The notes under the pieces are model-generated. The model was given only the letters and a program-made list of their open reading frames with translations, did no database searches and was not told the origin of the DNA. This document shows, one piece after another, positions 1 to 64,000 of a stretch of DNA of 64,000 nucleotides. A program made the position numbers and the translations under genes. Source of the DNA: Caldithrix abyssi DSM 13497 (lineage in GTDB: Bacteria; Calditrichota; Calditrichia; Calditrichales; Calditrichaceae). Within the stretch, counting starts at the first letter, position 1; the number at the start of each line of letters is the position of its first letter. The DNA is taken from contig NZ_CP018099.1 in assembly GCF_001886815.1 (NCBI RefSeq), forward strand, positions 3,594,501 through 3,658,500. The letters run 5' to 3'.

Positions 1-302
1 TTACGCAAAAACTCTTTATTCTCTGTCGTTAATTGATTCATCGTCCAATAGGTGGCCATTTTGGCGAAATCATTAAAATATTCGATGCGCGCCAGTCCAA
101 TTGCGGCATAATCATGATTTCCCATCAATACCACCTTGCACTGTTGCCGGATAATCTCCACACATTCATTGGGATTCGGTCCATAGCCCACCACATCGCC
201 CAGGCAGTAAATATCCTTGATACCTTGTTCTTTTATATAGTCGATGGCTTTAGTCAAAGCTTCCAGGTTGCCATGAATATCAGAGATAACTGCAATTGCC
301 AT
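1..302 (-). CDS. Metallophosphoesterase, YfcE/diadenosine-phosphatase-like (C-terminus cut by window edge)
   Basis: About 100 residues are present, starting at the ATG whose complement is at 300-302. The calcineurin-like metallophosphoesterase motifs are clear: 'SDIHGN' with Asp8 and His10, 'LGDVVGYGPNPNE' with Asp36, and 'GNHD' at residues 61-64. These residues bind the two metal ions in this family. The 'GDxVGYGPxPNE' form is typical of the short cytoplasmic phosphodiesterases often annotated as YfcE or diadenosine tetraphosphatase-like. The substrate cannot be told from the sequence. The gene lies 11 bp after nusB on the same strand, so it is probably the last visible gene of the phoH-thiolase-hbd-nusB run. 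The remainder lies beyond position 1. Confidence 0.85.
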   Translation of the reverse strand, partial: MAIAVISDIHGNLEALTKAIDYIKEQGIKDIYCLGDVVGYGPNPNECVEIIRQQCKVVLMGNHDYAAIGLARIEYFNDFAKMATYWTMNQLTTENKEFLR

Positions 303-313
303 TAGACCCCGTT

Positions 314-766
314 CTATTTTATTTTCGTGATTAATCCTCTTCCGGATTTTTTAATTTTTTTCTCGGCCTTCAAATCCTTAAAGATCGAATCGAGAATTCC
401 ATTAATAAAGCGTCCGCTTTTCGGGGCGCCATACTTTTTGCCCAGTTCGATCATCTCGTCAATGGTCACCTCCGGGGGAATATCCTCAAAATACAGAAAC
501 TCTGCCAGAGCCATGCGCAATAAAATCCGATCAACCACGGCAACCCGTTCAAAATCCCAATTAATCAGTTTGGGTTTAATTCGCCCGTCAAATTCATCTT
601 TTTTCTCAATACAAAGCGACGCAAGCTTACGGACATAAGGCGTAATGCGCTTTTTATTTTCCACATCTTCGGCCAGAAATTCGAGCTGCTCGCTTAAAGG
701 GATCGGGTTGAACTCATGGGCGAACAAGACCTTGAAAACCAGCTCGCGTTCTTTTCTTCTTGACAT
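314..766 (-). CDS. nusB: Transcription antitermination factor NusB
   Basis: A 150-residue all-helical protein beginning 'MSRRKERELVFKVLFAHEF', the usual RNA-binding N-terminus of NusB, and containing 'DRILLRMALAEFLYFEDIPP' followed by 'VTIDEMIELGKKYG' and 'SGRFINGILD', the conserved C-terminal half. Length matches the family (about 140-160). NusB with NusE (S10) binds boxA in rRNA leaders and supports antitermination. A GTG codon at 772 would add two residues and overlap the upstream stop codon by 4 bp. The ATG at 766 is preferred because a short GAG precedes it at normal spacing, but either start is possible. It is translationally close to hbd upstream and 11 bp from the phosphoesterase downstream. 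Confidence 0.93.
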   Translation of the reverse strand: MSRRKERELVFKVLFAHEFNPIPLSEQLEFLAEDVENKKRITPYVRKLASLCIEKKDEFDGRIKPKLINWDFERVAVVDRILLRMALAEFLYFEDIPPEVTIDEMIELGKKYGAPKSGRFINGILDSIFKDLKAEKKIKKSGRGLITKIK

Positions 767-768
767 TT

Positions 769-1614
769 TCACTCGTACGTGTAAAATCCTTTTTTAGTTT
801 TTCTACCTAAATGGCCTGCGGCCACCATCTTTTTCAATAAGGGGCAGGGACGATATTTCGGATCTCCCAGTCCTTTATACAACACATTCATGATATGTAA
901 GCAAACGTCCAGCCCAATAAAATCGGCCAGGGTCAGCGGTCCCATGGGGTGGTGCATGCCCAGCTTCATCACCGTGTCGATGGCTTCCTTTTCTGCCACG
1001 CCTTCCATCAAACAATAAATGGCTTCGTTAATCATGGGCATCAGAACACGGTTGCTGACAAATCCCGGATAATCATTCACCTCCACTGGCGTTTTGTTTA
1101 ACGTTTTGGCCACATCAAAAATCGTCTGAAAGGTTTCATCGCTGGTTGCCAGGCCGCGAATGATTTCTACCAGCTCCATTACCGGCACCGGATTCATAAA
1201 GTGCATGCCAATCACTTTATCTGGTCTGCTGGTGACCGCCGCCAGCTCCGTTATCGATATCGAGGAAGTATTGGAAGCCAGGATGGTTCCCGCCGGACAA
1301 ACTTCGTCCAGGTCTTTAAAAATTTTCTTTTTTAAATCGTCGTTTTCAATCACCGCTTCTATTACCAGTTCGGCCCCGGCAGCCTTTGCCAGTTCGGTTT
1401 GCGGATTAATGCGCTTTAAGGTTGCTTTTAATTGTTCTTCTGTAATAATGCCTTTTTTTACCTGTCGATTTAAATTTTTTTCGATGGTGGCCAGCGCTTT
1501 TTCTAATATGGATCGATCAATATCAATTAAAGTTACCTGGTACTCAAACTGAGCAAACACATGCGCAATGCCGTTGCCCATGGTTCCTGCGCCAATAACT
1601 GCGATGTTTTTCAT
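769..1614 (-). CDS. hbd: 3-hydroxybutyryl-CoA (3-hydroxyacyl-CoA) dehydrogenase
   Basis: A 281-residue NAD(P)-dependent dehydrogenase that interconverts acetoacetyl-CoA and 3-hydroxybutyryl-CoA. The N-terminal Rossmann fold shows '[10 protein letters not shown]' at 8-17. The known active-site residues of this family are present at Ser117, His138 ('GMHFMNP'), Glu150 and Asn188 ('FVSNR'). The C-terminal domain ends '[12 protein letters not shown]' as usual. Length is the standard single-domain length. The start at 1614 has an AGGAAA ribosome-binding site; a longer reading frame starting 20 codons upstream lacks support. It follows the thiolase gene by 11 bp, so the two likely act in sequence in beta-oxidation, butanoate or fatty-acid metabolism. 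The direction of flux cannot be read from the sequence. Confidence 0.94.
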
Positions 1615-1625
1615 CTCATTTCCTT

Positions 1626-2813
1626 TCACATTAACTCGACAACTAAGGTGGAAGCTTCTCCACCGCCAATGCACAAAGAGGCCAGACCTCGTTTAGCGGA
1701 GCGGTGTTTCATGGCATACAGCAAGGTGGTTAAAATGCGTGTTCCGCTTGCGCCAATGGGGTGCCCTATGGCCACTGCGCCACCGTGCACGTTTACTTTT
1801 TCCACCGGCAAATTAAGCAGACGATTGTTAATGATTGCAACGACGGCAAACGCTTCATTTATTTCAAACAGGTCGATATCTTCCACCGTCAGCCCGGCCT
1901 TTTTTAAAGCCAGGTTAATGGAATCGGCCGGCGCCGTTGTAAAATATTCTGGCTTTTTGGCAAACGAGGCCTGAGAAACGATGCGCGCCATGGGTTTTAA
2001 TCCCAACTCATTAGCCTTTTCCAGCGACATTACCACCACGGCTGCCGCGCCGTCGTTAATTTTGGAAGCATTGGCCGCTGTTACCGTACCGTCTTTTTTA
2101 AATGCCGGTCTCAGGTGCGGTATCTTTTCGAACTTTACATTTTTGGGCTCTTCGTCTTCGCTAACGATGATAGGATCGCCCTTGCGTTGAGGAACTTCAA
2201 CCGGAACGATCTCTTCGTTAAACAAGCCTTCTTCCTGCGCTTTTAAAGCGCGTTTGTAACTCATGGTTGCATATTCATCCTGCGCCTCTCGCGGCACATT
2301 GCATTCCGAAGCGCACAGTTCTGCGGCAATGCCCATGTGAAAATCGTTGTACACATCCCACAGCCCATCTTTGATCATTCCGTCCACCAGCTCGCCATGC
2401 CCCATGCGGTAACCATAACGCGCCTTGGGCAGGTAATAAGGAACCTGGCTCATATTTTCCATTCCGCCGGCTACAATAACTTCGGCGTCGCCCACCATAA
2501 TGGCCTGGGCCGCCAGCATCACCGATTTTAATCCAGAACCGCAAACTTTGTTAATGGTCATACAGGCCACAGACGTGTCCAGTCCAGCCCCCAGAGCGGC
2601 CTGCCTGGCGGGCGCCTGGCCCTCGTTGGCCTGTAAAACATTACCCATAATTACCTCATCCACCTGGTCAAAAGGCACGCCGCCCTTTTCCAGAGCGCCT
2701 TTAATGGCAATACTACCTAATTTTGTCGCCGGAACGTCTTTCAAAACGCCGCCAAAACTGCCCACTGGCGTTCTGGCAGCGCTTACAATTACAACCTCTT
2801 TTAATCCGGACAT
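1626..2813 (-). CDS. Thiolase (acetyl-CoA C-acetyltransferase)
   Basis: A 395-residue type II thiolase. The nucleophilic Cys91 sits in 'NKVCGSGLK', His351 in 'GHPIGASG' and the second catalytic Cys381 in 'CIGGGEA'. The family norm at the last site is 'CxGGGxG'; here it reads GGGEA, a small deviation. 'NEAFA' is also present. It condenses two acetyl-CoA to acetoacetyl-CoA or catalyses the reverse. The start at 2813 is chosen because AGAGGGGG lies 8 bp upstream; an in-frame start eight codons earlier is less likely. The next gene encodes the matching hydroxyacyl-CoA dehydrogenase, so a two-enzyme pathway segment is likely. Substrate chain length is not determined. Confidence 0.94.
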
Positions 2814-2890
2814 AAACACCCCCTCTTTAAATACCAATAAATTATGAATGTAAGGATTTTAATCAAGTCATGCAAGAAACAAAACGAAGC

Positions 2891-3886
2891 TTATTTTTCT
2901 TTAGAATTCTGTTTTTCGTCATACCGCTCATACGCATCAATGATGTCTTTGACTAACGGATGCCTGACCACATCGCGATTGGTTAATTTGACGAAGGCAA
3001 TCCCTTCAATTCCGGATAGCACATAAAAACTACTTACCAGGCCGGAGTCTTTTTTAGTCGGCAAATCGATTTGCGTAATATCGCCGGTAATAATACTTTT
3101 GGAATTGATTCCCAGACGCGTTAAGAACATTTTCATTTGCATAAACGTTGTGTTTTGCGCTTCGTCCAGAATGACAAAAGCGTTGTTTAAAGTACGTCCG
3201 CGCATGTAAGCCAACGGCAGTATTTCAATAATTTGCTGTTCCAGAAAGCGTTTTAGCAAGTCCCTGGGCAGCATGTCTTCCAGGGCATCATACAAGGGTT
3301 TAAGATAAGGATCGATTTTTTCTTTATAATCGCCTGGTAAAAATCCCAGGCTTTCGCCCGCTTCCACCGCGGGACGGGCCAGTACAATTTTTTTCACAAG
3401 ATTTTCTTTTAAATGCGCCACGGCCAGCGCCACGGCCAGATAGGTTTTGCCCGTTCCCGCCGGCCCCACGGCAAATACAATGTCATTTTTGTTCAGGGCT
3501 TCCATCATGGCGCGCTGCCCTTCAGTTCGAGGCTTAATGTATCCTAAAAACGTTGAAATGGTTTCCATGGGCGTTGCAGCCACATCTGGCAAGTCGGTCG
3601 CTGGAGAGGCGCTCTTTAATGAGCGGGTGATTTTAATGGCGGTTAGCACATCATCTCTGGTAAATATTTTATTGCGTTTTGCGGCAGCAATCAATTCTTC
3701 CAATACCTGGCAGGCCGCTTCCGCCTCTTGCTGCTTTCCTAAAATTTTCAGAGTATTTCCCCGGGCAATAATGCGCACCTGAAAATTCTCTTCCAGAATT
3801 CTTAAATTGCTGTCCTGTTCTCCCACCACGCTTATGTGGCCCACTGCTTCGGGTATTTTTATGGTCTTTTCTACAATTTCTTCCAT
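2891..3886 (-). CDS. phoH: PhoH-family ATPase (PhoH-like protein)
   Basis: A 331-residue protein with an N-terminal KH-like region (residues about 8-90) and a PhoH P-loop domain: Walker A 'GPAGTGKT' at 141-148 and Walker B 'FVILDEAQN' around 237-245. The 'RPAVEAGESLGFLPGD' and 'SIITGDITQIDLP' blocks are also characteristic of PhoH. In bacteria such proteins bind nucleotide and RNA and are often linked with YbeY and rRNA processing; the exact role here is not shown. It is first in the phoH-thiolase-hbd-nusB run, with 77 bp before the thiolase. Its start codon lies only about 16 bp from the U-tract of the preceding terminator hairpin. Confidence 0.93.
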   Translation of the reverse strand: MEEIVEKTIKIPEAVGHISVVGEQDSNLRILEENFQVRIIARGNTLKILGKQQEAEAACQVLEELIAAAKRNKIFTRDDVLTAIKITRSLKSASPATDLPDVAATPMETISTFLGYIKPRTEGQRAMMEALNKNDIVFAVGPAGTGKTYLAVALAVAHLKENLVKKIVLARPAVEAGESLGFLPGDYKEKIDPYLKPLYDALEDMLPRDLLKRFLEQQIIEILPLAYMRGRTLNNAFVILDEAQNTTFMQMKMFLTRLGINSKSIITGDITQIDLPTKKDSGLVSSFYVLSGIEGIAFVKLTNRDVVRHPLVKDIIDAYERYDEKQNSKEK

Positions 3887-3902
3887 TTACGCCCCTTACA
3901 AT

Positions 3903-3941
3903 AAAAAAAGGCTTCCGGGAAAATTTTCGCCAGAAGCCTTT
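3903..3941 (-). terminator. Rho-independent terminator after the LysM gene
   Basis: Read on the minus strand, AAAGGCTTC pairs perfectly with GAAGCCTTT (3933-3941 with 3907-3915), followed by a run of seven T. It lies 22 bp beyond the stop codon of the LysM gene and just upstream of phoH. Confidence 0.85.
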
Positions 3942-3962
3942 AAACCTTACAACACTAATACT

Positions 3963-4808
3963 TTAGCGTGCAATTTTTAACACCTGGAATGGATAAATCA
4001 GATTAGGATCGGAGATGAAGCTTTTGTTAGCTTCGTACAGTTTTTGCCATTTAAAAGAATCGCCATAAACATTGGGATAGCTGGCAATTTTGGACAGGAA
4101 TTCACCCTTTTGAACCAGATGTTCATTGGGCCCAACCACACGCGGGATGGCCAACACCTGATTAGGATAAATCAAATCGGGATTTTTAATCTGATCCAGG
4201 TTGGAAGTGTAAATTCTCCACCAGGCCATTGGATTTCCATAGATATCATCTTTGCCGGCGATTTTCCACAGATAGTCGCCTTTCATTACGGTGTAAGTAG
4301 GAGGAACGGCCGTTTTTGCTTTTTCTTTGGCCTGTTCGATTAAGCTGGCGATTTCATTTAGCATAGCTTCTTGCTCGGCCATAGCCGAAAACGGATCTTT
4401 TTTAAGCTCTTCCAGCTTGCTTTCCAACGCGTTTAGCTCATTGGATTTGCTGTAAATTTCTTCCGGTGAAAGATTAAGAAAAGCTCTAACTTCGTCACGC
4501 AGTTGTTCAACTTTTCCTTTATAGGCTTCATAGGCTGCCTTATTTGCCTCGGCAATCTTGAAAATTTCGTCCCAGGTCTGATCGATTTCGGCCTGTAAAG
4601 CGTCATATTCTTTCTTTAATTGCTCAATTTTTGCTTCTTCTTCAGCGATGGCTTTTTTAGCGGCATCCAGTCGTTGCTGCCACTCAGTTAATAATGCGTT
4701 GTATTGCTCCTGCGTCATCTCTTCGTAATTGTAAGACTGAGCCAATACAACATTGGCCATTACGAGCGACAGGAACAAGCCTAAAATTAATAATACTCTT
4801 ATTTTCAT
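3963..4808 (-). CDS. Exported coiled-coil protein with two LysM-type domains
   Basis: A 281-residue secreted protein. Residues 1-23 form a signal peptide ending 'VMANVVLAQ'. Residues about 35-160 are a charged coiled coil rich in Glu, Lys and Ala. Two LysM-type repeats follow, beginning near 'YTVMKGDYLWKIAG' and 'HLVQKGEFLSKIAS'; each ends with the typical 'NPDLIYPNQVLAIPR' or 'DPNLIYPFQVLKIAR'. LysM domains bind peptidoglycan, so a periplasmic wall-associated role is likely. The repeats are of the long form seen in LysM proteins of FCB bacteria. The start at 4808 has a GAGGAGAA site. It is co-transcribed with the small lipoprotein gene 38 bp upstream and ends at a clear terminator. Confidence 0.86.
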   Translation of the reverse strand: MKIRVLLILGLFLSLVMANVVLAQSYNYEEMTQEQYNALLTEWQQRLDAAKKAIAEEEAKIEQLKKEYDALQAEIDQTWDEIFKIAEANKAAYEAYKGKVEQLRDEVRAFLNLSPEEIYSKSNELNALESKLEELKKDPFSAMAEQEAMLNEIASLIEQAKEKAKTAVPPTYTVMKGDYLWKIAGKDDIYGNPMAWWRIYTSNLDQIKNPDLIYPNQVLAIPRVVGPNEHLVQKGEFLSKIASYPNVYGDSFKWQKLYEANKSFISDPNLIYPFQVLKIAR

Positions 4809-4846
4809 AGCTACATTCTCCTCTTTAATTCGTAAACTCAATTAAA

Positions 4847-5110
4847 TTATTCAGCGGGCTGTTGAAAGTTTTGCACATTTTCTTTGTCTTTTTTCAGCTT
4901 ATCCAGCTCTGCTTTTTTAGCGGCAACTTTCTTTTCCCATTCCTGTCTCTCGGCTTTTTTCTTTTGCAAAGTTTCCTCTGCAGAAAGGGCTGCAGCCTTG
5001 GTCTCTTCTAAGGTTTTGATTTGGTCTTCACTTGGTTTCCACTTACAGCTGGTGAGCGAAAACATCCCTACGGCAATAAGCCCTAATACTAAAATTCTTA
5101 ACTTGTTCAT
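4847..5110 (-). CDS. Small coiled-coil lipoprotein
   Basis: An 87-residue protein with a lipoprotein signal: 'MNKLRILVLGLIAVGMF' then the lipobox 'SLTSC', so mature Cys would be about residue 22. The rest is a charged helix of Lys, Glu and Ala with a heptad-like pattern, ending 'NFQQPAE'. This overall form recalls Lpp-like or spacer lipoproteins, but there is no sequence match I can claim. The start at 5110 is supported by a perfect AGGAGG; the long upstream in-frame extension is AT-rich non-coding DNA containing the promoter. The partner gene downstream encodes a LysM coiled-coil protein, so the pair may link outer membrane and wall. That link is inference. Confidence 0.8.
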   Translation of the reverse strand: MNKLRILVLGLIAVGMFSLTSCKWKPSEDQIKTLEETKAAALSAEETLQKKKAERQEWEKKVAAKKAELDKLKKDKENVQNFQQPAE

Positions 5111-5165
5111 ACGACACGCCTCCTGGATTAGATCAATTAAATAACTACAATTTTCTATTATTCCG

Positions 5166-5194
5166 AAAGTAACAAAATTATCTATTTTTGTCAA
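5166..5194 (-). promoter_or_regulatory. Candidate sigma-70-type promoter for the lipoprotein-LysM pair
   Basis: On the minus strand a perfect TTGACA (5189-5194) is followed after exactly 17 bp by TACTTT (5166-5171), which matches three of six consensus positions. It lies about 55 bp upstream of the lipoprotein start in AT-rich DNA downstream of aspS. Confidence 0.5.
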
Positions 5195-5231
5195 GAATAA
5201 AAATAAATTTAACACAAAGTTACTGTTGCTT

Positions 5232-6986
5232 TTACCGTACTTTAATATGCAATTCGGCCAACTGTTCTTCGGAAACTTCCGAAGGCGCTCCATCCATTAA
5301 ACTCAAAGCGGAGCTCGTTTTGGGAAAGGCAATTACATCCCGAATGGATCCCGCTCCGGTTAACAGCATCACCAGACGATCGAGCCCAAACGCAATGCCG
5401 CCATGCGGCGGAGCGCCGTACTCCAGCGCCTGGAGCAAAAAACCGAATTTGGCTTCGGCCTCTTCTTTGCCGATCTTTAACACTTCAAACATCTTCTCTT
5501 GCAGCGCTCTCTGATGAATACGAATGCTTCCGCCGGCGATTTCGTTTCCGTTTAACACCAGGTCATACGCCCTGGCCAGCGCTTTATCCGGTGCTGTATC
5601 CAGCAATTCCAATTGATCGGTTCTGGGACTGGTAAAAGGGTGGTGACGGGCCACATAGCGATTTTGCTCTTCACTCCATTCCAGCAGAGGGAAATCGACG
5701 ATCCAGGCAAATTCGAATTTTTGGTCGTCTAAAAGATTTAATTCGTCAGCTATTTTTAGTCTTAATTGCCCCAGCACAGAATAGGTCGTTTCGTATTGAT
5801 CGGCCACAATCAGCACCAGAGAATTGTTCTGCAAATCCATTTCCTGTTTCAAATTTTCCAGTTCATTCTGGCTTAAAAACTTTGCGACACTTCCTTTGAA
5901 TTCATTATTGTTGTAGATGAGGTAGGCCAGTCCTTTTGCGCCAAACTGCCTGGCGTCTTCCGTTAAGCGGTCTATTTTTTTGCGAGAAAAACCATCCGCC
6001 GGGTGAATGGCAATGGCCGCCACACGCCCGCCGTTCTCGATTACATTTCTAAACACTTTAAATTCGGAGCTTTCAAACACCGAATTGAGGGTTACAATGG
6101 GAAACCCGAACCTCAAATCCGGCTTATCGTTGCCGTAAGTTTCAAAGGCCTGCTTAAAGGATAATTTGCGAATGGGAAGCGGCACATCTACATTTAATAT
6201 TTTTTTAAACAGAATTTTTATTAAGCGGGCTGAAACATCCATCACATCATTTTCATCCACAAAGGACATTTCCACATCTATTTGTGTAAATTCCGGCTGC
6301 CGATCCCGACGCAGGTCTTCATCTCTAAAACATTTTACGATTTGAAAATAGCGATCGTACCCGGCGATCATTAACAACTGTTTGTAAGTTTGAGGCGATT
6401 GTGGCAGGGCGTAAAACCTACCGGGAAAATTGCGACTGGGCACTAAAAAGTCTCGCGCGCCTTCGGGCGTACTTTTCATTAAAAATGGCGTTTCAATTTC
6501 CACGAATTTTTCATCATAAAAGAAATTTCTTACGATTTTGTACACTTCGCTTCTGACGATCAGGTTTTGTTGTAAGCGAGGACGGCGCAAATCCAGGTAA
6601 CGGTACTTTAGCCGAATATCTTCGCTGACTTCGATTTGATCGTTGATTTCAAAAGGCGTTGTTTTTGCTTTGTTTAAAATTTCCAGTTTTTGAACATGAA
6701 CTTCAATTTTACCCGTGCGCATTTTGGGGTTAATCGCTTCCGGCGGTCTTCCGACCACGATGCCCTCTACGGCAATCACATCTTCATTACGCAGATGCTT
6801 GGCCGTTTCGTAAGCCCGGGGATTGGTCTGTGGATTAAAAACAATCTGCGTCAGACCGTAGCGATCGCGCAAATCAATAAAGATCAATCCGCCATGATCG
6901 CGCCATTTATTTACCCAACCATTTAAAACAACCGTTTTGTTTATTAAACTTTCATCCAGCTCGCCGCACGTAAAAGTCCTTTTCAT
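5232..6986 (-). CDS. aspS: Aspartyl-tRNA synthetase, bacterial type
   Basis: A 584-residue class II synthetase that charges tRNA-Asp. Domains in order are an N-terminal OB-fold anticodon-binding domain (about 1-130, 'VVLNGWVNKWRDHGGLIFID'), the class II catalytic core ('FVEIETPFL', 'FRDEDLRRDRQPEFTQID' motif 2), a GAD insertion domain (about 285-410) typical of bacterial AspRS, and motif 3 near the end ('GIAFGLDRLVMLL' then 'SIRDVIAFPKT'). Length matches the bacterial enzyme (about 580-600). Whether it also acts on tRNA-Asn cannot be decided because neither gatCAB nor asnS is in the window. It stands alone: a terminator separates it from the TonB-like gene, and no clear terminator follows it. 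Confidence 0.97.
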   Translation of the reverse strand: MKRTFTCGELDESLINKTVVLNGWVNKWRDHGGLIFIDLRDRYGLTQIVFNPQTNPRAYETAKHLRNEDVIAVEGIVVGRPPEAINPKMRTGKIEVHVQKLEILNKAKTTPFEINDQIEVSEDIRLKYRYLDLRRPRLQQNLIVRSEVYKIVRNFFYDEKFVEIETPFLMKSTPEGARDFLVPSRNFPGRFYALPQSPQTYKQLLMIAGYDRYFQIVKCFRDEDLRRDRQPEFTQIDVEMSFVDENDVMDVSARLIKILFKKILNVDVPLPIRKLSFKQAFETYGNDKPDLRFGFPIVTLNSVFESSEFKVFRNVIENGGRVAAIAIHPADGFSRKKIDRLTEDARQFGAKGLAYLIYNNNEFKGSVAKFLSQNELENLKQEMDLQNNSLVLIVADQYETTYSVLGQLRLKIADELNLLDDQKFEFAWIVDFPLLEWSEEQNRYVARHHPFTSPRTDQLELLDTAPDKALARAYDLVLNGNEIAGGSIRIHQRALQEKMFEVLKIGKEEAEAKFGFLLQALEYGAPPHGGIAFGLDRLVMLLTGAGSIRDVIAFPKTSSALSLMDGAPSEVSEEQLAELHIKVR

Positions 6987-7068
6987 TTTTTCTCCAAATC
7001 CTATTTAATTCAGCTTTATGAATAAAAATTGGTTTTAAATATATTGTAATTCTGTTCATTTCACAAAT

Positions 7069-7096
7069 AAAAAAAGCCACCCGCAGGTGGCTTTTT
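7069..7096 (-). terminator. Rho-independent terminator of the ExbB/ExbD/AgmX cluster
   Basis: A perfect hairpin, AAAAAGCCACC, a four-base loop and GGTGGCTTTTT, lies 20 bp after the stop codon at 7116. On the minus strand it is followed by further T residues (seven T in all). It is nearly symmetrical, so it could also act on transcripts from the other side, although no plus-strand gene is present. Confidence 0.87.
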
Positions 7097-7115
7097 AAGA
7101 ATTAATGAACAGATA

Positions 7116-8228
7116 TTACTTGGTGAAGATAAATTTCTGTCGAAAGATGGCTTTACCTTCTTTTGGATCGATGGGATCAAAACGCCAGCTGCGGATGCGG
7201 CGTGTAATACAACTTTCCACCCTGCTATTTTTCAGAGTAGATTCAATAATCCGTACATTGCTTACTCGCCCATTAGGTTCAATGGTGAACATAACCGTTA
7301 CGCTGCCCCTAAGATTGGGATTTAATTTAGCAACACGCTTGTAACAATCTTCAATAGCGCTTTGATGTTTATTGATAACGGCAGAGATAGCGTCCGCGGA
7401 TCTGGCGGTAGAGCGCGAGGCTTTGCCGGTTACCGTACCTTTGGAGATTTTCAGGGAGAAATCGCCCTGGCGGCTCAGGTCATAGGAGGGTTCCTGTCCG
7501 ATACCGCCGCCGATGATATCGTCGATCGCCGCTCCCTGCTGTGCGTCTCCGCTGCCAATGCGCCGTGCGCCCACTCTGGAGCGCTGTTGAGCTGCGCTGG
7601 CTGTTTGCAGGGTTTGCGCGCCGCTTAAAATTTGATCAATATCGGTAACGCCGCCGCCGCTAACGGCATCGTCCAAAACGCCCGCTTCTGCGGCGCCCGT
7701 GCCTCCTTCTCCGCCGGCGGTCAACAGGGCTAAAACGCCGCCGCCAGCAACCTTGGAAGCAATGGCCGCCCGCTGTTGGGCTCTGGAAGCCTGGCTTCGC
7801 GCCCGGCGATTGGCCCGCTGAGAAGCAGACTCACCACGGCCTTCTGCGCGCTTGCCGCGATCTTTCTGGGCGCGCACATCCGGCTTTTTCTCAACTTTCT
7901 CTTCGACCGGGGTATCTTCGATTCCCTGACCAACGCCTGTCTCGGCTTCCGCTTCTACTTGCGGAGGTTCTTCGGCTACCAGTTCTACCTTGTAAATCTT
8001 ACGCAGGTATTTTTCTTTAATGGCCTGGTCAACTTTTTCTTTAGAAAACTCTATATTCGACAAATAAATAATACTGCCATAAACAAAAGCCAACGAGGCA
8101 ATTAAGATAATGTAGAACCGCCGATCCAGCTCTTCCCAGATATTCCGTTCAAATTCTTTGGGAAAGCTTTTTAAAGCTAATTCTTTCCGTCCTCCCCCGG
8201 CGCTGATATTTTTATTTAATGCTTGCAT
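7116..8228 (-). CDS. Membrane protein with AgmX/PglI (TonB-like) C-terminal domain
   Basis: A 370-residue protein with a cytoplasmic N-terminus, one transmembrane helix at about 38-56 ('FYIILIASLAFVYGSIIYL'), and a long low-complexity periplasmic linker rich in Ala, Gly, Arg, Glu and Gln. The C-terminal domain of about 95 residues has two Cys ('IEDCYKRV', 'VESCITRRIRSWRFDP') and 'GSVTVMFTIEPNGRVSNVRI', the pattern of AgmX/PglI C-terminal domains and of TonB-type folds. In Myxococcus, AgmX (GltJ) belongs to the gliding machinery. Here it follows ExbB and two ExbD genes, so it is the likely energy-transducing partner of that stator. It could equally be a TonB/TolA analogue; which outer-membrane partner it touches is unknown. 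Confidence 0.82.
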   Translation of the reverse strand: MQALNKNISAGGGRKELALKSFPKEFERNIWEELDRRFYIILIASLAFVYGSIIYLSNIEFSKEKVDQAIKEKYLRKIYKVELVAEEPPQVEAEAETGVGQGIEDTPVEEKVEKKPDVRAQKDRGKRAEGRGESASQRANRRARSQASRAQQRAAIASKVAGGGVLALLTAGGEGGTGAAEAGVLDDAVSGGGVTDIDQILSGAQTLQTASAAQQRSRVGARRIGSGDAQQGAAIDDIIGGGIGQEPSYDLSRQGDFSLKISKGTVTGKASRSTARSADAISAVINKHQSAIEDCYKRVAKLNPNLRGSVTVMFTIEPNGRVSNVRIIESTLKNSRVESCITRRIRSWRFDPIDPKEGKAIFRQKFIFTK

Positions 8229-8248
8229 ACGCCACTCTTTTCTGGATT

Positions 8249-8740
8249 TTATGATTCACCTTTTTTAATGGTCAATAAACGCATCTTATAAAATTCAGAT
8301 TTACTGCAAGTGAACATAACCTTGAGCAACAAGTCATAGGGTATTTCCTTATCCCCTTCTATGATCACTTCGTGGGAGAATTCTTTTCCCACCTCCCGTT
8401 CCAGCTCTTTTTCCTTTTCTGCGTATTTCTGGAGTTCTTCGGCCAGCCTGGGGATGAGCATCATATCCGCCCTGACTTCATCATTGTCCAGTACCTTTTT
8501 GTCATTCACCAGAATTTTACTTTTAGCGATACTAACCGTTAGCTGTTTGGATGGTTTGGTACCGATTACCGAGGTCGGCAAATGCAATTCCTGCGAAGGC
8601 GTCACAATCGCTCCGGAAGTAGAAAACGTTTTCAATAGAAATAGCAGAATGATGGTCATCATATCCATCATCGAGTTCAAATTAAGCGTGCCCTGTTCTT
8701 TGGACATGTGCCTTTTTATTTTTGAGGGTTGAAAAGCCAT
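8249..8740 (-). CDS. ExbD/TolR-family stator protein (Asp-containing paralogue)
   Basis: A 163-residue protein with a short cytoplasmic N-terminus, one membrane helix ('MMDMMTIILLFLLKTF', about 24-39) and a periplasmic domain. Asp26 in the helix aligns with the ion-carrying Asp of ExbD and TolR (Asp25 in E. coli ExbD). The periplasmic part carries 'IIEGDKEIPYDLLLKVMFTCSKSEFYKMRLLTI', the usual end of the ExbD fold. It is 17 bp downstream of a second ExbD gene and 20 bp upstream of the AgmX-like gene. Length is a little above the usual 130-145 residues. It presumably forms a dimer or heterodimer within an ExbB pentamer. Confidence 0.85.
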   Translation of the reverse strand: MAFQPSKIKRHMSKEQGTLNLNSMMDMMTIILLFLLKTFSTSGAIVTPSQELHLPTSVIGTKPSKQLTVSIAKSKILVNDKKVLDNDEVRADMMLIPRLAEELQKYAEKEKELEREVGKEFSHEVIIEGDKEIPYDLLLKVMFTCSKSEFYKMRLLTIKKGES

Positions 8741-8757
8741 ATTTTACTTACCCTTTT

Positions 8758-9312
8758 TTATAGTACTTTTGAAAAGTTTACTTCTGGGAATAACGGTTGA
8801 ACCTTGTTGTTCTCGTCAACATAGGTCTGGATATTATCCATCACTTTGATAATGACTTCGTACTTTATCGTGGGCTCAGCGGCTAAAATAACGCGGTTTT
8901 CATCCGCAAAGCCCTGGCCTGCAATTTTCTTTTTCAGTTCGATTAGTTTTTCGCGAAGAGCCGCGAAATCATATTCTCCTTCTGGAGTTTTTTTGACCGT
9001 CGGGCCTTCACCCTGATCGTCGCGCAGAATACCGAATTCATTTCCAATGGTAATGCCCTGATCCGTAATGATTAACTTTAAACGCAACAACTTTTGCTTT
9101 TCTTTATCTTCCAGGAGATTCTCTTTACCTGCCTGATTACCCACCGAGGTTTTAGTCGGGGGTAAGTTAATTTCAATCATATTCAGCTTTACAAATTCTG
9201 CGCCGGCAATCAGCAGAGGAATCAATACGACCATCAGGTTCATGACAGGTCGTATATCTAACTCCATCTCAAGCTCTTCACCTCTTCTACGCTTAGATGG
9301 TTCGTATGCCAT
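8758..9312 (-). CDS. ExbD/TolR-family protein with Asn at the ion-carrying position
   Basis: A 184-residue ExbD relative. The helix region 'LDIRPVMNLMVVLIPLLIAG' aligns closely with canonical ExbD 'INVTPFIDVMLVLLIIFM', but the key Asp is Asn25. The periplasmic domain has 'INLPPTKTS', an insertion of charged residues (about 60-110), and ends 'TIKYEVIIKVMDNIQTYVDENNKVQPLFPEVNF', the typical ExbD C-terminus. It sits between exbB (24 bp) and the other exbD (17 bp), so both ExbD-like proteins probably join the same stator. Loss of the protonatable residue suggests a structural or regulatory subunit or an asymmetric heterodimer; that is inference. Confidence 0.84.
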   Translation of the reverse strand: MAYEPSKRRRGEELEMELDIRPVMNLMVVLIPLLIAGAEFVKLNMIEINLPPTKTSVGNQAGKENLLEDKEKQKLLRLKLIITDQGITIGNEFGILRDDQGEGPTVKKTPEGEYDFAALREKLIELKKKIAGQGFADENRVILAAEPTIKYEVIIKVMDNIQTYVDENNKVQPLFPEVNFSKVL

Positions 9313-9336
9313 GAGCTATCACCTCAATTTTAATGA

Positions 9337-9993
9337 TTAACGATTGCCTGTGATCAGATTGATTAATTTGACCAGATGTTCGTCCAACTCATCAATGATT
9401 TTATTGGTTCTGTTGGAGATGTAGGTGTAAGCCATCAATGTCGGGATGGCGACCATCAGACCAAAAATCGTTGTGTTCATAGCGGCCGCAATACCCTGAG
9501 CCAGCAGGCGCGATTTATCTTCTTCCGATACCGCGTCGCTACCTACCGCAGCGAAGGAAATGATAAGACCGTAAATCGTTCCCATAAGACCGGTCAGTGT
9601 AGCCACATTGGCTAACATTGCCAGATAGCTGGTTCGTTCTTTTAGTTTGGGGATCACTTCCAGAGTGCCTTCATCGACGGCGTTCTGAATGGCCCGGAAA
9701 TCCAGTTGTTCGCTTTCATTGGCTCGTTTCAAACCACGCAGTACCACAAAGGGCAGCGCTTTTTGCTTACCTTTTTCGCACAGTTCAATTGCTCTTTCAA
9801 TGTTTCCGCCGGCAACCAGTTTACGAATTTCGGCCATAAATTTATCCGCATTCACATTCGAACGTACGAGAATAAAATAAAACCTCTCGATAATAATTGC
9901 CAATGCAACCGCCCCAAAAAGAGCAATAATCCACATGAAAACATAACCTTCGCTTGAGGTTTTAAATGCATTTCCAAATTGAGCTAAGAACAT
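9337..9993 (-). CDS. MotA/TolQ/ExbB-family proton channel protein
   Basis: A 218-residue protein with three predicted membrane helices, near 20-38, about 125-148 and about 165-190. The conserved family core is present: 'LANVATLTGLMGTIYGLIISF' in the second helix and 'IAAAMNTTIFGLMVAIPTLMAY' in the third. Thr residues in these helices are the conserved polar residues of the channel. The start has a strong AAGGAGGG site. It is directly followed by two ExbD-like genes, giving a one ExbB plus two ExbD arrangement like AglR-AglQ-AglS of Myxococcus. It acts in the inner membrane, converting ion flow into mechanical work on a periplasmic partner. Confidence 0.9.
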   Translation of the reverse strand: MFLAQFGNAFKTSSEGYVFMWIIALFGAVALAIIIERFYFILVRSNVNADKFMAEIRKLVAGGNIERAIELCEKGKQKALPFVVLRGLKRANESEQLDFRAIQNAVDEGTLEVIPKLKERTSYLAMLANVATLTGLMGTIYGLIISFAAVGSDAVSEEDKSRLLAQGIAAAMNTTIFGLMVAIPTLMAYTYISNRTNKIIDELDEHLVKLINLITGNR

Positions 9994-10014
9994 GGAACAA
10001 TACCCTCCTTAAAT

Positions 10015-10332
10015 TTATCTTAACGTTTTCATTAACTTGTCAATGTCTATTCTTAAATATTCGGCCATTTCTGGTCTGGCCTTTAAGTTTATCTTTTCAT
10101 CTTCGCCAATTAATTCTTTTTTAAAAGAACGGTCTAATTTAATCTCATCAAAATCGGGTTTAATCCGTTTGGTGATTAACTGAACCTGCGGCGTCTCAAT
10201 CTTAACGCGGATCTCGGTGGCCCCTAAATCAATGACCTCCGGCTGGTTTGCGCTTTGCTGCTGAGGTTGTTCCTGAGCAAACAGCAAGCCGCTCCATATC
10301 AAAGTTAATAATATAAAAGCCGGTAGCTTCAT
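10015..10332 (-). CDS. Small secreted protein of unknown function
   Basis: A 105-residue protein with a signal peptide ('MKLPAFILLTLIWSGLLFAQ'), a short Gln-rich linker and a conserved-looking segment 'PEVIDLGATEIRVKIETPQ'. The remainder is charged. I do not recognise a domain. It starts 1 bp after the stop codon of the giant TPR gene and lies 21 bp before exbB, so it is very probably translated with them and works in the periplasm alongside the motor proteins. Confidence 0.75.
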   Translation of the reverse strand: MKLPAFILLTLIWSGLLFAQEQPQQQSANQPEVIDLGATEIRVKIETPQVQLITKRIKPDFDEIKLDRSFKKELIGEDEKINLKARPEMAEYLRIDIDKLMKTLR

Positions 10333-10333
10333 T

Positions 10334-13300
10334 CTAAAATTCTCCTTTTAAAGCAATTCTGTTTTTATGCAGAGTATTAATCCGTTTTAATATTGCAGGA
10401 TCAACCACAATGCGTTTTTCCGTTGCTTTTGCTTCTGCCGCTTTCAGTATATCCGCCGGCAAATTCTCGATATAAGCGTACAATTTAACCCCGCCTCTGG
10501 TCATATCTTTGTCTTCCACGTCAATTGCCAGAACATTTTTACCCTGCTTTAAATAAAATTCAAAGGTAAAGAAATCTAACGTGTCAAGCACGGAATAATC
10601 GTTCTTTTCATCATCCAATAAGTACTCGCCATTCAGATAAATTCTAAAATCATCGTCGGCGGTTACATAAATATTGCCCGCAACCGGTTTGCCATCGAGG
10701 TAGAACGCTTTTCTGAAAAATACCAGCGTATCCAGCTCACCTCCGGCAATATTTGTAGAATCGGAAAAGAAAGCAGAATCTTGAGCGGAGAAACTTAAAG
10801 TGTCCAGCGTCTGAAATCTTGTCCAGATGGCGTCAGGATTTACCCCCAGATCGGCAAACTGGTTATCATAACTGACCAGTACTTCGGGCTTCAACCAGTC
10901 AGAATCATCGAAATCAACCTGGTTCCACTGTTCGGGATAGTAAACGGTCGAATAAACCCATGTTGAATCGGTCTGGATTACAATACGTTCTTTCTCCACT
11001 TCTTCACTATACGCTAAAGGATCCAGCTTGATTAATTTAAAGATCAGCTTATTCACCCAGATATTCTTAATATCATACGTTTTTTTCATCTCGTATGCCA
11101 GGTCAAGAATATCTTTGGAATAATTGGTAAACTGCACCAGATAGTTTTCGAAAAAGCCGGCGGCGTCGTCATAATTGTAGTTTTGCGTGGAGTCAAATTT
11201 AACCTGATAATAGTCAACTTTTTCTTTGGCCTCGTCCGCTTCCTTGCCCATTCGATCGGTAATTTCCACAGCCAGGCGAATCATGTTATTTTTGGTGGTT
11301 TTAATCAGATCATTTTGAATATTGTACTGTAAAGCCAGCTCTAATGTTTTTTGATACGATTTAATGCTGGATTGGCTTAGTTCATTGCTAAAATCGATCA
11401 TCTGGTTGGCGTTGTTATCAACCGCATAATAATCTTCGCCAAACTCGTTAACCTCGCCATAATCTTTTTCAATAAGATCGATTAATTTTTCAATCTCAGT
11501 TTTATAATTATCAATGGCGTAATGAGCCAGGGCTTCGTATTGTTCAGCCAGCACATTAGAGATCAGCAGAATCTGGCGTTTGGACTCTTCCACATACTTA
11601 TTAGATAAGCCCAGTTCTTCTGATTCCTGGATATTGCGTAAGTGGGCTTGAATCGATTTTTGAACGGCCGGTTTGGCTGCTTTATCAAATAACTGAACTT
11701 TGAAGAGAATGATTTCTAAAGGACGTTGAAAAGGCGCCTTAATTTCCAGCGTATGGTACAAACTGGAGGCTGTAATTTCGGCTTCTTTAAATAGCAATTG
11801 CGATATTTTACTCTTTGCCTTTTCATGCCATTTTATGGCTAACTGTCTGGCCGAATCAATTTCTGCCACACGCGTAACCATAACGTTGGAGGCTGTGTCG
11901 GCCTGGGCTGTTACTTCTTCTTCCGGTTGCGTCAAATCGATGCCCAATTTTTCGGCAAGAGCCGGAATAACCTGAATAACATTTTTATACTCTTCAACAG
12001 CCCTGTCGTAAAGCTGGTATCCCTGCTCATTAATCTTAAGCTGGGCCACAAATTTTTGATCGGCATTCAAATTAGGATCAATTTCCTGAGAGATATATTT
12101 GTCGGCAAACTCTTCGAATGTTTTGGCAATATTAAAGGTGGCTTCAAAGCTACGCGGAGAGGCGTAGGCAATAACCTTACGATAGGTTTCATTCAGTTCT
12201 TTCATTAACGCTTTAAGTTTATTCAAATTAGCCTGAATGTTTTGCGGCGGTTGTTTTAGCTCGATACTTAAGAAATCCTGATGCAGAATTTCGGCCATTA
12301 AATTAACCGCTTCGGCCGCAATGTAAGCATTGGCATCCTTACCAGCTCTTTGCAGAGCCTCGCTTTTTTGAATGGCTTTATTCAACTCAACTTTTGCCTG
12401 TTCAGGCATGCCGTTTTCATAGTAATATTTGCCGCGCTCATAAAAGGCCGTAACCGTACGCGGATCGTCGGGGAATTTGTTGGCAAATTCCTGATAAATA
12501 CGATTGGCTTCCGCCAGGTTGTTAAGCTTAAGATATAAACTGGCATTCTGGAAGAACAAATCCGTGGCATAGGGCAGATTCGGGAAGCGCGTAATATACA
12601 TATCGTTTACGCGAATGGCATCCTCCCAGCTTTCGCCTTTCTGGTAATAGACGCTGGCATTATAAAGCGCAGGCTCGGCGTTGGGCGTATCTGTGTAGGT
12701 ATTGTAAATGCGTTCATACGTTTTTGCCGCATCTACATAATTTTCCATTTCCACAAAGTTTTTGGCCATATTTTCCAGCGCAGGTATGGCATATTTAGAA
12801 TCCGGATATTCGGTGGCTAAAATATTAAACGACTCGTTAGAACGCACCCAGTCCTTGGCTTTCTGAAAATTCAAACCGCTATTAAACAGGGCGGCTTCCA
12901 CCAATTTTGGGTCGGCCGGAGCTTCCTGATAAACGCGTAAAAATTCCATACCGGCATTGAAGAAATCTCCTTGCTGCTCATAATATTCGGCGTTTTTGAA
13001 GATGGCCTGCCCCATTCTTTTAAGGGCGAATTCTTTCTGCTCTTCCGGCAGGTTTTCTTCGGCCAGAATGCGCCTGGCGATGGCTTCACTGTCTTTAAAA
13101 CGTCCCAGCGCAAAATAGGAATCCATAATCGAGCGTAAGGCCAGGCTTCGCTCCGCCGCATTGGGAAAACGTTTTACAAGGGTCTGGAAATAGACCTTGG
13201 CCTCGGCAAACATTTTGTGATTGTAGAAAATTCCACCGGCTGCGGCCAAAAAATTAGGCGCGTAATCGCCATAGGGGAACAGACGTAGATAATTGTTGTA

Positions 13301-15010
13301 GGCTTCTATGAGCATTGATTCTTCGGGCGATAGCTCCTCCGGAATGAGTTCCTGCGGATTTGCCAGATTAAACTGCGTGGTATCATTCCTTCCAAATCGC
13401 ATTTCAACCAGGGTATCGGCCACAAATACGGCGTTTAACGCCGCCTGATGCTGGTGCTCGGTTTCCAGGTAATCATTACTCACTTTGATGTACTCTTCGA
13501 ATGCGTCTTTAAAGCGATTAAGACGCGTATCTAACATGTAAGCATAAGACCAGTTGACCTCATAAGCGTTGGAATCTGCCGGGAAATAGGTAAGATAGGT
13601 TTCGCAATGCTTTGCAAACTGCTCATACAAAGGCGTGGCGTCTTCGCCGCTGGCGAATTTTTCTTCCGCTTTTTGCAAATCGATAACCAGATTGGTGCGC
13701 AGCGCCGACTCGCTCAATTTGTAGGCTTTATTCAAATATTGAACTTTATTTAAGTTGTCTGAATTTTCAAGTTTTTGATACCATTCGCTCTGCGGATTAT
13801 ATTTTTCGAATAACTCGAGTCGCGCCTGGTAAGCTTCTTCGTCTTTACCCATCTGATAGAGTACATCGACGATATGTTGCTGAATTTCGGGGGCGTTTTC
13901 GTAGTAAGGGTACATTTCCAGCAGTTTAGTATAGGCGACGATTGCTTTTTCCCCTTCATCGATTCGTTCATAGGTTTCGCCCATTGCCTTAAAAATTTCC
14001 GGGCCGTATTCCCGATCCCCAATTTTTTGCAATAGCTCGGCGGCTCTTTCCACGCCGTTTTTGACGTAATTTTCATCGGTCAGGCTAATGCCAATGTATT
14101 GCACGGCCTCATGAAAAACTTCCGGATTGGAAATTTCACCGTTTGGATCGTATTTTCGGGCCTTTACAATGTCATCGGCAACGGCAATAAAATAGAGGAT
14201 GGCGTCGTTGTAGTATTTGGGATCGCGAGAGGCTAATTTGTAGTAACTCCAGCCTAATTTGTAAAGCGCTTCATCATAGCGTTTGGACTTTTTATAACGC
14301 AAAACATTTTTGTACAGCTGAATCGCTTTTTGCAGTTCGATGACGATTTGCTGTTCATCTTTTTTGTCTTCTCGCGGCGCAAAATAATATTCAGCCAGGC
14401 GCATATAGGCTTCCGGGGCAAAAGGACTTTCGGGATATTTTTCCACCACTTCGCGATAAACTTTTCGGCTCTCTTCCCCGCGTCCCATACGTTCTAACAG
14501 CCAGGCTTTAGTGTACAGGGCGGCATCCGCATATTTACTGGTAGGAAATTCCTTTAACAAACGATCGTAAAGTTCAATGGCTTTGGTATAATCAACGCTC
14601 GGGAATTCCGGTGCGGTGGGTTCTTTTTCGATTTTTCCCTGGTCAAACAGAGCTAATTGACGTTCGTACTCGTCTAATTTTTTATCGTATTCATCCACTT
14701 CTTTTTCATAGGCGCGTTCGGCATCTTCAATATAATATTCGGCCAGGCGAATATAAACCACATCACGGTTCCTGACTTTGCGGCCTTCTTCTTTCAGAAA
14801 ATTTTCGCCCCATTCAATTCCTTCAGACAGATAGTCTTCTCCCTGGTTCTGCAATTCCTGAGCTTTAGATTCAAAATACTTTTTTATTTTAATTAAATCT
14901 TCCAGCGTCATTTTATTAAACAGCGTGTCCACCGGAGAAAATTGCTCCTGTTGCGCCCATAAAGGACTAACGACCAAGCATATAAGCAGGAAAAAATATT
15001 TTACTTTCAT
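10334..15010 (-). CDS. Giant periplasmic TPR protein with C-terminal galactose-binding-like domain
   Basis: A 1558-residue protein with a signal peptide ('MKVKYFFLLICLVVSPLWAQ'). Residues about 40-950 consist of many tetratricopeptide-like helical pairs ('ALYTKAWLLERMGRGEESRK', 'ALYKLGWSYYKLA', 'ALYNASVYYQKGESWEDAI') of the BamD/YbgF type. A charged helical region follows. Residues about 1330-1510 form a beta-rich domain: 'WNQVDFDDSDW' and 'IYVTADDDFRIYLNGEYL' are hallmarks of the jelly-roll fold seen in sugar-binding domains of glycoside hydrolases. No catalytic domain is present. TPRs and a binding domain suggest a scaffold between envelope layers. It is flanked by another large TPR protein and the ExbB/D genes. 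Its role is inferred from context only. Confidence 0.8.
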   Translation of the reverse strand: MKVKYFFLLICLVVSPLWAQQEQFSPVDTLFNKMTLEDLIKIKKYFESKAQELQNQGEDYLSEGIEWGENFLKEEGRKVRNRDVVYIRLAEYYIEDAERAYEKEVDEYDKKLDEYERQLALFDQGKIEKEPTAPEFPSVDYTKAIELYDRLLKEFPTSKYADAALYTKAWLLERMGRGEESRKVYREVVEKYPESPFAPEAYMRLAEYYFAPREDKKDEQQIVIELQKAIQLYKNVLRYKKSKRYDEALYKLGWSYYKLASRDPKYYNDAILYFIAVADDIVKARKYDPNGEISNPEVFHEAVQYIGISLTDENYVKNGVERAAELLQKIGDREYGPEIFKAMGETYERIDEGEKAIVAYTKLLEMYPYYENAPEIQQHIVDVLYQMGKDEEAYQARLELFEKYNPQSEWYQKLENSDNLNKVQYLNKAYKLSESALRTNLVIDLQKAEEKFASGEDATPLYEQFAKHCETYLTYFPADSNAYEVNWSYAYMLDTRLNRFKDAFEEYIKVSNDYLETEHQHQAALNAVFVADTLVEMRFGRNDTTQFNLANPQELIPEELSPEESMLIEAYNNYLRLFPYGDYAPNFLAAAGGIFYNHKMFAEAKVYFQTLVKRFPNAAERSLALRSIMDSYFALGRFKDSEAIARRILAEENLPEEQKEFALKRMGQAIFKNAEYYEQQGDFFNAGMEFLRVYQEAPADPKLVEAALFNSGLNFQKAKDWVRSNESFNILATEYPDSKYAIPALENMAKNFVEMENYVDAAKTYERIYNTYTDTPNAEPALYNASVYYQKGESWEDAIRVNDMYITRFPNLPYATDLFFQNASLYLKLNNLAEANRIYQEFANKFPDDPRTVTAFYERGKYYYENGMPEQAKVELNKAIQKSEALQRAGKDANAYIAAEAVNLMAEILHQDFLSIELKQPPQNIQANLNKLKALMKELNETYRKVIAYASPRSFEATFNIAKTFEEFADKYISQEIDPNLNADQKFVAQLKINEQGYQLYDRAVEEYKNVIQVIPALAEKLGIDLTQPEEEVTAQADTASNVMVTRVAEIDSARQLAIKWHEKAKSKISQLLFKEAEITASSLYHTLEIKAPFQRPLEIILFKVQLFDKAAKPAVQKSIQAHLRNIQESEELGLSNKYVEESKRQILLISNVLAEQYEALAHYAIDNYKTEIEKLIDLIEKDYGEVNEFGEDYYAVDNNANQMIDFSNELSQSSIKSYQKTLELALQYNIQNDLIKTTKNNMIRLAVEITDRMGKEADEAKEKVDYYQVKFDSTQNYNYDDAAGFFENYLVQFTNYSKDILDLAYEMKKTYDIKNIWVNKLIFKLIKLDPLAYSEEVEKERIVIQTDSTWVYSTVYYPEQWNQVDFDDSDWLKPEVLVSYDNQFADLGVNPDAIWTRFQTLDTLSFSAQDSAFFSDSTNIAGGELDTLVFFRKAFYLDGKPVAGNIYVTADDDFRIYLNGEYLLDDEKNDYSVLDTLDFFTFEFYLKQGKNVLAIDVEDKDMTRGGVKLYAYIENLPADILKAAEAKATEKRIVVDPAILKRINTLHKNRIALKGEF

Positions 15011-15051
15011 TGCCTTACATTCGACCTGTTTTTGACCAACCTACTAATCAA

Positions 15052-17682
15052 TTATTGTTGATTTGTTTTTGTTTCACCTGTTTGCTCTGGCTTTTGAGGC
15101 TCCGGTTCGTAAATGATCTCCGTATCATGGGTATCAAAATAACTCTCTTCAAATTGCCTCATCAACTCTTCTCTTTTACGCAGTCGTTCCTGTCGGCGCA
15201 CTTTTCGGGTCATCACAACGATTGCATTGTTGATTTGTTTTATTTTGTGTTCGATGTTCTGCCGGCGTAATTCCAGAAATTTATTAATCGCTTCGATTTT
15301 GCGCTGCATCTCTTCGATCTGACTGGAGGTCATGGTTTTGATGTTGAATTTAACATTGGTCAAACCAAATGCTCCAAAATCGCTCCATTTGTTTAAATTG
15401 ATGGCGCTTTTCATTATATCGGATTTGTACGATTGCGTTTCCAGAAAATCGATTTTATTCAATAAATCCTGAAATCGTTCTTTACTCAACTCCAGGGCGA
15501 CGAGCTTTTTGTAGTTTTTTTCCTTCCGGGCTTGATTGATCTGGATATCCAGCTGACTGAGCCTTTTTATAATTTCCTGCCGTTGCTGTCTTATTTCCTG
15601 GCGCATTTTAAGGATTTCTTTGTTCCGATATTCGATAACGCTTTCTTTTCTGGCCAGTGGATGAACGTCAAAATAGTTAATGCCTAAAATTTCAGGAGAG
15701 CGATCGATGCGCAGATTATTCAGGGCCTGATAAATTCTTAATTCCATGTTCTCGATCTTTTTGTACAGGTCTTTGCGCTGGCGTTCTTTGGCAATCTTTT
15801 TTAATCGTTGCAACTCTTCTAATTGCTCTTTCAGCCGATCCATTTCGTTCTGCACGGCGAAACCATGGGAGCTCAAATCCAGATACCTGAAGCGCAGGTA
15901 GGGTTTGTAAAGTCTGGTGCGCAATTTGTATGCTCTGGTAAAAATCTCTGGTTTCTCTTCGGCCAGGCCTTTTTCTTCGATCTTCTTCGCCAGGTCCAGA
16001 TATTCTCCCAACACTCTGGTCTCTTCGTTAATTTCATCGGACAGCTCTTTAACGTCTCTGGCTTCAAACACATAGCGGTAATTTCTTAGAGCGGCATTTA
16101 CTTCATTTTGCTGTTGCTGCACATAAGCCAGCAGGGTTCTGGCCTCAAGCAAATAATCAGAACCATAAAAGGTGTCTATCAAAAATTCCAGATACTCTCT
16201 GACGGCAGAAAAATCACGATCGCCGGCATAAGGCTTTTCCATTTCTATCTTAAAGTGCGCCCAGGCATAACCGAGCAATACACGATCGTACTGAGAGAAC
16301 GACGGTGAGATTAAGTTAAAATAGTCGATCGCTGACCGATAGTTCCCCAGTTCATACTGAATTAGCCCCAATTTTAGCAAAACCTTATCACGAAAATCCG
16401 GCTCCAGGTGGTGATTAAAGGCCAGTTCTTTTAAGATTCTTTCTGCCTCAATATAATTTCCCACGCCAATATAGGCTTCTGTTACCAGATACAGGGCTTG
16501 CGAATAAAAAGGAGAGGAACGGCCGATCCGATTTAAAAAGCCAATGGCCAGGTCATATTTTTTAGCTTTTAAAGCGGCTGCACCGGCTACAAAAGTCACT
16601 TCATCATAAAGCGCGCTGCCCTGCACGCCGGTCTGCACAAATTTTTGATAATACGCCACCACCTTATCGTAATTTTCGAATTCATTTTCAATGCGCATCA
16701 GGTATTTATAGGCCTGAGGAGCAAACGGCGATTGAGGATAATCGCGCACGAGTAATTCAAAATCGGTGCGCGCCGCAGGATAGCGATCCAGCAAAAAGTT
16801 GCACAGGCCTTTGTAAAAACGCACGTCATCTAATTTGCCAATAAAGGTGTAGGTGTTTAAAATTTCGCCGAAAGAGCGCTCGGCCAGGTCATAAAATCCA
16901 AAATTAAACGCTTCGGCCGCGTGCCGCAATTCCCGCTTGAACATTCGCTCTCGCTCTGTTGCCGAGCCGTCTTTAAGTAAACGTTTTTTAATAATTAAAA
17001 CATCGGTCCAGCGCAACTGGTAATTAACGCGTTCGGTCAATTCCCACTCTTTGTAAAGATCATAGATCGTTATGCGCTTTGCGCCGCTGACGGCAGACGC
17101 CTGGTAATCTTCGTAGCCCAGGGTAGCCAGCGACTGTTTGGTTAACTTCTGTTCTGTCTTTTTTAAATCTTGCGTGAATTCCGTGTCTTTATCGATCTGG
17201 GCGTTGGGGTCCATCTTGATCATTTCTTCGGCCACATAGAGTAGCTGAATGGCATCTTCGATGGCTCGCTGGCGCTGAAAGTCCACTTTGCCCATTCTCA
17301 ACGTTTCGTTAATCGTGTTTTCCACGCGCTCCAAAAACTCATTTAAGCGGCTCGAATTGTATGGTTTTAAACGTCTTTTAAGCGCTCTTACTTCTGCCAG
17401 CCTTTGCTGAAGAAGCTCAAAATAATTTTTACGGAACGTTTCCACGCCCGTGACTCTGGCCCTGATTTCCTCATTCAACATTCGTATTTGCTGAACGAGA
17501 AACCGTTCCTGACCAATAGAGCTGGCGCTTAACTTGGCAATTAGTTTATCCACATAATGCTGTAAAGCCGAGCGATAAAGCAACTCCTGCTGAGAAGGAA
17601 CTGTTTTTTGCTCCTGAGCAAAGGAAAGTGAAAGAAAAATAAGAAGAGCGCTAAACACGAGGATTGGGTTTTTGCGTATCAT
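15052..17682 (-). CDS. Large periplasmic TPR/coiled-coil protein
   Basis: An 876-residue protein with a signal peptide ('NPILVFSALLIFLSLSFAQ'). The N-terminal third is helical; residues about 255-530 contain TPR-like repeats ('AFNFGFYDLAERSFGEIL', 'YPAARTDFELLVRDYPQSPF', 'IQYELGNYRSAIDYFNLI'). Residues about 590-860 are a long charged coiled coil ('LKEQLEELQRLKKIAKERQ'). The protein ends in a Glu/Pro/Thr/Gln tail. It is first in the cluster; the next gene, another TPR protein, begins 41 bp downstream. I recognise no enzymatic domain. By position it is probably a structural component of the motor-linked envelope complex. Confidence 0.78.
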   Translation of the reverse strand: MIRKNPILVFSALLIFLSLSFAQEQKTVPSQQELLYRSALQHYVDKLIAKLSASSIGQERFLVQQIRMLNEEIRARVTGVETFRKNYFELLQQRLAEVRALKRRLKPYNSSRLNEFLERVENTINETLRMGKVDFQRQRAIEDAIQLLYVAEEMIKMDPNAQIDKDTEFTQDLKKTEQKLTKQSLATLGYEDYQASAVSGAKRITIYDLYKEWELTERVNYQLRWTDVLIIKKRLLKDGSATERERMFKRELRHAAEAFNFGFYDLAERSFGEILNTYTFIGKLDDVRFYKGLCNFLLDRYPAARTDFELLVRDYPQSPFAPQAYKYLMRIENEFENYDKVVAYYQKFVQTGVQGSALYDEVTFVAGAAALKAKKYDLAIGFLNRIGRSSPFYSQALYLVTEAYIGVGNYIEAERILKELAFNHHLEPDFRDKVLLKLGLIQYELGNYRSAIDYFNLISPSFSQYDRVLLGYAWAHFKIEMEKPYAGDRDFSAVREYLEFLIDTFYGSDYLLEARTLLAYVQQQQNEVNAALRNYRYVFEARDVKELSDEINEETRVLGEYLDLAKKIEEKGLAEEKPEIFTRAYKLRTRLYKPYLRFRYLDLSSHGFAVQNEMDRLKEQLEELQRLKKIAKERQRKDLYKKIENMELRIYQALNNLRIDRSPEILGINYFDVHPLARKESVIEYRNKEILKMRQEIRQQRQEIIKRLSQLDIQINQARKEKNYKKLVALELSKERFQDLLNKIDFLETQSYKSDIMKSAINLNKWSDFGAFGLTNVKFNIKTMTSSQIEEMQRKIEAINKFLELRRQNIEHKIKQINNAIVVMTRKVRRQERLRKREELMRQFEESYFDTHDTEIIYEPEPQKPEQTGETKTNQQ

Positions 17683-17847
17683 AAGAAAACCTAACCTTAA
17701 ATTCTGTATTAGCCTGTCAAGACTAAATTTACAATTATTTACGGCGCATGCAAGAAAAATAAACTTTTACCTTTTTAATTTTATCGTTTTTTAAAAAATT
17801 ACTGCCGTATATAATCGAAAATAAACCTGAATTCTTTAATATAAAAA

Positions 17848-18255
17848 TTACTTTAATTGAGCGACTCTTAATCGGTTTAGCGCTTTTGCAAGTGCTAACT
17901 GTGCACGGGGAATGTCAATATCGGCGTGTTTGCTGTGAAGTCGTTGTTCTGCTCGTTGCCTGGCAGCGTTGGCACGTTCAACGTCAATATCTTCGGCGAA
18001 TTCGGCGCTCTCGGCCATGATCTTTAACGCATTGTCTTTAACTTCGCAATATCCGCCATTTAAGGCAATATAGCGCTCTTTTCCATCTTTAAGCAAAACC
18101 TTTAGCGGGCCGATTTCTAAAACGGAAATAAGGTTCGCATGATTGGGTAAAACCTGAAATAATCCTTCATAACCGGGGAGAGTACAACTACGTACTTCTC
18201 CCCGATAAACTTCGCCAAATGGAGTAACGATCACCAGTTCAAATTCCGTTGCCAT
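17848..18255 (-). CDS. atpC: F-type ATP synthase epsilon subunit
   Basis: A 135-residue protein with the epsilon N-terminal beta-sandwich ('FELVIVTPFGEVYRGEVRSC', 'LPGYEGLFQVLPNHANLIS', 'ALNGGYCEVKDNALKIMAE') and a C-terminal helical hairpin ('ANAARQRAEQRL...ALAKALNRLRVAQL'). It belongs to the central stalk with gamma, and its C-terminal helices can inhibit ATP hydrolysis. The start is the ATG at 18255; a TTG one codon earlier is possible. Last gene of the operon, 21 bp after atpD. No convincing terminator is visible in the 165 bp before the next gene. Confidence 0.95.
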   Translation of the reverse strand: MATEFELVIVTPFGEVYRGEVRSCTLPGYEGLFQVLPNHANLISVLEIGPLKVLLKDGKERYIALNGGYCEVKDNALKIMAESAEFAEDIDVERANAARQRAEQRLHSKHADIDIPRAQLALAKALNRLRVAQLK

Positions 18256-18276
18256 CAATACGTTCCTTTTTTACAA

Positions 18277-19683
<1,407 letters not shown>

Positions 19684-19707
19684 CTAATTTTGAATTTCGC
19701 TTGATGT

Positions 19708-20577
19708 TTAACTTTCTTTTAATGCCTCGGCGCCGCTGACAATCTCAGAGATTTCTGTAGTGATGGACGCCTGACGCGATCTATTGTAAAAAATGGTCAA
19801 TTGATGAACCATTTCCTCGGCGTTTTCTGTAGCGTTTTCCATGGCTGTCATTCTTGCGCCCTGCTCGGCGGCATTGCTTTCTAACAGAATGCGCCATGTT
19901 TGTACGCGCAAATGGCGGGGAATAACCGCATTTAAAATGGTTTCTTTATCCGGTTCATACAAAAAATCCACCTGCTCAGAACTTTTAACCATCTCCTCAT
20001 CCGGCACAAAGGGCAAAAACTGCTCAACAATTACATTTTGCTGTACAGCCGATTTGAATTCATTGTAAATAAATTCAACACGATCGAACCGCTGCTCCTG
20101 GTAGATGCGCAGGATGGTGTCTGTCACTTCCACGGCATCGTGGAAGTTTAAATCGTTAAAGAAATTAATCTTACTGGTGTTAATTGTCACCGGCCTTTTT
20201 CGGAAATATTCCAGCCCTTTGCGTCCCACTAAATAGAGTTCCACTTCGGTGTCCTGATATTCCTGAACTCTTTCATGGGCGCGACGGATAATATTGTGAT
20301 TGAACGCGCCGCACAGGCCGCGGTCAGCGGTAACCACCACCAACAGCACTTTTTGCACCGGCCGATGGATCATTAATGGGACTTCCTTCTTATCGCCCAT
20401 AAGAGCCGTTAAGTGCGCTATCAGATCACGCAGTTCATAGGAATAGGGCCTGAAGGCGACGATATTTTCCTGAGCTTTGCGCAATTTGGCCGCCGCGACC
20501 ATTTTCATCGCTTTGGTAATTTGCTGCGTACTTCGGACGCTGGCAATTCTTTTCCGGATTTCCCGCAGGTTTGCCAT
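19708..20577 (-). CDS. atpG: F-type ATP synthase gamma subunit
   Basis: A 289-residue rotor-shaft subunit. The terminal coiled-coil helices are recognisable: 'LREIRKRIASVRSTQQITKAMKMVAAAKLRKAQ' by position at residues 3-36, and the C-terminal 'MTAMENATENAEEMV' to 'RQASITTEISEIVSGAEAL' near 242-285. The middle has 'DRGLCGAFNHNI', typical of gamma. Length is normal, with no insertion like that of photosynthetic enzymes. It starts 2 bp after the atpA stop codon. Confidence 0.97.
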   Translation of the reverse strand: MANLREIRKRIASVRSTQQITKAMKMVAAAKLRKAQENIVAFRPYSYELRDLIAHLTALMGDKKEVPLMIHRPVQKVLLVVVTADRGLCGAFNHNIIRRAHERVQEYQDTEVELYLVGRKGLEYFRKRPVTINTSKINFFNDLNFHDAVEVTDTILRIYQEQRFDRVEFIYNEFKSAVQQNVIVEQFLPFVPDEEMVKSSEQVDFLYEPDKETILNAVIPRHLRVQTWRILLESNAAEQGARMTAMENATENAEEMVHQLTIFYNRSRQASITTEISEIVSGAEALKES

Positions 20578-20579
20578 GC

Positions 20580-22100
20580 TTATTCCTCAACCTTGAAGTT
20601 GGCAATAAATGTTTCCAGAACCTTGTTCATCTTTTCCCGCCACTCGTCGGTCAAAATCTTTTTCTCGGCCACCTCGCTCAACAAATCGGCGTGCTTCATT
20701 TCCAGATACTCGATAAATTCCGTTTCAAAGCGTTTTAAAACGCCAACGGGAAGCTTATCCAAAAAACCGTTTGTGCCGGCGTAAATAATGGCGATCTGCT
20801 TTTCGAAAGGAATCGGTCGATATTGATCCTGCTTCAAGATTTCCACCAGACGTTCGCCGCGACGCAGCTGCTGCTGAGTGGTTTCATCCAGATCGGAGCC
20901 GAACTTGGCAAAGGCTTCCATCTCGCGATATTGCGCCAGATCAAGACGCAAACGGCCGGCCACCTGCTTCATGGCTTTAATTTGCGCATTGCCGCCCACA
21001 CGGGAGACCGAGATACCCACGTTAATAGCGGGACGCACGCCGGAATAAAATAATCCCGATTCCAGAAAAATCTGTCCATCGGTAATGGAAATGACGTTGG
21101 TCGGAATGTAAGCGGAAACGTCGCCGGCCTGAGTCTCGATAATGGGCAGAGCCGTCAGCGAACCGCCGCCCTGATCGTCGCTCAATTTGGCCGCACGTTC
21201 CAGCAGACGTGAGTGCAAATAGAACACGTCGCCGGGATACGCTTCACGGCCTGGCGGACGACGCAGCAGCAAGGAGACCTGGCGATAGGCCCAGGCGTGT
21301 TTGGTAAGATCGTCGTAAACCACCAGCGCATGGCGCCCGCTATCACGGAAGTATTCGCCAATGGCCGCGCCGGCATAAGGCGCAACATACTGCAGAGGCG
21401 CAGGCTCGCTGGCGCTGGCCGCCACCACAATGGTGTGCTCCATGGCGCCGAACTCTTCCAGAGTTCTTACCACCTTGGCCACGGTGGATGCTTTTTGACC
21501 GATGGCCACATAAATACAAATAACGTCTTTGCCTTTTTGATTGATGATGGTGTCAATGGCGATGGCCGTTTTTCCGGTCTGGCGGTCGCCGATGATCAAC
21601 TCACGCTGCCCGCGACCGATGGGGATCATGGAGTCAATGGCCTTGATACCCGTGGCCAGCGGTTCTTTCACCGGCTGACGATAAATTACGCCGGGCGCTT
21701 TGCGTTCCAACTTCATGGAAGCGGTCGCTTCAATTTTGCCCTTGCCGTCTAACGGTAGGCCAAGGGGATTGATCACGCGCCCGATCATGGCCTCGCCAAC
21801 CGGCACTTCCATTACTCGTCCGGTGCGTTTGACCTGATCGCCTTCTTTAATTAAGGTGTCTTCGCCAAATAAGATGGCGCCGACATTATCTTCTTCCAGG
21901 TTGAGCACCATGCCCATTACTTCGTGTGGAAACTCGACCAGCTCGCCGGCCATTACGTTTTCCAGGCCGTAAATACGCGCAATACCGTCGCCAACCTGCA
22001 AAACGGTGCCCACCTCGTAAACATCCGTTTCCTTCTCAAAATCTCGTAACTGTTTCTTTAAGATGGCAGATACTTCATCGGGTCTTACTGCATCACCCAT
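20580..22100 (-). CDS. atpA: F-type ATP synthase alpha subunit
   Basis: A 506-residue non-catalytic nucleotide-binding subunit of the F1 head. The P-loop 'GDRQTGKT' is at 171-178; '[21 protein letters not shown]' near 37-57 and '[24 protein letters not shown]' (with the arginine-finger region) are canonical. Length is standard. It sits between atpH (24 bp) and atpG (2 bp). Confidence 0.98.
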
Positions 22101-22124
22101 TGATTACTTCCTCACTTTTTAACA

Positions 22125-22658
22125 TTACCGAGCTGTTAATTTTTCGCGCAGTTTATTCAACTGCAAGCGAATACTGTTGTCGATGACAACATCCTGAACG
22201 CGAAGCACAAAGCCGCCTAAAATGTCCGGCTGAACGCGGGGGTACAATTTGACGTTTTTGCCCCACATCTCTTCCAGGCGTTTTTTGATGGCCGCCAGCT
22301 GACTTTCATCAAGCTCCACCGCGCTAACCACTTCTCCTTCAACGATGTTTCGATATTCCAGCATCATCTGCCGAAAATTTTCGAGAATAGCCGGCAAAAC
22401 GCGCAGACGCCGTTTGGCTGCCAGCAATCGTAAAAAGTTTTTGGTCATCGGGTTGGCTTTTTGGCCAATCATCTCTTCCAACGCCTCAATTTTCTTTTCA
22501 TCCTTGATCAGCGGATTTGCCAGATACTGGCCAAGCTCATCGCTTTGGCGCTGCAAATCGCTCAGCAAGAGAAAATCTTTCTCTATCTGCTCCAGGATGT
22601 TGTTTTCCTGAGCCAGCTGGAAAATGGCTTTGGTGTATCTTTTGGCTACTCGGTTCAA
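22125..22658 (-). CDS. atpH: F-type ATP synthase delta subunit
   Basis: A 177-residue OSCP/delta subunit that joins the peripheral stalk to F1. The N-terminal helical domain begins 'NRVAKRYTKAIFQLAQENN', and the C-terminal half carries 'VVSAVELDESQLAAIKKRLE', 'PDILGGFVLRVQDVVIDNS' and 'IRLQLNKLREKLT', the signature end of the family. The gene is in the conserved position between atpF and atpA. Confidence 0.95.
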   Translation of the reverse strand: MNRVAKRYTKAIFQLAQENNILEQIEKDFLLLSDLQRQSDELGQYLANPLIKDEKKIEALEEMIGQKANPMTKNFLRLLAAKRRLRVLPAILENFRQMMLEYRNIVEGEVVSAVELDESQLAAIKKRLEEMWGKNVKLYPRVQPDILGGFVLRVQDVVIDNSIRLQLNKLREKLTAR

Positions 22659-22677
22659 TGCCTTGTTTCCTTAACGT

Positions 22678-23172
22678 TTAATTATTTGTTGACTTTGGCA
22701 ATGTTTTGATGTATTCGTCAACAATTGATTTTTGCTTTTCTCTATCCAGATTTTGCATGATGATCTTTTCAGCAGCGGTTACGGCCAGGTCGGCAATCTC
22801 AGTTTTTAACGAGATTAAGGCGCTCTCTTTTTCCTGCTCAATTTCCTTTTTGGCCTGCTCAACAATCTTTTGCGATTCTTCTCTGGCCTGCACCAACAGT
22901 TCCTGACGTTTTTGCTCGGCAAGCTCTCGGCTCTCTTTCAGAAGTCGCTGCGCTTCGCTTTCCGCTTCGGCCATCATTTTACGATGTTGTTCAAGCAGTT
23001 GCTGCGCTTCTTCGCGCTGCTTTTGCGCATTTTCCAGGTCTTCGCGGATAGCTTTTTCCCGATTTTCGATGGTAGCCAGGATTGGCTTAAGCGCCACCTT
23101 GGACAGGACCACCAGAACAACTAAAAAGGTGATCCACGTCCAGATCATCATCCCGGGATCTAAATTTAACAT
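22678..23172 (-). CDS. atpF: F-type ATP synthase subunit b
   Basis: A 164-residue peripheral-stalk subunit with one N-terminal membrane helix ('MIWTWITFLVVLVVLSKVAL', about 9-28) and a long charged, Glu/Gln/Lys-rich coiled coil. 'LKPILATIENREKAIREDLE' is the usual segment after the helix. Only one b-type gene is present, so a b2 homodimer is likely. Confidence 0.95.
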   Translation of the reverse strand: MLNLDPGMMIWTWITFLVVLVVLSKVALKPILATIENREKAIREDLENAQKQREEAQQLLEQHRKMMAEAESEAQRLLKESRELAEQKRQELLVQAREESQKIVEQAKKEIEQEKESALISLKTEIADLAVTAAEKIIMQNLDREKQKSIVDEYIKTLPKSTNN

Positions 23173-23186
23173 GTTTTAATCCCCAA

Positions 23187-23426
23187 TTATGGTTTAATAC
23201 TTGCCAATAAAAAGCAAACAACCACGCCAAACAATGCAATACCTTCAATCATAGCTGCCGCAATAATCATCGTGATACGAATTGCGCCGCCGGCTTCCGG
23301 TTGACGAGCCGTTCCGTCCATTGCAGCCGCAGCAATTTTACCAATACCAAATCCAGCGCCAAAGGTTACCAGACCTGCGCCCAAACCGGCTGCCAGATAC
23401 GCTAATGCATAAGACCACATACCCAT
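23187..23426 (-). CDS. atpE: F-type ATP synthase subunit c
   Basis: A 79-residue two-helix proteolipid forming the rotor ring. The polar loop 'RQPEA' is at 41-45 and the ion-carrying Glu61 lies in 'AAMIEGIALFG'. Glu61 is followed by Gly, and helix 1 has no Gln or Pro at the positions used by sodium-type rings (which have Gln in helix 1 and Glu-Ser in helix 2). A proton-coupled enzyme is therefore predicted. A 40-bp gap with an AGGAGG site separates it from atpB, consistent with strong translation. Confidence 0.97.
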   Translation of the reverse strand: MGMWSYALAYLAAGLGAGLVTFGAGFGIGKIAAAAMDGTARQPEAGGAIRITMIIAAAMIEGIALFGVVVCFLLASIKP

Positions 23427-23466
23427 TTGTAAAACCTCCTTAAATTATTGTTTGTTGTTTTCTATT

Positions 23467-24315
23467 TTAGTGTTCAGGATTTACGCTCATTCCGATAAAC
23501 AATGCCGAAAGCATCGTAAAAATGTACGCCTGAATTAAAGCCACTAACATCTCTAAAAAATAAACAAAAACGCCAAAGCCCACAGAGACTGGCGAGACTA
23601 AAAATGTTTTAAACAGAATAATCAATCCTAAAAAGGCAAACAGCACAATGTGGCCGGCGACCATGTTGGCAAAAAGACGAATGGTAAGCGCCACATGTTT
23701 GGCGATAAGTCCCATAATTTCTACGACAAACATTAATGGCCACAAATAAAAAGGAACGCCATGCGGCACCAGCGACTTGTAAAAACCAAGCAAACCATGC
23801 TCTTTAATGCCAAAATATTGCGTTGAAAACAGTGTAACAATCGCCAGGGCCGCGGTTACGTTTACATTCCCGGTGGCCGTAGTAAACAAAGGAATCAGGC
23901 CCATTAAGTTGGCCACCAGTATAAAGAAGAAAAAGGTAATCAGCAAGGGCGTAAAACGTTTCCCCTGCTCTTCGCCCATATTGGCAATGGCGATTTCATC
24001 GCGGATAAAAAGAACAATCCATTCCAGCAGCGCGCCAAAACCGACGGGCGTTAAACCCTTACGCCGATAAGCCACGGTAAATAAGGCGATGGTTATTAAT
24101 CCGGCAATCCAGAGCATAACCACATGATTGGTGATGGAAAGGTTTATTTCCGCGCCCAGAATATGTATGGGCTGGAATTGAGGCAAGTGGACCTTAAGCC
24201 CCGGAAGATACCACTCACCGCTATTTTGAACATGGTGTTGAATCCACTCGCTTAAATTTTCACTTTTATGCGCCACGCTATCAGCCACAGTGGTGGTTGC
24301 GCTCAAAATGGACAT
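23467..24315 (-). CDS. atpB: F-type ATP synthase subunit a
   Basis: A 282-residue multi-helix membrane protein forming the ion half-channels. The essential Arg213 is in 'HVALTIRLFANMVAGH', the signature of subunit a, and 'FTPLLITFFFFILVANLMGLIP' marks an earlier helix. The N-terminal ~60 residues form a longer soluble extension than in E. coli, as in many FCB bacteria. It precedes atpE by 40 bp and follows the AtpI-like gene by 3 bp. Confidence 0.96.
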   Translation of the reverse strand: MSILSATTTVADSVAHKSENLSEWIQHHVQNSGEWYLPGLKVHLPQFQPIHILGAEINLSITNHVVMLWIAGLITIALFTVAYRRKGLTPVGFGALLEWIVLFIRDEIAIANMGEEQGKRFTPLLITFFFFILVANLMGLIPLFTTATGNVNVTAALAIVTLFSTQYFGIKEHGLLGFYKSLVPHGVPFYLWPLMFVVEIMGLIAKHVALTIRLFANMVAGHIVLFAFLGLIILFKTFLVSPVSVGFGVFVYFLEMLVALIQAYIFTMLSALFIGMSVNPEH

Positions 24316-24318
24316 AAC

Positions 24319-24702
24319 TTACGATTCCTTCCTTAAGTGGCTATTAATCATCCAAATTTCCCACATTTGATATAAGACGTATAATATAAAAAAAGATATA
24401 ATAAAAGTAAATTGTTCAATGTAGTTTTTTTGCAGCATAAACAGAATAATGGCCAGCAAAGCCAGAACACGAATTCCCATGCCTGTAAAAAACGTTTTCA
24501 TAAACTTCTTTGCTTCTTTATCGATTGTGAATCTTATAATTAAAAAGGCAAAAACGACGTTCACCGTATTGATTATTCCCGAAATCCACAAAGAATTTAT
24601 TTTTTCTTCATTGAACTGTAAAATGACCGCAAAGCCCCAGCTGCTTGCTCCGTAAATGAGCAATATGACCAGCACTCCCGCTAAAAATTTTGTAATGCGC
24701 AT
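24319..24702 (-). CDS. AtpI-like membrane protein of the ATP synthase operon
   Basis: A 127-residue protein with four likely membrane helices (about 4-25, 40-60, 72-90 and 97-117) and a short charged C-terminus. Its position, size and topology match the ATP synthase I chain-like proteins encoded between atpZ and atpB, which help assemble the c-ring. Sequence similarity to AtpI is weak by eye, so the name rests partly on context. It is separated by 2-3 bp from both neighbours. Confidence 0.7.
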   Translation of the reverse strand: MRITKFLAGVLVILLIYGASSWGFAVILQFNEEKINSLWISGIINTVNVVFAFLIIRFTIDKEAKKFMKTFFTGMGIRVLALLAIILFMLQKNYIEQFTFIISFFILYVLYQMWEIWMINSHLRKES

Positions 24703-24704
24703 CG

Positions 24705-24950
24705 CTACTTTCGGTTTGAATGTTGTAATACTTTAATCATATTATAAATTCCAAGCCCAAATCCCATAAAGACGCCCGTAACCACGCCAAAAGGACTGCT
24801 ATCCCACTTTTGATCTAATAAATTTCCAAGATAGCCAAAAAAGAGAACCCCGCCCATGAGCACATAAACAATACTCAGCAAAGGCGCGGCAATCTGAAAC
24901 GCCCGATGGATATCCTGAGCTAATTTTCGTTTTTTTTTATTTTGTTGCAT
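24705..24950 (-). CDS. atpZ: AtpZ/AtpI-family F0F1-associated protein
   Basis: An 81-residue protein with two membrane helices. 'LLSIVYVLMGGVLFFGYLGN' and 'FGVVTGVFMGFGLGIYNMIK' flank a short loop containing 'LDQKWDSSPFG', the family pattern of the small AtpZ/AtpI proteins. They are thought to aid ATP synthase assembly or carry Mg2+/Ca2+. Its start overlaps the end of the bactofilin gene by 14 bp, so the two are translationally coupled. Confidence 0.85.
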   Translation of the reverse strand: MQQNKKKRKLAQDIHRAFQIAAPLLSIVYVLMGGVLFFGYLGNLLDQKWDSSPFGVVTGVFMGFGLGIYNMIKVLQHSNRK

Positions 24951-25341
24951 TGTGTTTCAGGGGCTGCTTTTTGTCAAAAGCTTCATTTTTTGTACCGGCC
25001 CCCATATCCGAAGTTCCCTGAAAAACAGCGCCTTCGTCAATAATTAATTTGCTGGCCTTTAATTCGCCAATCAAACTGGATTTAGACTCTAACACCAGCT
25101 TCTGGCTGACGTTAACCTTACCTTCTATTTTTCCGCCAATAATAGCATTATTAGCCTGAATTTCTCCTTCCACTCTCCCTGTTTCGCCAACGGTTAATGT
25201 ATTTTTGCAAATTATTTTACCTTTAACCGTGCCGTCTATTCTCAGGCTACTCTCGGTGGCAATTTCGCCATTGATAACCGTACCTTTTCCGATGAAATTC
25301 AACTCGCTTGAGCTGCTTTCGGAACTTCCTTTAAATGCCAT
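24937..25341 (-). CDS. Bactofilin (polymer-forming cytoskeletal protein)
   Basis: A 134-residue protein with the bactofilin beta-helix core (about 14-112): 'FIGKGTVINGEIATESSLRIDGTVKGKI', given here as residues 16-43, followed by regular short hydrophobic repeats ('LTVGETGRVEGEIQA', 'AIIGGKIEGKVNV', 'KLVLESKSSLIGELKA'). Flexible Ser-rich and Lys-rich tails flank it. Bactofilins polymerise without nucleotide and organise wall synthesis or chromosome-partitioning proteins. The upstream M23 peptidase and parAB match both known uses. Confidence 0.93.
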   Translation of the reverse strand: MAFKGSSESSSSELNFIGKGTVINGEIATESSLRIDGTVKGKIICKNTLTVGETGRVEGEIQANNAIIGGKIEGKVNVSQKLVLESKSSLIGELKASKLIIDEGAVFQGTSDMGAGTKNEAFDKKQPLKHNATK

Positions 25342-25363
25342 ATCATATTTCCTTTTTTGTAAA

Positions 25364-26158
25364 TTACCGTTCGTTCAAATAGTTAATTGGATTAACCGGC
25401 TGACTATTTCGCCAGATTTCGTAATGCAAGTGCGGACCGGATGTAATTTTACCGGTATTGCCCAGCAGGGCTATAACCTGCCCTTTGCGCACCTGTTCCA
25501 GTTCTTTTACCAGATTGATCTGATTGTGCTTGTACACCGTAATAAAACCAAACGAGTGTAAGATGATCAGCACATTGCCGCCGTCATTCGTCCAGCCTTC
25601 AAAAAGCACCACCCCGTCTGCCGGAGCGCGAATGGGCGTATCGGTTTTCGCCGCAATATCGATGCCCAGGTGCGCATCGCTGATCAGCGACGATGGTTCA
25701 TAGCCGCGCGCAATAAACCCTTCCACCGGAATCAACGACGGGATGTTATTAAAAAGGGACCGTTCACGTCCGATGTCCATCATTTCAAAGTTCAGATCAT
25801 TCCACGATACCGAATCCAGGTTTCCGGATTCTTCAACATTGATGTACCCTTCGAATGATGAACGAATTTTTTTCTGAAAATTTTGCAAGGCGACCAGCTG
25901 CTCTTTTAACTGATCCACTTGCTTCAGGCTTTTAACCAGCTTAAAGTTCTCCTCCTTAAGATGATTGTTCTCTAAAACCAGAGAGCCTAACTTCCAGTAG
26001 GCAATAAATCCTCCGGAAATCAAAAAAAACAAAATAATTGTAACAACGATTAAAAAGCGCACCATTCCGACCGATAGCCTAAAAGAGCGCGATTCTTCTT
26101 TTCCGTCCGGAATGATCAAAAAATTGATATATTTTTTTTGCGGTGTACGATGCGCCAT
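25364..26158 (-). CDS. M23-family (LytM-type) metallopeptidase, membrane anchored
   Basis: A 264-residue protein with one N-terminal membrane helix (about 31-53), a coiled-coil stretch (about 58-95) and a C-terminal LytM domain. The zinc ligands are intact: His and Asp in 'DAHLGIDIAA' and the His-x-His in 'SGPHLHYEIW'. An active peptidoglycan endopeptidase in the periplasm is predicted. Pairing of an M23 gene with a bactofilin gene is a known association in cell-shape control (for example CcmA with Csd1 in Helicobacter). The gene lies 7 bp after parB and 22 bp before the bactofilin. Confidence 0.92.
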   Translation of the reverse strand: MAHRTPQKKYINFLIIPDGKEESRSFRLSVGMVRFLIVVTIILFFLISGGFIAYWKLGSLVLENNHLKEENFKLVKSLKQVDQLKEQLVALQNFQKKIRSSFEGYINVEESGNLDSVSWNDLNFEMMDIGRERSLFNNIPSLIPVEGFIARGYEPSSLISDAHLGIDIAAKTDTPIRAPADGVVLFEGWTNDGGNVLIILHSFGFITVYKHNQINLVKELEQVRKGQVIALLGNTGKITSGPHLHYEIWRNSQPVNPINYLNER

Positions 26159-26165
26159 TTTTCTC

Positions 26166-27041
26166 CTACTCTTTCAATCGTTCAAAGATTTCATACAGAC
26201 GATTCAAATCTTCCGGCGAATAAAACTCCACCTCAATGGTGCCCCCTTCTTTACGGGAGCGAATATTAACTTTGGTGCCGAATATTTCCCGCAATTCGGC
26301 TTCCATCCGCTGGATGTAAACAGACCGCTTGGGTCTTCTGGCCTGCTCTTCTACTTCTTTTTTCTGTTGAAAATCTTTGACCATCTGTTCCACTTTACGA
26401 ACAGACAATTTATTTTTGACCACTTTTTGCCAGATTTTAAACTGCGCGTCTTTATCTTCTACAGAAAGCAGGGCGCGCGCATGGCCCATGCTGATCTCTT
26501 CTTTTTGAACGCTCTCTCTGATTTTGGGAGGCAGTTTGAGCAGGCGGATGAAGTTGGTTATGGTGGAGCGATCTTTGCCAATTTTTTTGGCGACTTCATC
26601 CTGGGTTAGATTACACTCTTCGATGAGACGTTGGTAAGCCTGTGCCTGTTCGATGGGATTGAGGTGATCGCGCTGCACATTTTCGATCAGGGCCAGCTCC
26701 AGCATCTCTTCTTTGGTTTCTACTTCAATAATATATGCGGGTATTTTTTCGTAGCCCAGCTCCGAAACGGCCCTCAGGCGTCGTTCGCCGGCGATCAATT
26801 CGTAATAATTGTCTTTGCGCCGCACTGTAATGGGTTGAATAATCCCGTTTTCTTCAATGGAGGCTTTTAGTTCTTCTAATTTACGAGGATCAAAGTCCTG
26901 CCTTGGCTGGAAAGGGTTCGGGCGTACCAATGCCACTTCCACTTCGGTCAATGACCCGGCGCCTTTTACCGCCGATGCAACCTGTTCTTTTTCCGGGATG
27001 AGGGCGCTCAGTCCCCGTCCCAGTCTATTTGTTTTCTTCAC
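26166..27041 (-). CDS. parB: Chromosome partitioning protein ParB (Spo0J)
   Basis: A 291-residue protein beginning '[12 protein letters not shown]', typical of chromosomal ParB. The CTP-binding/nuclease-like domain carries '[10 protein letters not shown]', 'QPITVRR' and '[10 protein letters not shown]' (GERR motif) and '[14 protein letters not shown]'. A helix-turn-helix follows ('[24 protein letters not shown]', residues about 148-171) and a C-terminal dimerisation region. It binds parS sites and spreads as a CTP clamp. The start overlaps the end of parA by 17 bp. I found no parS in the window. Confidence 0.95.
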
Positions 27042-27792
27042 CGATTACTTCCTCTGCCAGACTGATATAATCCTGACTTCCAACACATACCGCATCATAC
27101 ATGATAATGGGCTTGCCAAAACTTGGCGCCTCGCCCAACCGCACATTGCGGTGAATGACGGTATTGTACACTTTTTCATTGAAATATTCACGCACCTCTT
27201 CGGCAACCTGATTACACAAATTCAGGCGATTATCGTACATCGTCAGCAAAACGCCCTCGATGGATAACCCCGAGTTAAGACTTTTTTGAACCAGATGAAT
27301 GGTATTTAAAAGTTGAGACAACCCCTCCAATGCGTAATACTCACATTGAATGGGGATGAGTACCGAATTCGCAGCGGTCAAAGCATTCAAGGTCAACAAC
27401 CCCAGCGAAGGCGGACAATCGATAAAGATAAAGTCGTATTGATCCCTCACCTCTGCCAGCCGTTCTTTTAAACGATGCTCACGGGACTGGACGTCAACCA
27501 GCTCAATTTCCGCGCCCACCAGCCTAATATGGGAAGGAATCACATCCAGGAAGGGCACTTTGCTTTTGGTAATAACATCCTGCGCGGGAACCTCATCCAT
27601 TAAAAGTTCATAGGTGGAATATTTTTGTTCATCGGGCACCAGACCAATTCCGCTGGTGGCGTTTGCCTGAGGATCGATATCCACTAAAAGGACGCTTTTT
27701 TCGGCCACGGCTATGCAACTGGCAAGATTAATAGCCGTGGTGGTTTTGCCCACGCCGCCTTTCTGATTCGTAATCGTAATTACTTTTCCCAT
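27025..27792 (-). CDS. parA: Chromosome partitioning ATPase ParA (Soj)
   Basis: A 255-residue MinD/ParA-type ATPase. The deviant Walker A 'KGGVGKTT' is near residues 10-17, 'DIDPQANAT' near 40 and '[13 protein letters not shown]' near 120 are canonical. The protein is of chromosomal Soj length without an N-terminal DNA-binding domain. The start at 27792 is chosen because it gives the normal N-terminus '[10 protein letters not shown]' and a GGA lies just upstream; an ATG at 27807 would add five residues but has no ribosome-binding site. First gene of the par-M23-bactofilin-ATP synthase run. Confidence 0.95.
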
Positions 27793-27833
27793 ACCATCCA
27801 TTTCCATTATTAAATCATATTTTTAAACTTATC

Positions 27834-27862
27834 AATTTAAACCACATATCAAATCAAATCAA
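27834..27862 (-). promoter_or_regulatory. Possible promoter for the parA-to-ATP synthase operon
   Basis: On the minus strand TTGATT (27857-27862) and TAAATT (27834-27839) are spaced 17 bp, four of six matches each. They lie about 42 bp upstream of the parA start in AT-rich DNA. Other hexamer choices nearby are almost as good. Confidence 0.3.
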
Positions 27863-28228
27863 GCGGATTTTTTGGCGAGTCTTTAAAAGAAGTTTGAAAA
27901 AATATTTGAAGCAGAGATTCTTTTAGAATAATTACCTTGAAATATCTGTTTCGCCAGGGGGGATGCGATTTTTTTTCTGTTTTAAAAACTCATCCTCCAT
28001 CTCCTTTTTTTAAGAAACCTTTGAAAAAAATCAGAAAAATTAGAGAATTTTAAACTTTTTATGTTTTGACAAATTTTCTAACTCATCCCCTAAAAAGTTA
28101 ACTTATGTTTTATCAAACAATTAAGTCCCCATCCTTGTCCTGTGGATCTTTTCAAAAGACTCACAGAGCATGAAGGGGGAAAACAGTGGGTGAGTTTTTA
28201 TAAAAATTAATGAGTTCAGTATAAAAAC

Positions 28229-28254
28229 CACGAATTTCACGAATGGACACGAAT
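28229..28254. repeat. Three CACGAAT units at 9-10 bp spacing
   Basis: CACGAAT occurs at 28229, 28238 and 28248. This short tandem-like pattern resembles non-coding dispersed repeats seen in many environmental bacterial genomes. Function unknown. Confidence 0.55.
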
Positions 28255-28376
28255 ATATTGTATGTAATTTAAATAAAAACAATAGTCCCATTTACATGAA
28301 ATTCGATAACAATACCTTTTTAGAGGGGACTCATTAATATTTAAAATGTTTCTTTAAATAAAAAAAGAGAAGAGAT

Positions 28377-28562
28377 GTAAATTATGCCGATTTGCTGAGT
28401 TTTCATCTTACATGATGAGATACAGTTCTATTTTTTCTTTCCGATCCTGGCGTTCCTTTTTAGCTGACGCTGTACAGAAGTGTTTGCGTTAAAAAATCTT
28501 TGTGCGCTTTGTGACTTATTTGCGCTCCTGGTGGTTCGTTTTTGGTTGCGGTTTGGTTGCCC
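28377..28562. repeat. Dispersed repeat, copy 1 (related to 63548-63734)
   Basis: About 186 bp matching the sequence immediately to the right of the insertion sequence at the window end, from GTAAAT to TTTTTGGTTGCGG, at roughly 85-90 percent identity by eye and with about one indel. It includes the element CTTTGTGCGCTTTGTGACTT. The match crosses no coding region. Confidence 0.75.
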
Positions 28563-28699
28563 TGGAATAACGTGGCGTGCGCCAGGAAACAAACGCAAAA
28601 AATACCATGCGATGCGAGAAAACCATAAGGGGCTAAGCGCCGGGTGGCTCCAGAGCAGGGCAAATCAAAGCCGCCCGCCGCGCTTCCGGAAAACTACCT

Positions 28700-30760
28700 T
28701 TAAATCAAACCGTCAATGATGAGATTGTCGAGCAAAATACTTCCGGCCTTTTCAGGCAAAAGCAATCCGATTTGCTTCAATGCCCGATTTAACGGAAGTT
28801 TTGTTTTATTCTGCATTTCGCCATTTATCAAAAGAACTATTTCATCATTAAGGGCAATGACCTCGACGATTAAAATATTTTTGTTTTTGAATTGAGAAAA
28901 AGACATAGGATATTCTTTCCATTTAAAGGTCTTCTTATTCTGCAAAAGGGCAATCGATAATTTATGATTGATCATATCTAAAAGTGAGGTGTACAAAAAA
29001 TCATCTTCGTATTTTACGGAAAGGCCCAGATTCTCATTTCGAGATGCGGGAAAGTCCCGGGCAAGATCTAATCGGGCAATAATTCCCGAGGTTGCGCCAT
29101 TTAAGTCAACCGGAAAATAATAGGCCATTGCACCTTTTGATTGCTTTTTATTGATGATTAAGCGGTCGTTTTCGATTGCTACCGTCATCATATCTGTATT
29201 TAATTCGGTGAAAGTTTTATAGTCAGATTCCGCGCCGGAAAAGGTCTGTTCCAGTAACGTATTAGAAATTAATAGATTATTTTTTTTCAAATATTTGATA
29301 GCGTTTGGTGAAAACTTTATTTCATCTTTTAAAGGGGCGGCGGCATTGTAACTCGCAACGAGGGTAACTTCATCCCCATTTTTACAGAGCGTTTTTGCCG
29401 GGGGAACGGTTTTTAACACGGCGCCCATTGCATTCGACCGGTTTTTAACTTTCTTCAAATTAACTTTTAGGCCCTGTTTTTTCAGGTAGTTAATTGCCGC
29501 AAACACGTCCGCGCCAATCAGATCAGGCAAATATAAGTATTTGGGCCCTTTGCTCACCCACAAACGGACAGCGGATTTCGAATGGTCGGTAAATTCCAGA
29601 TTAAATACCTGATCGTGCGGAATATTCTCTCTGTAAACATATTCGGTTATTACTTCATGGCCCTTATTTATTAGCTCCTGCTGCACCTGTTCTACAGGCT
29701 CGCCAATATATTTATCCAGCGATGTTCTGCTGTTAAATTGCCAGAATATGACGCCTGCCAGCAAAAAGACCGCCACTACCACGCCCAGAACCAGGGGCAG
29801 CCAGTTAGATTGACGATTATCTATATTGCTTCTGGATTTAGTGGGCTTCTTTTTCGGGCGCTCGCTTACGACCGGAGTTTTTTTCTGCACAGTCACACGA
29901 CTATTTTTCGTTGGTTGCTGCGCCTGCGTAAAATGGGCAAAAATCAAATTTGAAAACTGAGAACAGGTCTGAAATCTCTTTTCCGGATCTTTATCGGTCG
30001 CTTTATTAATGACATCAACCAGCCAGTTGGGAATATCCTTATTAAAAGTCCTCGGATCAATGATGGGTTCTTTAACGATTTCTTCCATCAATTTAATAGG
30101 ATTGTCAGTGGGATGGTACGGCAATTTTCCTGTGGCTAATTGGTAGAGCAACACGCCCAGGCTGTAAATATCGGAACGATGATCAACGCCGGCCGCGTTC
30201 TGGATTTGTTCCGGACTCATAAAATAGGGCGAACCTAACTGGGCGCCCGTTCGCGTATGCCCCTCTTGATCCAGCGCCTTGGCAATTCCAAAATCACTTA
30301 TTTTGGCCACTTCATATCCATGAAAATAACCGGAATATTCCGAAAGAAGGATATTCATTGGCTTGATATCGCGATGAATCACTCCCTTTTGATGGGCATA
30401 ATCCATACCGGCAAGAATTTGTGTAAAAACAGGAACAATTTCTTCAAGCTTCAGGCCATGGCCCCTCTGCTTAATCACCTCGCTAAGAGCCGGCCCGGGA
30501 ATATATTCCAGAAGAATAAAATACTTGTTATCAACCCGTTCCACATTGTAACAGCGCACAATATTGGGATGGTTTAAGTCCAGTTGCAGACGCGCTTCTT
30601 GCAAAAAACGTTTACGTATATGTGGATCTTCCGCGTAATGGTCGTAAAGCAGTTTCATAGCCATTTTCATACCAGTAAGCTCATCCCGCACCAGGTAAAC
30701 CGTGGCCATACCGCCAGAGCCAAGTGTTTTGATTTTCTGGTATTTTCCGATTCTCTCCAT
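28700..30760 (-). CDS. Membrane Ser/Thr protein kinase with PASTA domains and C-terminal beta-rich domain
   Basis: A 686-residue Hanks-type kinase. The catalytic domain (about 6-275) is intact: glycine loop 'GSGGMATVY' at 14-22, Lys36, 'HRDIKPMN' at 129-136, 'DFG' at 156-158 and 'SPE' at 182-184. A basic linker and one membrane helix (about 320-341) follow, then two PASTA-like repeats outside (about 348-480; 'YIGEPVEQVQQELINKGHEV', 'LPDLIGADVFAAINYLKKQG'). The last 200 residues form a beta-rich domain ending 'AGSILLDNLIIDGL', reminiscent of concanavalin-type sugar-binding folds. An external sensor signalling to a cytoplasmic kinase is likely. A GTG two codons upstream is an alternative start. 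Last gene of the 21-gene run. Confidence 0.9.
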   Translation of the reverse strand: MERIGKYQKIKTLGSGGMATVYLVRDELTGMKMAMKLLYDHYAEDPHIRKRFLQEARLQLDLNHPNIVRCYNVERVDNKYFILLEYIPGPALSEVIKQRGHGLKLEEIVPVFTQILAGMDYAHQKGVIHRDIKPMNILLSEYSGYFHGYEVAKISDFGIAKALDQEGHTRTGAQLGSPYFMSPEQIQNAAGVDHRSDIYSLGVLLYQLATGKLPYHPTDNPIKLMEEIVKEPIIDPRTFNKDIPNWLVDVINKATDKDPEKRFQTCSQFSNLIFAHFTQAQQPTKNSRVTVQKKTPVVSERPKKKPTKSRSNIDNRQSNWLPLVLGVVVAVFLLAGVIFWQFNSRTSLDKYIGEPVEQVQQELINKGHEVITEYVYRENIPHDQVFNLEFTDHSKSAVRLWVSKGPKYLYLPDLIGADVFAAINYLKKQGLKVNLKKVKNRSNAMGAVLKTVPPAKTLCKNGDEVTLVASYNAAAPLKDEIKFSPNAIKYLKKNNLLISNTLLEQTFSGAESDYKTFTELNTDMMTVAIENDRLIINKKQSKGAMAYYFPVDLNGATSGIIARLDLARDFPASRNENLGLSVKYEDDFLYTSLLDMINHKLSIALLQNKKTFKWKEYPMSFSQFKNKNILIVEVIALNDEIVLLINGEMQNKTKLPLNRALKQIGLLLPEKAGSILLDNLIIDGLI

Positions 30761-30785
30761 TTTCACCCTTTCACCTTCTTGTGAT

Positions 30786-31730
30786 TCAATTCTGCATAAG
30801 CATTAAAAGTAAAATTAACAGAAAACTAATGGTCAGATAATTGGCCAAAACCAACAGACAACCGGGGTTTTGCGCTTTTTTCAACTTATTTAAGCGAATT
30901 TCATCCAGCCTTTGCAAAATTTCGTTACAGGTTTTAAAACGTTGTTCTGGCTCCCTGGCCATCATTTTGATAATGATTTTTTGTAACCATACCGGCACAT
31001 TCCGGTTTTGACTGGCAATAGGGATAATATTGTTGGTCATTATTGCATTTACCAGTTCAGTAATAGAATTGTTCTTCTGGGGATAGGGAGTTTTTGCCGT
31101 GCACACATAATAGAATGTTGCTCCCAGGCTGTAAATATCGGAACGGTGATCCACATTCGCCGGATTTTGAATTTGTTCCGGACTCATGAACGAATAGGTA
31201 CCCAGGCGAACATCGCTACGCGTTAAATCGCTTACGCCCAGCGCTTTGGCAATTCCCAGGTCTCCCAGCTTGACCACACTATGTTCACTGAATCCCATTC
31301 CCGAATCGTACACAAAAATATTATGCGGTTTAATATCGCGGTGCACGATGCCTTTTTCATGCAAATACTGAAGCGCATTTAAAATCTGTTTAAAATATGC
31401 CAGCATTAAATTCAATGACAGTGGCTCCCCGATTTGTTCAATTAATTGCGCTAAATTGAGCCCCGGCACATACTCCAACAGTAAATAGATTTTATTATCC
31501 TCTTCAAAAACGTCGTAACAACGGATGATGTTGGGATGTTTTAGCGCAAGTAATATACCTGCTTCGGTTAAAAATCTCTTTTTGATTCTTGGATTTGCGG
31601 CATATTTCGGCAACAGGGTTTTTAAAGCGAACGGTTTACCAAGCTTTTTATGCATTGCCAGATAAACCGAAGCGATGCCGCCTTCTCCCAACTTTTTGGT
31701 TATAATTAAATCCTTAAGCTTAACGTCCAC
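30786..31730 (-). CDS. Ser/Thr protein kinase with C-terminal membrane anchor
   Basis: A 314-residue kinase. Catalytic features: 'GEGGIASVY' at 15-23, Lys37, 'HRDIKPHN' at 130-137. The usual DFG is DLG at 157-159 ('LGDLGIAK'); the metal-binding Asp is kept, so activity is still expected. The domain is followed by a short linker and a terminal hydrophobic segment (about 290-312) that would anchor it, with no extracellular sensor. Its start overlaps the end of the FHA-like gene by 11 bp. It is similar to the PASTA kinase next to it, probably an ancient duplication with loss or gain of the sensor. Confidence 0.9.
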   Translation of the reverse strand: MDVKLKDLIITKKLGEGGIASVYLAMHKKLGKPFALKTLLPKYAANPRIKKRFLTEAGILLALKHPNIIRCYDVFEEDNKIYLLLEYVPGLNLAQLIEQIGEPLSLNLMLAYFKQILNALQYLHEKGIVHRDIKPHNIFVYDSGMGFSEHSVVKLGDLGIAKALGVSDLTRSDVRLGTYSFMSPEQIQNPANVDHRSDIYSLGATFYYVCTAKTPYPQKNNSITELVNAIMTNNIIPIASQNRNVPVWLQKIIIKMMAREPEQRFKTCNEILQRLDEIRLNKLKKAQNPGCLLVLANYLTISFLLILLLMLMQN

Positions 31731-33177
31731 GATGCTTTTCGAGCTTAATCAATAAAGATTCGATTTCTTCTGTATCCTGAACAAAAGGTTCAAATTTAGA
31801 TTGTATTTGATTGATATTATTAACCGCGTTTTGATAACTGATGGACACATCGTTAACCAAAAGTACAACGCCAGATAACGCTTCGATACCGCTCAATTTA
31901 TTGGCGTTCGTTTTTAACCAATCCATAGTTTCAGAAAAAGAATCCGCTATTTTTAAAAGCTTTTGGCTTTCAACATCTAAAAGACGATAGGCCGATAAAA
32001 ATTGATTGGCGGTTATTTTAAGATGTTGTGCATTAGATGAGAGAGGACTTTCTCTGAACTGATCGGCGGCCCGTTGATAGGCGATGAATGAATCATAGGT
32101 CCTGTTTAAATGGGTGTTGTACAAAAAAAGCGTGTTTAAATCTTGTTTAAAATGTTTAAGAGATTCTTTGGTCTTTGAGGGGATTACAACACTCAGTATT
32201 TTGAAACCCGATTGTTGTTCTAAATCATTTAAATTCTGGATAATCGTTTGGTAGTATGGTTTCATATCCGACAGGACGCTTATATCGGCAACACAATCAG
32301 CCAATAATTCTTCTTTTTCTGCCATACTTTGCCGGGTAAATTCCTCAGACGATAACTTTTTTACGATTTGATCTCTAAGTTCCTGTGGATTGGGCCCTTG
32401 AATATAACGAATGCCAAACACAAAAAAGACTAAAAACAGCACAAATAAAGATGGAATCAGAATTTGATTTATTCGCTTTTCCTTTTTTAATTGAGTGTAT
32501 GAAAAGGTGGTGTCATAAAGTCTGCGCATGGCGCTTTTCTTTTTCGGCTTTGGCGCTCCCTGAGTCAAAGAAAAAATACAATGGATTCCATTAATGGAGA
32601 TTGTATCGCCTTCCGATATCTTTTCTTTCTTTAACGGCCTCCCGTTGAACAGAATACCGGGTTTATTGAATAAATTTCGGGCTACAAACTGGCCTTTTTC
32701 AATCGCAACCTTTACCAGTCGGTTTTCGTCATGCAGGTCTGGCGACCAATACATATCCCGCTTTTGTTCATCAAAACAAAAGTAACCGGGCAATGTTTTA
32801 ACGCGTTCTGTTTGTCCGGTGTGAGAAAAAGTTAACATGATTTCCCATACAGGTTCCGTTTGCTCTTTTTTTTCCGGCCCCGGCGCTTGTTGAAAAGACA
32901 ATAAATAACTGCCCAATAATATCTGATCGCCGGCCTTTACAAACTCCGTCGCCTTTAAGATGTTGCCGTTTAAAATAGCCGGCGTCTTTCCTGCCGGCGT
33001 AATAATCAACTTTGGCCCTTTTACCTCGACAACGAGATTGATTTCATCAACATCTTCGCCGGGCAGTCTTAGATCCGTTGCTTTTCCGGAACCAATGGTC
33101 AGCCGTTTTTGATCGATCTGATAGCGGATCAGTACTTCCCGCTTTGCATTGCGAACGGTGATGGTCCAATGTTTCAT
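31720..33177 (-). CDS. Membrane protein with two divergent FHA-like domains
   Basis: A 485-residue protein. Residues about 1-95 and 105-205 each have the FHA strand pattern ('LTIGSGKATDLRLPG ... PAILNGNILKA ... GDQILLGSYLLSF'; 'NKPGILFNGRPLKKEKISEGDTISINGIHCIF'). Neither carries the canonical Arg-Ser-x-x-His phosphothreonine-binding residues, so binding may be lost or altered. A membrane helix lies at about 238-259 ('ILIPSLFVLFLVFFVFGIRYI'), and the C-terminal ~220 residues are helical, probably periplasmic. It overlaps the downstream kinase gene. Assignment as FHA rests on fold pattern and on neighbours. Confidence 0.7.
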   Translation of the reverse strand: MKHWTITVRNAKREVLIRYQIDQKRLTIGSGKATDLRLPGEDVDEINLVVEVKGPKLIITPAGKTPAILNGNILKATEFVKAGDQILLGSYLLSFQQAPGPEKKEQTEPVWEIMLTFSHTGQTERVKTLPGYFCFDEQKRDMYWSPDLHDENRLVKVAIEKGQFVARNLFNKPGILFNGRPLKKEKISEGDTISINGIHCIFSLTQGAPKPKKKSAMRRLYDTTFSYTQLKKEKRINQILIPSLFVLFLVFFVFGIRYIQGPNPQELRDQIVKKLSSEEFTRQSMAEKEELLADCVADISVLSDMKPYYQTIIQNLNDLEQQSGFKILSVVIPSKTKESLKHFKQDLNTLFLYNTHLNRTYDSFIAYQRAADQFRESPLSSNAQHLKITANQFLSAYRLLDVESQKLLKIADSFSETMDWLKTNANKLSGIEALSGVVLLVNDVSISYQNAVNNINQIQSKFEPFVQDTEEIESLLIKLEKHRGR

Positions 33178-33189
33178 TTTTCTAACTTT

Positions 33190-34494
33190 CTATTTTTGTT
33201 CAGTTTGTTTTACCTGTTTTTCAACGCTGGTATCCGGCTGTGCGCTTGTGGAATCCTCGCCAAAAAGTTTATCGAAACCAAGATCCTGAAGAAACTTAAT
33301 TTTACTCGCCTCATCCGTCAAAGAATCGCCGGGCGTTCCTGCAGATACCATTAATTTAAAACGGCCATCGCTTTTTTGGATGGCGATGGGTTCATTTTTG
33401 GGATAATAAAGGGTGTGTATTTTTATGGTATCCAGCTTGATCCGAATGGAATGCAGAAAGGCTTCTCTTTCTTTACGGGATGGCGGGAGAAACAGCAAAG
33501 AATGGAACTCACCGATATTCAGGATTTTTTCTTTGTTCTTCTCTGATCCTCTGTCATTCAATATTTTATTTGAATTATCATTAGTCATAATCGGCGATAT
33601 AACGGTTTTCGATTTGGAAACGACTCTTTTAATTAGTGATTTTTGATATAATGTAAAAAATAAGCCAGTAACTATTAACACAGACAGAGCGGACAAAATT
33701 ACAACCCATTTCTTTTTATTTTTCTTGGGTTGCCCACTTAGATTTTTTCCTCTTATCGAGGCGGGATCTTTTATTTTTAGTAACTGGATGGTGATATTAT
33801 CACGCCCGCCGTTTTTATTTGCCTCCCGGATTAATTTTTGTGCGGTTTTATCCAGGTTGGATGTGCTATTCAGAATTTGTGCGATTTTTTCATCGCTCAC
33901 CATATCTGTCAACCCGTCCGAACAGAGTAAAAAGATATCGCCTTCTTTTACGGGCACAGGCGAAGAAGCAATTTCCGGCTCAGAGTTCAGATATCCGATG
34001 CACCTGGAAATCCGATTTTTATACTGATGGTTTGTAGCCTGCGAGTTACTCAACACACCGCGTTTTACTAATTCGCTAACATAGGTATGATCATTGGTTA
34101 GCTGGATTAATTTTTTATCGCGAAACAAATATAAACGGCTATCGCCCACATGGGCATAGAAAATTTCTTTACCATTAAAAAGAACGGCAACCAGGGTGGT
34201 ACCCATTTCTGCCAGATGTTGTTTTTGCGCCGAACGTTTACGAATCACTTCGTTGGCAAATTTTACAGAATTTACAAAGAATGAAATGGGTTCATTGAAT
34301 TTCTTTTTAAAATATTCTCCGATGGCCTTTACTGCCAACTGGCTGGCAATCTCGCCCCCTTCTACGCCGCCCATTCCATCGCACAAAACCAGCAGCAACC
34401 ACCCTTCATTCTGGAATGCGGCATAATAGTCTTCATTATTCTGACGTCTTTTCCCCACATCTGATATATTAAACAATTCGTAGTTTTTGACCAT
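33190..34494 (-). CDS. PP2C-family Ser/Thr phosphatase, membrane anchored
   Basis: A 434-residue protein. The PP2C catalytic domain (about 1-242) has all metal ligands: Asp22 in 'NNEDYY', Asp39-Gly40 in 'LCDGMGG', 'AHVGDSRLYLFR', Asp193 in 'CSDGLTD' and Asp232 in 'GGRDNIT'. A membrane helix follows at about 262-283, then a ~150-residue C-terminal region of unknown fold outside. It is the expected antagonist of the two kinases encoded downstream, as in PknB/PstP and in the PpkA/PppA pair of type VI secretion. It lies 24 bp after the VWA-FHA gene and 12 bp before the FHA-like gene. Confidence 0.92.
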   Translation of the reverse strand: MVKNYELFNISDVGKRRQNNEDYYAAFQNEGWLLLVLCDGMGGVEGGEIASQLAVKAIGEYFKKKFNEPISFFVNSVKFANEVIRKRSAQKQHLAEMGTTLVAVLFNGKEIFYAHVGDSRLYLFRDKKLIQLTNDHTYVSELVKRGVLSNSQATNHQYKNRISRCIGYLNSEPEIASSPVPVKEGDIFLLCSDGLTDMVSDEKIAQILNSTSNLDKTAQKLIREANKNGGRDNITIQLLKIKDPASIRGKNLSGQPKKNKKKWVVILSALSVLIVTGLFFTLYQKSLIKRVVSKSKTVISPIMTNDNSNKILNDRGSEKNKEKILNIGEFHSLLFLPPSRKEREAFLHSIRIKLDTIKIHTLYYPKNEPIAIQKSDGRFKLMVSAGTPGDSLTDEASKIKFLQDLGFDKLFGEDSTSAQPDTSVEKQVKQTEQK

Positions 34495-34518
34495 GGTAAA
34501 TATCCCTATTTACTTTTA

Positions 34519-35973
34519 TTAGTACCGTATTAACTCCACCTGATAACCAACCGGCCCAAAAGACAAAACGTCGCCATCGTTCAAAACGGCTTGTTTTACT
34601 TTTTTCCCATTTAGCCAAACGCCATTGGTGCTCCCCAAATCCGTGATTACGATTTGCCCATCCTGATAATCGATTAGTGCGTGCTCCCTTGAGACCTTTG
34701 GATTATTGATTTGAATCTGGCAGGAAGGTGATTTGCCAATTTTAGTCGGATAATTTTCAATGACTATCGGATCATCATTTTTGCCTCGTAAAACGCAAAC
34801 GGTGGGTAATCCTTTTTCTAAAACTAAAGTGCGATTAAGCTTATCCGCTTCAGCGCTTTCTTTTTCCCTCTCTTTATTATTTAACAGTTGGCCGACGTAA
34901 TCCAGATTCTTGCGAAATTTTTTCAATTCCCTTTCATACCAGTTTTCCTTCTCTCTGGCCTCACGTTCCACCGCTTCAACATCCTGCTTTTTGCGAAGAT
35001 AAATTCCGATTGTAAGCCCCATGCTGCTTAAAACAATAAGCAAAATCGCAACCATACTCCACGTCGAAAATCTCTCAGGCGTGGCGATTACTCTTTCGCT
35101 TATGGTCCTCAAGGTATCATTAGCGGTATGAATTTCTATGGCCAGGGGACCGTTTAAGCCCCCTGGCTCTGCTTTTAAATTGTATTGAACAACATAAAAA
35201 GCCATGATGTTGTTTTTAATCTGTTGATACGCTTTGAGGATATCCTGTCTTTTTTGGGGATGCTGGTAGGCGCCGGCTGTAAAATCCGATATTTTTTCCA
35301 GATTCTTCAGATAGATAGGATTCACTCTGGTATATCCGACGGAAAATACCTTAACCTGTTTATTGATGGCCTCTTCAATACAATCATCCAGCGTATAGGC
35401 CAGCGAACCATCATTTTTTCCATCCGAAAAAAGAATCAAAAAACGGAGTGGAGGGCTTTTGTATTGATCGAAAACATTGATCGCTTTGTAGATTCCGTAA
35501 TAGAGTTCAGTAAGGTTCTCTTTAGCCGTTAATTTTTGGACCTTGTTACGGATTAATTCATAATCCGTTGTAAAAGGTTGAAGCAGATAAAATTCGTTTC
35601 CAAAAGCGCAAAGCCCGATTCGAATTGGCGGTTTTAGCCTTTTGGTAAAATCTTTGATAGCCTGTTTTACTTCACCAATCGGGTTTTTATTCATACTCCC
35701 GCTAATATCAACACAAAAAAGAATATCTACGGGCTTTCCGGAATGGATATAAGGTTCAATAGAAAAGTCATCGATCTTTTCTTCGCCGATTTTGAGAGTC
35801 ACATCAGAAGGTCGAATGACAGGCAAGCGATTCTGCGTTTCCCCTTGCAGACGAATAACCAACTGATCGGTCGGATAGATGCCCGCAGGCTCTTGCACAA
35901 TTTGGAGGTTAAGCTCCCCACCCCAGAGGATTGAAAAAAACAATAAACTAAACGCCAGCAACAATAACTTCAT
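34519..35973 (-). CDS. VWA-domain protein with C-terminal FHA domain
   Basis: A 484-residue protein with a signal peptide (about 1-18), a beta-rich segment, and a von Willebrand A domain (about 82-260) with an intact MIDAS: Asp89, Ser91 and Ser93 in 'DISGS' and a downstream 'LFSDGKNDGS'. A membrane helix (about 308-328) leads to a cytoplasmic coiled coil and a C-terminal FHA domain (about 388-480) with the canonical 'KIGKSPSCQIQINNPKVSRE' then 'HALIDYQ' and 'LGSTNGVWLNG'. The topology places a metal-dependent adhesion domain in the periplasm and a phosphothreonine reader inside, a direct link between envelope and kinases. Confidence 0.92.
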   Translation of the reverse strand: MKLLLLAFSLLFFSILWGGELNLQIVQEPAGIYPTDQLVIRLQGETQNRLPVIRPSDVTLKIGEEKIDDFSIEPYIHSGKPVDILFCVDISGSMNKNPIGEVKQAIKDFTKRLKPPIRIGLCAFGNEFYLLQPFTTDYELIRNKVQKLTAKENLTELYYGIYKAINVFDQYKSPPLRFLILFSDGKNDGSLAYTLDDCIEEAINKQVKVFSVGYTRVNPIYLKNLEKISDFTAGAYQHPQKRQDILKAYQQIKNNIMAFYVVQYNLKAEPGGLNGPLAIEIHTANDTLRTISERVIATPERFSTWSMVAILLIVLSSMGLTIGIYLRKKQDVEAVEREAREKENWYERELKKFRKNLDYVGQLLNNKEREKESAEADKLNRTLVLEKGLPTVCVLRGKNDDPIVIENYPTKIGKSPSCQIQINNPKVSREHALIDYQDGQIVITDLGSTNGVWLNGKKVKQAVLNDGDVLSFGPVGYQVELIRY

Positions 35974-35990
35974 GATGTGCTTTACCTTTA

Positions 35991-36812
35991 CTAAATGTCT
36001 TCAAAATAATCCTTTTGCAAAAAATCTTGTGGTCGTTCATAACGCACAACGCGCGTTCTACTCAGAATATCATGAAAGGCGCGTTTTTCAGGATGAAAGC
36101 CACACATCACATGACCGATCAAAACCAGTGAAGACAAAATCTGAGCAAAAAACCTACCGGTTGCCCGGCCAAAGGTAACCGGATTTAAATCGTTATCGAC
36201 CAGAAATATCTGAAATAAACGCATCCCCACGGTTGCCTGATATCTTGAAGACCATTGTAATGCAAAATATAACCAGGCAAAAATTATCATAAGGAAAGAA
36301 ATGAACACCGTAAAACCACTGCCCGGTCTGAAACCACCCGGCCCATCCGCCAGGGCATTGGCGAGCAAAGCAAAGAAAAGTCCTATGAAAAGGACGCCCA
36401 GATTTACAATTAACATATCGAAAATTGAGGCTCCGAATCGTACCCAAAAGCCGCCATATTTGTAAACATAATCATTGGTATCCTGAACCGATACTGAAGG
36501 CGCCGGCGCTGAAACCGCCGATGGCGCGCTACTTCTTCTTCGTGTTTTTTCTTTAAACAGAGATAATACTTGATCCCAGGTCAGGGTATATTGATTACCC
36601 AGGATGATCTCATCTGTGGGGCCAATTCGTTGAGGCTTGTTCTGGGGAATGAGTTGACCGTTAATCGTTGTTCCGTTGCGGCTTCCAATATCCGTCAGGT
36701 AATAATTACCATCGCTTTGCAATTCAATAATACAATGGTGCGTTGATACTTTTGCAAAATCAGACGGAATAATTAAATCGTTGTCTTTTCCTCTGCCTAT
36801 ACGTTTTTTCAT
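35991..36812 (-). CDS. FHA-RDD membrane protein
   Basis: A 273-residue protein. The N-terminal FHA domain (about 3-68) has 'RIGRGKDNDLII', 'VSTHHCIIE' and 'DIGSRNGTTINGQ', with Arg, Ser and His at the phosphopeptide-binding places. A Ser/Pro/Ala linker precedes an RDD domain (about 118-265) with three to four membrane helices; 'GFWVRFGASIFDMLIVN' carries the Arg-Asp pair that names the family, and 'GMRLFQIFLVDNDLNP' follows. RDD proteins are integral membrane proteins of uncertain transport function. The ATG at 36812 has GGAAGGAG upstream and is preferred to a GTG one codon earlier. Confidence 0.9.
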   Translation of the reverse strand: MKKRIGRGKDNDLIIPSDFAKVSTHHCIIELQSDGNYYLTDIGSRNGTTINGQLIPQNKPQRIGPTDEIILGNQYTLTWDQVLSLFKEKTRRRSSAPSAVSAPAPSVSVQDTNDYVYKYGGFWVRFGASIFDMLIVNLGVLFIGLFFALLANALADGPGGFRPGSGFTVFISFLMIIFAWLYFALQWSSRYQATVGMRLFQIFLVDNDLNPVTFGRATGRFFAQILSSLVLIGHVMCGFHPEKRAFHDILSRTRVVRYERPQDFLQKDYFEDI

Positions 36813-36852
36813 CACACACTCCTTCCTAAATATTTAGAAATCAATCCTTGTT

Positions 36853-37470
36853 TTAATTTTCCTTTCCAGGCGCTTCGCCAATTATTTTGATTTTGAATAC
36901 CGTCTTACCCATTTTGATGATATCATTGTCTTTTAAAGTAGCGCGGTCAATAGATTCTTCTCCGTCGTTAATAAATGTACCGTTAACGCTTAACTTGTCT
37001 TCGATAAAAGTCTTATTGCCTCTGAAAAGAATGATCGCATGGTCGCCGCTCATCGCCATATCATTGATGACAATATCATTATTCGTATTACGCCCGATGC
37101 TATTTTTTCCAAGATAAAGCGGATAATGATCGCCATAGGGATTGTGGCTATAGGTGACGAGAAATCCTTCAATTCGTTTTTTCACGGTTGCGCGTTTTTG
37201 CGCAATAAGCGCACTCTCTTCGTCTTTTTCCAGAATTTTGTCGGGGACGGTCTGGTCTGGTATTGTTTCATCACTCATTATTCTTTTTTGAATCGGCGGA
37301 TCATCTTGAGGTAACGTGTCATAATCTGGCACGGTGCTCTCTAATGCGGCTGTCTCTTCGGAATCCAGATTGACCATATTTTCCTCTTCTTCTGCACTCT
37401 TACAAAACGGGCATTCACTAAATTTTGAATCATCATAAACATGCCCCATTCTACATTTGGTAAAAGCCAT
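36853..37470 (-). CDS. Zinc-ribbon-FHA protein
   Basis: A 205-residue soluble protein. Residues 6-24 form a putative zinc ribbon with three Cys and a His ('CRMGHVYDDSKFSECPFC'). An acidic Thr-rich linker with repeated 'DETIPDQTVPD'-like stretches (about 30-95) offers many kinase sites. The C-terminal FHA domain (about 105-198) has 'NSIGRNTNNDIVIND', 'MSGDHAIIL' and 'SVNGTFIND'. The layout (Thr-rich tail plus FHA) resembles GarA/Fha-type kinase substrates that switch by self-binding. It is the first gene of the signalling half of the run. Confidence 0.85.
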   Translation of the reverse strand: MAFTKCRMGHVYDDSKFSECPFCKSAEEEENMVNLDSEETAALESTVPDYDTLPQDDPPIQKRIMSDETIPDQTVPDKILEKDEESALIAQKRATVKKRIEGFLVTYSHNPYGDHYPLYLGKNSIGRNTNNDIVINDMAMSGDHAIILFRGNKTFIEDKLSVNGTFINDGEESIDRATLKDNDIIKMGKTVFKIKIIGEAPGKEN

Positions 37471-37499
37471 ATTTTTTTCCTCCTGATTATATAGTTGAC

Positions 37500-40400
37500 C
37501 TATTTGAACTTTAACAGATTTTTAAAATATATTTGAGTTTTATAACCTCCGATGTTCTTTTTTATAAAATTATTGGGCAATTGAAAAACCGCCGCCGGCA
37601 GATCAAAGCTTTCTACGGCGCCATTTCTTTCGGCCGATTGCAATATCAAATATTGCCATAAAAGTTTTAATTCTTGTGAGTCGTTTTCTGAAAGAGCCTG
37701 TTTTAAAAACGCCACCGCTCCACCGGTTGCGGTTGATTGATAATAGTTCCTTATCAAAAGAAAATTAAGAAGACTGGTAATAGATTTTGAATGTACGTAA
37801 GAAGGATTAAGAGACCGTAACCAGAAGATGGTTTCGATACGATTTTTCAAATGTTCTGTGAACGGCCCGGTTTCACACTTATCAATCAAAATATTAAAAA
37901 GATACTCCTTAAGCGCGCTTTGAGGATAGACGGACAGAAATAAATCCGTTGTTTGCCTGGCCATTTCCCAGGCATCTTTTTGTAATAGATCATAAACCAA
38001 GGCGACAAAGGACGTATCGCTAAACCAATGCCGCTCTTTGAATAAATTGATACCGTATTGAAAATTATCATAGGCTCCACGAAAGTCATTAAGCTTTAAA
38101 AGAATCCGCCCCCGATATTCATAAGCCCATTCTCCGGTAAAGGAATTGGAGGTCAAAAGGTCCAAAAAATTGGCCAGTTCCTTTAGACGGTTATCCGCCA
38201 TCAGTCTTTCGGCTGCGTTCACCGCTGTTAATAACATGAGTGGCCCTTTCCCTTCCCGGGCGCTCCACATCCATAATTGATTTTGTATTAAAAGATAGAG
38301 ATAACCCTGCGTGTCAGCGGCCATGTTATCTATTTTATTGTCAATATATTTATTTTCCTGAATATCAAACCATAAGTTGTTTTTCCGAATGTAGTAGGTA
38401 CTATCGGCCTGTACGATTATGATATCTTCCTGAGGTTGGTATTCAATATCCAGAATACGCCTGCCCAAAAATCCCTTAGATTCGTCCTGCCGCAGCCATT
38501 TTCCTTCATGAAAAAGATACAAACCCGAGTTCGTGCCGATATAAAGGAATCCGCCAATATCCATTAACGCATCGGTAATTTTAATCACCGATATGGGCAA
38601 CGGCACGCTCTTTACCTGTTTATTTTTATTGTTGTAAATAAAAACTTTACTTTCGGTTACAAATAGCCATTCTTCTTCATTTTGACTGCAGATTTGTAAA
38701 AAGTTGAAGGAACGTAACTCAGCTGGTATTCGGAAAGAGCGCCACTGTTCGCTTTGCAGGCTATAATAATACACCTGATTTTTCGTATTAAAAAGCGGCG
38801 CATTTTTACTTAAAAAGAGATTTTTAATAGCCCCCTGCGGCCGGAGATTCATATTTAATTTTTGAATCGTTTCCGCTGTAAGCTCCACAATCTCATTTTT
38901 CGAGGTTAAAGCTAAATCTCCCAATACAGAAGAGACAACTTTTAAAACGGACGTTTTATTGTCGATAAGTTTAGGCTCGATATTTTGCGGATTACAAACA
39001 AATACCTGCCTTTTTTCATTGGTCAGGTAACATTGCTCGTGGCCGTTAAAGACCTTCCATGTTGTTGCATTATTTAAATCAATTTTATTAAAGTTGGTGA
39101 ACGTTGCTTTGTACTGTTTTTCCAGTAATTTTTTCATGTACGATTTGTAGTTATAATAACGAGCCTTAAGACGCACAATGGGATCGGTACTGTTTTCCAG
39201 TAGTTTCTTCTCTAAATTTTCAGCATTACCATAACCGTTCATTTCGAGCGTTTTATAAATAGCCCAATCCACGCCTTTGATGTTAGGAGAAAATTTTTGA
39301 TAAATCTCCTGATAGATGGCATTACTGATGGCCTCTTCACCATAAACGGCATACAGTTTGGCCAATTGCAGTTTGTTTTTAATAATTTTTTCAGGTGAGG
39401 TTTGCATTTTGATCATTTTCATCTGAAAGCCAACGCTGAGCTCGGGCGAAACAACCTGGGCGGCCAGAATTAGTTTTCGCAACAGGCGTTCTTTTTCGGT
39501 TTGCGAATTCAATCTGAGAATCCTGTTTTGAATTGTCTGCATGGGGATGATTTCTTTGCCGATATTGGCCGTTCTTTCCAGAAGGATATCTAACCATTCG
39601 ATTTGTACCGAATTATCAAGATATGCCCAATAACGATCTATATTTTTTACCAACGCTTCGGTCTGTTCAGTATCGTCTGCAATAAAAAATAGATATTGAT
39701 TTTTAATAAACTTTGGCAATGTTTTAAAAATATTCTTCGGGAAATTCATTTTAAATGCAAGGTGGTTTTGAGAGATAAAATACGTTTTATCGACTCCATT
39801 ATTAAAAATATTCAAACACGGCTCATTATTCAGAACCTCCGGCATCGGGATCTTTTTAATTTTAGTTCCGCTTAAAACGCCAAACTCCCGATCGTTAAAC
39901 AAAATTAATGTATTGGAATTATCCACTCCCAATCTCTTAAAGTTGTTTTGATTTTCTGTTAATTTTATCCACTTCTGGCCATCAAAATGATAAATGGCTT
40001 TGCTGGTTAATGCATAAACCAGACCGTTGTTATCCACAACGGCATCGCGCATTCTTTTGTTAAGCGGCTTAATGATCGTTATCTCTTCATTTAGAGGAAC
40101 CACGCCTTTTTCACCGACCAGCCATAATATGCCTGATCGCCCCGGGATCACTTTAATGAAGTCCTGTAAATATTTAAAAGATTTCAGGTTTAATGTTTTC
40201 CACAAACGGTTTTTATAAACAACAACGCTTTTATCATAAACAATAACGATATAATCATTAAAGTTTAGCAAATGATTAACACGACGGGGGGGCAATGTTT
40301 TGTCAAATGGTTTCACCTGATTCGCTATCAAAGACAACAAAAAAACACCTCTATCCGTACCTAACAGGATTTCCGAAGGAGTGAGTTCTGCCACACAGTT

Positions 40401-40661
40401 AACGTCGTTAAAGTCGACTTTCGATTGATCGATTTGAGTAATTTTATTTTCCAGACGCTCCAGATCAATCTGAATAAGAAAATTATCGTTGCCGAGTAAG
40501 ATGAGCTTATTTTGTTGTGGGAATTTATACGCGCTGTAGATATCAATAACATCCCCTTTGCCATCAAGAAAATCGACGGTGGTAAAATCTCCGGCAAAAA
40601 GGCCACGGAGGACGGCCGCCACCAGAACGACAAGCGTTGTAAATACGGTTTTCCTTTTCAT
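37500..40661 (-). CDS. Large secreted beta-propeller/TPR protein
   Basis: A 1053-residue protein with a signal peptide ('TVFTTLVVLVAAVLRGLFAG'). Residues about 25-330 and 550-800 contain regular beta-propeller-type strands ('ILLGTDRGVFLLSL', 'FLYIGTNSGLYLFHEGKW', 'ILWLVGEKGVVPLNEE') like two-component regulator propellers. Between and after them are helical TPR-like stretches (about 385-540 and 820-1030). No membrane helix or histidine kinase domain is seen. Start 40661 is preferred (the reading frame begins with a non-ATG codon further up). It begins 2 bp after the PorV-like gene. Role unknown; a periplasmic or surface sensor or scaffold is plausible. Confidence 0.75.
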   Translation of the reverse strand: MKRKTVFTTLVVLVAAVLRGLFAGDFTTVDFLDGKGDVIDIYSAYKFPQQNKLILLGNDNFLIQIDLERLENKITQIDQSKVDFNDVNCVAELTPSEILLGTDRGVFLLSLIANQVKPFDKTLPPRRVNHLLNFNDYIVIVYDKSVVVYKNRLWKTLNLKSFKYLQDFIKVIPGRSGILWLVGEKGVVPLNEEITIIKPLNKRMRDAVVDNNGLVYALTSKAIYHFDGQKWIKLTENQNNFKRLGVDNSNTLILFNDREFGVLSGTKIKKIPMPEVLNNEPCLNIFNNGVDKTYFISQNHLAFKMNFPKNIFKTLPKFIKNQYLFFIADDTEQTEALVKNIDRYWAYLDNSVQIEWLDILLERTANIGKEIIPMQTIQNRILRLNSQTEKERLLRKLILAAQVVSPELSVGFQMKMIKMQTSPEKIIKNKLQLAKLYAVYGEEAISNAIYQEIYQKFSPNIKGVDWAIYKTLEMNGYGNAENLEKKLLENSTDPIVRLKARYYNYKSYMKKLLEKQYKATFTNFNKIDLNNATTWKVFNGHEQCYLTNEKRQVFVCNPQNIEPKLIDNKTSVLKVVSSVLGDLALTSKNEIVELTAETIQKLNMNLRPQGAIKNLFLSKNAPLFNTKNQVYYYSLQSEQWRSFRIPAELRSFNFLQICSQNEEEWLFVTESKVFIYNNKNKQVKSVPLPISVIKITDALMDIGGFLYIGTNSGLYLFHEGKWLRQDESKGFLGRRILDIEYQPQEDIIIVQADSTYYIRKNNLWFDIQENKYIDNKIDNMAADTQGYLYLLIQNQLWMWSAREGKGPLMLLTAVNAAERLMADNRLKELANFLDLLTSNSFTGEWAYEYRGRILLKLNDFRGAYDNFQYGINLFKERHWFSDTSFVALVYDLLQKDAWEMARQTTDLFLSVYPQSALKEYLFNILIDKCETGPFTEHLKNRIETIFWLRSLNPSYVHSKSITSLLNFLLIRNYYQSTATGGAVAFLKQALSENDSQELKLLWQYLILQSAERNGAVESFDLPAAVFQLPNNFIKKNIGGYKTQIYFKNLLKFK

Positions 40662-40663
40662 AA

Positions 40664-41635
40664 TTAAAACCAAATTTTAGTGGATACAACTTGTTGATTA
40701 TCTAAGACATCTAAAATTCTGTAGCTATAATCCAGTTCGAAATGGAAACTGCTTCCAAAATTCATTAACAATCCGGCGCCCAGACTATAAAATTTTTCGG
40801 AAGTGCGGAGCAAGTCGAATGTTACCAGCTTGTCGCGCAGTTCCATATTAACATTACCCACGCCGGCCCGAAAGCTTATAAATTTTACGCCGGCCAGGTC
40901 TTTAATGGGAAAAATCTCCAAGCCGGCATTAAACTTTAAGGGTTCCTGCTCCATTTGTTTGAAGCCTAACAGAAAATGGGCAAAGCCCTTTCTTATCCAC
41001 TCCGGATGATAATCGAAAGCAATGCCCATTTGTTTCGGGCTGTAATCGTGGTAGCTATCATTCCATTTTATTTCGTAACTATTCTTAAAGTTGGCGCCGA
41101 CTCTCAAATCGTGCCAGGGCATATAAGTAACGCCTATTTCAAAACCAAATCCGCTGCCATTGTTAGATTGCGATTGTGCGGCAAATTGACTACCGACGTA
41201 TTTTACGCTCAATCCCAGAGTAAAAGGAAAAAACTTATAGGCATAGCCAATAAAAACAGAGTAAAAATAATTATCGAAATTCCCCAGGTAATTGCCGTTT
41301 TCATCGTATTCCTGAATATCCGGCACATTAACTCCAATAGTGCCCATTCCAAATGCATGCCGGCCATAAATCGGGACGGTGGCGGCAAAGCTAAAATATT
41401 GCATCAGATCCCATTGGATGATATTCGAAAACTGGACACATTTATTTTCATGGAATACCATCAAAGCAGGGTTTACAAATAAATCGCTACCGCCGTTTAA
41501 GTACGCTTCATTCGTTCCTCCCAATGCCATGCTGGTGGCGTCTGGATTGATTTGTAAAAAGGCGGTCGGCAAATCCCCTGCATATAGCAAAACGCTTAAG
41601 AAGAATAGCCAAAGCCAGGTTTTAATGGTCTTCAT
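40664..41635 (-). CDS. PorV/PorQ-like outer-membrane beta-barrel protein
   Basis: A 323-residue protein with a signal peptide (about 1-19) and the N-terminal motif 'FLQINPDATSMALGGTNEAYLNGGSDLFVNPAL', typical of the PorV/PorQ family (residues about 26-58), followed by alternating beta strands and a final strand 'FELDYSYRILDVLDNQQVVSTKIWF' ending in Phe as expected for a barrel. PorV shuttles cargo in type IX secretion; related barrels of unknown role are widespread in FCB bacteria. It directly follows a gene for a large protein with a sorting-like C-terminus, supporting a cargo-handling role. Confidence 0.82.
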   Translation of the reverse strand: MKTIKTWLWLFFLSVLLYAGDLPTAFLQINPDATSMALGGTNEAYLNGGSDLFVNPALMVFHENKCVQFSNIIQWDLMQYFSFAATVPIYGRHAFGMGTIGVNVPDIQEYDENGNYLGNFDNYFYSVFIGYAYKFFPFTLGLSVKYVGSQFAAQSQSNNGSGFGFEIGVTYMPWHDLRVGANFKNSYEIKWNDSYHDYSPKQMGIAFDYHPEWIRKGFAHFLLGFKQMEQEPLKFNAGLEIFPIKDLAGVKFISFRAGVGNVNMELRDKLVTFDLLRTSEKFYSLGAGLLMNFGSSFHFELDYSYRILDVLDNQQVVSTKIWF

Positions 41636-41648
41636 CGTTTTATCTCCA

Positions 41649-44600
41649 TCATTTATTGTTTACAACAATTTTTAAAATGGGGCTTTTAAAGTTGTCAGAA
41701 ACAATGCGCGCAAAATAAACGCCATTGGCCACGATTTCTCCTCTTAGGTTGGTGCCATCCCACGGGACTGTTTTTCTGAAGCTTGCCAACCCTGGTAGCC
41801 TGGAGGAAAACTCTTCATAGTAAACCAGATTGAATCCCATATCAAAGATGTAAAGTTTAAAGGTATTTAATTGTCCGGAGGCAAAAGCGATGTTGGTTTT
41901 TTGCCCCTGTTTGGGATTGAATGGGTTGGGGAAATTGTAAATATCTTTAATGCCCTCCACCGTATCGCCAACAACCGTATAGTGTAAGCGACGCAATGTT
42001 TTGTTATTGGCCGAATCTACCAGAGTCACGGTTACCGTTAAAGCGCCGGGCTCCAACTTTATATTGTAAGCTTTACAATTAAATTCATAAACCTCACCCG
42101 GCTTATAAGGGAACAGATCCATCTGTAACGAGTCAATTGGTATCGCATCATTTATTATCGCTCGCGAAAACATCAGGTAAGCGTCCTTTATAGGGCTGTT
42201 TTCTTTTTCGTTATCAATTGTAAAAACGAAATCGGGTTGAATATCAATATATTGGTTATTGTCTCCGGCCACGGGCGTTATGCGCATAATTTCCGGAGGC
42301 GTTACATCGCTAAAAATCGCCGCACTAACAGGTAAAGAGCCGATATTTAAACTGGCCGCTTGCTCCCATATCTCTTGAACATAAAAACTTACAACGTACT
42401 TTCCTTCCTCCAGGTCAGTCGGGGCCCATTTAAAATCAACATAAACCACTCGATTTGAATCGCTCCCACTGGCATTTAATTTTAATTGTCCGTTTTCAAA
42501 AAGTTTAGTTTTCCCAGCGTCCTGGGAAATTTTAAAAATTTCATTGATTTGCAGAATACTTTGTCCATTATTATTTAGCGTCACCACACGAAATAGTATT
42601 TGATCCGGCACTTTCGAATTCAAGAAAACGCTGGCTCTTAGCTCGTCATTGACTCCATCCTGGTTGGGGCTTATATATTTATTGATCCAACTAACCTCTG
42701 ATATCATACTTTCTATAAAAACAAAAACGTCATGTGTTAAATCGCCCGAATTTTTGTTCCCCGCCAGGTCGGCAATGGTTTCGGCCGGCAGATAAATCTG
42801 AATATCTTTTTGCTGTTTTAGCCAGTTAAATAATTGATTAATCTGGATTGAATCTTTGATGATAAATTTTTGAATGGTGCTCAAGTTTTGCGCTTCGGAG
42901 GCTTCTATCTGAAAATAGTCGTTCTCTGTTTTTAATTGGATATGGGCATTCGGTTCAAAATTTACAATTTCATTAAAATACAAAAAGAGAATAAAGTAGG
43001 GTTTATTGGTTTGTGGATCGGTATTAATTTGTAATTGCGCGCCCTGGCCGACAAAGTGGGGAACCTGACGATCGGCCAGAACTCTTACATCAACCGTGTC
43101 GCTTACATTCCCCAGCCAATCTATCTGCCAGAAACTAAATTTGTAAAAGCCATCTTCAGGAAGGAATACATTGAATTTGCTCCAGGTAGAGTCATTTGTA
43201 AAATCACTTAATAATTCGCCGTTGAAATACAATTTGGCTTTATATTCTTTAGTCCCTTCAAACGAAATCGACTTTTCTTTAACAATTGAATTGATCTCAT
43301 TGGTCAGCGTTGGAGGAACCGGCCTGACGACGTCGATTTTTAACTGCCCGATTTTGAAATCTTCTTGAGTTTTATTGCCAATCGTGTCCCGAACGTTTTT
43401 AATAGAAAGCTCCGCAATATTTTGAAAATCCTGCCAGCTTTTTTGCTCTTGTTCCAGAACTTCTTGATTGATCACAAAACGGATTTCTTGTTGATTGCTG
43501 AGAAATTTAGCCGGTATGGATAATTCATTATTTTGATTCGATAAAGATATGTTGGCCTCCGTATTACTCGTATCTAACGGCTCATTAAAACGAATTAAAC
43601 CGACCAGGCTGTAGTTATTCTGCGAAATAAAGGCAATATTTATGGTATCGGTTGATAAAATAGTTTGAGTGACTTGTGGGGCAAGAAAATCAATAAAAAT
43701 TCTGGGTAAAACAGAATCCGGGGCATTGTTGGTATTTCCGGCCTGATCGCTAAATGTTTGCATTTCGATTTCAACATTGCCATTCCAGGAGGAATCTGTT
43801 TCAACGTCTTCTAATTTCAGATCAAAGGTAAAGGATGAAGAGCTGTTGTTATAAGTTAATTTAGGGGTAATCTCCAGGTCTCCTTTTTTAATTTTTATTA
43901 AATCTGGAACTTTTTTAACTGTTTCGCTAAAAGAAACCGTAAAGGTTACAGTTGTATCTTTTTGGGAAATACGTCCGTAATGAGGCGTAATTTCAACCAC
44001 CTGTGGTTTGATGAAGTCGGCCGTTATAATATTGTCGAGCGGTAAATTGACGATATTATTGTGAAGGTCTGCAATCTTTTCAATGAATAATCCGACTTTT
44101 CCCGTCCACTGTGCAAGTGAATCGTTGTTAATCATGTCTAAATTCACCTGAATAAATAATTGAGAATTGTCGTTTTGGAGCGTTATTTTTTCCGGCGGGA
44201 TAATGAGCGCCCTTCCTTTTTCAGAAATTAATTTGATCTTTGTATCATCCCTTAATTTAACTTTTTCGCTGAATTGAACCGTAATCTCGAATTGCGGAAA
44301 GGCAAAAGACCAGAAATCCGAGCTAACTTCATGACCGTCTATTTTAGGCCCGGTTTTATCTACAATAATGTTCAATGTATCCTCAGCTCCTATTGAACCT
44401 TCTAACAAGATAAGTTGAAAAACATAATTGTAACTGCCTTCGGCTAAACTCCCCACGTTATCGATAGTTACCGAAAAAGTTTGATTGATTGTATCGATAT
44501 TGGTGACTTCAATTATAGCGGACGGATTATCCTGCCTGAAATATTGTATTTTACTTAAAGTGTCGGTGATAGCCAGTGTATAACTACCGGTCACCGTAAA

Positions 44601-44714
44601 GGGATCTGTGGGATTATCAACAGAAGTAGAATCCAGAGTTATTTGCGTATTTTGCGCCAAGCTTATTGTAATCGATATTAGCAATAAAAACAGGATATTG
44701 TTTAACCTTTTCAT
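41649..44714 (-). CDS. Giant secreted Ig-like protein with FlgD/type IX-like C-terminal domain
   Basis: A 1021-residue protein with a signal peptide ('NILFLLLISITISLAQ'). Several bacterial Ig-like domains are seen, with repeated 'FTVSFSETVKKVPDLIKIKKG'-type strands ('ITVQFSEKVKLRDDTKIKLI') and 'VDKTGPKIDG', 'DFLAPQVTQTI' as repeat starts, the pattern of 'Ig-like/invasin' surface proteins. The last ~90 residues begin 'IYNFPNPFNPKQGQKTNIAF' and contain 'VPWDGTNLRGEIVANGVYFARI', the FlgD-like/type IX sorting domain family. Likely surface-exposed or anchored. It is 13 bp upstream of the PorV-like gene. Confidence 0.85.
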   Translation of the reverse strand: MKRLNNILFLLLISITISLAQNTQITLDSTSVDNPTDPFTVTGSYTLAITDTLSKIQYFRQDNPSAIIEVTNIDTINQTFSVTIDNVGSLAEGSYNYVFQLILLEGSIGAEDTLNIIVDKTGPKIDGHEVSSDFWSFAFPQFEITVQFSEKVKLRDDTKIKLISEKGRALIIPPEKITLQNDNSQLFIQVNLDMINNDSLAQWTGKVGLFIEKIADLHNNIVNLPLDNIITADFIKPQVVEITPHYGRISQKDTTVTFTVSFSETVKKVPDLIKIKKGDLEITPKLTYNNSSSSFTFDLKLEDVETDSSWNGNVEIEMQTFSDQAGNTNNAPDSVLPRIFIDFLAPQVTQTILSTDTINIAFISQNNYSLVGLIRFNEPLDTSNTEANISLSNQNNELSIPAKFLSNQQEIRFVINQEVLEQEQKSWQDFQNIAELSIKNVRDTIGNKTQEDFKIGQLKIDVVRPVPPTLTNEINSIVKEKSISFEGTKEYKAKLYFNGELLSDFTNDSTWSKFNVFLPEDGFYKFSFWQIDWLGNVSDTVDVRVLADRQVPHFVGQGAQLQINTDPQTNKPYFILFLYFNEIVNFEPNAHIQLKTENDYFQIEASEAQNLSTIQKFIIKDSIQINQLFNWLKQQKDIQIYLPAETIADLAGNKNSGDLTHDVFVFIESMISEVSWINKYISPNQDGVNDELRASVFLNSKVPDQILFRVVTLNNNGQSILQINEIFKISQDAGKTKLFENGQLKLNASGSDSNRVVYVDFKWAPTDLEEGKYVVSFYVQEIWEQAASLNIGSLPVSAAIFSDVTPPEIMRITPVAGDNNQYIDIQPDFVFTIDNEKENSPIKDAYLMFSRAIINDAIPIDSLQMDLFPYKPGEVYEFNCKAYNIKLEPGALTVTVTLVDSANNKTLRRLHYTVVGDTVEGIKDIYNFPNPFNPKQGQKTNIAFASGQLNTFKLYIFDMGFNLVYYEEFSSRLPGLASFRKTVPWDGTNLRGEIVANGVYFARIVSDNFKSPILKIVVNNK

Positions 44715-44736
44715 GGCTTACCTCACCTTAAAACGT

Positions 44737-45996
44737 TTATAGCTCTATGGTTAAATCCATTACATAAATTTTAGTCCAGATCAATTCGTCTTTATTTTCA
44801 ACGCTCCCGCGGCTGGTGAATGCCACGCGATAGGTGCCATTTCCAATCGGCACAACGGAGATATCTAAGTTGCTGGCCGTTCCCGTGGGCAATTGTATGG
44901 CTTTTTGGGTCGGGATATGGTAATACATCAGAGGGTCTTTTAGCTGAATGTCATTAGCTACATACAACAGGCCGCTATTGCCCACCCATTGCGGGCCTTT
45001 GTTGCGGCTGTCGTTTAAATTTACATTGGAAACCAATTCTGTATTTCGGCCTGTTCTCAGGTCATAGATCCAAATACTGTATTTTTGCGTGTGCCCCTTA
45101 TCTGAAAAATAGGCGATTTTGGTTCCATCGGGCGACCATTCCGGCGAGGTTTCAATAGCCGAAGAGGCGGCAACGGTTGATATATTATCTCTGCTAAAAA
45201 AGCGCCCTTTCCGGCCTTTACGATCGGCTAAAAGTATATCGCTGTTTTCTTTGTAGTCTCGCATGAAAACCAGATAGTTGTCATCGGGCGAAAACTTAGG
45301 CACCAATTCCGTATAAATTTCTTTTGTTGTAAAATCATCATATTTTTCTTCGTCTGATTTTTTAATTTGAAAAATCGATTTATACCTGCCGTTTACTTGG
45401 TGATCAAAAAAGACCAGACGGCGATCGACCGTAAACGCCACATAAAAGATAGGACGCCCCCTTATATAATCAACCGTCCGTGCAAAACTGGGATAAAAAA
45501 TCTGAATAAAACCCGCATCTTCAATTTTGGGATACTTCATAAATGATTTGTTCTCAGGAATATCCTTTCCCTGAAACCAGGATAAATCAGGATTATTTAA
45601 CTTAATTACGCCTGTGTACAAATTTTCTTTGCCCATATTGACTACATGAACAAAATCGAAATAGAGTTCATTATATTTTTTTTCGTACTTCCAACACAAT
45701 TCTCCGGTCCTTTCCTGAGCGTCAACGCTGCCAAATTGTAAAAAATCGCCAGAAGAACTTATTGGCTTACCTAATTTAATAGTCTGATCTTTTTGCAGAT
45801 CGTAAATGTATTGATAGTAGTTTTTGTTGTTTAAGATGACATAACTCAAAAAACGACCATCCGGCGAGAGCAGAACATTGCGGTAGTTATATTTACCGGT
45901 TAACTCTAATTTCCTAAAATTTTTAATAGACACCTTCTGGGCCTGCACAAAGCTAACAAACACAAAAGCTATTAAAATGAATAGCATCTTTTTCAT
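44737..45996 (-). CDS. TolB-like PD40 beta-propeller protein, secreted
   Basis: A 419-residue protein with a signal peptide ('MLFILIAFVFVSFVQAQ') and repeated PD40/TolB-type blades: 'VLLSPDGRFLSYVIL', 'PKFSPDDNYLVFMRDYKENSDILLADRKG', 'SPEWSPDGTKIAYFSDKG', each with the 'SPDG..IAY' motif. It would form a periplasmic propeller for protein binding. The long 5' extension of the frame lacks a ribosome-binding site; ATG 45996 has AAGGAG. It is 11 bp after the preceding gene. Confidence 0.87.
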   Translation of the reverse strand: MKKMLFILIAFVFVSFVQAQKVSIKNFRKLELTGKYNYRNVLLSPDGRFLSYVILNNKNYYQYIYDLQKDQTIKLGKPISSSGDFLQFGSVDAQERTGELCWKYEKKYNELYFDFVHVVNMGKENLYTGVIKLNNPDLSWFQGKDIPENKSFMKYPKIEDAGFIQIFYPSFARTVDYIRGRPIFYVAFTVDRRLVFFDHQVNGRYKSIFQIKKSDEEKYDDFTTKEIYTELVPKFSPDDNYLVFMRDYKENSDILLADRKGRKGRFFSRDNISTVAASSAIETSPEWSPDGTKIAYFSDKGHTQKYSIWIYDLRTGRNTELVSNVNLNDSRNKGPQWVGNSGLLYVANDIQLKDPLMYYHIPTQKAIQLPTGTASNLDISVVPIGNGTYRVAFTSRGSVENKDELIWTKIYVMDLTIEL

Positions 45997-46007
45997 TTTT
46001 ACTCTCC

Positions 46008-46967
46008 TTACCTTGAAGTGGAAACCAGCCAGTAAAAAATACCAGCCATCCCTCCCCAAATCACGTACCTTTGCCAGATGGGAGCTGGTGTTTCCAGTTT
46101 TAAATCATCAACCCATTCAACCGGCATTAAAAATGCCTGTTTGTCGCCATAGATGCGGCGAAAGCTAAGGCGCCGATCTGAAGGCGTAACGACGCGATAC
46201 TTTTTAGGGAAAAACAGCAGAACATAATCGGCGGGGAGCATATATTCAAACGCGGTGAACTTACCGGCTTCAATTTCTATAGATTCCTGATATTGGGTAT
46301 TAAATTCAAAAAATGTTGAATCGGTATCCCCGATAACGTAATAGATCAAGCCGCCATGAAATTCGCCTGTTTTGGGTACACCCTGTAGAGTGTAATAGAA
46401 CCTTTGCTTTTGCTGATCGTATTCGCCAAAGTAAATTTCACCAACATTTTTGAAATAGCTATTGATTTCTTCCAATCGCTTTTTTTGGATGGGCGAAAGA
46501 ATGGACGTGGTATCGATCTTTAAATTAACTTTGGCCTTGAAATAACCAATAAGCGGTGAGTTGTTTATGTAGATTTTTAAATCCCCGAACAATTCATCAT
46601 AAATTTGTAAGACATTATCTCGCATCTGGCGCGCAAGCTCATTTTCCGGGCTGGCATTGCGTAAAAAATCAATGTTTTCGAGCACCAGATGAAAATTATA
46701 CCTGGGGTCTTCATCGGTAATTACATTTTTGATTTTCGCTCTTTGTACGCTATCTTCTCTGGTAAGATAAATGTAAACCTGCCAGCTTCTGGCAAGCACA
46801 TTAAATGGATCATGCTCCAGATAACGCCAGGTTTCAGTCAAGGCCGCGCTGTAATTTTTGGAATTGAGTAAAGTTCTTATTCTGTTGTTAAACGCCTCTT
46901 CACCGTTTTGTGCAAACAAAGCAGTGAATAATACCAAAATCAACCCATAACGTTTCATTGCCTGCAT
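46008..46967 (-). CDS. Exported protein with C-terminal membrane segment, function unknown
   Basis: A 319-residue protein with a signal peptide ('YGLILVLFTALFAQ'), a TPR-like helical pair (about 22-65, 'LLNSKNYSAALTETWRYLEH'), a middle beta-rich region and a final hydrophobic helix 'YVIWGGMAGIFYWLVSTSR'. No domain is recognised beyond this. The start ATG at 46967 has GAGGAAG at normal spacing. It follows the TPR gene by 13 bp; both proteins end with a hydrophobic stretch and Ser-Arg. Confidence 0.7.
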   Translation of the reverse strand: MQAMKRYGLILVLFTALFAQNGEEAFNNRIRTLLNSKNYSAALTETWRYLEHDPFNVLARSWQVYIYLTREDSVQRAKIKNVITDEDPRYNFHLVLENIDFLRNASPENELARQMRDNVLQIYDELFGDLKIYINNSPLIGYFKAKVNLKIDTTSILSPIQKKRLEEINSYFKNVGEIYFGEYDQQKQRFYYTLQGVPKTGEFHGGLIYYVIGDTDSTFFEFNTQYQESIEIEAGKFTAFEYMLPADYVLLFFPKKYRVVTPSDRRLSFRRIYGDKQAFLMPVEWVDDLKLETPAPIWQRYVIWGGMAGIFYWLVSTSR

Positions 46968-46980
46968 AATCTTCCTCTTT

Positions 46981-48801
46981 TTATCTTGAAAGCATCATCA
47001 AACCATTCATGGTAAGAATGCCTGCGCCTACTAAAAGATTTTTATTAATGCCCTTCTCTTCAAATTCTATGGAATAGATTGCGCCTGATGTAATAGGAAG
47101 CGAAGAAGAACTCATAAATTTTGTGGCGAACCGTACCTGCTTTTTGCCGGCCACATAGTCGTTATACATATGTTGTTTAATCAAAAACTCAACATTACGA
47201 TAATATCTGATCTTCAAGGGATATTTAAATCGTGCGATAGGAGGCATTAAATAGAATCTTTGTTGTTGATATAATGGTTGCAATTGCTTATTAACATCAT
47301 CCAAAGTCAAAGACTTTTCAATAAGTGGATAACGCATGGCCACCATTTTTAAGTGTTTTGCCCAGTAAAAATAACCCTTTTTTGCAAAAGCGTCTGCCAG
47401 CAAATTGTAAGTGTCAAATTTCATTCCATACCTTAAATAAGGAGACTGCAACAGGGGGCGCACCGTGTTTATGACTTTATCAAAATTTGCATTTGCCCAG
47501 GCCTTTTTAGCCTCTTGCATTTTTTCTTGCCATGTTTTCTCAAATAGTTCGGCTTTGGCAATGGAATCGCGTAAACTATTCACTCTTTGCTGTAACTGAA
47601 CGGTTTTTTTAAGCCTGTCTAAATATTTTCTGGCATTGTTGTATTTTCCGATATCTTTATGAATTTTAGCCAGCGCAAGATATATGAGTTCGTTGCCAAA
47701 GCGGGCGGCCAATCGGCCTTTTTTCTGCCTTTCCAGAATGGATTTGTAGATGGCCATCCCTTCATCATAAAGCCCGACCAACATTAAGGAATCTGCTCGG
47801 GCTTTTTCCCAACGAATGATCTGTTCTGCTTTTAATATTAATAGTTCTGAATGCAGTCGATCTAACGTAGCCAGATAGCCCGCGTTTTGAATGTTGATTT
47901 TTTGTAAACTGAGCGACTGATACAGTTTTTCGGCCCGTTTTAAATTTGGAATATTCAGAAATGCCTCGAGCCGTTTTAATTCCAGAAAGAACTTGACTTC
48001 TCTATTTTTTGCATGAATAACGGAGCACAGATCGAGAAAAATTAACAGCTCATCAATATTTTTTTCATTCAAATAGTTGGAAATCGCATTACTCACCGTA
48101 CCAACATCAGCATATAATTTTTTAAAACGTTGCCATCTGGGAGCATATTTTTCTTTAAAAGGTTCAAATTGCCGTTTATATTTGCCGCTTAAAAAGGTTT
48201 CTTTAACTTTATTAAAATAATACAGGCTGAGAATTTCTTCTTTCTTTTTATCATAAATTCTCAGGCCTTGTAAATAATAAATGGCCTGGATTTTCGGGCT
48301 CGCCTGATCGATATACTGTTTACCGCTAATAAAACTGACCTCGGCCTCTTTCCACTTGTTGCGTTGAATAGACTTTTCGATTTCGGCAATGACAATTTTC
48401 AAATTAGCCCCGGACTTCCCTCTGGGGGCAAAGATCTCCAGCAGGTCATCCTGGGTTAAATTACCGGGAGGTCTGTCGTATTTAGGGTTTATTTTTTGTG
48501 CTTCCCGAAAATATCTCCTTGCCTGCTGCGGGTCTTCCCGATACCAGTAGTACAAAATCGCCAGCATGTATTTAACAAGGGCATCGTCAGGGAAACGTTC
48601 TTCTAATTTGACCAGGCGTTTAAAAGCTCCCGCTTTGTCGCCGTTCGTATAAAGTATTTTTACATTGTTGATCGATATTTCATACAACTGTTTTTTCAGG
48701 TCTATCTCCTGTCCATAAGCGAATATTAAGGCAAAAAAGACCGTAAAAAGCCCGAGATAAAACGTACGTCTGTTTAACCTTGTAAATGACATGCAATCCA
48801 T
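46981..48801 (-). CDS. Periplasmic TPR-type helical protein with C-terminal hydrophobic segment
   Basis: A 606-residue protein with a signal peptide ('TFYLGLFTVFFALIFAYGQ') and TPR-like pairs ('DALVKYMLAILYYWYREDPQQ', 'EGMAIYKSILERQKKGRLAA', 'YNNARKYLDRLKKTV'). A basic-rich helical middle precedes a beta segment near 510-580. The C-terminus 'KNLLVGAGILTMNGLMMLSR' looks like a short membrane anchor. Its start overlaps the end of the ABC ATPase gene by 28 bp. The ATG at 48792 is an alternative start. Confidence 0.75.
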   Translation of the reverse strand: MDCMSFTRLNRRTFYLGLFTVFFALIFAYGQEIDLKKQLYEISINNVKILYTNGDKAGAFKRLVKLEERFPDDALVKYMLAILYYWYREDPQQARRYFREAQKINPKYDRPPGNLTQDDLLEIFAPRGKSGANLKIVIAEIEKSIQRNKWKEAEVSFISGKQYIDQASPKIQAIYYLQGLRIYDKKKEEILSLYYFNKVKETFLSGKYKRQFEPFKEKYAPRWQRFKKLYADVGTVSNAISNYLNEKNIDELLIFLDLCSVIHAKNREVKFFLELKRLEAFLNIPNLKRAEKLYQSLSLQKINIQNAGYLATLDRLHSELLILKAEQIIRWEKARADSLMLVGLYDEGMAIYKSILERQKKGRLAARFGNELIYLALAKIHKDIGKYNNARKYLDRLKKTVQLQQRVNSLRDSIAKAELFEKTWQEKMQEAKKAWANANFDKVINTVRPLLQSPYLRYGMKFDTYNLLADAFAKKGYFYWAKHLKMVAMRYPLIEKSLTLDDVNKQLQPLYQQQRFYLMPPIARFKYPLKIRYYRNVEFLIKQHMYNDYVAGKKQVRFATKFMSSSSLPITSGAIYSIEFEEKGINKNLLVGAGILTMNGLMMLSR

Positions 48802-49784
48802 TTCCGATCCTCTTTTTGAAGTTTCAATGGAGGTTTTTGGTCAATACAAACAACTGGTTTATTGTTATCTTGATATAAATTGCAAAGAAAGGCGTAAGAG
48901 CAACCAGTACGGCCGCCATTCACGTTTTGATAGTTTAACTCTTCTATTCCGCGGATATTGCCAATTTTTTCCCATTTATTAAAATCGCCCGCTACTTTTT
49001 CGGCTGCGGTAAAGAGCAGCTTGGTATAGGGATGGTAATCGTTTTTATGCGATTGCGGTGAAAAGATTTCACAGATTTGCCCTCCGAACATCACCACAAT
49101 GCGGTTGGCTAAATATTTTATCACTTCGATGTCGTGCGTAATCCAGATGTAAGTCAACCCTAACGTTTCTTTTAATTCTTTCAATAGATGAATCACGTTG
49201 TTTTTAATGGAAAGGTCTAACGAAGCAACTGGCTCGTCTAAAATTATAATTTGCGGGTTGACGGCTAAAATGCGGGCCAGGCCTATTCTTCTGGCTTCGC
49301 CACCACTCAATTGATGGGGTAAACGCGTCAATATTTCTCTGGATAAGTTTACTTTATTCAACAAATCATTTATTAAGGCATTAACATCCGAACTGGCAAC
49401 CTGTTCGTGGCCCAATTTTATGGCCTCTACTAATTGTTCTCCAACAGGCATGGCCGGGTTTAAACTGGCATAAGGATTTTGGAAGACCATCTGAATTTTC
49501 TTTCTAAAAGGACGGAAATCGGTAATGGAAAGATGCGTTACATCCTCGCCTTCAAACAATATCTTCCCCGAATCGGGCATGAGCAGTTTGATCAATATTT
49601 TGCCTAACGTCGTTTTGCCGCAACCGCTCTCTCCGACAATGCCCAGCACTTCGCCTCTTTCCACAGAAAAGCTCACGCCATCCACGGCTTTAATTTCAAT
49701 ACGCTTCTTTTTTAAAAAGCCCGACTTTTTTATCCAGAACGATTTGCTCAGATTTTTTACTTCTAAAATGGTTTGATTTTTCAT
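48774..49784 (-). CDS. Peptide-type ABC transporter ATP-binding protein (OppF/DppF-like)
   Basis: A 336-residue ATPase. Walker A 'GESGCGKTT' near residues 58-66, Q-loop 'VFQNPYASLNP', signature 'LSGGEARRIGLARIL', Walker B 'IIILDEPVASLD' and 'WITHDIEVI' are intact. The C-terminal region 'GGRTGCSYAFLCNL...CIDQKPPL' is the oligopeptide/dipeptide extension with Cys spacing of this family. It pairs with the OppD-like ATPase upstream (1 bp gap). Energises import or another substrate movement through the two permeases encoded upstream. Confidence 0.92.
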   Translation of the reverse strand: MKNQTILEVKNLSKSFWIKKSGFLKKKRIEIKAVDGVSFSVERGEVLGIVGESGCGKTTLGKILIKLLMPDSGKILFEGEDVTHLSITDFRPFRKKIQMVFQNPYASLNPAMPVGEQLVEAIKLGHEQVASSDVNALINDLLNKVNLSREILTRLPHQLSGGEARRIGLARILAVNPQIIILDEPVASLDLSIKNNVIHLLKELKETLGLTYIWITHDIEVIKYLANRIVVMFGGQICEIFSPQSHKNDYHPYTKLLFTAAEKVAGDFNKWEKIGNIRGIEELNYQNVNGGRTGCSYAFLCNLYQDNNKPVVCIDQKPPLKLQKEDRKWIACHLQG

Positions 49785-49785
49785 C

Positions 49786-50889
49786 TTAATTTTCCTGTTC
49801 AAACTGCCAACAACGCACGCTATGGTTGTCTGCGACCTGAATCATGGGCGGGCGTTGTGTTTCGCATTTCTTTTTTAATTGAGGATTGGCATATTTATTG
49901 TAAAAAACACAACGCGTGCGATAATGGCATCCTCGATCGCTGCCATGTTGCAACACAGGCACATCGGTTCCTGTTTCAACGGTTTCCACCTGGCGGTTCA
50001 GGTCTGATTTCAACAACAGATATTTGGTATAGGGATGCTTACGCTCTTCTTTCAAATCCGTTAGAACATGGGCAGGACCTATTTCCCATACCTCTCCTCC
50101 TAACATGACCATAATTTTTTGCGTCACGCGTGAAATAAACTTCAGGTCATGGGAGATGATAATCCCGCTTAAACGGCGTTTTTCCCAGATGTTTAATAAC
50201 AAATCGGTAATGGCGGCCTGCAACGTTACATCCAGGCCAATCGTGGGTTCATCCAGCATCACAAATTCGGGATTGCCGATTATTCCCATGGCAATCATCA
50301 CGCGCTGCGCCATTCCTCCGCTTAATTCATGAGGAAACGACTTAAACACAGCCTGCGGATTTCGAAGATTGACTTCTTTTAAAAGCTCCATCACCCGGTC
50401 ATACTTTTCTTCTTCCGATAGGTCCTGAATTGTTAAGGCATCCATCATCTGGCTGCCGACGCTTAAAAAGGGATTGAGTGATTGGACGCTATCTTGAAAA
50501 ACAATGCCTATATACTTTCCCCAGATTTTACGCATTAATTGCTCAACATTATTGCGCCATGCTTTAAAACGCACCTGCGGATAGAGGCTGCCATTTACAT
50601 TCTTAAATAAAGCCAATCGCTCCAACAATCTAACGGATACGTTTGAAGAAAAATGGTAATTAATCTCTCCCTGCAGTATTCCCGGATACACCTCATGAAT
50701 GCCTAAAATGGCCATGGAGGTGAGCGTCTTCCCGGATCCGGATTCTCCTACAATCCCCAGAATGGTATTGCGCTCAATGGAGAATTCCGTTTCATAAGAG
50801 GGGTAGAACAAAGGAAACGTTCTGCCCAGCCCTATCCGCAATTTTTTCACTTCAAGAATTGGCTTTTCTTTATTCGATTTAGAGTTCAT
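49786..50889 (-). CDS. Peptide-type ABC transporter ATP-binding protein (OppD/DppD-like)
   Basis: A 367-residue ATPase with Walker A 'GESGSGKTLTS', signature 'LSGGMAQRVMIAMGI', Walker B 'FVMLDEPTIGLD' and 'IISHDLKFIS'. A longer-than-usual insertion after the Walker A region (about 60-110) precedes 'IVFQDSVQSLNPFLSVG'. The C-terminal Cys-containing oligopeptide extension 'GSDRGCHYRTRCVFY...CETQRPP' is present. Start ATG 50889 overlaps the permease stop codon (ATGA). Forms a heterodimer with the OppF-like protein. Confidence 0.92.
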   Translation of the reverse strand: MNSKSNKEKPILEVKKLRIGLGRTFPLFYPSYETEFSIERNTILGIVGESGSGKTLTSMAILGIHEVYPGILQGEINYHFSSNVSVRLLERLALFKNVNGSLYPQVRFKAWRNNVEQLMRKIWGKYIGIVFQDSVQSLNPFLSVGSQMMDALTIQDLSEEEKYDRVMELLKEVNLRNPQAVFKSFPHELSGGMAQRVMIAMGIIGNPEFVMLDEPTIGLDVTLQAAITDLLLNIWEKRRLSGIIISHDLKFISRVTQKIMVMLGGEVWEIGPAHVLTDLKEERKHPYTKYLLLKSDLNRQVETVETGTDVPVLQHGSDRGCHYRTRCVFYNKYANPQLKKKCETQRPPMIQVADNHSVRCWQFEQEN

Positions 50890-51734
50890 TCTATACCTTT
50901 CAAAAGGTGATCTCTGTTTTTCAACCACTCCGCCAGATAAACCATACTCAATGTCAATAAAGTCAGGGAACTAATGACCACAAAGGCCTTAAGATTAAAA
51001 TCAGAATCCCAGGGCCAGGTAAATAAAGTTTTAGGCTCGCTCCTGGCCTCGCTTAACATATAGCCCCAACTCGCGCTGGTCTGGCTAAATCCAAGATTTA
51101 CGTAACTCAAACTGGCTTCAACTAAGATGGCGGCGGCATAAATGAAAAAGAATTGACCGATTATAATATGCCGGCAATTGTAGTAAAGAATGTGTTTAAA
51201 AATAATCTGCGCATGCGAAAGGCCCAGCGCAATCGAAGAATCGACAAAGGCTTCTTTGCGCAAGGCAAGGACCTTCCCTTTAATAAGTTCCGCCAATTTG
51301 GGCGCGCTGATAATCCCAAAGATCATCATTAACATAACCATGTGGTTCCCAAATAAACCGATGATGATCAAAAGGACAATTAGCTTGGGGAATGAATTTA
51401 AAATCTCCAGTAGTTTGTCCAGGTAATAAGAGGTACGATTGGCCTGATAGGCGCTACCCACGCCTAACAGAATCCCAAAAATCAGAAACGGGATGCCAGC
51501 CAACATTCCGGAATAAAACGTGGATTTTGCACCGTACACAAACTCCGTAAACACATCTTTTTTCCACCAGTCGGTGCCCAGTAAATGATCTGCAGAAGGT
51601 GGAAGAGCCTGTGAAAAATTTGCCTGGTGTAGCTTGTAAAAATTGGGCGGAATGTAATCAAAAATACCCATCATAATTAAGATTGCATAAATAACGGCCA
51701 ACACAAGCAAAATCTTTTTCAATGTTTTATTCAT
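50886..51734 (-). CDS. ABC transporter permease, DppC/OppC-like
   Basis: A 282-residue permease with an N-terminal membrane helix, then 'LLGTDWWKKDVFTEFVYGAKSTFYSG' (residues about 51-76), the OppC-type N-terminal signature, and about five further helices. The coupling (EAA) region reads 'ALRKEAFVDSSIALGLSHAQIIFKHIL' at about 156-182. It forms the channel with the DppB-like permease. A 4-bp overlap joins it to the ATPase gene. Confidence 0.9.
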   Translation of the reverse strand: MNKTLKKILLVLAVIYAILIMMGIFDYIPPNFYKLHQANFSQALPPSADHLLGTDWWKKDVFTEFVYGAKSTFYSGMLAGIPFLIFGILLGVGSAYQANRTSYYLDKLLEILNSFPKLIVLLIIIGLFGNHMVMLMMIFGIISAPKLAELIKGKVLALRKEAFVDSSIALGLSHAQIIFKHILYYNCRHIIIGQFFFIYAAAILVEASLSYVNLGFSQTSASWGYMLSEARSEPKTLFTWPWDSDFNLKAFVVISSLTLLTLSMVYLAEWLKNRDHLLKGIE

Positions 51735-51737
51735 AGT

Positions 51738-52610
51738 TTACCTCACCGGTCGCGGATCTAAAATCTTTTGCGTATAATTTGTAAGCGTATTGACGAAAAT
51801 AATAAACACCGTTATGATCATCGTAATAATGAGCAGCAGATTATAGTTCATGCCATTGATGCCGTGCCGTAAAATTTGCATTCCCAGACCTTCGATATTC
51901 AGCACAAATTCAATGATGAACGAACCGCCCAGTACCATGGGAAACTTGGAATTTACGATGCGAATTAAGGCAATAGCAAAAGGCTTTAACACATTTTTAA
52001 ACAGATTTCCCCCGCGCGCCCTGGCTGCCCGCATATATTTGGAGTTAATAATTTGTTGATACTCTTCCTCGATCAAATGCATCATGTCATTTAACATACT
52101 ATTGCCGATCGCTAAAACCAGCAGGGGCCAAAGGGAATCATCATAACGAATGGCCGTCCAGAAAACCACTACAAAATAGCCCAAAACGATATAATGGATG
52201 CTGGAAAGAATCTGAATTGCACTCAGCAAGCCTTTAACGATTCTGGAATCAGAGAATTTCTGTTTGAGCAATATCAGCCCCAGGCTCATCACAATCGAAA
52301 ATAACAATCCACCGACAACCAGTTTTAATGTTAAACGCGTACAATAAAATATAAACTGATTTATGGGCTGTCCATTGCTGGTTAAAAGGCCAAAGTCTCC
52401 GCGGAATAAAATATTACCAAACCATTCTACATAGATAAAGAGATAAGAAATAATATGATTAATATGGACCGATTTCCCGGCCAGACTCTCAATTAATTCC
52501 TGGCGAATACCAGGGATGCTGACAAAAATCAAATACTCAACCAGGGTTATTACAAAAATCTGAAAAATAAAAACAATTAAAAAACTCAACACGCCTTTAA
52601 GTATTTTCAT
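51738..52610 (-). CDS. ABC transporter permease, DppB/OppB-like
   Basis: A 290-residue permease with about six helices. The first helix is followed by a short periplasmic loop with 'WFGNILFRGDFGLL', where OppB proteins have 'GDLG'. The coupling region 'SKYMRAARARGGNLFKNVLKPF' is near 185-206. The start at 52610 has GGAGAGG upstream. The frame extends further upstream into the binding-protein gene, but that start overlaps and lacks a site. Partner of the OppC-like permease 3 bp downstream. Confidence 0.88.
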   Translation of the reverse strand: MKILKGVLSFLIVFIFQIFVITLVEYLIFVSIPGIRQELIESLAGKSVHINHIISYLFIYVEWFGNILFRGDFGLLTSNGQPINQFIFYCTRLTLKLVVGGLLFSIVMSLGLILLKQKFSDSRIVKGLLSAIQILSSIHYIVLGYFVVVFWTAIRYDDSLWPLLVLAIGNSMLNDMMHLIEEEYQQIINSKYMRAARARGGNLFKNVLKPFAIALIRIVNSKFPMVLGGSFIIEFVLNIEGLGMQILRHGINGMNYNLLLIITMIITVFIIFVNTLTNYTQKILDPRPVR

Positions 52611-52624
52611 GGAGCCCTCTCCGA

Positions 52625-54190
52625 TCACCTTTCATAGAACCATTCTTCGATCGTTGTAAAAAAGAAAAAGGGATTGATGGTCACGTTTTTCAGCTTGCGC
52701 ACATAAGCGGCATGATAGCGCAAATACCATAAAAATATCCACGGACAATCTTCCCGTAATACCTTATGGACATCCTGTAAAATTTGCGTTTGTAATTGAA
52801 AATCGGTCGTTAATTTTGCCTGCAAAAAAAGCGTATCAACAACAGGATTATAATAATATCCGATATTTTTGCCGCCGGGATAGGCTTCGGAACTGAGAAA
52901 GAAAGGCGAATAATCGCCGGCCGGGGTAACTTTAATATTAAAATAAACCAGATCAAAATCACCGCGGATCAATTTCTCTTCAAATATGTCCGCCAGAAAG
53001 CTGTTTAATTTAATTTTGATTCCGATTAATTTCATCTGTTGGATAAAAGCATTGATGATAGCATTGTAGTTTTGATCATTGGCCAGTCCTGCCAGCAAGC
53101 GAAACTCAAGGGGTTTTCCATTGAAGTCACGGATGCCATCGCCATCACTATCCACAAAGCCCGAATGATCAAGAATTGTTTTGGCCATATTGCGATCAAA
53201 TTCCCAGGGTCTAACTGAACTATTATAGCCCGGATGCGAAGAGGGGAACGGCCCGCTCATTAACTCCCCTTCATTCAGAAAAAACGACTCTAACACATCC
53301 CTTCTATTAAAGGCCAGGTTCATGGCCTGACGAATCTGGACGAATTTTAGAAGATCATTTTTTAGATTAAAGGCGATAAAATCATATTGATTGGCGTCGT
53401 AGGCTTCCAATTTAAAACGGAAATCATTGCGGATGATGCTCAGCGCCTCGGGCAACACAAAGGGTAGTAAATCGATCTGGTTGTTGCGCAACTGGTCAAC
53501 ATGCCCTCTGGGATTTGGATAAACATTCATCTCAACTTCATGAATTTTAGGCTCCTGTGTCCCTTTGTAATAGTTATTTTTTTCTAATTGATAGCGCGTT
53601 CCCACAATAGAAGAAACTTTTAATTTATAGCCTCCCGAAACAGGTTCCGGATTACGGCAATAACTTAATGTCTTTCGTATTTTAGGACTTAAAAAGGCGT
53701 CTTTCGGGATGATGAAAAACATTAAATATTTTTTAGCATCCATAACCGGATAGGTAAAATCCACCTCAACCGTATATTGATCAAGGGCTTTAATATCGGC
53801 GATATTTTCGAAAACGCTCTTATTGAATGTGTCCGATTGTGGATTGATTGCGGCCTTAAATGTAAATACCACATCATCTGCCGTAATCGGCGTGCCGTCA
53901 GAAAATTTAATACCCGGTTTTAATTTCACAATGGCCACACGATTGTCATTTCTGAGTTCCGGTTCCCCGTCAGCCAGTTCCGGTACCCTTTCGACATAAC
54001 GATTTTGCGTGTATAGCCGGGCAAATAATAACTCTGTCAATTTTATCGAACTTGGATCTTTTACCGTAATTGGATCAAATGTTGCGGGTGCGTCTTTTTC
54101 GATGTAACGTAAAATAGATATGGGTTCCTGCGCCAAAGCCTGAAGCGCCAATAATATTAACAAATTAGATAATAAATATTTTAGTTTCAT
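52625..54190 (-). CDS. Peptide/nickel-type ABC transporter solute-binding protein (SBP family 5)
   Basis: A 521-residue periplasmic binding protein with a signal peptide ('LLSNLLILLALQALAQ') and the family-5 core: 'LADGEPELRNDNRVAIVKLKPGIKFSDGTPITADDVVFTF' spanning residues about 72-111, then 'FVQIRQAMNLAFNRRDVLESFFL' and 'RGDFDLVYFNIKVTPAGDYSPFF'. It lacks a lipobox, so it is soluble in the periplasm. Length is normal. The ligand is unknown; di- or oligopeptides are the default for the family. First of five genes for a complete transporter. Confidence 0.9.
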   Translation of the reverse strand: MKLKYLLSNLLILLALQALAQEPISILRYIEKDAPATFDPITVKDPSSIKLTELLFARLYTQNRYVERVPELADGEPELRNDNRVAIVKLKPGIKFSDGTPITADDVVFTFKAAINPQSDTFNKSVFENIADIKALDQYTVEVDFTYPVMDAKKYLMFFIIPKDAFLSPKIRKTLSYCRNPEPVSGGYKLKVSSIVGTRYQLEKNNYYKGTQEPKIHEVEMNVYPNPRGHVDQLRNNQIDLLPFVLPEALSIIRNDFRFKLEAYDANQYDFIAFNLKNDLLKFVQIRQAMNLAFNRRDVLESFFLNEGELMSGPFPSSHPGYNSSVRPWEFDRNMAKTILDHSGFVDSDGDGIRDFNGKPLEFRLLAGLANDQNYNAIINAFIQQMKLIGIKIKLNSFLADIFEEKLIRGDFDLVYFNIKVTPAGDYSPFFLSSEAYPGGKNIGYYYNPVVDTLFLQAKLTTDFQLQTQILQDVHKVLREDCPWIFLWYLRYHAAYVRKLKNVTINPFFFFTTIEEWFYER

Positions 54191-54195
54191 TTTTA

Positions 54196-55728
54196 CTATT
54201 CTCCCCTGTTCACCTTTGTTCCTTTTTCACCGCTCACTTTAAAATAGCGCGCCTGCAAATAGAATTGATTATACAGATGCAAAATTTTTGCATAAGGCAA
54301 CGCATTACTTAATTCTTTTAATATCCACACACTTAGACTCAACTGGTTTTTCTCTTGAAAATAGGCAAAGGCTAATTTGCCCAGAATCAACGCGTCGTTC
54401 TGATTCATCTTATAACCGCTACGCACATTATAATTCAAATAGATGGAAGCCTCTTTCCATCTTTTTATCTTTAATAATCCCTCACCAAGGTAGGAAAGTA
54501 GTTTTTCGCGATACACATCCTGAAGCGCATTCGCATAAACATCTTCCTTTACGGATTCGATTTCTTCCATGTCTATTGGCGCACCTGCTTTGCTATATTG
54601 TTTAATAGCATAAACTCGAAGGATGGTATGCATAAACGGATGATAAAAATCCGGGAGTGCAGGGATCTCTAATCTGGTATTTGCAGAAGGATGGGAGCGT
54701 AAACGTATGGCCTTTGACTGTATTGCTAACAGCGCTTTCTGAAAATCTGTTCTGGCCAGGGTATTTAGCAATTTTTCATAAGCAGAAAAATTAGAAATCG
54801 GCACAAAGTAAAAGCCGTCGGTAATTTGAAGTAGATAGTAGAAAAGTCTTTCCTGTCTGGTAGAATCCAGTTGAGCAATAAAAGACTGGACATCGCTTCC
54901 TAAAAATCGTTGGCTGCGATTTTCAAATAATCCCTGCATTAGCCGCAGCAAATGCCTGTAATAATCTAAATCATAAAACGGTTTGTCAATTTGACGATGA
55001 GTTTCTTTTACATTTACTCTTTCCTGATACAAAGGGGTGGAAAAATAGTCAAATTCAAGCCCCAGCCTGATCGCCTCCAGATACTGTTGTTGGTCGATTT
55101 CCGCAATAAACTTCAAATAATTCGACCTCGCTAACGCCGGCGAAATATCTAATGCGACATCTTTATCTTTAAACGTAGTCAAAACCACGTAGGCTAATTC
55201 ATTGATTTCTCGATCGTTCACGTATTTTTTAAATACGGCTTGCATGCTTTTTTGTGCATCCAGAGCGGCCAACAAATCCCCGGCAAACTGTTTAAACTTA
55301 TCAGGCGTGTGCGGGTCATTTTTAAAATCTTCCAGGTATTTTAGAGCTAACGTCGCATTTCCATATTTGCGTTCGAGAAGCGCGATTTGCAACTTGAAAA
55401 ACGAGCCTTCTAAAAAGGATTGATACTTCTTCAGCACGTTCAATAAGGACTCATTTAAATCATTATAATAGGCATCAAACACCTGAACCAACTCTAAATG
55501 ACGTTCGATGGTGAATAAAAGAGATAATTGTCGCCCCACAGGAAGATCATCTAACGGAGAAGTCAACAGGTTCATCTGAGTTGTCAATTGTTCAATATTC
55601 GTCATCTGATCAGGAAAGTAATAGGTCTCCAGCGTTTTTCCTTTTTTAGAGCAACTATTGGCCAATACCATCAAAAGTAAAAACAGTAGAACCATTGCGA
55701 CCATACTCTTCATAAAGAATCTTCTCAT
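54196..55728 (-). CDS. Large helical lipoprotein of unknown function
   Basis: A 510-residue protein with a lipoprotein signal ('MVAMVLLFLLLMVLANSC'; the Cys is about residue 26). The mature part is almost all helical, with weak TPR-like pairs ('YGNATLALKYLEDFKNDPH', 'LGEGLLKIKRWKEASIYLNY'). No enzyme motif is seen. It lies 5 bp before the solute-binding protein and 14 bp after another lipoprotein gene. The start at 55728 is preferred because GGAG is at good distance. Confidence 0.75.
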   Translation of the reverse strand: MRRFFMKSMVAMVLLFLLLMVLANSCSKKGKTLETYYFPDQMTNIEQLTTQMNLLTSPLDDLPVGRQLSLLFTIERHLELVQVFDAYYNDLNESLLNVLKKYQSFLEGSFFKLQIALLERKYGNATLALKYLEDFKNDPHTPDKFKQFAGDLLAALDAQKSMQAVFKKYVNDREINELAYVVLTTFKDKDVALDISPALARSNYLKFIAEIDQQQYLEAIRLGLEFDYFSTPLYQERVNVKETHRQIDKPFYDLDYYRHLLRLMQGLFENRSQRFLGSDVQSFIAQLDSTRQERLFYYLLQITDGFYFVPISNFSAYEKLLNTLARTDFQKALLAIQSKAIRLRSHPSANTRLEIPALPDFYHPFMHTILRVYAIKQYSKAGAPIDMEEIESVKEDVYANALQDVYREKLLSYLGEGLLKIKRWKEASIYLNYNVRSGYKMNQNDALILGKLAFAYFQEKNQLSLSVWILKELSNALPYAKILHLYNQFYLQARYFKVSGEKGTKVNRGE

Positions 55729-55742
55729 TTTGAGCTCCACTA

Positions 55743-57614
55743 TTAAAAGATTTTGGATTCAAGCATGCTTAACAAATCGCTTACCCGATAATAATCATTT
55801 TTAAGTTCCTGCTTCAGTTTATTGGAAGCGGCCAGATTTTCATAATCCATCTTAAATTGCTTAAAATAATCTTTGGCTGCCTCGGCATAACGTCGGGCTG
55901 CCCGTGTATCATTGTTCTCTTCTTTATAAGTGGATAGACGATAATTGAGTTCGCCACGTAAGGCCGTGATTTTCATCCCCCACATTTTTCGGGATTTTTG
56001 CGGTAAATAGCTTAAATAGGCCCAGGCCTTATCACAATATTCATTTAATGCCTGTTGCAAACGTAATTCTTTTTCTCGTTTTGTATTTTTCATTTTGTCG
56101 GTGGACAACATCATGGCCTGCGCCATTTGAAACAGAATATCGCTTTTATACTGGCTACTCCTGTCGGCCTCAAAAATGTCGTTGTACATGCGAACTGCCA
56201 TGTCATATTTCTTAAAATAATCAATAAATATTTTTGCCAGGAATAACCTGGAATCGACGAAGTATTCGTCGCCGGGCGAAATATTTTGCATAGCCTGAAT
56301 ATAGTTGGACGGTATCTTTTTCCCCGGATTGTCCTTCTGCCATTTGAGCGCGCTTAAATAGGGATGCATCACAATTATGCTAAGACGATGCGGGGTATCG
56401 GTCGCCGAGAATATAACTTCTCTGTGCGCATCTTTATAGTCTGCTACAACTTTATAAACGCCTTTAGGTAATTTTACCTTAAGGCTGCCTGTGCCCTCTG
56501 TAATCAGCTTATCGTCGGCAGAAAATAGCTTTAAAGATGCCATACGGATATCCGCTTCTATATACCAGTCTATTTTTAAAGGAATTTTTAAAGAGAGATA
56601 TCTTCTTTCATTATCAAGCGCATCAGCGGTGATTTCCAAACGATCGTTCTTAAAACTATAGTCAGGAATTTGAATCGTATAAATACCCGGGGCTAACTTT
56701 ACACTGGAAAACTTAATAAAACCATTGCGCTGTGTAACGCCTTTTAAGGTTATTCCTCGCCCACCGTACAGCACAATACTCTTCTGAGAAAGCGGCTTAC
56801 CGTTGTCGTCCATAAGTTTTAACTGTACAAAATGTTCAAATGGATCTAAACCAATTTCATACAACGAATCCGGATTGGTAAAATTTAAAGCCACATATTG
56901 TCGCTTAATAACACCAGCTTTATAACATTCGAGCTGATTACTCCCTTCATTTTTTAAATAGATTTGCGCAAGCCCCTGCTGGTCGGTTTCGCCGACCTTT
57001 TTGCCTTCTATTTTCACGATTATCTTGTTTAATTTTTGACTATATAAACCGGACTTGTCATAAAATTTGACTCTGGCCAGAATGGGTTGTAAACGGAGAT
57101 TGATTTTTTCATCTTTTTTAAATAGGAATTTAATGGGGTAGTAGAACGGCGCTATTAGCTGGGCCTCTTTGTCAAAATTGGTGGAATCGATTTTCAAGGT
57201 AATTTCGCTTTGGCTTCCTTCATAAATATCACGCCCAACGTGAATAATTTTGTAAGTTGTTTCAATACCAGTAATTTTTGGAATATCGACGCGTATGGTT
57301 ACCGGATAACGGGGCGTTCTTCTAACTTTTGTTTCTTTCCTAAACGTGCTCGTTTCTGGCGCGTATGTTTGCTTCTCTCTTTTTCCAACAGCATCCTCTT
57401 GCCTGCTTTGCGCTTGATCCTTACCGGCAATCTGTTGATCTTCACGCTGAGCTTTCTGAGTTTTTTCAACCGCTTCGTCTGTTTGAGACGGAAAGCCTTC
57501 AACCACTTCTACATTTGATGCTCTCTGCTCTTTTTCTTTACCTTTTTCGCCGCAACTCCAGAGCCCGAATAACAACGGAATCAAAATGATCACCAAATAT
57601 TTTACTCTTTTCAT
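55743..57614 (-). CDS. Lipoprotein with beta-sandwich (PEGA/CarboxypepD-like) repeats and helical C-terminus
   Basis: A 623-residue protein with lipobox 'FGLWSC' (Cys about residue 21). A charged low-complexity region rich in Glu, Gln and Lys spans about 25-95. Then come several beta-sandwich segments (about 105-410) with 'GLAQIYLKNEGSNQLECYKAG', 'NGFIKFSSVKLAPGIYTIQIP' and 'GSLKVKLPKGVYKVVADYKD', typical of PEGA or carboxypeptidase-regulatory folds. The last 190 residues are TPR-like helices. Probably anchored in the outer membrane facing the periplasm. The start at 57614 has AGAGG upstream. Confidence 0.75.
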   Translation of the reverse strand: MKRVKYLVIILIPLLFGLWSCGEKGKEKEQRASNVEVVEGFPSQTDEAVEKTQKAQREDQQIAGKDQAQSRQEDAVGKREKQTYAPETSTFRKETKVRRTPRYPVTIRVDIPKITGIETTYKIIHVGRDIYEGSQSEITLKIDSTNFDKEAQLIAPFYYPIKFLFKKDEKINLRLQPILARVKFYDKSGLYSQKLNKIIVKIEGKKVGETDQQGLAQIYLKNEGSNQLECYKAGVIKRQYVALNFTNPDSLYEIGLDPFEHFVQLKLMDDNGKPLSQKSIVLYGGRGITLKGVTQRNGFIKFSSVKLAPGIYTIQIPDYSFKNDRLEITADALDNERRYLSLKIPLKIDWYIEADIRMASLKLFSADDKLITEGTGSLKVKLPKGVYKVVADYKDAHREVIFSATDTPHRLSIIVMHPYLSALKWQKDNPGKKIPSNYIQAMQNISPGDEYFVDSRLFLAKIFIDYFKKYDMAVRMYNDIFEADRSSQYKSDILFQMAQAMMLSTDKMKNTKREKELRLQQALNEYCDKAWAYLSYLPQKSRKMWGMKITALRGELNYRLSTYKEENNDTRAARRYAEAAKDYFKQFKMDYENLAASNKLKQELKNDYYRVSDLLSMLESKIF

Positions 57615-57685
57615 GATTTTTACCTCTGTAAAAATTTTTAAACGCTTTGCAGAAATTTTATTCAATAATTACAAATGATTGCGTT

Positions 57686-58540
57686 TCAATTTCCTTGATA
57701 AATCAGGCTTTTGTAATAGCCGTCTTCTTCCTTAACCTTACTCGAGTTAATCATCTCTTCTAACTGTTTCATAATACTCTCATCGGTGAGATTAGCATTA
57801 ATCTGGCGCAATAAATCGGCAAAATCCTGGAAAGAAAACCGTTCCCTATTTTTTAAAAATTCATTAACCTTACCGCTTCTATTGAGTCCAAATACCGTTT
57901 GCGAGGTTTCCAGATCATTCTGCGTAATTTTATCTGCGCTGCTCTCAGTCCGGTTTACATAAATCGGTAATGAATCCAGCAATATCATACCAAGATTGTT
58001 ATTTTCATATAAGGTAGGCACAATGGATCGAAAAGTTGGTTTAAAACCATTTTTTCTGAAGGTGAGCACAACTTCTAATTTGGGATTAAATCCTTTGTCT
58101 ATCGTAAATTTTCCATTTTCATCCGTAAAACCCAATAGCTGTCCCATGCCATCTATCACCTGCACATTAGATACAGGCTTTTTATTTTTATCGATTACCG
58201 TACCTGAGATAATGGTTGGCCGTTTTTCCAGTTCAAAAAACTCATAAGTCACTTTCTCTCCTAAAGTCATTCTGCGCGATAACGGTAAATATTCCGGGGC
58301 GCGAATTATGACCTCTACATTAGGTGACTTTATTTTGTTTACACTAAATCCCCCGCTATAATCCGTATAGGTTCTGGTGCTGTCATTTCTCTTTAAATCT
58401 TTAACAACCACCACCGCCCCATTAATAAAGTTGGAAGAATTGTCCTGCACTTTCCCAATAAGCTGGTAGCTGGAAGAACAGGAGCTCATTAGAACAAATA
58501 ATAATAACAAAGATGTGAGTTGAAAAAAACGCAAGCGCAT
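57686..58540 (-). CDS. Lipoprotein with carboxypeptidase-regulatory-like domains
   Basis: A 284-residue protein with lipobox 'LMSSC' (Cys about residue 21). Two beta-sandwich domains of the carboxypeptidase-regulatory type are seen: 'LIGKVQDNSSNFINGAVVVVKD' with 'YTDYSGGFSVNKI', and 'ISGTVIDKNKKPVSNVQVID' with 'GFTDENGKFTI'. The C-terminal ~80 residues are helical. It is the first gene of the 21-gene minus-strand run and has a strong GAGGAGGG ribosome-binding site. Function is unknown. Confidence 0.8.
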   Translation of the reverse strand: MRLRFFQLTSLLLLFVLMSSCSSSYQLIGKVQDNSSNFINGAVVVVKDLKRNDSTRTYTDYSGGFSVNKIKSPNVEVIIRAPEYLPLSRRMTLGEKVTYEFFELEKRPTIISGTVIDKNKKPVSNVQVIDGMGQLLGFTDENGKFTIDKGFNPKLEVVLTFRKNGFKPTFRSIVPTLYENNNLGMILLDSLPIYVNRTESSADKITQNDLETSQTVFGLNRSGKVNEFLKNRERFSFQDFADLLRQINANLTDESIMKQLEEMINSSKVKEEDGYYKSLIYQGN

Positions 58541-58680
58541 AACCGACTACCCTCCTCTTTCGCATTAAATACAGGTAGTATATATTATCAAAAAATGTAC
58601 CATTTTACACAGAAGCGCATTTTTGCAAGGTAAGTTTTTAATTTACAACGTAACCTGAAATAAGCTACCCAGCGTAGATC

Positions 58681-58716
58681 TTTTTAAAATGTTGCATAGT
58701 CGCAACATTTTAAAAA
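58681..58716. promoter_or_regulatory. Perfect 15-bp inverted repeat (hairpin or operator)
   Basis: TTTTTAAAATGTTGC (58681-58695), six-base spacer ATAGTC, then the exact complement GCAACATTTTAAAAA (58702-58716). The core GTTGC/GCAAC with AT-rich flanks can be a protein-binding operator. It could also act as a weak bidirectional terminator, but no gene ends here. A related GCAACAT half-site lies 20 bp to the right. Confidence 0.5.
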
Positions 58717-58978
58717 AATTATGTTTCGTTTTTGCAACATATTTGATTATTATGGGAAAATTTTAAAACAATAAATCACATGATCACTGAGTTCGCTCTA
58801 ATAGGTGTGATTTGTCTTTTCGATGCCGTCCTGGCGGAAGAAATCTTTTGAAGGAAATATTCCAAAACAGCGTGCAAAAATTTTGAATCGTAAATCGGCC
58901 CGGCAGGCATCTTTTTCGGAACACGTTTTCCTGAATCTACGTTAATAATTGATTAAAAAAATGAAAATAACAACAAAT

Positions 58979-59007
58979 TTGAATTTCATGGATTTTAAGA
59001 TTAAATT
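58979..59007 (+). promoter_or_regulatory. Possible promoter for the PpiD-like gene
   Basis: TTGAAT (58979-58984) and TAAATT (59002-59007) are separated by 17 bp, four of six matches each, about 50 bp upstream of the start codon. Confidence 0.3.
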
Positions 59008-59054
59008 CATTGGCTTAATTAAAATGAATTTAGAATAAAGGAGAATTCGGCTTT

Positions 59055-60860
59055 ATGATGACCAAGATGCGGGAATTCAGTAAAATATTCATCATTCTGG
59101 TTGCGGCTTCTTTTATCGCGTTAATGGTTTTTGAATGGGGGGCTGATTACAGCGCTCAATCTAATAGACGCGATGTGGTAGGCGAGGTCAATGGCAAAAA
59201 ACTGTCGTACAGTGAGTTTAATGAGCTTTTTCAACAAATCTACCGTGAAGATAAAGCCCGAACCGGCAAAGAGAGCTACACAGACGACGACTTACAAAAA
59301 TTACGCGACCAGGTGTGGGAACGATTTGTTCAACAGACCCTGTTCGAAGAAGAGATGAAGCGCCTGGGCATTGCCGTTAGCGATTCCGAAGTGGTTTACC
59401 AGATTCTAAACTATCCGCTGGAAGACTTTAAACGTCACCCTTCTTTTCAGACCAACGGCGTGTTTGACATGAATAAATATCGCGCCGCGCTGGGTAATCC
59501 CAATATCCCCTGGATGCAGATCGAACAGATTTATCGTCAGCAAATTCCATACGTCAAATTGCAAAACATCATCACCAATTCAGTGCGCGTCAGCGACGAA
59601 GAAGTACTTGATGCCTTTGAGAAAAACAATATTAAGGTAAAAGTAGAATACCTGGGCGTCAACAGTTTTCAGTTCATTTCCGACTCTTTACAGGTCACCG
59701 ATCAGGAAATTGAAAAGTATTACAATGAACACAAAAAGGATTTTGAACAAAAAGAACGCCGGGCGCTTTCGTACGTTAAGTTCGAGATCAAAACAACTAA
59801 AGAAGACACCCAGGCGGTCATGCAGGAATTCGAATCCATCAAAAAACGTCTGGCCGCCGGCGAAGACTTCAACAACCTGGCTCTGGAGTATTCCGAAGAT
59901 CCCTCGGTTAAAAACAACAAAGGCGAGCTGGGTTATTTTGCGCGCGGCGATATGGTTAAGCCGTTTGAGGAAGCCGCCTTTAATGCCAAAGTGGGCGAGA
60001 TTGTCGGCCCCATTCAAACCAGCTACGGCTTCCACCTGATTAAAGTAGAAGACAAAAAGGTTGAAGACGGCAAACAAAAGGTTAAAGTCAGCCATATCTT
60101 AATGAAAGTTCATCCGGCTCCTTCGCGTATCGAAAGCGTGGAACACAACGCCCGTCTGTTTGCCGAAGACGCCAAAACAAACGGGTTTGTTGAGCAGGCC
60201 AAAACCATGGGCTATCAGGTCAAAACAACGCCTCTCTTCCCTAAAGAAGGCGACTTTATTCCCGGCATCGGCAATCATGCCGCCATTAAAGCTTTTGCCT
60301 TTTCGGCAGAACTGAACGAGGTTTCGAATATTTTTAATGTAAACGACGGCTATGTGGTTGTCACCGTCAGTCAAATCGAACCTAAAGGGTACCGACCGCT
60401 GGAATCGGTTAAACAGGTGATCATCAATCGCATCCGTACAGAAAAAGCCAAGGCCATGGCTAAAGCGCATATTGAAAAATTCAGCGATCGCGTGAAGGCG
60501 GGCGAAGATTTTGCCAGCATTGCCGAAAGCGATCCCGAAAAGAAACTGCGTCATGATATTACCCCGCTTTTCAGCCGCGCTTCCACGGTACCGGGCATCG
60601 GCTTTTCGGTTGAGTTTAATGCCACGGCTTTTGCTCTGGAACCCGGTGAAATTTCCGACCTGGTAGAAACCGCCCGCGGCTATTACTATCTCAAGTCGCT
60701 GGAAAAAACGCCTTTTGATTCCACGGCTTTTGCCGCCCAAAAAGACGCCATTCGCACGCGGCTGCTCAACGAGAAACGTAATCAGATTTTTACCAGCTGG
60801 TACGAACAGCTTAAAGAGAAAGCAGATATTGAAGATAATAGAAGAATGTTCAATCTCTAA
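59055..60860 (+). CDS. PpiD/SurA-type periplasmic peptidyl-prolyl isomerase, membrane anchored
   Basis: A 601-residue protein with a short cytoplasmic N-terminus, one membrane helix (about 9-27, 'KIFIILVAASFIALMVFEW'), a SurA N-terminal-like chaperone domain (about 40-190, 'RRDVVGEVNGKKLSYSEFNE') and a parvulin domain (about 245-345): 'ALEYSEDPSVKNNKGELGYF', 'MVKPFEEAAFNAKVGEI', 'SYGFHLIKVEDKK' are typical. A second, degenerate parvulin-like region follows (about 355-480). This layout is that of PpiD. It assists folding of secreted and outer-membrane proteins. AAAGGAG lies upstream of tandem ATGs; the second is three bases later. It is the only plus-strand cellular gene here and ends at a strong terminator. 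Confidence 0.9.
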   Translation: MMTKMREFSKIFIILVAASFIALMVFEWGADYSAQSNRRDVVGEVNGKKLSYSEFNELFQQIYREDKARTGKESYTDDDLQKLRDQVWERFVQQTLFEEEMKRLGIAVSDSEVVYQILNYPLEDFKRHPSFQTNGVFDMNKYRAALGNPNIPWMQIEQIYRQQIPYVKLQNIITNSVRVSDEEVLDAFEKNNIKVKVEYLGVNSFQFISDSLQVTDQEIEKYYNEHKKDFEQKERRALSYVKFEIKTTKEDTQAVMQEFESIKKRLAAGEDFNNLALEYSEDPSVKNNKGELGYFARGDMVKPFEEAAFNAKVGEIVGPIQTSYGFHLIKVEDKKVEDGKQKVKVSHILMKVHPAPSRIESVEHNARLFAEDAKTNGFVEQAKTMGYQVKTTPLFPKEGDFIPGIGNHAAIKAFAFSAELNEVSNIFNVNDGYVVVTVSQIEPKGYRPLESVKQVIINRIRTEKAKAMAKAHIEKFSDRVKAGEDFASIAESDPEKKLRHDITPLFSRASTVPGIGFSVEFNATAFALEPGEISDLVETARGYYYLKSLEKTPFDSTAFAAQKDAIRTRLLNEKRNQIFTSWYEQLKEKADIEDNRRMFNL

Positions 60861-60884
60861 AATTTCCTCCTCCCTCCCTCAACC

Positions 60885-60920
60885 AGGCTCCCTTCGGGGA
60901 GCCTTTACTGTTTTATTTTT
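60885..60920 (+). terminator. Rho-independent terminator of the PpiD-like gene
   Basis: AGGCTCCC, tetraloop TTCG and GGGAGCCT (60885-60904) form a perfect eight-pair stem closed by a stable UUCG-type loop, followed by TTACTGTTTTATTTTT. Confidence 0.88.
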
Positions 60921-61535
60921 GGATACTTCCTCTGGAAGATCAATCCCGCCCGGGCGGGCTTTGAAAATTTTTGTGCTGCTGGATTGGTTGAATAGTTAAT
61001 TAGTTGAATGGTTGAATAGAAACTCACAAATACGCAAATATTGAACATCATTGGAGAAAAATTTCCAACGAACAGTTCTTCCCACTCTCCCAGACTCTTT
61101 TTCTTGGAAAGGGGGTGAGGGCAATTGAAACTATTTTTAATTTAAAATAGTTTTTGCGCCTTTGTGACTTCTCTGAACTCTCTGTGGTCGCTTACAATAA
61201 TTTGTTTAATCATTTTCTGCGATTATTGACCTAATCTGCGAGAAAATTACTTTGCGCACGTTGTGGTTGATTTTGCTTGCGGCTGTGCTGCCTTGGGGAT
61301 AGTTTTTGAACCTTGATTTTCAGGATTACAGGATTTTCTTGATTTTTTACTACAATGAAACGATGCATCCCATTTTAAAGATAAATTCTGGAATGCAGAT
61401 AAAATAATCCTGTTAATCCAAAAATCGGGCAAATCCTGGTTCAAAATTTAATTTTTCATCTGCCGGTCATTCCGAATTCCCATCGGGCGGAATGCGAAAA
61501 TTTTTGTGCTGTTTTAAAAACTCATCCCCCAGCCC
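60921..61535. other. Repeat-bearing non-coding region left of the insertion sequence
   Basis: No gene is supported. It contains a 14-bp palindrome CCCGCCCGGGCGGG (60945-60958), two GGTTGAATAG units (60986 and 61010), GAAAATTTTTGTGCTG twice (about 60963 and 61497), a degenerate copy of CTTTGTGACTTCTCTG near 61160, and the left copy of the 197-bp direct repeat. A short minus-strand frame here is just the repeat translated. Confidence 0.6.
61277..61473. repeat. 197-bp direct repeat, left copy
   Basis: Matches 63718-63914 in the same orientation with about five substitutions in 197 bp and no gaps, from TTGCGGCTG to GGTCATTCC. Weaker similarity continues about 30 bp to the left. The copies lie about 260 bp outside the left end and about 175 bp outside the right end of the insertion sequence, so they are not its terminal repeats. 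Confidence 0.9.
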
Positions 61536-61552
61536 GGGGCTGTCCCAAAAGT
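61536..61552. repeat. Left terminal inverted repeat of the IS
   Basis: 17 bp, exact complement of 63527-63543. Confidence 0.9.
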
Positions 61553-61749
61553 AAATCAAGATGTATAAATATGCAGGTTTTTAAATATAATTTTATTGGT
61601 AAATGTGATACGAAATTATGGAAAAGGTAAAAGATTTCAACAAAAAAACATGAATAAAAACAAGATTTAAATTGGTTCTATTTATTGTCTTTAGCACATA
61701 AAATAACTTGCATTAATAACTTGAAAATATTAAATTTAAAATAAAAACC

Positions 61750-63510
61750 ATGAAGCCAAAACGTTGTCGGAAAATCCCATTTAAAACTACCGATCAAAAC
61801 CAACTTACTATTCTTCCGCCTTCATTAGATGAGCTCATAGACCCCAATCATATGGTTCGGTTTATCAATGCCATCATAGACAAGATGGATATTGATTTTT
61901 TAATTAAAGAATACAAAGGAGGCGGTCGGGCCGCGTATCATCCGCGGATGCTATTAAAAGTAGTCATTTATGCCTATACGCAGAAGATATTTACTTCGCG
62001 CCAGATAGCTAAGGCCTTAAGAGAGAATATTCATTTCATGTGGTTATCAGGGAACAGTCGTCCGGATTTTAGGACGATAAATCGTTTTCGTTCATCACGA
62101 TTGAAGGGAAAAATAGAGGAAGTATTCACCTATGTAGTTGAGCAATTATTGGAGTTGGGCTATATCGAATTAAATGATCTTTTTATAGACGGGAGCAAAT
62201 TTCAGGCGAATGCGAATAAATACAAGGCAGTCTGGAAGAAGAATGTAGACCGTTACCAGAGAGTACTTCAAGAGAAGCTAAAGGAATTACTAAAGAAGAT
62301 AGATAACGAGAATGATTTAGAGAATCGTTTATACGGTAATAAAGATTTAGGAGAATTAGGAGAGGATGTTACTTTAAGCTCTCATCAGATTGAACAAATA
62401 GTTGATATATTGAATGAGCGGTTAAAAAAGGAACCGGACAATAAGGAATTAAAGAGAGCAAAAAATAAAATAGAGAAGGATTATTTACCGCGCCAACGTA
62501 AATATGAAAAGCAACGAAAGCTTCTAAATGGTAGGAATAGCTATAGCCAGACGGACCCGGATGCTACCTTTATGAGTAAGAAGCGGGATCATCATAATAA
62601 TACGGATTTGCTTCCGAGTTATAATGTTCAGGTAGGAAGTGAGAATCAATTTATAGTGAATTATACGATAAATCAGAACGCGAATGATAGCGTATTATTA
62701 AAGCCCTTTATGGAGTCATACAAGCGTTGTTATGGTAGGCAACCAAATCGAGTAATAGGCGATGCAGGCTATGGAAGTGAGGAGAATTATGCATATTTGG
62801 AATCAGAAGGTGTAGAAGCTTATATCAAATACAGTAGTTATTACAAAGAGCAAAAGAAGTCATACAAAGAGAATCCTTTTTTGATAGATAACATGCGGTA
62901 TGATCCTGAATTAGATCGCTATGAATGTCCTGCCGGTCGGTATTTAGAATATGTTGGAGAACAGGAAAATGTTACGTCGACGGGATTTAAAGTAAAGCAT
63001 CGTATTTACCGTAGTGAGAGTTGTGAAGGCTGTGCATTGAAAGAGAAGTGCTATAAGGGCCAGACTGCGCGTGTTGTTAGAGTAAATGTCATGCTTAATG
63101 ATTATAAAAAGCAGGTTCGTTCTCGATTGAATACGGAAGAAGGAAGAAAATTAATCAGCAAACGAGGTTCGGAGATAGAAACAATTTTTGGACAAATAAA
63201 GCATAATCTTGGAATAAGGGGCTTTTTATTAAGAGGATTAGATAAAGTAAAAACAGAATTTGGTATAATAGCAGTAGCGTATAATTTAAAAAAGATGTTT
63301 AATCAGATGAAAGAGTACGGTTTAGTTAACGAGATGTATAAGTATAGCGCTAACATCTTTTTTAATTTAAACCGGGCAAGCCAGTGTCAAAATTTAGGCC
63401 CAAAAAATACCATTTTAAAATCGTTAGAGCGGTTTTTTATAGAAATTAAGGAAAAAATAGTTGTTAAATATTCATCTTGTCTCTTCAACGCCAAAATATG
63501 TTTTGTATAA
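61750..63510 (+). CDS. IS1182-family DDE transposase
   Basis: A 586-residue transposase. The N-terminal domain (about 1-110; 'PPSLDELIDPNHMVRFIN', 'HPRMLLKVVIYAYTQKIFTS', 'DFRTINRFR') is the DUF772-type DNA-binding part. Catalytic residues are visible: Asp in 'FIDGSKFQANANKY' (about 147), Asp in 'VIGDAGYGSEENY' (about 338) and Glu in 'EIETIFGQIKHNLGIRGFLL' (about 478). A Cys cluster 'CEGCALKEKCYKG' lies near 425-437. The frame is intact and of family length, so it may be active. No clear ribosome-binding site precedes the ATG; translation is probably weak, as usual for transposases. Confidence 0.93.
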   Translation: MKPKRCRKIPFKTTDQNQLTILPPSLDELIDPNHMVRFINAIIDKMDIDFLIKEYKGGGRAAYHPRMLLKVVIYAYTQKIFTSRQIAKALRENIHFMWLSGNSRPDFRTINRFRSSRLKGKIEEVFTYVVEQLLELGYIELNDLFIDGSKFQANANKYKAVWKKNVDRYQRVLQEKLKELLKKIDNENDLENRLYGNKDLGELGEDVTLSSHQIEQIVDILNERLKKEPDNKELKRAKNKIEKDYLPRQRKYEKQRKLLNGRNSYSQTDPDATFMSKKRDHHNNTDLLPSYNVQVGSENQFIVNYTINQNANDSVLLKPFMESYKRCYGRQPNRVIGDAGYGSEENYAYLESEGVEAYIKYSSYYKEQKKSYKENPFLIDNMRYDPELDRYECPAGRYLEYVGEQENVTSTGFKVKHRIYRSESCEGCALKEKCYKGQTARVVRVNVMLNDYKKQVRSRLNTEEGRKLISKRGSEIETIFGQIKHNLGIRGFLLRGLDKVKTEFGIIAVAYNLKKMFNQMKEYGLVNEMYKYSANIFFNLNRASQCQNLGPKNTILKSLERFFIEIKEKIVVKYSSCLFNAKICFV

Positions 63511-63526
63511 AAATTTACTTTCATCG

Positions 63527-63543
63527 ACTTTTGGGACAGCCCC
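63527..63543. repeat. Right terminal inverted repeat of the IS
   Basis: 17 bp, exact complement of 61536-61552. Confidence 0.9.
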
Positions 63544-63547
63544 GGGC

Positions 63548-63734
63548 GTAAATAGCACCGATTTGCTTAGTTTTCGGCTTACATTTTGTGATACAGTTCT
63601 ATTTTTTCTTTTCGATCCTGGCGTTCCCTTTTCAGTTGACGCTGGACAGAAAGGTTTGCGTGAAAAAATCTTTGTGCGCTTTGTGACTTCTTTGCGCTCT
63701 TGGTGGTTCGTTTTTGGTTGCGGCTGCGCTGCCT
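63548..63734. repeat. Dispersed repeat, copy 2 (related to 28377-28562)
   Basis: Begins within 5 bp of the right end of the insertion sequence and matches 28377-28562 at roughly 85-90 percent identity by eye. It overlaps the start of the right 197-bp repeat by 17 bp, so here two repeat types are joined end to end. Confidence 0.75.
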
Positions 63735-63914
63735 TAGGGATAGTTTTTGAACCTTGATTTTCAGGATTACGGGATTTTCTTGATTTTTTACTACAATGAA
63801 ACGATGCATCCCATTTTAAAGATAAATTCTGGAATGCAGATAAAATAATCCTGTTAATCCAAAAATCGGGCAAATCCTGGTTCAAAATTTAATTTCTCAT
63901 CTTCCGGTCATTCC
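63718..63914. repeat. 197-bp direct repeat, right copy
   Basis: Same orientation as 61277-61473, about five substitutions. The antisense reading frame across it (63472-63885) continues into the end of the transposase gene and is not a plausible gene. Confidence 0.9.
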
Positions 63915-64000
63915 AATCCCGTCCTGACCTGAAGATTGACAGCCACCATTTTTGTAGAAGCGAAGGATGTTCATCTGTTTTTTAAAAATATTTATTTAGC
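63915..64000. other. Window end, no feature seen
   Basis: 86 bp of mixed sequence after the repeat. No gene start or RNA is recognisable before the window ends. Confidence 0.4.

Follow-up and report, generated by a model that had tools for sequence, protein, structure and literature searches.

Within the window analysed here, a 64,000-nucleotide stretch of the complete, single-contig chromosome of Caldithrix abyssi (4.98 Mb, 45.1% G+C; PMC5317091), 21 co-directional genes run from 58540 to 28700 with gaps of no more than 37 bp. The last seven, at the 3′ end of this run, form a module of two Hanks kinases, a PP2C phosphatase and four proteins with FHA or FHA-like domains. All seven had been listed in the original prediction, and each open reading frame was found on the minus strand at its expected position, with the Pfam domains in the predicted order. 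The genes of the interval 28700-37470 were thus correct, but its boundary splits the longer run of 28700-58540, and the place of the module as an operon tail had been overlooked.

28700..30766, minus strand: PK1, Hanks kinase, transmembrane segment (323-341), PASTA domain and a C-terminal extracytoplasmic domain with no assigned fold (Pfam, hydropathy)
30786..31730, minus strand: PK2, Hanks kinase with a C-terminal transmembrane segment (291-309); tandem paralogue of PK1 (Pfam, kinase tree)
31720..33177, minus strand: FHA/FHA protein, two degenerate FHA-like domains, transmembrane segment (238-256), extracytoplasmic segment (Pfam, alignment)
33190..34494, minus strand: PP2C phosphatase with a transmembrane segment (264-282), PstP-like layout (Pfam, NF033484)
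34519..35973, minus strand: VWA-FHA protein, signal peptide, VWA domain with intact MIDAS (DISGS), transmembrane segment (308-326), cytoplasmic FHA domain
35991..36815, minus strand: FHA-RDD protein, FHA domain with canonical residues, RDD membrane domain (Pfam)
36853..37470, minus strand: ribbon-FHA protein, Cys-ribbon, linker with four T[ILV]P[DQ] repeats, FHA domain with canonical residues

The gaps between successive reading frames of the module range from −11 to +37 bp. Hydropathy predicts one transmembrane segment each in PK1, PK2, the FHA/FHA protein and the PP2C (a second, weak hydrophobic segment of PK1, 631-649, lies inside the ectodomain and was left out of this count), three in the FHA-RDD protein, and a signal peptide and a transmembrane segment in the VWA-FHA protein. 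None is predicted in the ribbon-FHA protein, the N terminus of which carries the cysteine pattern C-x2-GHxY...ECPFC. This topology agrees with the earlier suggestion that the VWA-FHA and FHA-RDD proteins span the membrane.

Kinases, phosphatase and FHA domains

In translation, PK1 and PK2 keep the P-loop, the ATP-binding lysine and the HRD...N, D(F/L)G and SPE motifs, and the activation loop of PK1 reads TRT. PK1 has the layout of the Stk1/PknB PASTA kinases, with a cytoplasmic Hanks kinase, a transmembrane segment and a PASTA domain (Pfam, 35.1 bits against a cut-off of 23.2). Its best matches are StkP, the S. aureus PASTA kinase and PknB, and it scores 331 bits on the NCBIfam PASTA-kinase model NF033483, under the curated whole-protein cut-off of 450. 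The two kinases are sisters in the kinase tree (support 0.988), and a 68-nt stretch of PK2 is 84% identical to PK1. The phosphatase retains the motifs DGMGG, GDSR, SDG and RDN and reaches 260.4 bits on the Stp1/IreP model NF033484, above the curated cut-off of 230; its PDB matches rank Stp1 (2e-43) ahead of PstP (7e-37) and PppA (1e-24). For the PK1 ectodomain and the FHA/FHA protein, structure models built from single sequences had unreliable pLDDT values of 36 and 38, respectively, and were excluded from the structure search; the extracytoplasmic segment of the FHA/FHA protein is rich in predicted helix in this low-confidence model.

Alignment of the five FHA domains of the module shows the canonical GR...SxxH...NG residues in the FHA-RDD and ribbon-FHA proteins; in the VWA-FHA protein, GK replaces GR and both SREH and STNG are kept. 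Both domains of the FHA/FHA protein (31720-33177) lack the GR, the SxxH and the N of NG, and Pfam detects FHA in the first domain only (E=9e-5), with a weak FHA/Yop-YscD call. The idea of layered phosphothreonine recognition by five FHA domains was therefore overstated: three keep the phosphothreonine-binding pattern, one with an Arg-to-Lys change, but two are without these residues. A degenerate domain of similar kind starts an FHA/FHA protein encoded between kinase and PP2C genes in a genome of another lineage (G048, L045), and searches of 98 genomes and of plasmids with the FHA/FHA protein as query gave only FHA-domain-level matches or nothing. Across the source genome, three FHA domains exceed the cut-off, all of them in this cluster.

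The linker of the ribbon-FHA protein carries the repeats TVPD, TLPQ, TIPD and TVPD. Four T[ILV]P[DQ] repeats were reached in none of 100,000 shuffles, and the pattern T[ILV]P[DEQ] was not found in the other 20 proteins of the 21-gene run. Classical FHA domains prefer pTxxD, which three of the four repeats fit. Homologous linkers have other Thr/Pro repeats, namely KTQIVPP/KTVIMPP in G046, RKTELNPG/RKTEIIPG in G025 and ETQAFTP in G160. On the strength of these motifs, the Thr-rich linker is a plausible phospho-acceptor, as had been suspected. PDB matches of the ribbon-FHA protein include the Zn-finger FHA protein ArnA (5a8i) and GarA.

The 21-gene run and its distribution

The 14 genes that precede the module, here termed the core, encode a peptide-type transporter together with envelope proteins.

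54196..58540, minus strand: core genes 1-3, lipoproteins or exported proteins (284, 640 and 514 aa); same-order homologues in three relatives
48774..54190, minus strand: core genes 4-8, SBP5 solute-binding protein, two permeases and two ATPases (Opp/Dpp type)
46008..48801, minus strand: core genes 9-10, exported TPR protein (606 aa) and a 319-aa protein
44737..46059, minus strand: core gene 11, TolB/PD40 beta-propeller
41649..44714, minus strand: core gene 12, secreted protein with a T9SS-type C-terminal tail
40664..41635, minus strand: core gene 13, PorV/PorQ-like outer-membrane barrel (NF033709, 85 bits, slightly under the cut-off of 90)
37500..40673, minus strand: core gene 14, secreted propeller/TPR-like protein of 1057 aa; same-position homologue in G023 and G033

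A Pfam search of 28700-58540 for rodA and pbpA found neither, and a narrow literature search found no paper describing the 14-gene operon. Homologues of all 14 core genes occur in conserved order in two genomes, G023 and G033, and those of the first 11 in a third, G037, in which the contig then ends; no FHA domains were detected in these three. The propeller gene (gene 11) is present at E≤1e-20 in 4 of 385 sampled genomes, the source genome and the same three relatives, and is absent from three genomes of the same genus. On the 3′ side of the core, G023 encodes a secreted caspase-domain protein followed by a DUF4384 protein, and the translation of G033 shows an open reading frame that looks homologous to this caspase protein up to the contig end. 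The G023 caspase protein had no match in the source genome, in a query run without a positive control.

The FHA module occurs without the 14-gene core in G046, G025 and probably G160. G046 (L042), which is related to the source genome only at the taxonomic level of domain, encodes ribbon-FHA, VWA-FHA, PP2C, kinase and kinase in the order seen here, and its three kinases form a clade (0.989) that joins the PK1/PK2 clade (0.883); G025, of the same class as the source genome, and G160 have looser versions. By protein searches, on which the claim of absence rests, the module is missing from three genomes of the same genus and from most family members; a 20 kb DNA search in 15 relatives, made without a positive control on the flanks, returned no match, and scans of named genomes for the module gave nothing, or VWA- or FHA-level matches only. 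These occurrences mark the module as an old kind of unit that was re-combined here with the RDD protein, the pseudo-FHA protein and the core operon.

The GC3 of the 21-gene run is uniformly low, at 0.39-0.495, compared with 0.51-0.53 in the parA, parB and M23 genes that adjoin it at one end and a PpiC/SurA-like gene at the other; certain other flank genes are also low in GC3, making this contrast moderate. The run is bracketed by two copies of a direct repeat of 166-185 bp (~90% identity), one of them beside an insertion sequence.

28377..28561: direct repeat, copy 1, just beyond PK1; ~90% identical to copy 2
61532..63547: IS element with 28-bp inverted repeats
63548..63733: direct repeat, copy 2, beside the IS element

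The low GC3, the flanking direct repeats and the absence from same-genus genomes favour acquisition of the 21-gene run as a block, which we regard as probable.

A candidate phosphothreonine relay and its alternatives

We propose, with moderate confidence, that the module is an autonomous, membrane-anchored PASTA-kinase/PstP/FHA phosphothreonine relay, unrelated to type VI secretion (T6SS), with the likely job of switching or assembling the co-encoded Opp-type transporter/envelope complex. An extracytoplasmic state would act on PK1 and its duplicate, PK2; the two kinases would phosphorylate one another as well as the ribbon-FHA protein, at its four TxP sites, and further targets, with the membrane PP2C resetting the relay. 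Phosphothreonine sites may then draw in the VWA-TM-FHA and FHA-RDD proteins by their FHA ends, which would couple the cytoplasmic phosphorylation state to the periplasmic VWA and the membrane RDD domain. We take the transporter/envelope complex as the likeliest target because the relay genes are the last seven of the 21. The sequence shows the make-up and order of the genes, their motifs and predicted topology, the conserved core and the lack of TssC and TssK; phosphorylation, binding, the signal and the target are inferred. In G023, G033 and G037 the core occurs with no detected FHA gene and thus can do without the relay; the adjacency of the two could be accidental, and separate promoters within the run are possible. 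Also weighing against the proposal are the occurrence of the module without the core in other genomes, the sub-cut-off NF033483 score of PK1 and the presence in the genome of five further kinases, which could use the FHA readers of the module.

The original prediction had seen the closest parallel in the threonine phosphorylation pathway of T6SS (PpkA/PppA/Fha), which shares the kinase/PP2C/FHA logic of the module, is built of similar kinds of domain and likewise has an Fha protein that acts through phosphothreonine binding (PMC3953482). It had also reported no Tss genes in the window, and none was found among the window genes scanned; in the whole chromosome, VipB/TssC (PF05943) and VasE/TssK (PF05936) gave no match, with a positive E. 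coli control, so no Tss cluster elsewhere was found of which the module could be the detached regulator. Together with the domain content, this bears out the notion of a complete kinase/phosphatase/FHA set without T6SS. The parallel itself does not hold: the kinase is of the PASTA type, the PP2C fits Stp1/IreP better than PppA, both enzymes are closer to the StkP/PknB and Stp1 families, and the FHA proteins of the module score 34-42 bits on the TagH/Fha model TIGR03354, far under its cut-off of 120.25. With TssC and TssK missing and this model unmatched, a detached or ancestral T6SS regulator was rejected and seems to us highly improbable. Two kinases close to a PP2C also recall the kinase-kinase-phosphatase (KKP) modules of phage defence or toxin-antitoxin type, and the kinases match the PADLOC PD-T4-6 and Mad6 models, matches that we judge to be generic for Hanks kinases. 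In KKP, one kinase is fused to an FHA domain and the other to a cold-shock domain, and the genes are consecutive (PMC11341870), whereas here both fusions are missing, an FHA-like gene separates the PP2C from the kinases, additional FHA genes are present and all module proteins but one have membrane segments. A KKP-like function was likewise rejected, and we consider it improbable.

A general cell-wall or division regulator of the pknAB-pstP-fhaAB kind, co-acquired by chance with the Opp/envelope operon and acting on peptidoglycan synthesis genome-wide, is less likely. In the actinobacterial pknB-pknA-pbpA-rodA-pstP-fhaB-fhaA locus the kinases come last, and the module shares this arrangement, with FHA genes first, the PP2C in the middle and the kinases at the cluster end. 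It also has the PASTA kinase and second kinase, the PstP-like membrane PP2C and the separate FHA partner genes of that locus, in which fhaA, fhaB, pstP, pknA and pknB lie together (PMC6554272), and the occurrence of the core elsewhere without the module fits a chance association. Against this, the operon has no rodA or pbpA, and the module adds VWA-TM-FHA, RDD-FHA, Cys-ribbon and pseudo-FHA membrane proteins, forms the tail of the Opp/envelope operon and matches the core in composition; since the three genomes of the genus and most family members lack it, it is not essential to the lineage. The best module score on the FhaB/FipA model NF049868 is 48.8 bits, under the curated cut-off of 125.

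The closest functional models for the proposed relay are PknB/PstP/FhaA, ArnA/ArnB with ArnC/ArnD, and GarA/OdhI. In the archaeon Sulfolobus, ArnA (Zn-finger-FHA) and ArnB (vWA) form a pair with the kinases ArnC and ArnD (PMC6509490); the module shares the Zn-binding-type N terminus joined to FHA, the VWA partner and the two kinases, but its VWA domain is predicted to be periplasmic and is fused to a transmembrane segment and FHA, a PP2C is present, and nothing points to a role in motility control. Like the GarA/OdhI switches, the ribbon-FHA protein is small and soluble and combines its FHA domain with an N-terminal threonine segment; it differs in its Cys-ribbon and four TxP sites, and no link to TCA enzymes is known for it.

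The best-known cases of Hanks-kinase/FHA signalling come from Actinobacteria, Firmicutes and T6SS. If the relay that we propose is right, such signalling would be tied, in a little-studied phylum, to an envelope operon that is conserved but undescribed, in a compact and genetically bounded system that has all above-cut-off FHA genes in one locus and a predicted phospho-acceptor linker. Most interesting is the joining of the relay to an undescribed 14-gene envelope operon that has a different 3′ gene in relatives. We suggest, tentatively, that the core might be an undescribed envelope/peptide-uptake machine whose 3′ output cassettes can be exchanged, with the phosphothreonine relay here and a secreted caspase-domain protease in two relatives. 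A single surface system would then be wired to differing signalling outputs by lineage, and the alternative cassettes would amount to a natural experiment on how one such system gains different outputs.

Core operon and its 3′ neighbours in related genomes

The 14-gene envelope/Opp-type operon keeps its gene order in the related genomes G023 and G033, with synteny extending to 11 genes in G037; beyond these three it is rare among the sampled genomes, and a narrow literature search found no published account of it. The position directly 3′ of these genes, taken up by the kinase/FHA module in the window, holds a caspase-domain gene in G023, accompanied by one for a DUF4384 protein, and what looks like a homologue of that caspase-domain gene in G033.

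Window 37500-58540, 14-gene operon
L130:2462-6072 (G023), secreted caspase-domain protein and DUF4384 protein
L146:1-2061 (G033), apparent secreted caspase-domain protein, as far as the contig reaches

Repeats within the window

The low-GC3 block is bracketed by direct repeats.

Window 28377-28561 and 63548-63733, direct repeat pair, 166-185 bp, ~90% identical

An IS element (DDE_Tnp_1_6; window 61271-63914) has 28-bp inverted repeats and is flanked on both sides by 203-bp repeats (97% identical).

The tandem kinase genes PK1 and PK2 share a 68-nt stretch (window 30156-30223 versus 31123-31190) whose 84% identity far exceeds that of the remainder of both genes, a likeness in sequence that perhaps arose by gene conversion.

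Possible partners of FHA/kinase/PP2C clusters elsewhere

MotA/ExbB-like genes lie inside FHA/kinase/PP2C clusters of two other genomes, and are perhaps an additional recurring partner of such clusters.

L042:4368-6624, MotA/ExbB-like gene region with OmpA-domain gene
L046:6850-7626 and 13544-14314, MotA/ExbB-like gene regions with coiled-coil membrane protein gene

Adjoining the homologous module of G046, an FHA-FHA-ABC transporter fusion (L042:1330-3630) resembles Rv1747 in layout.
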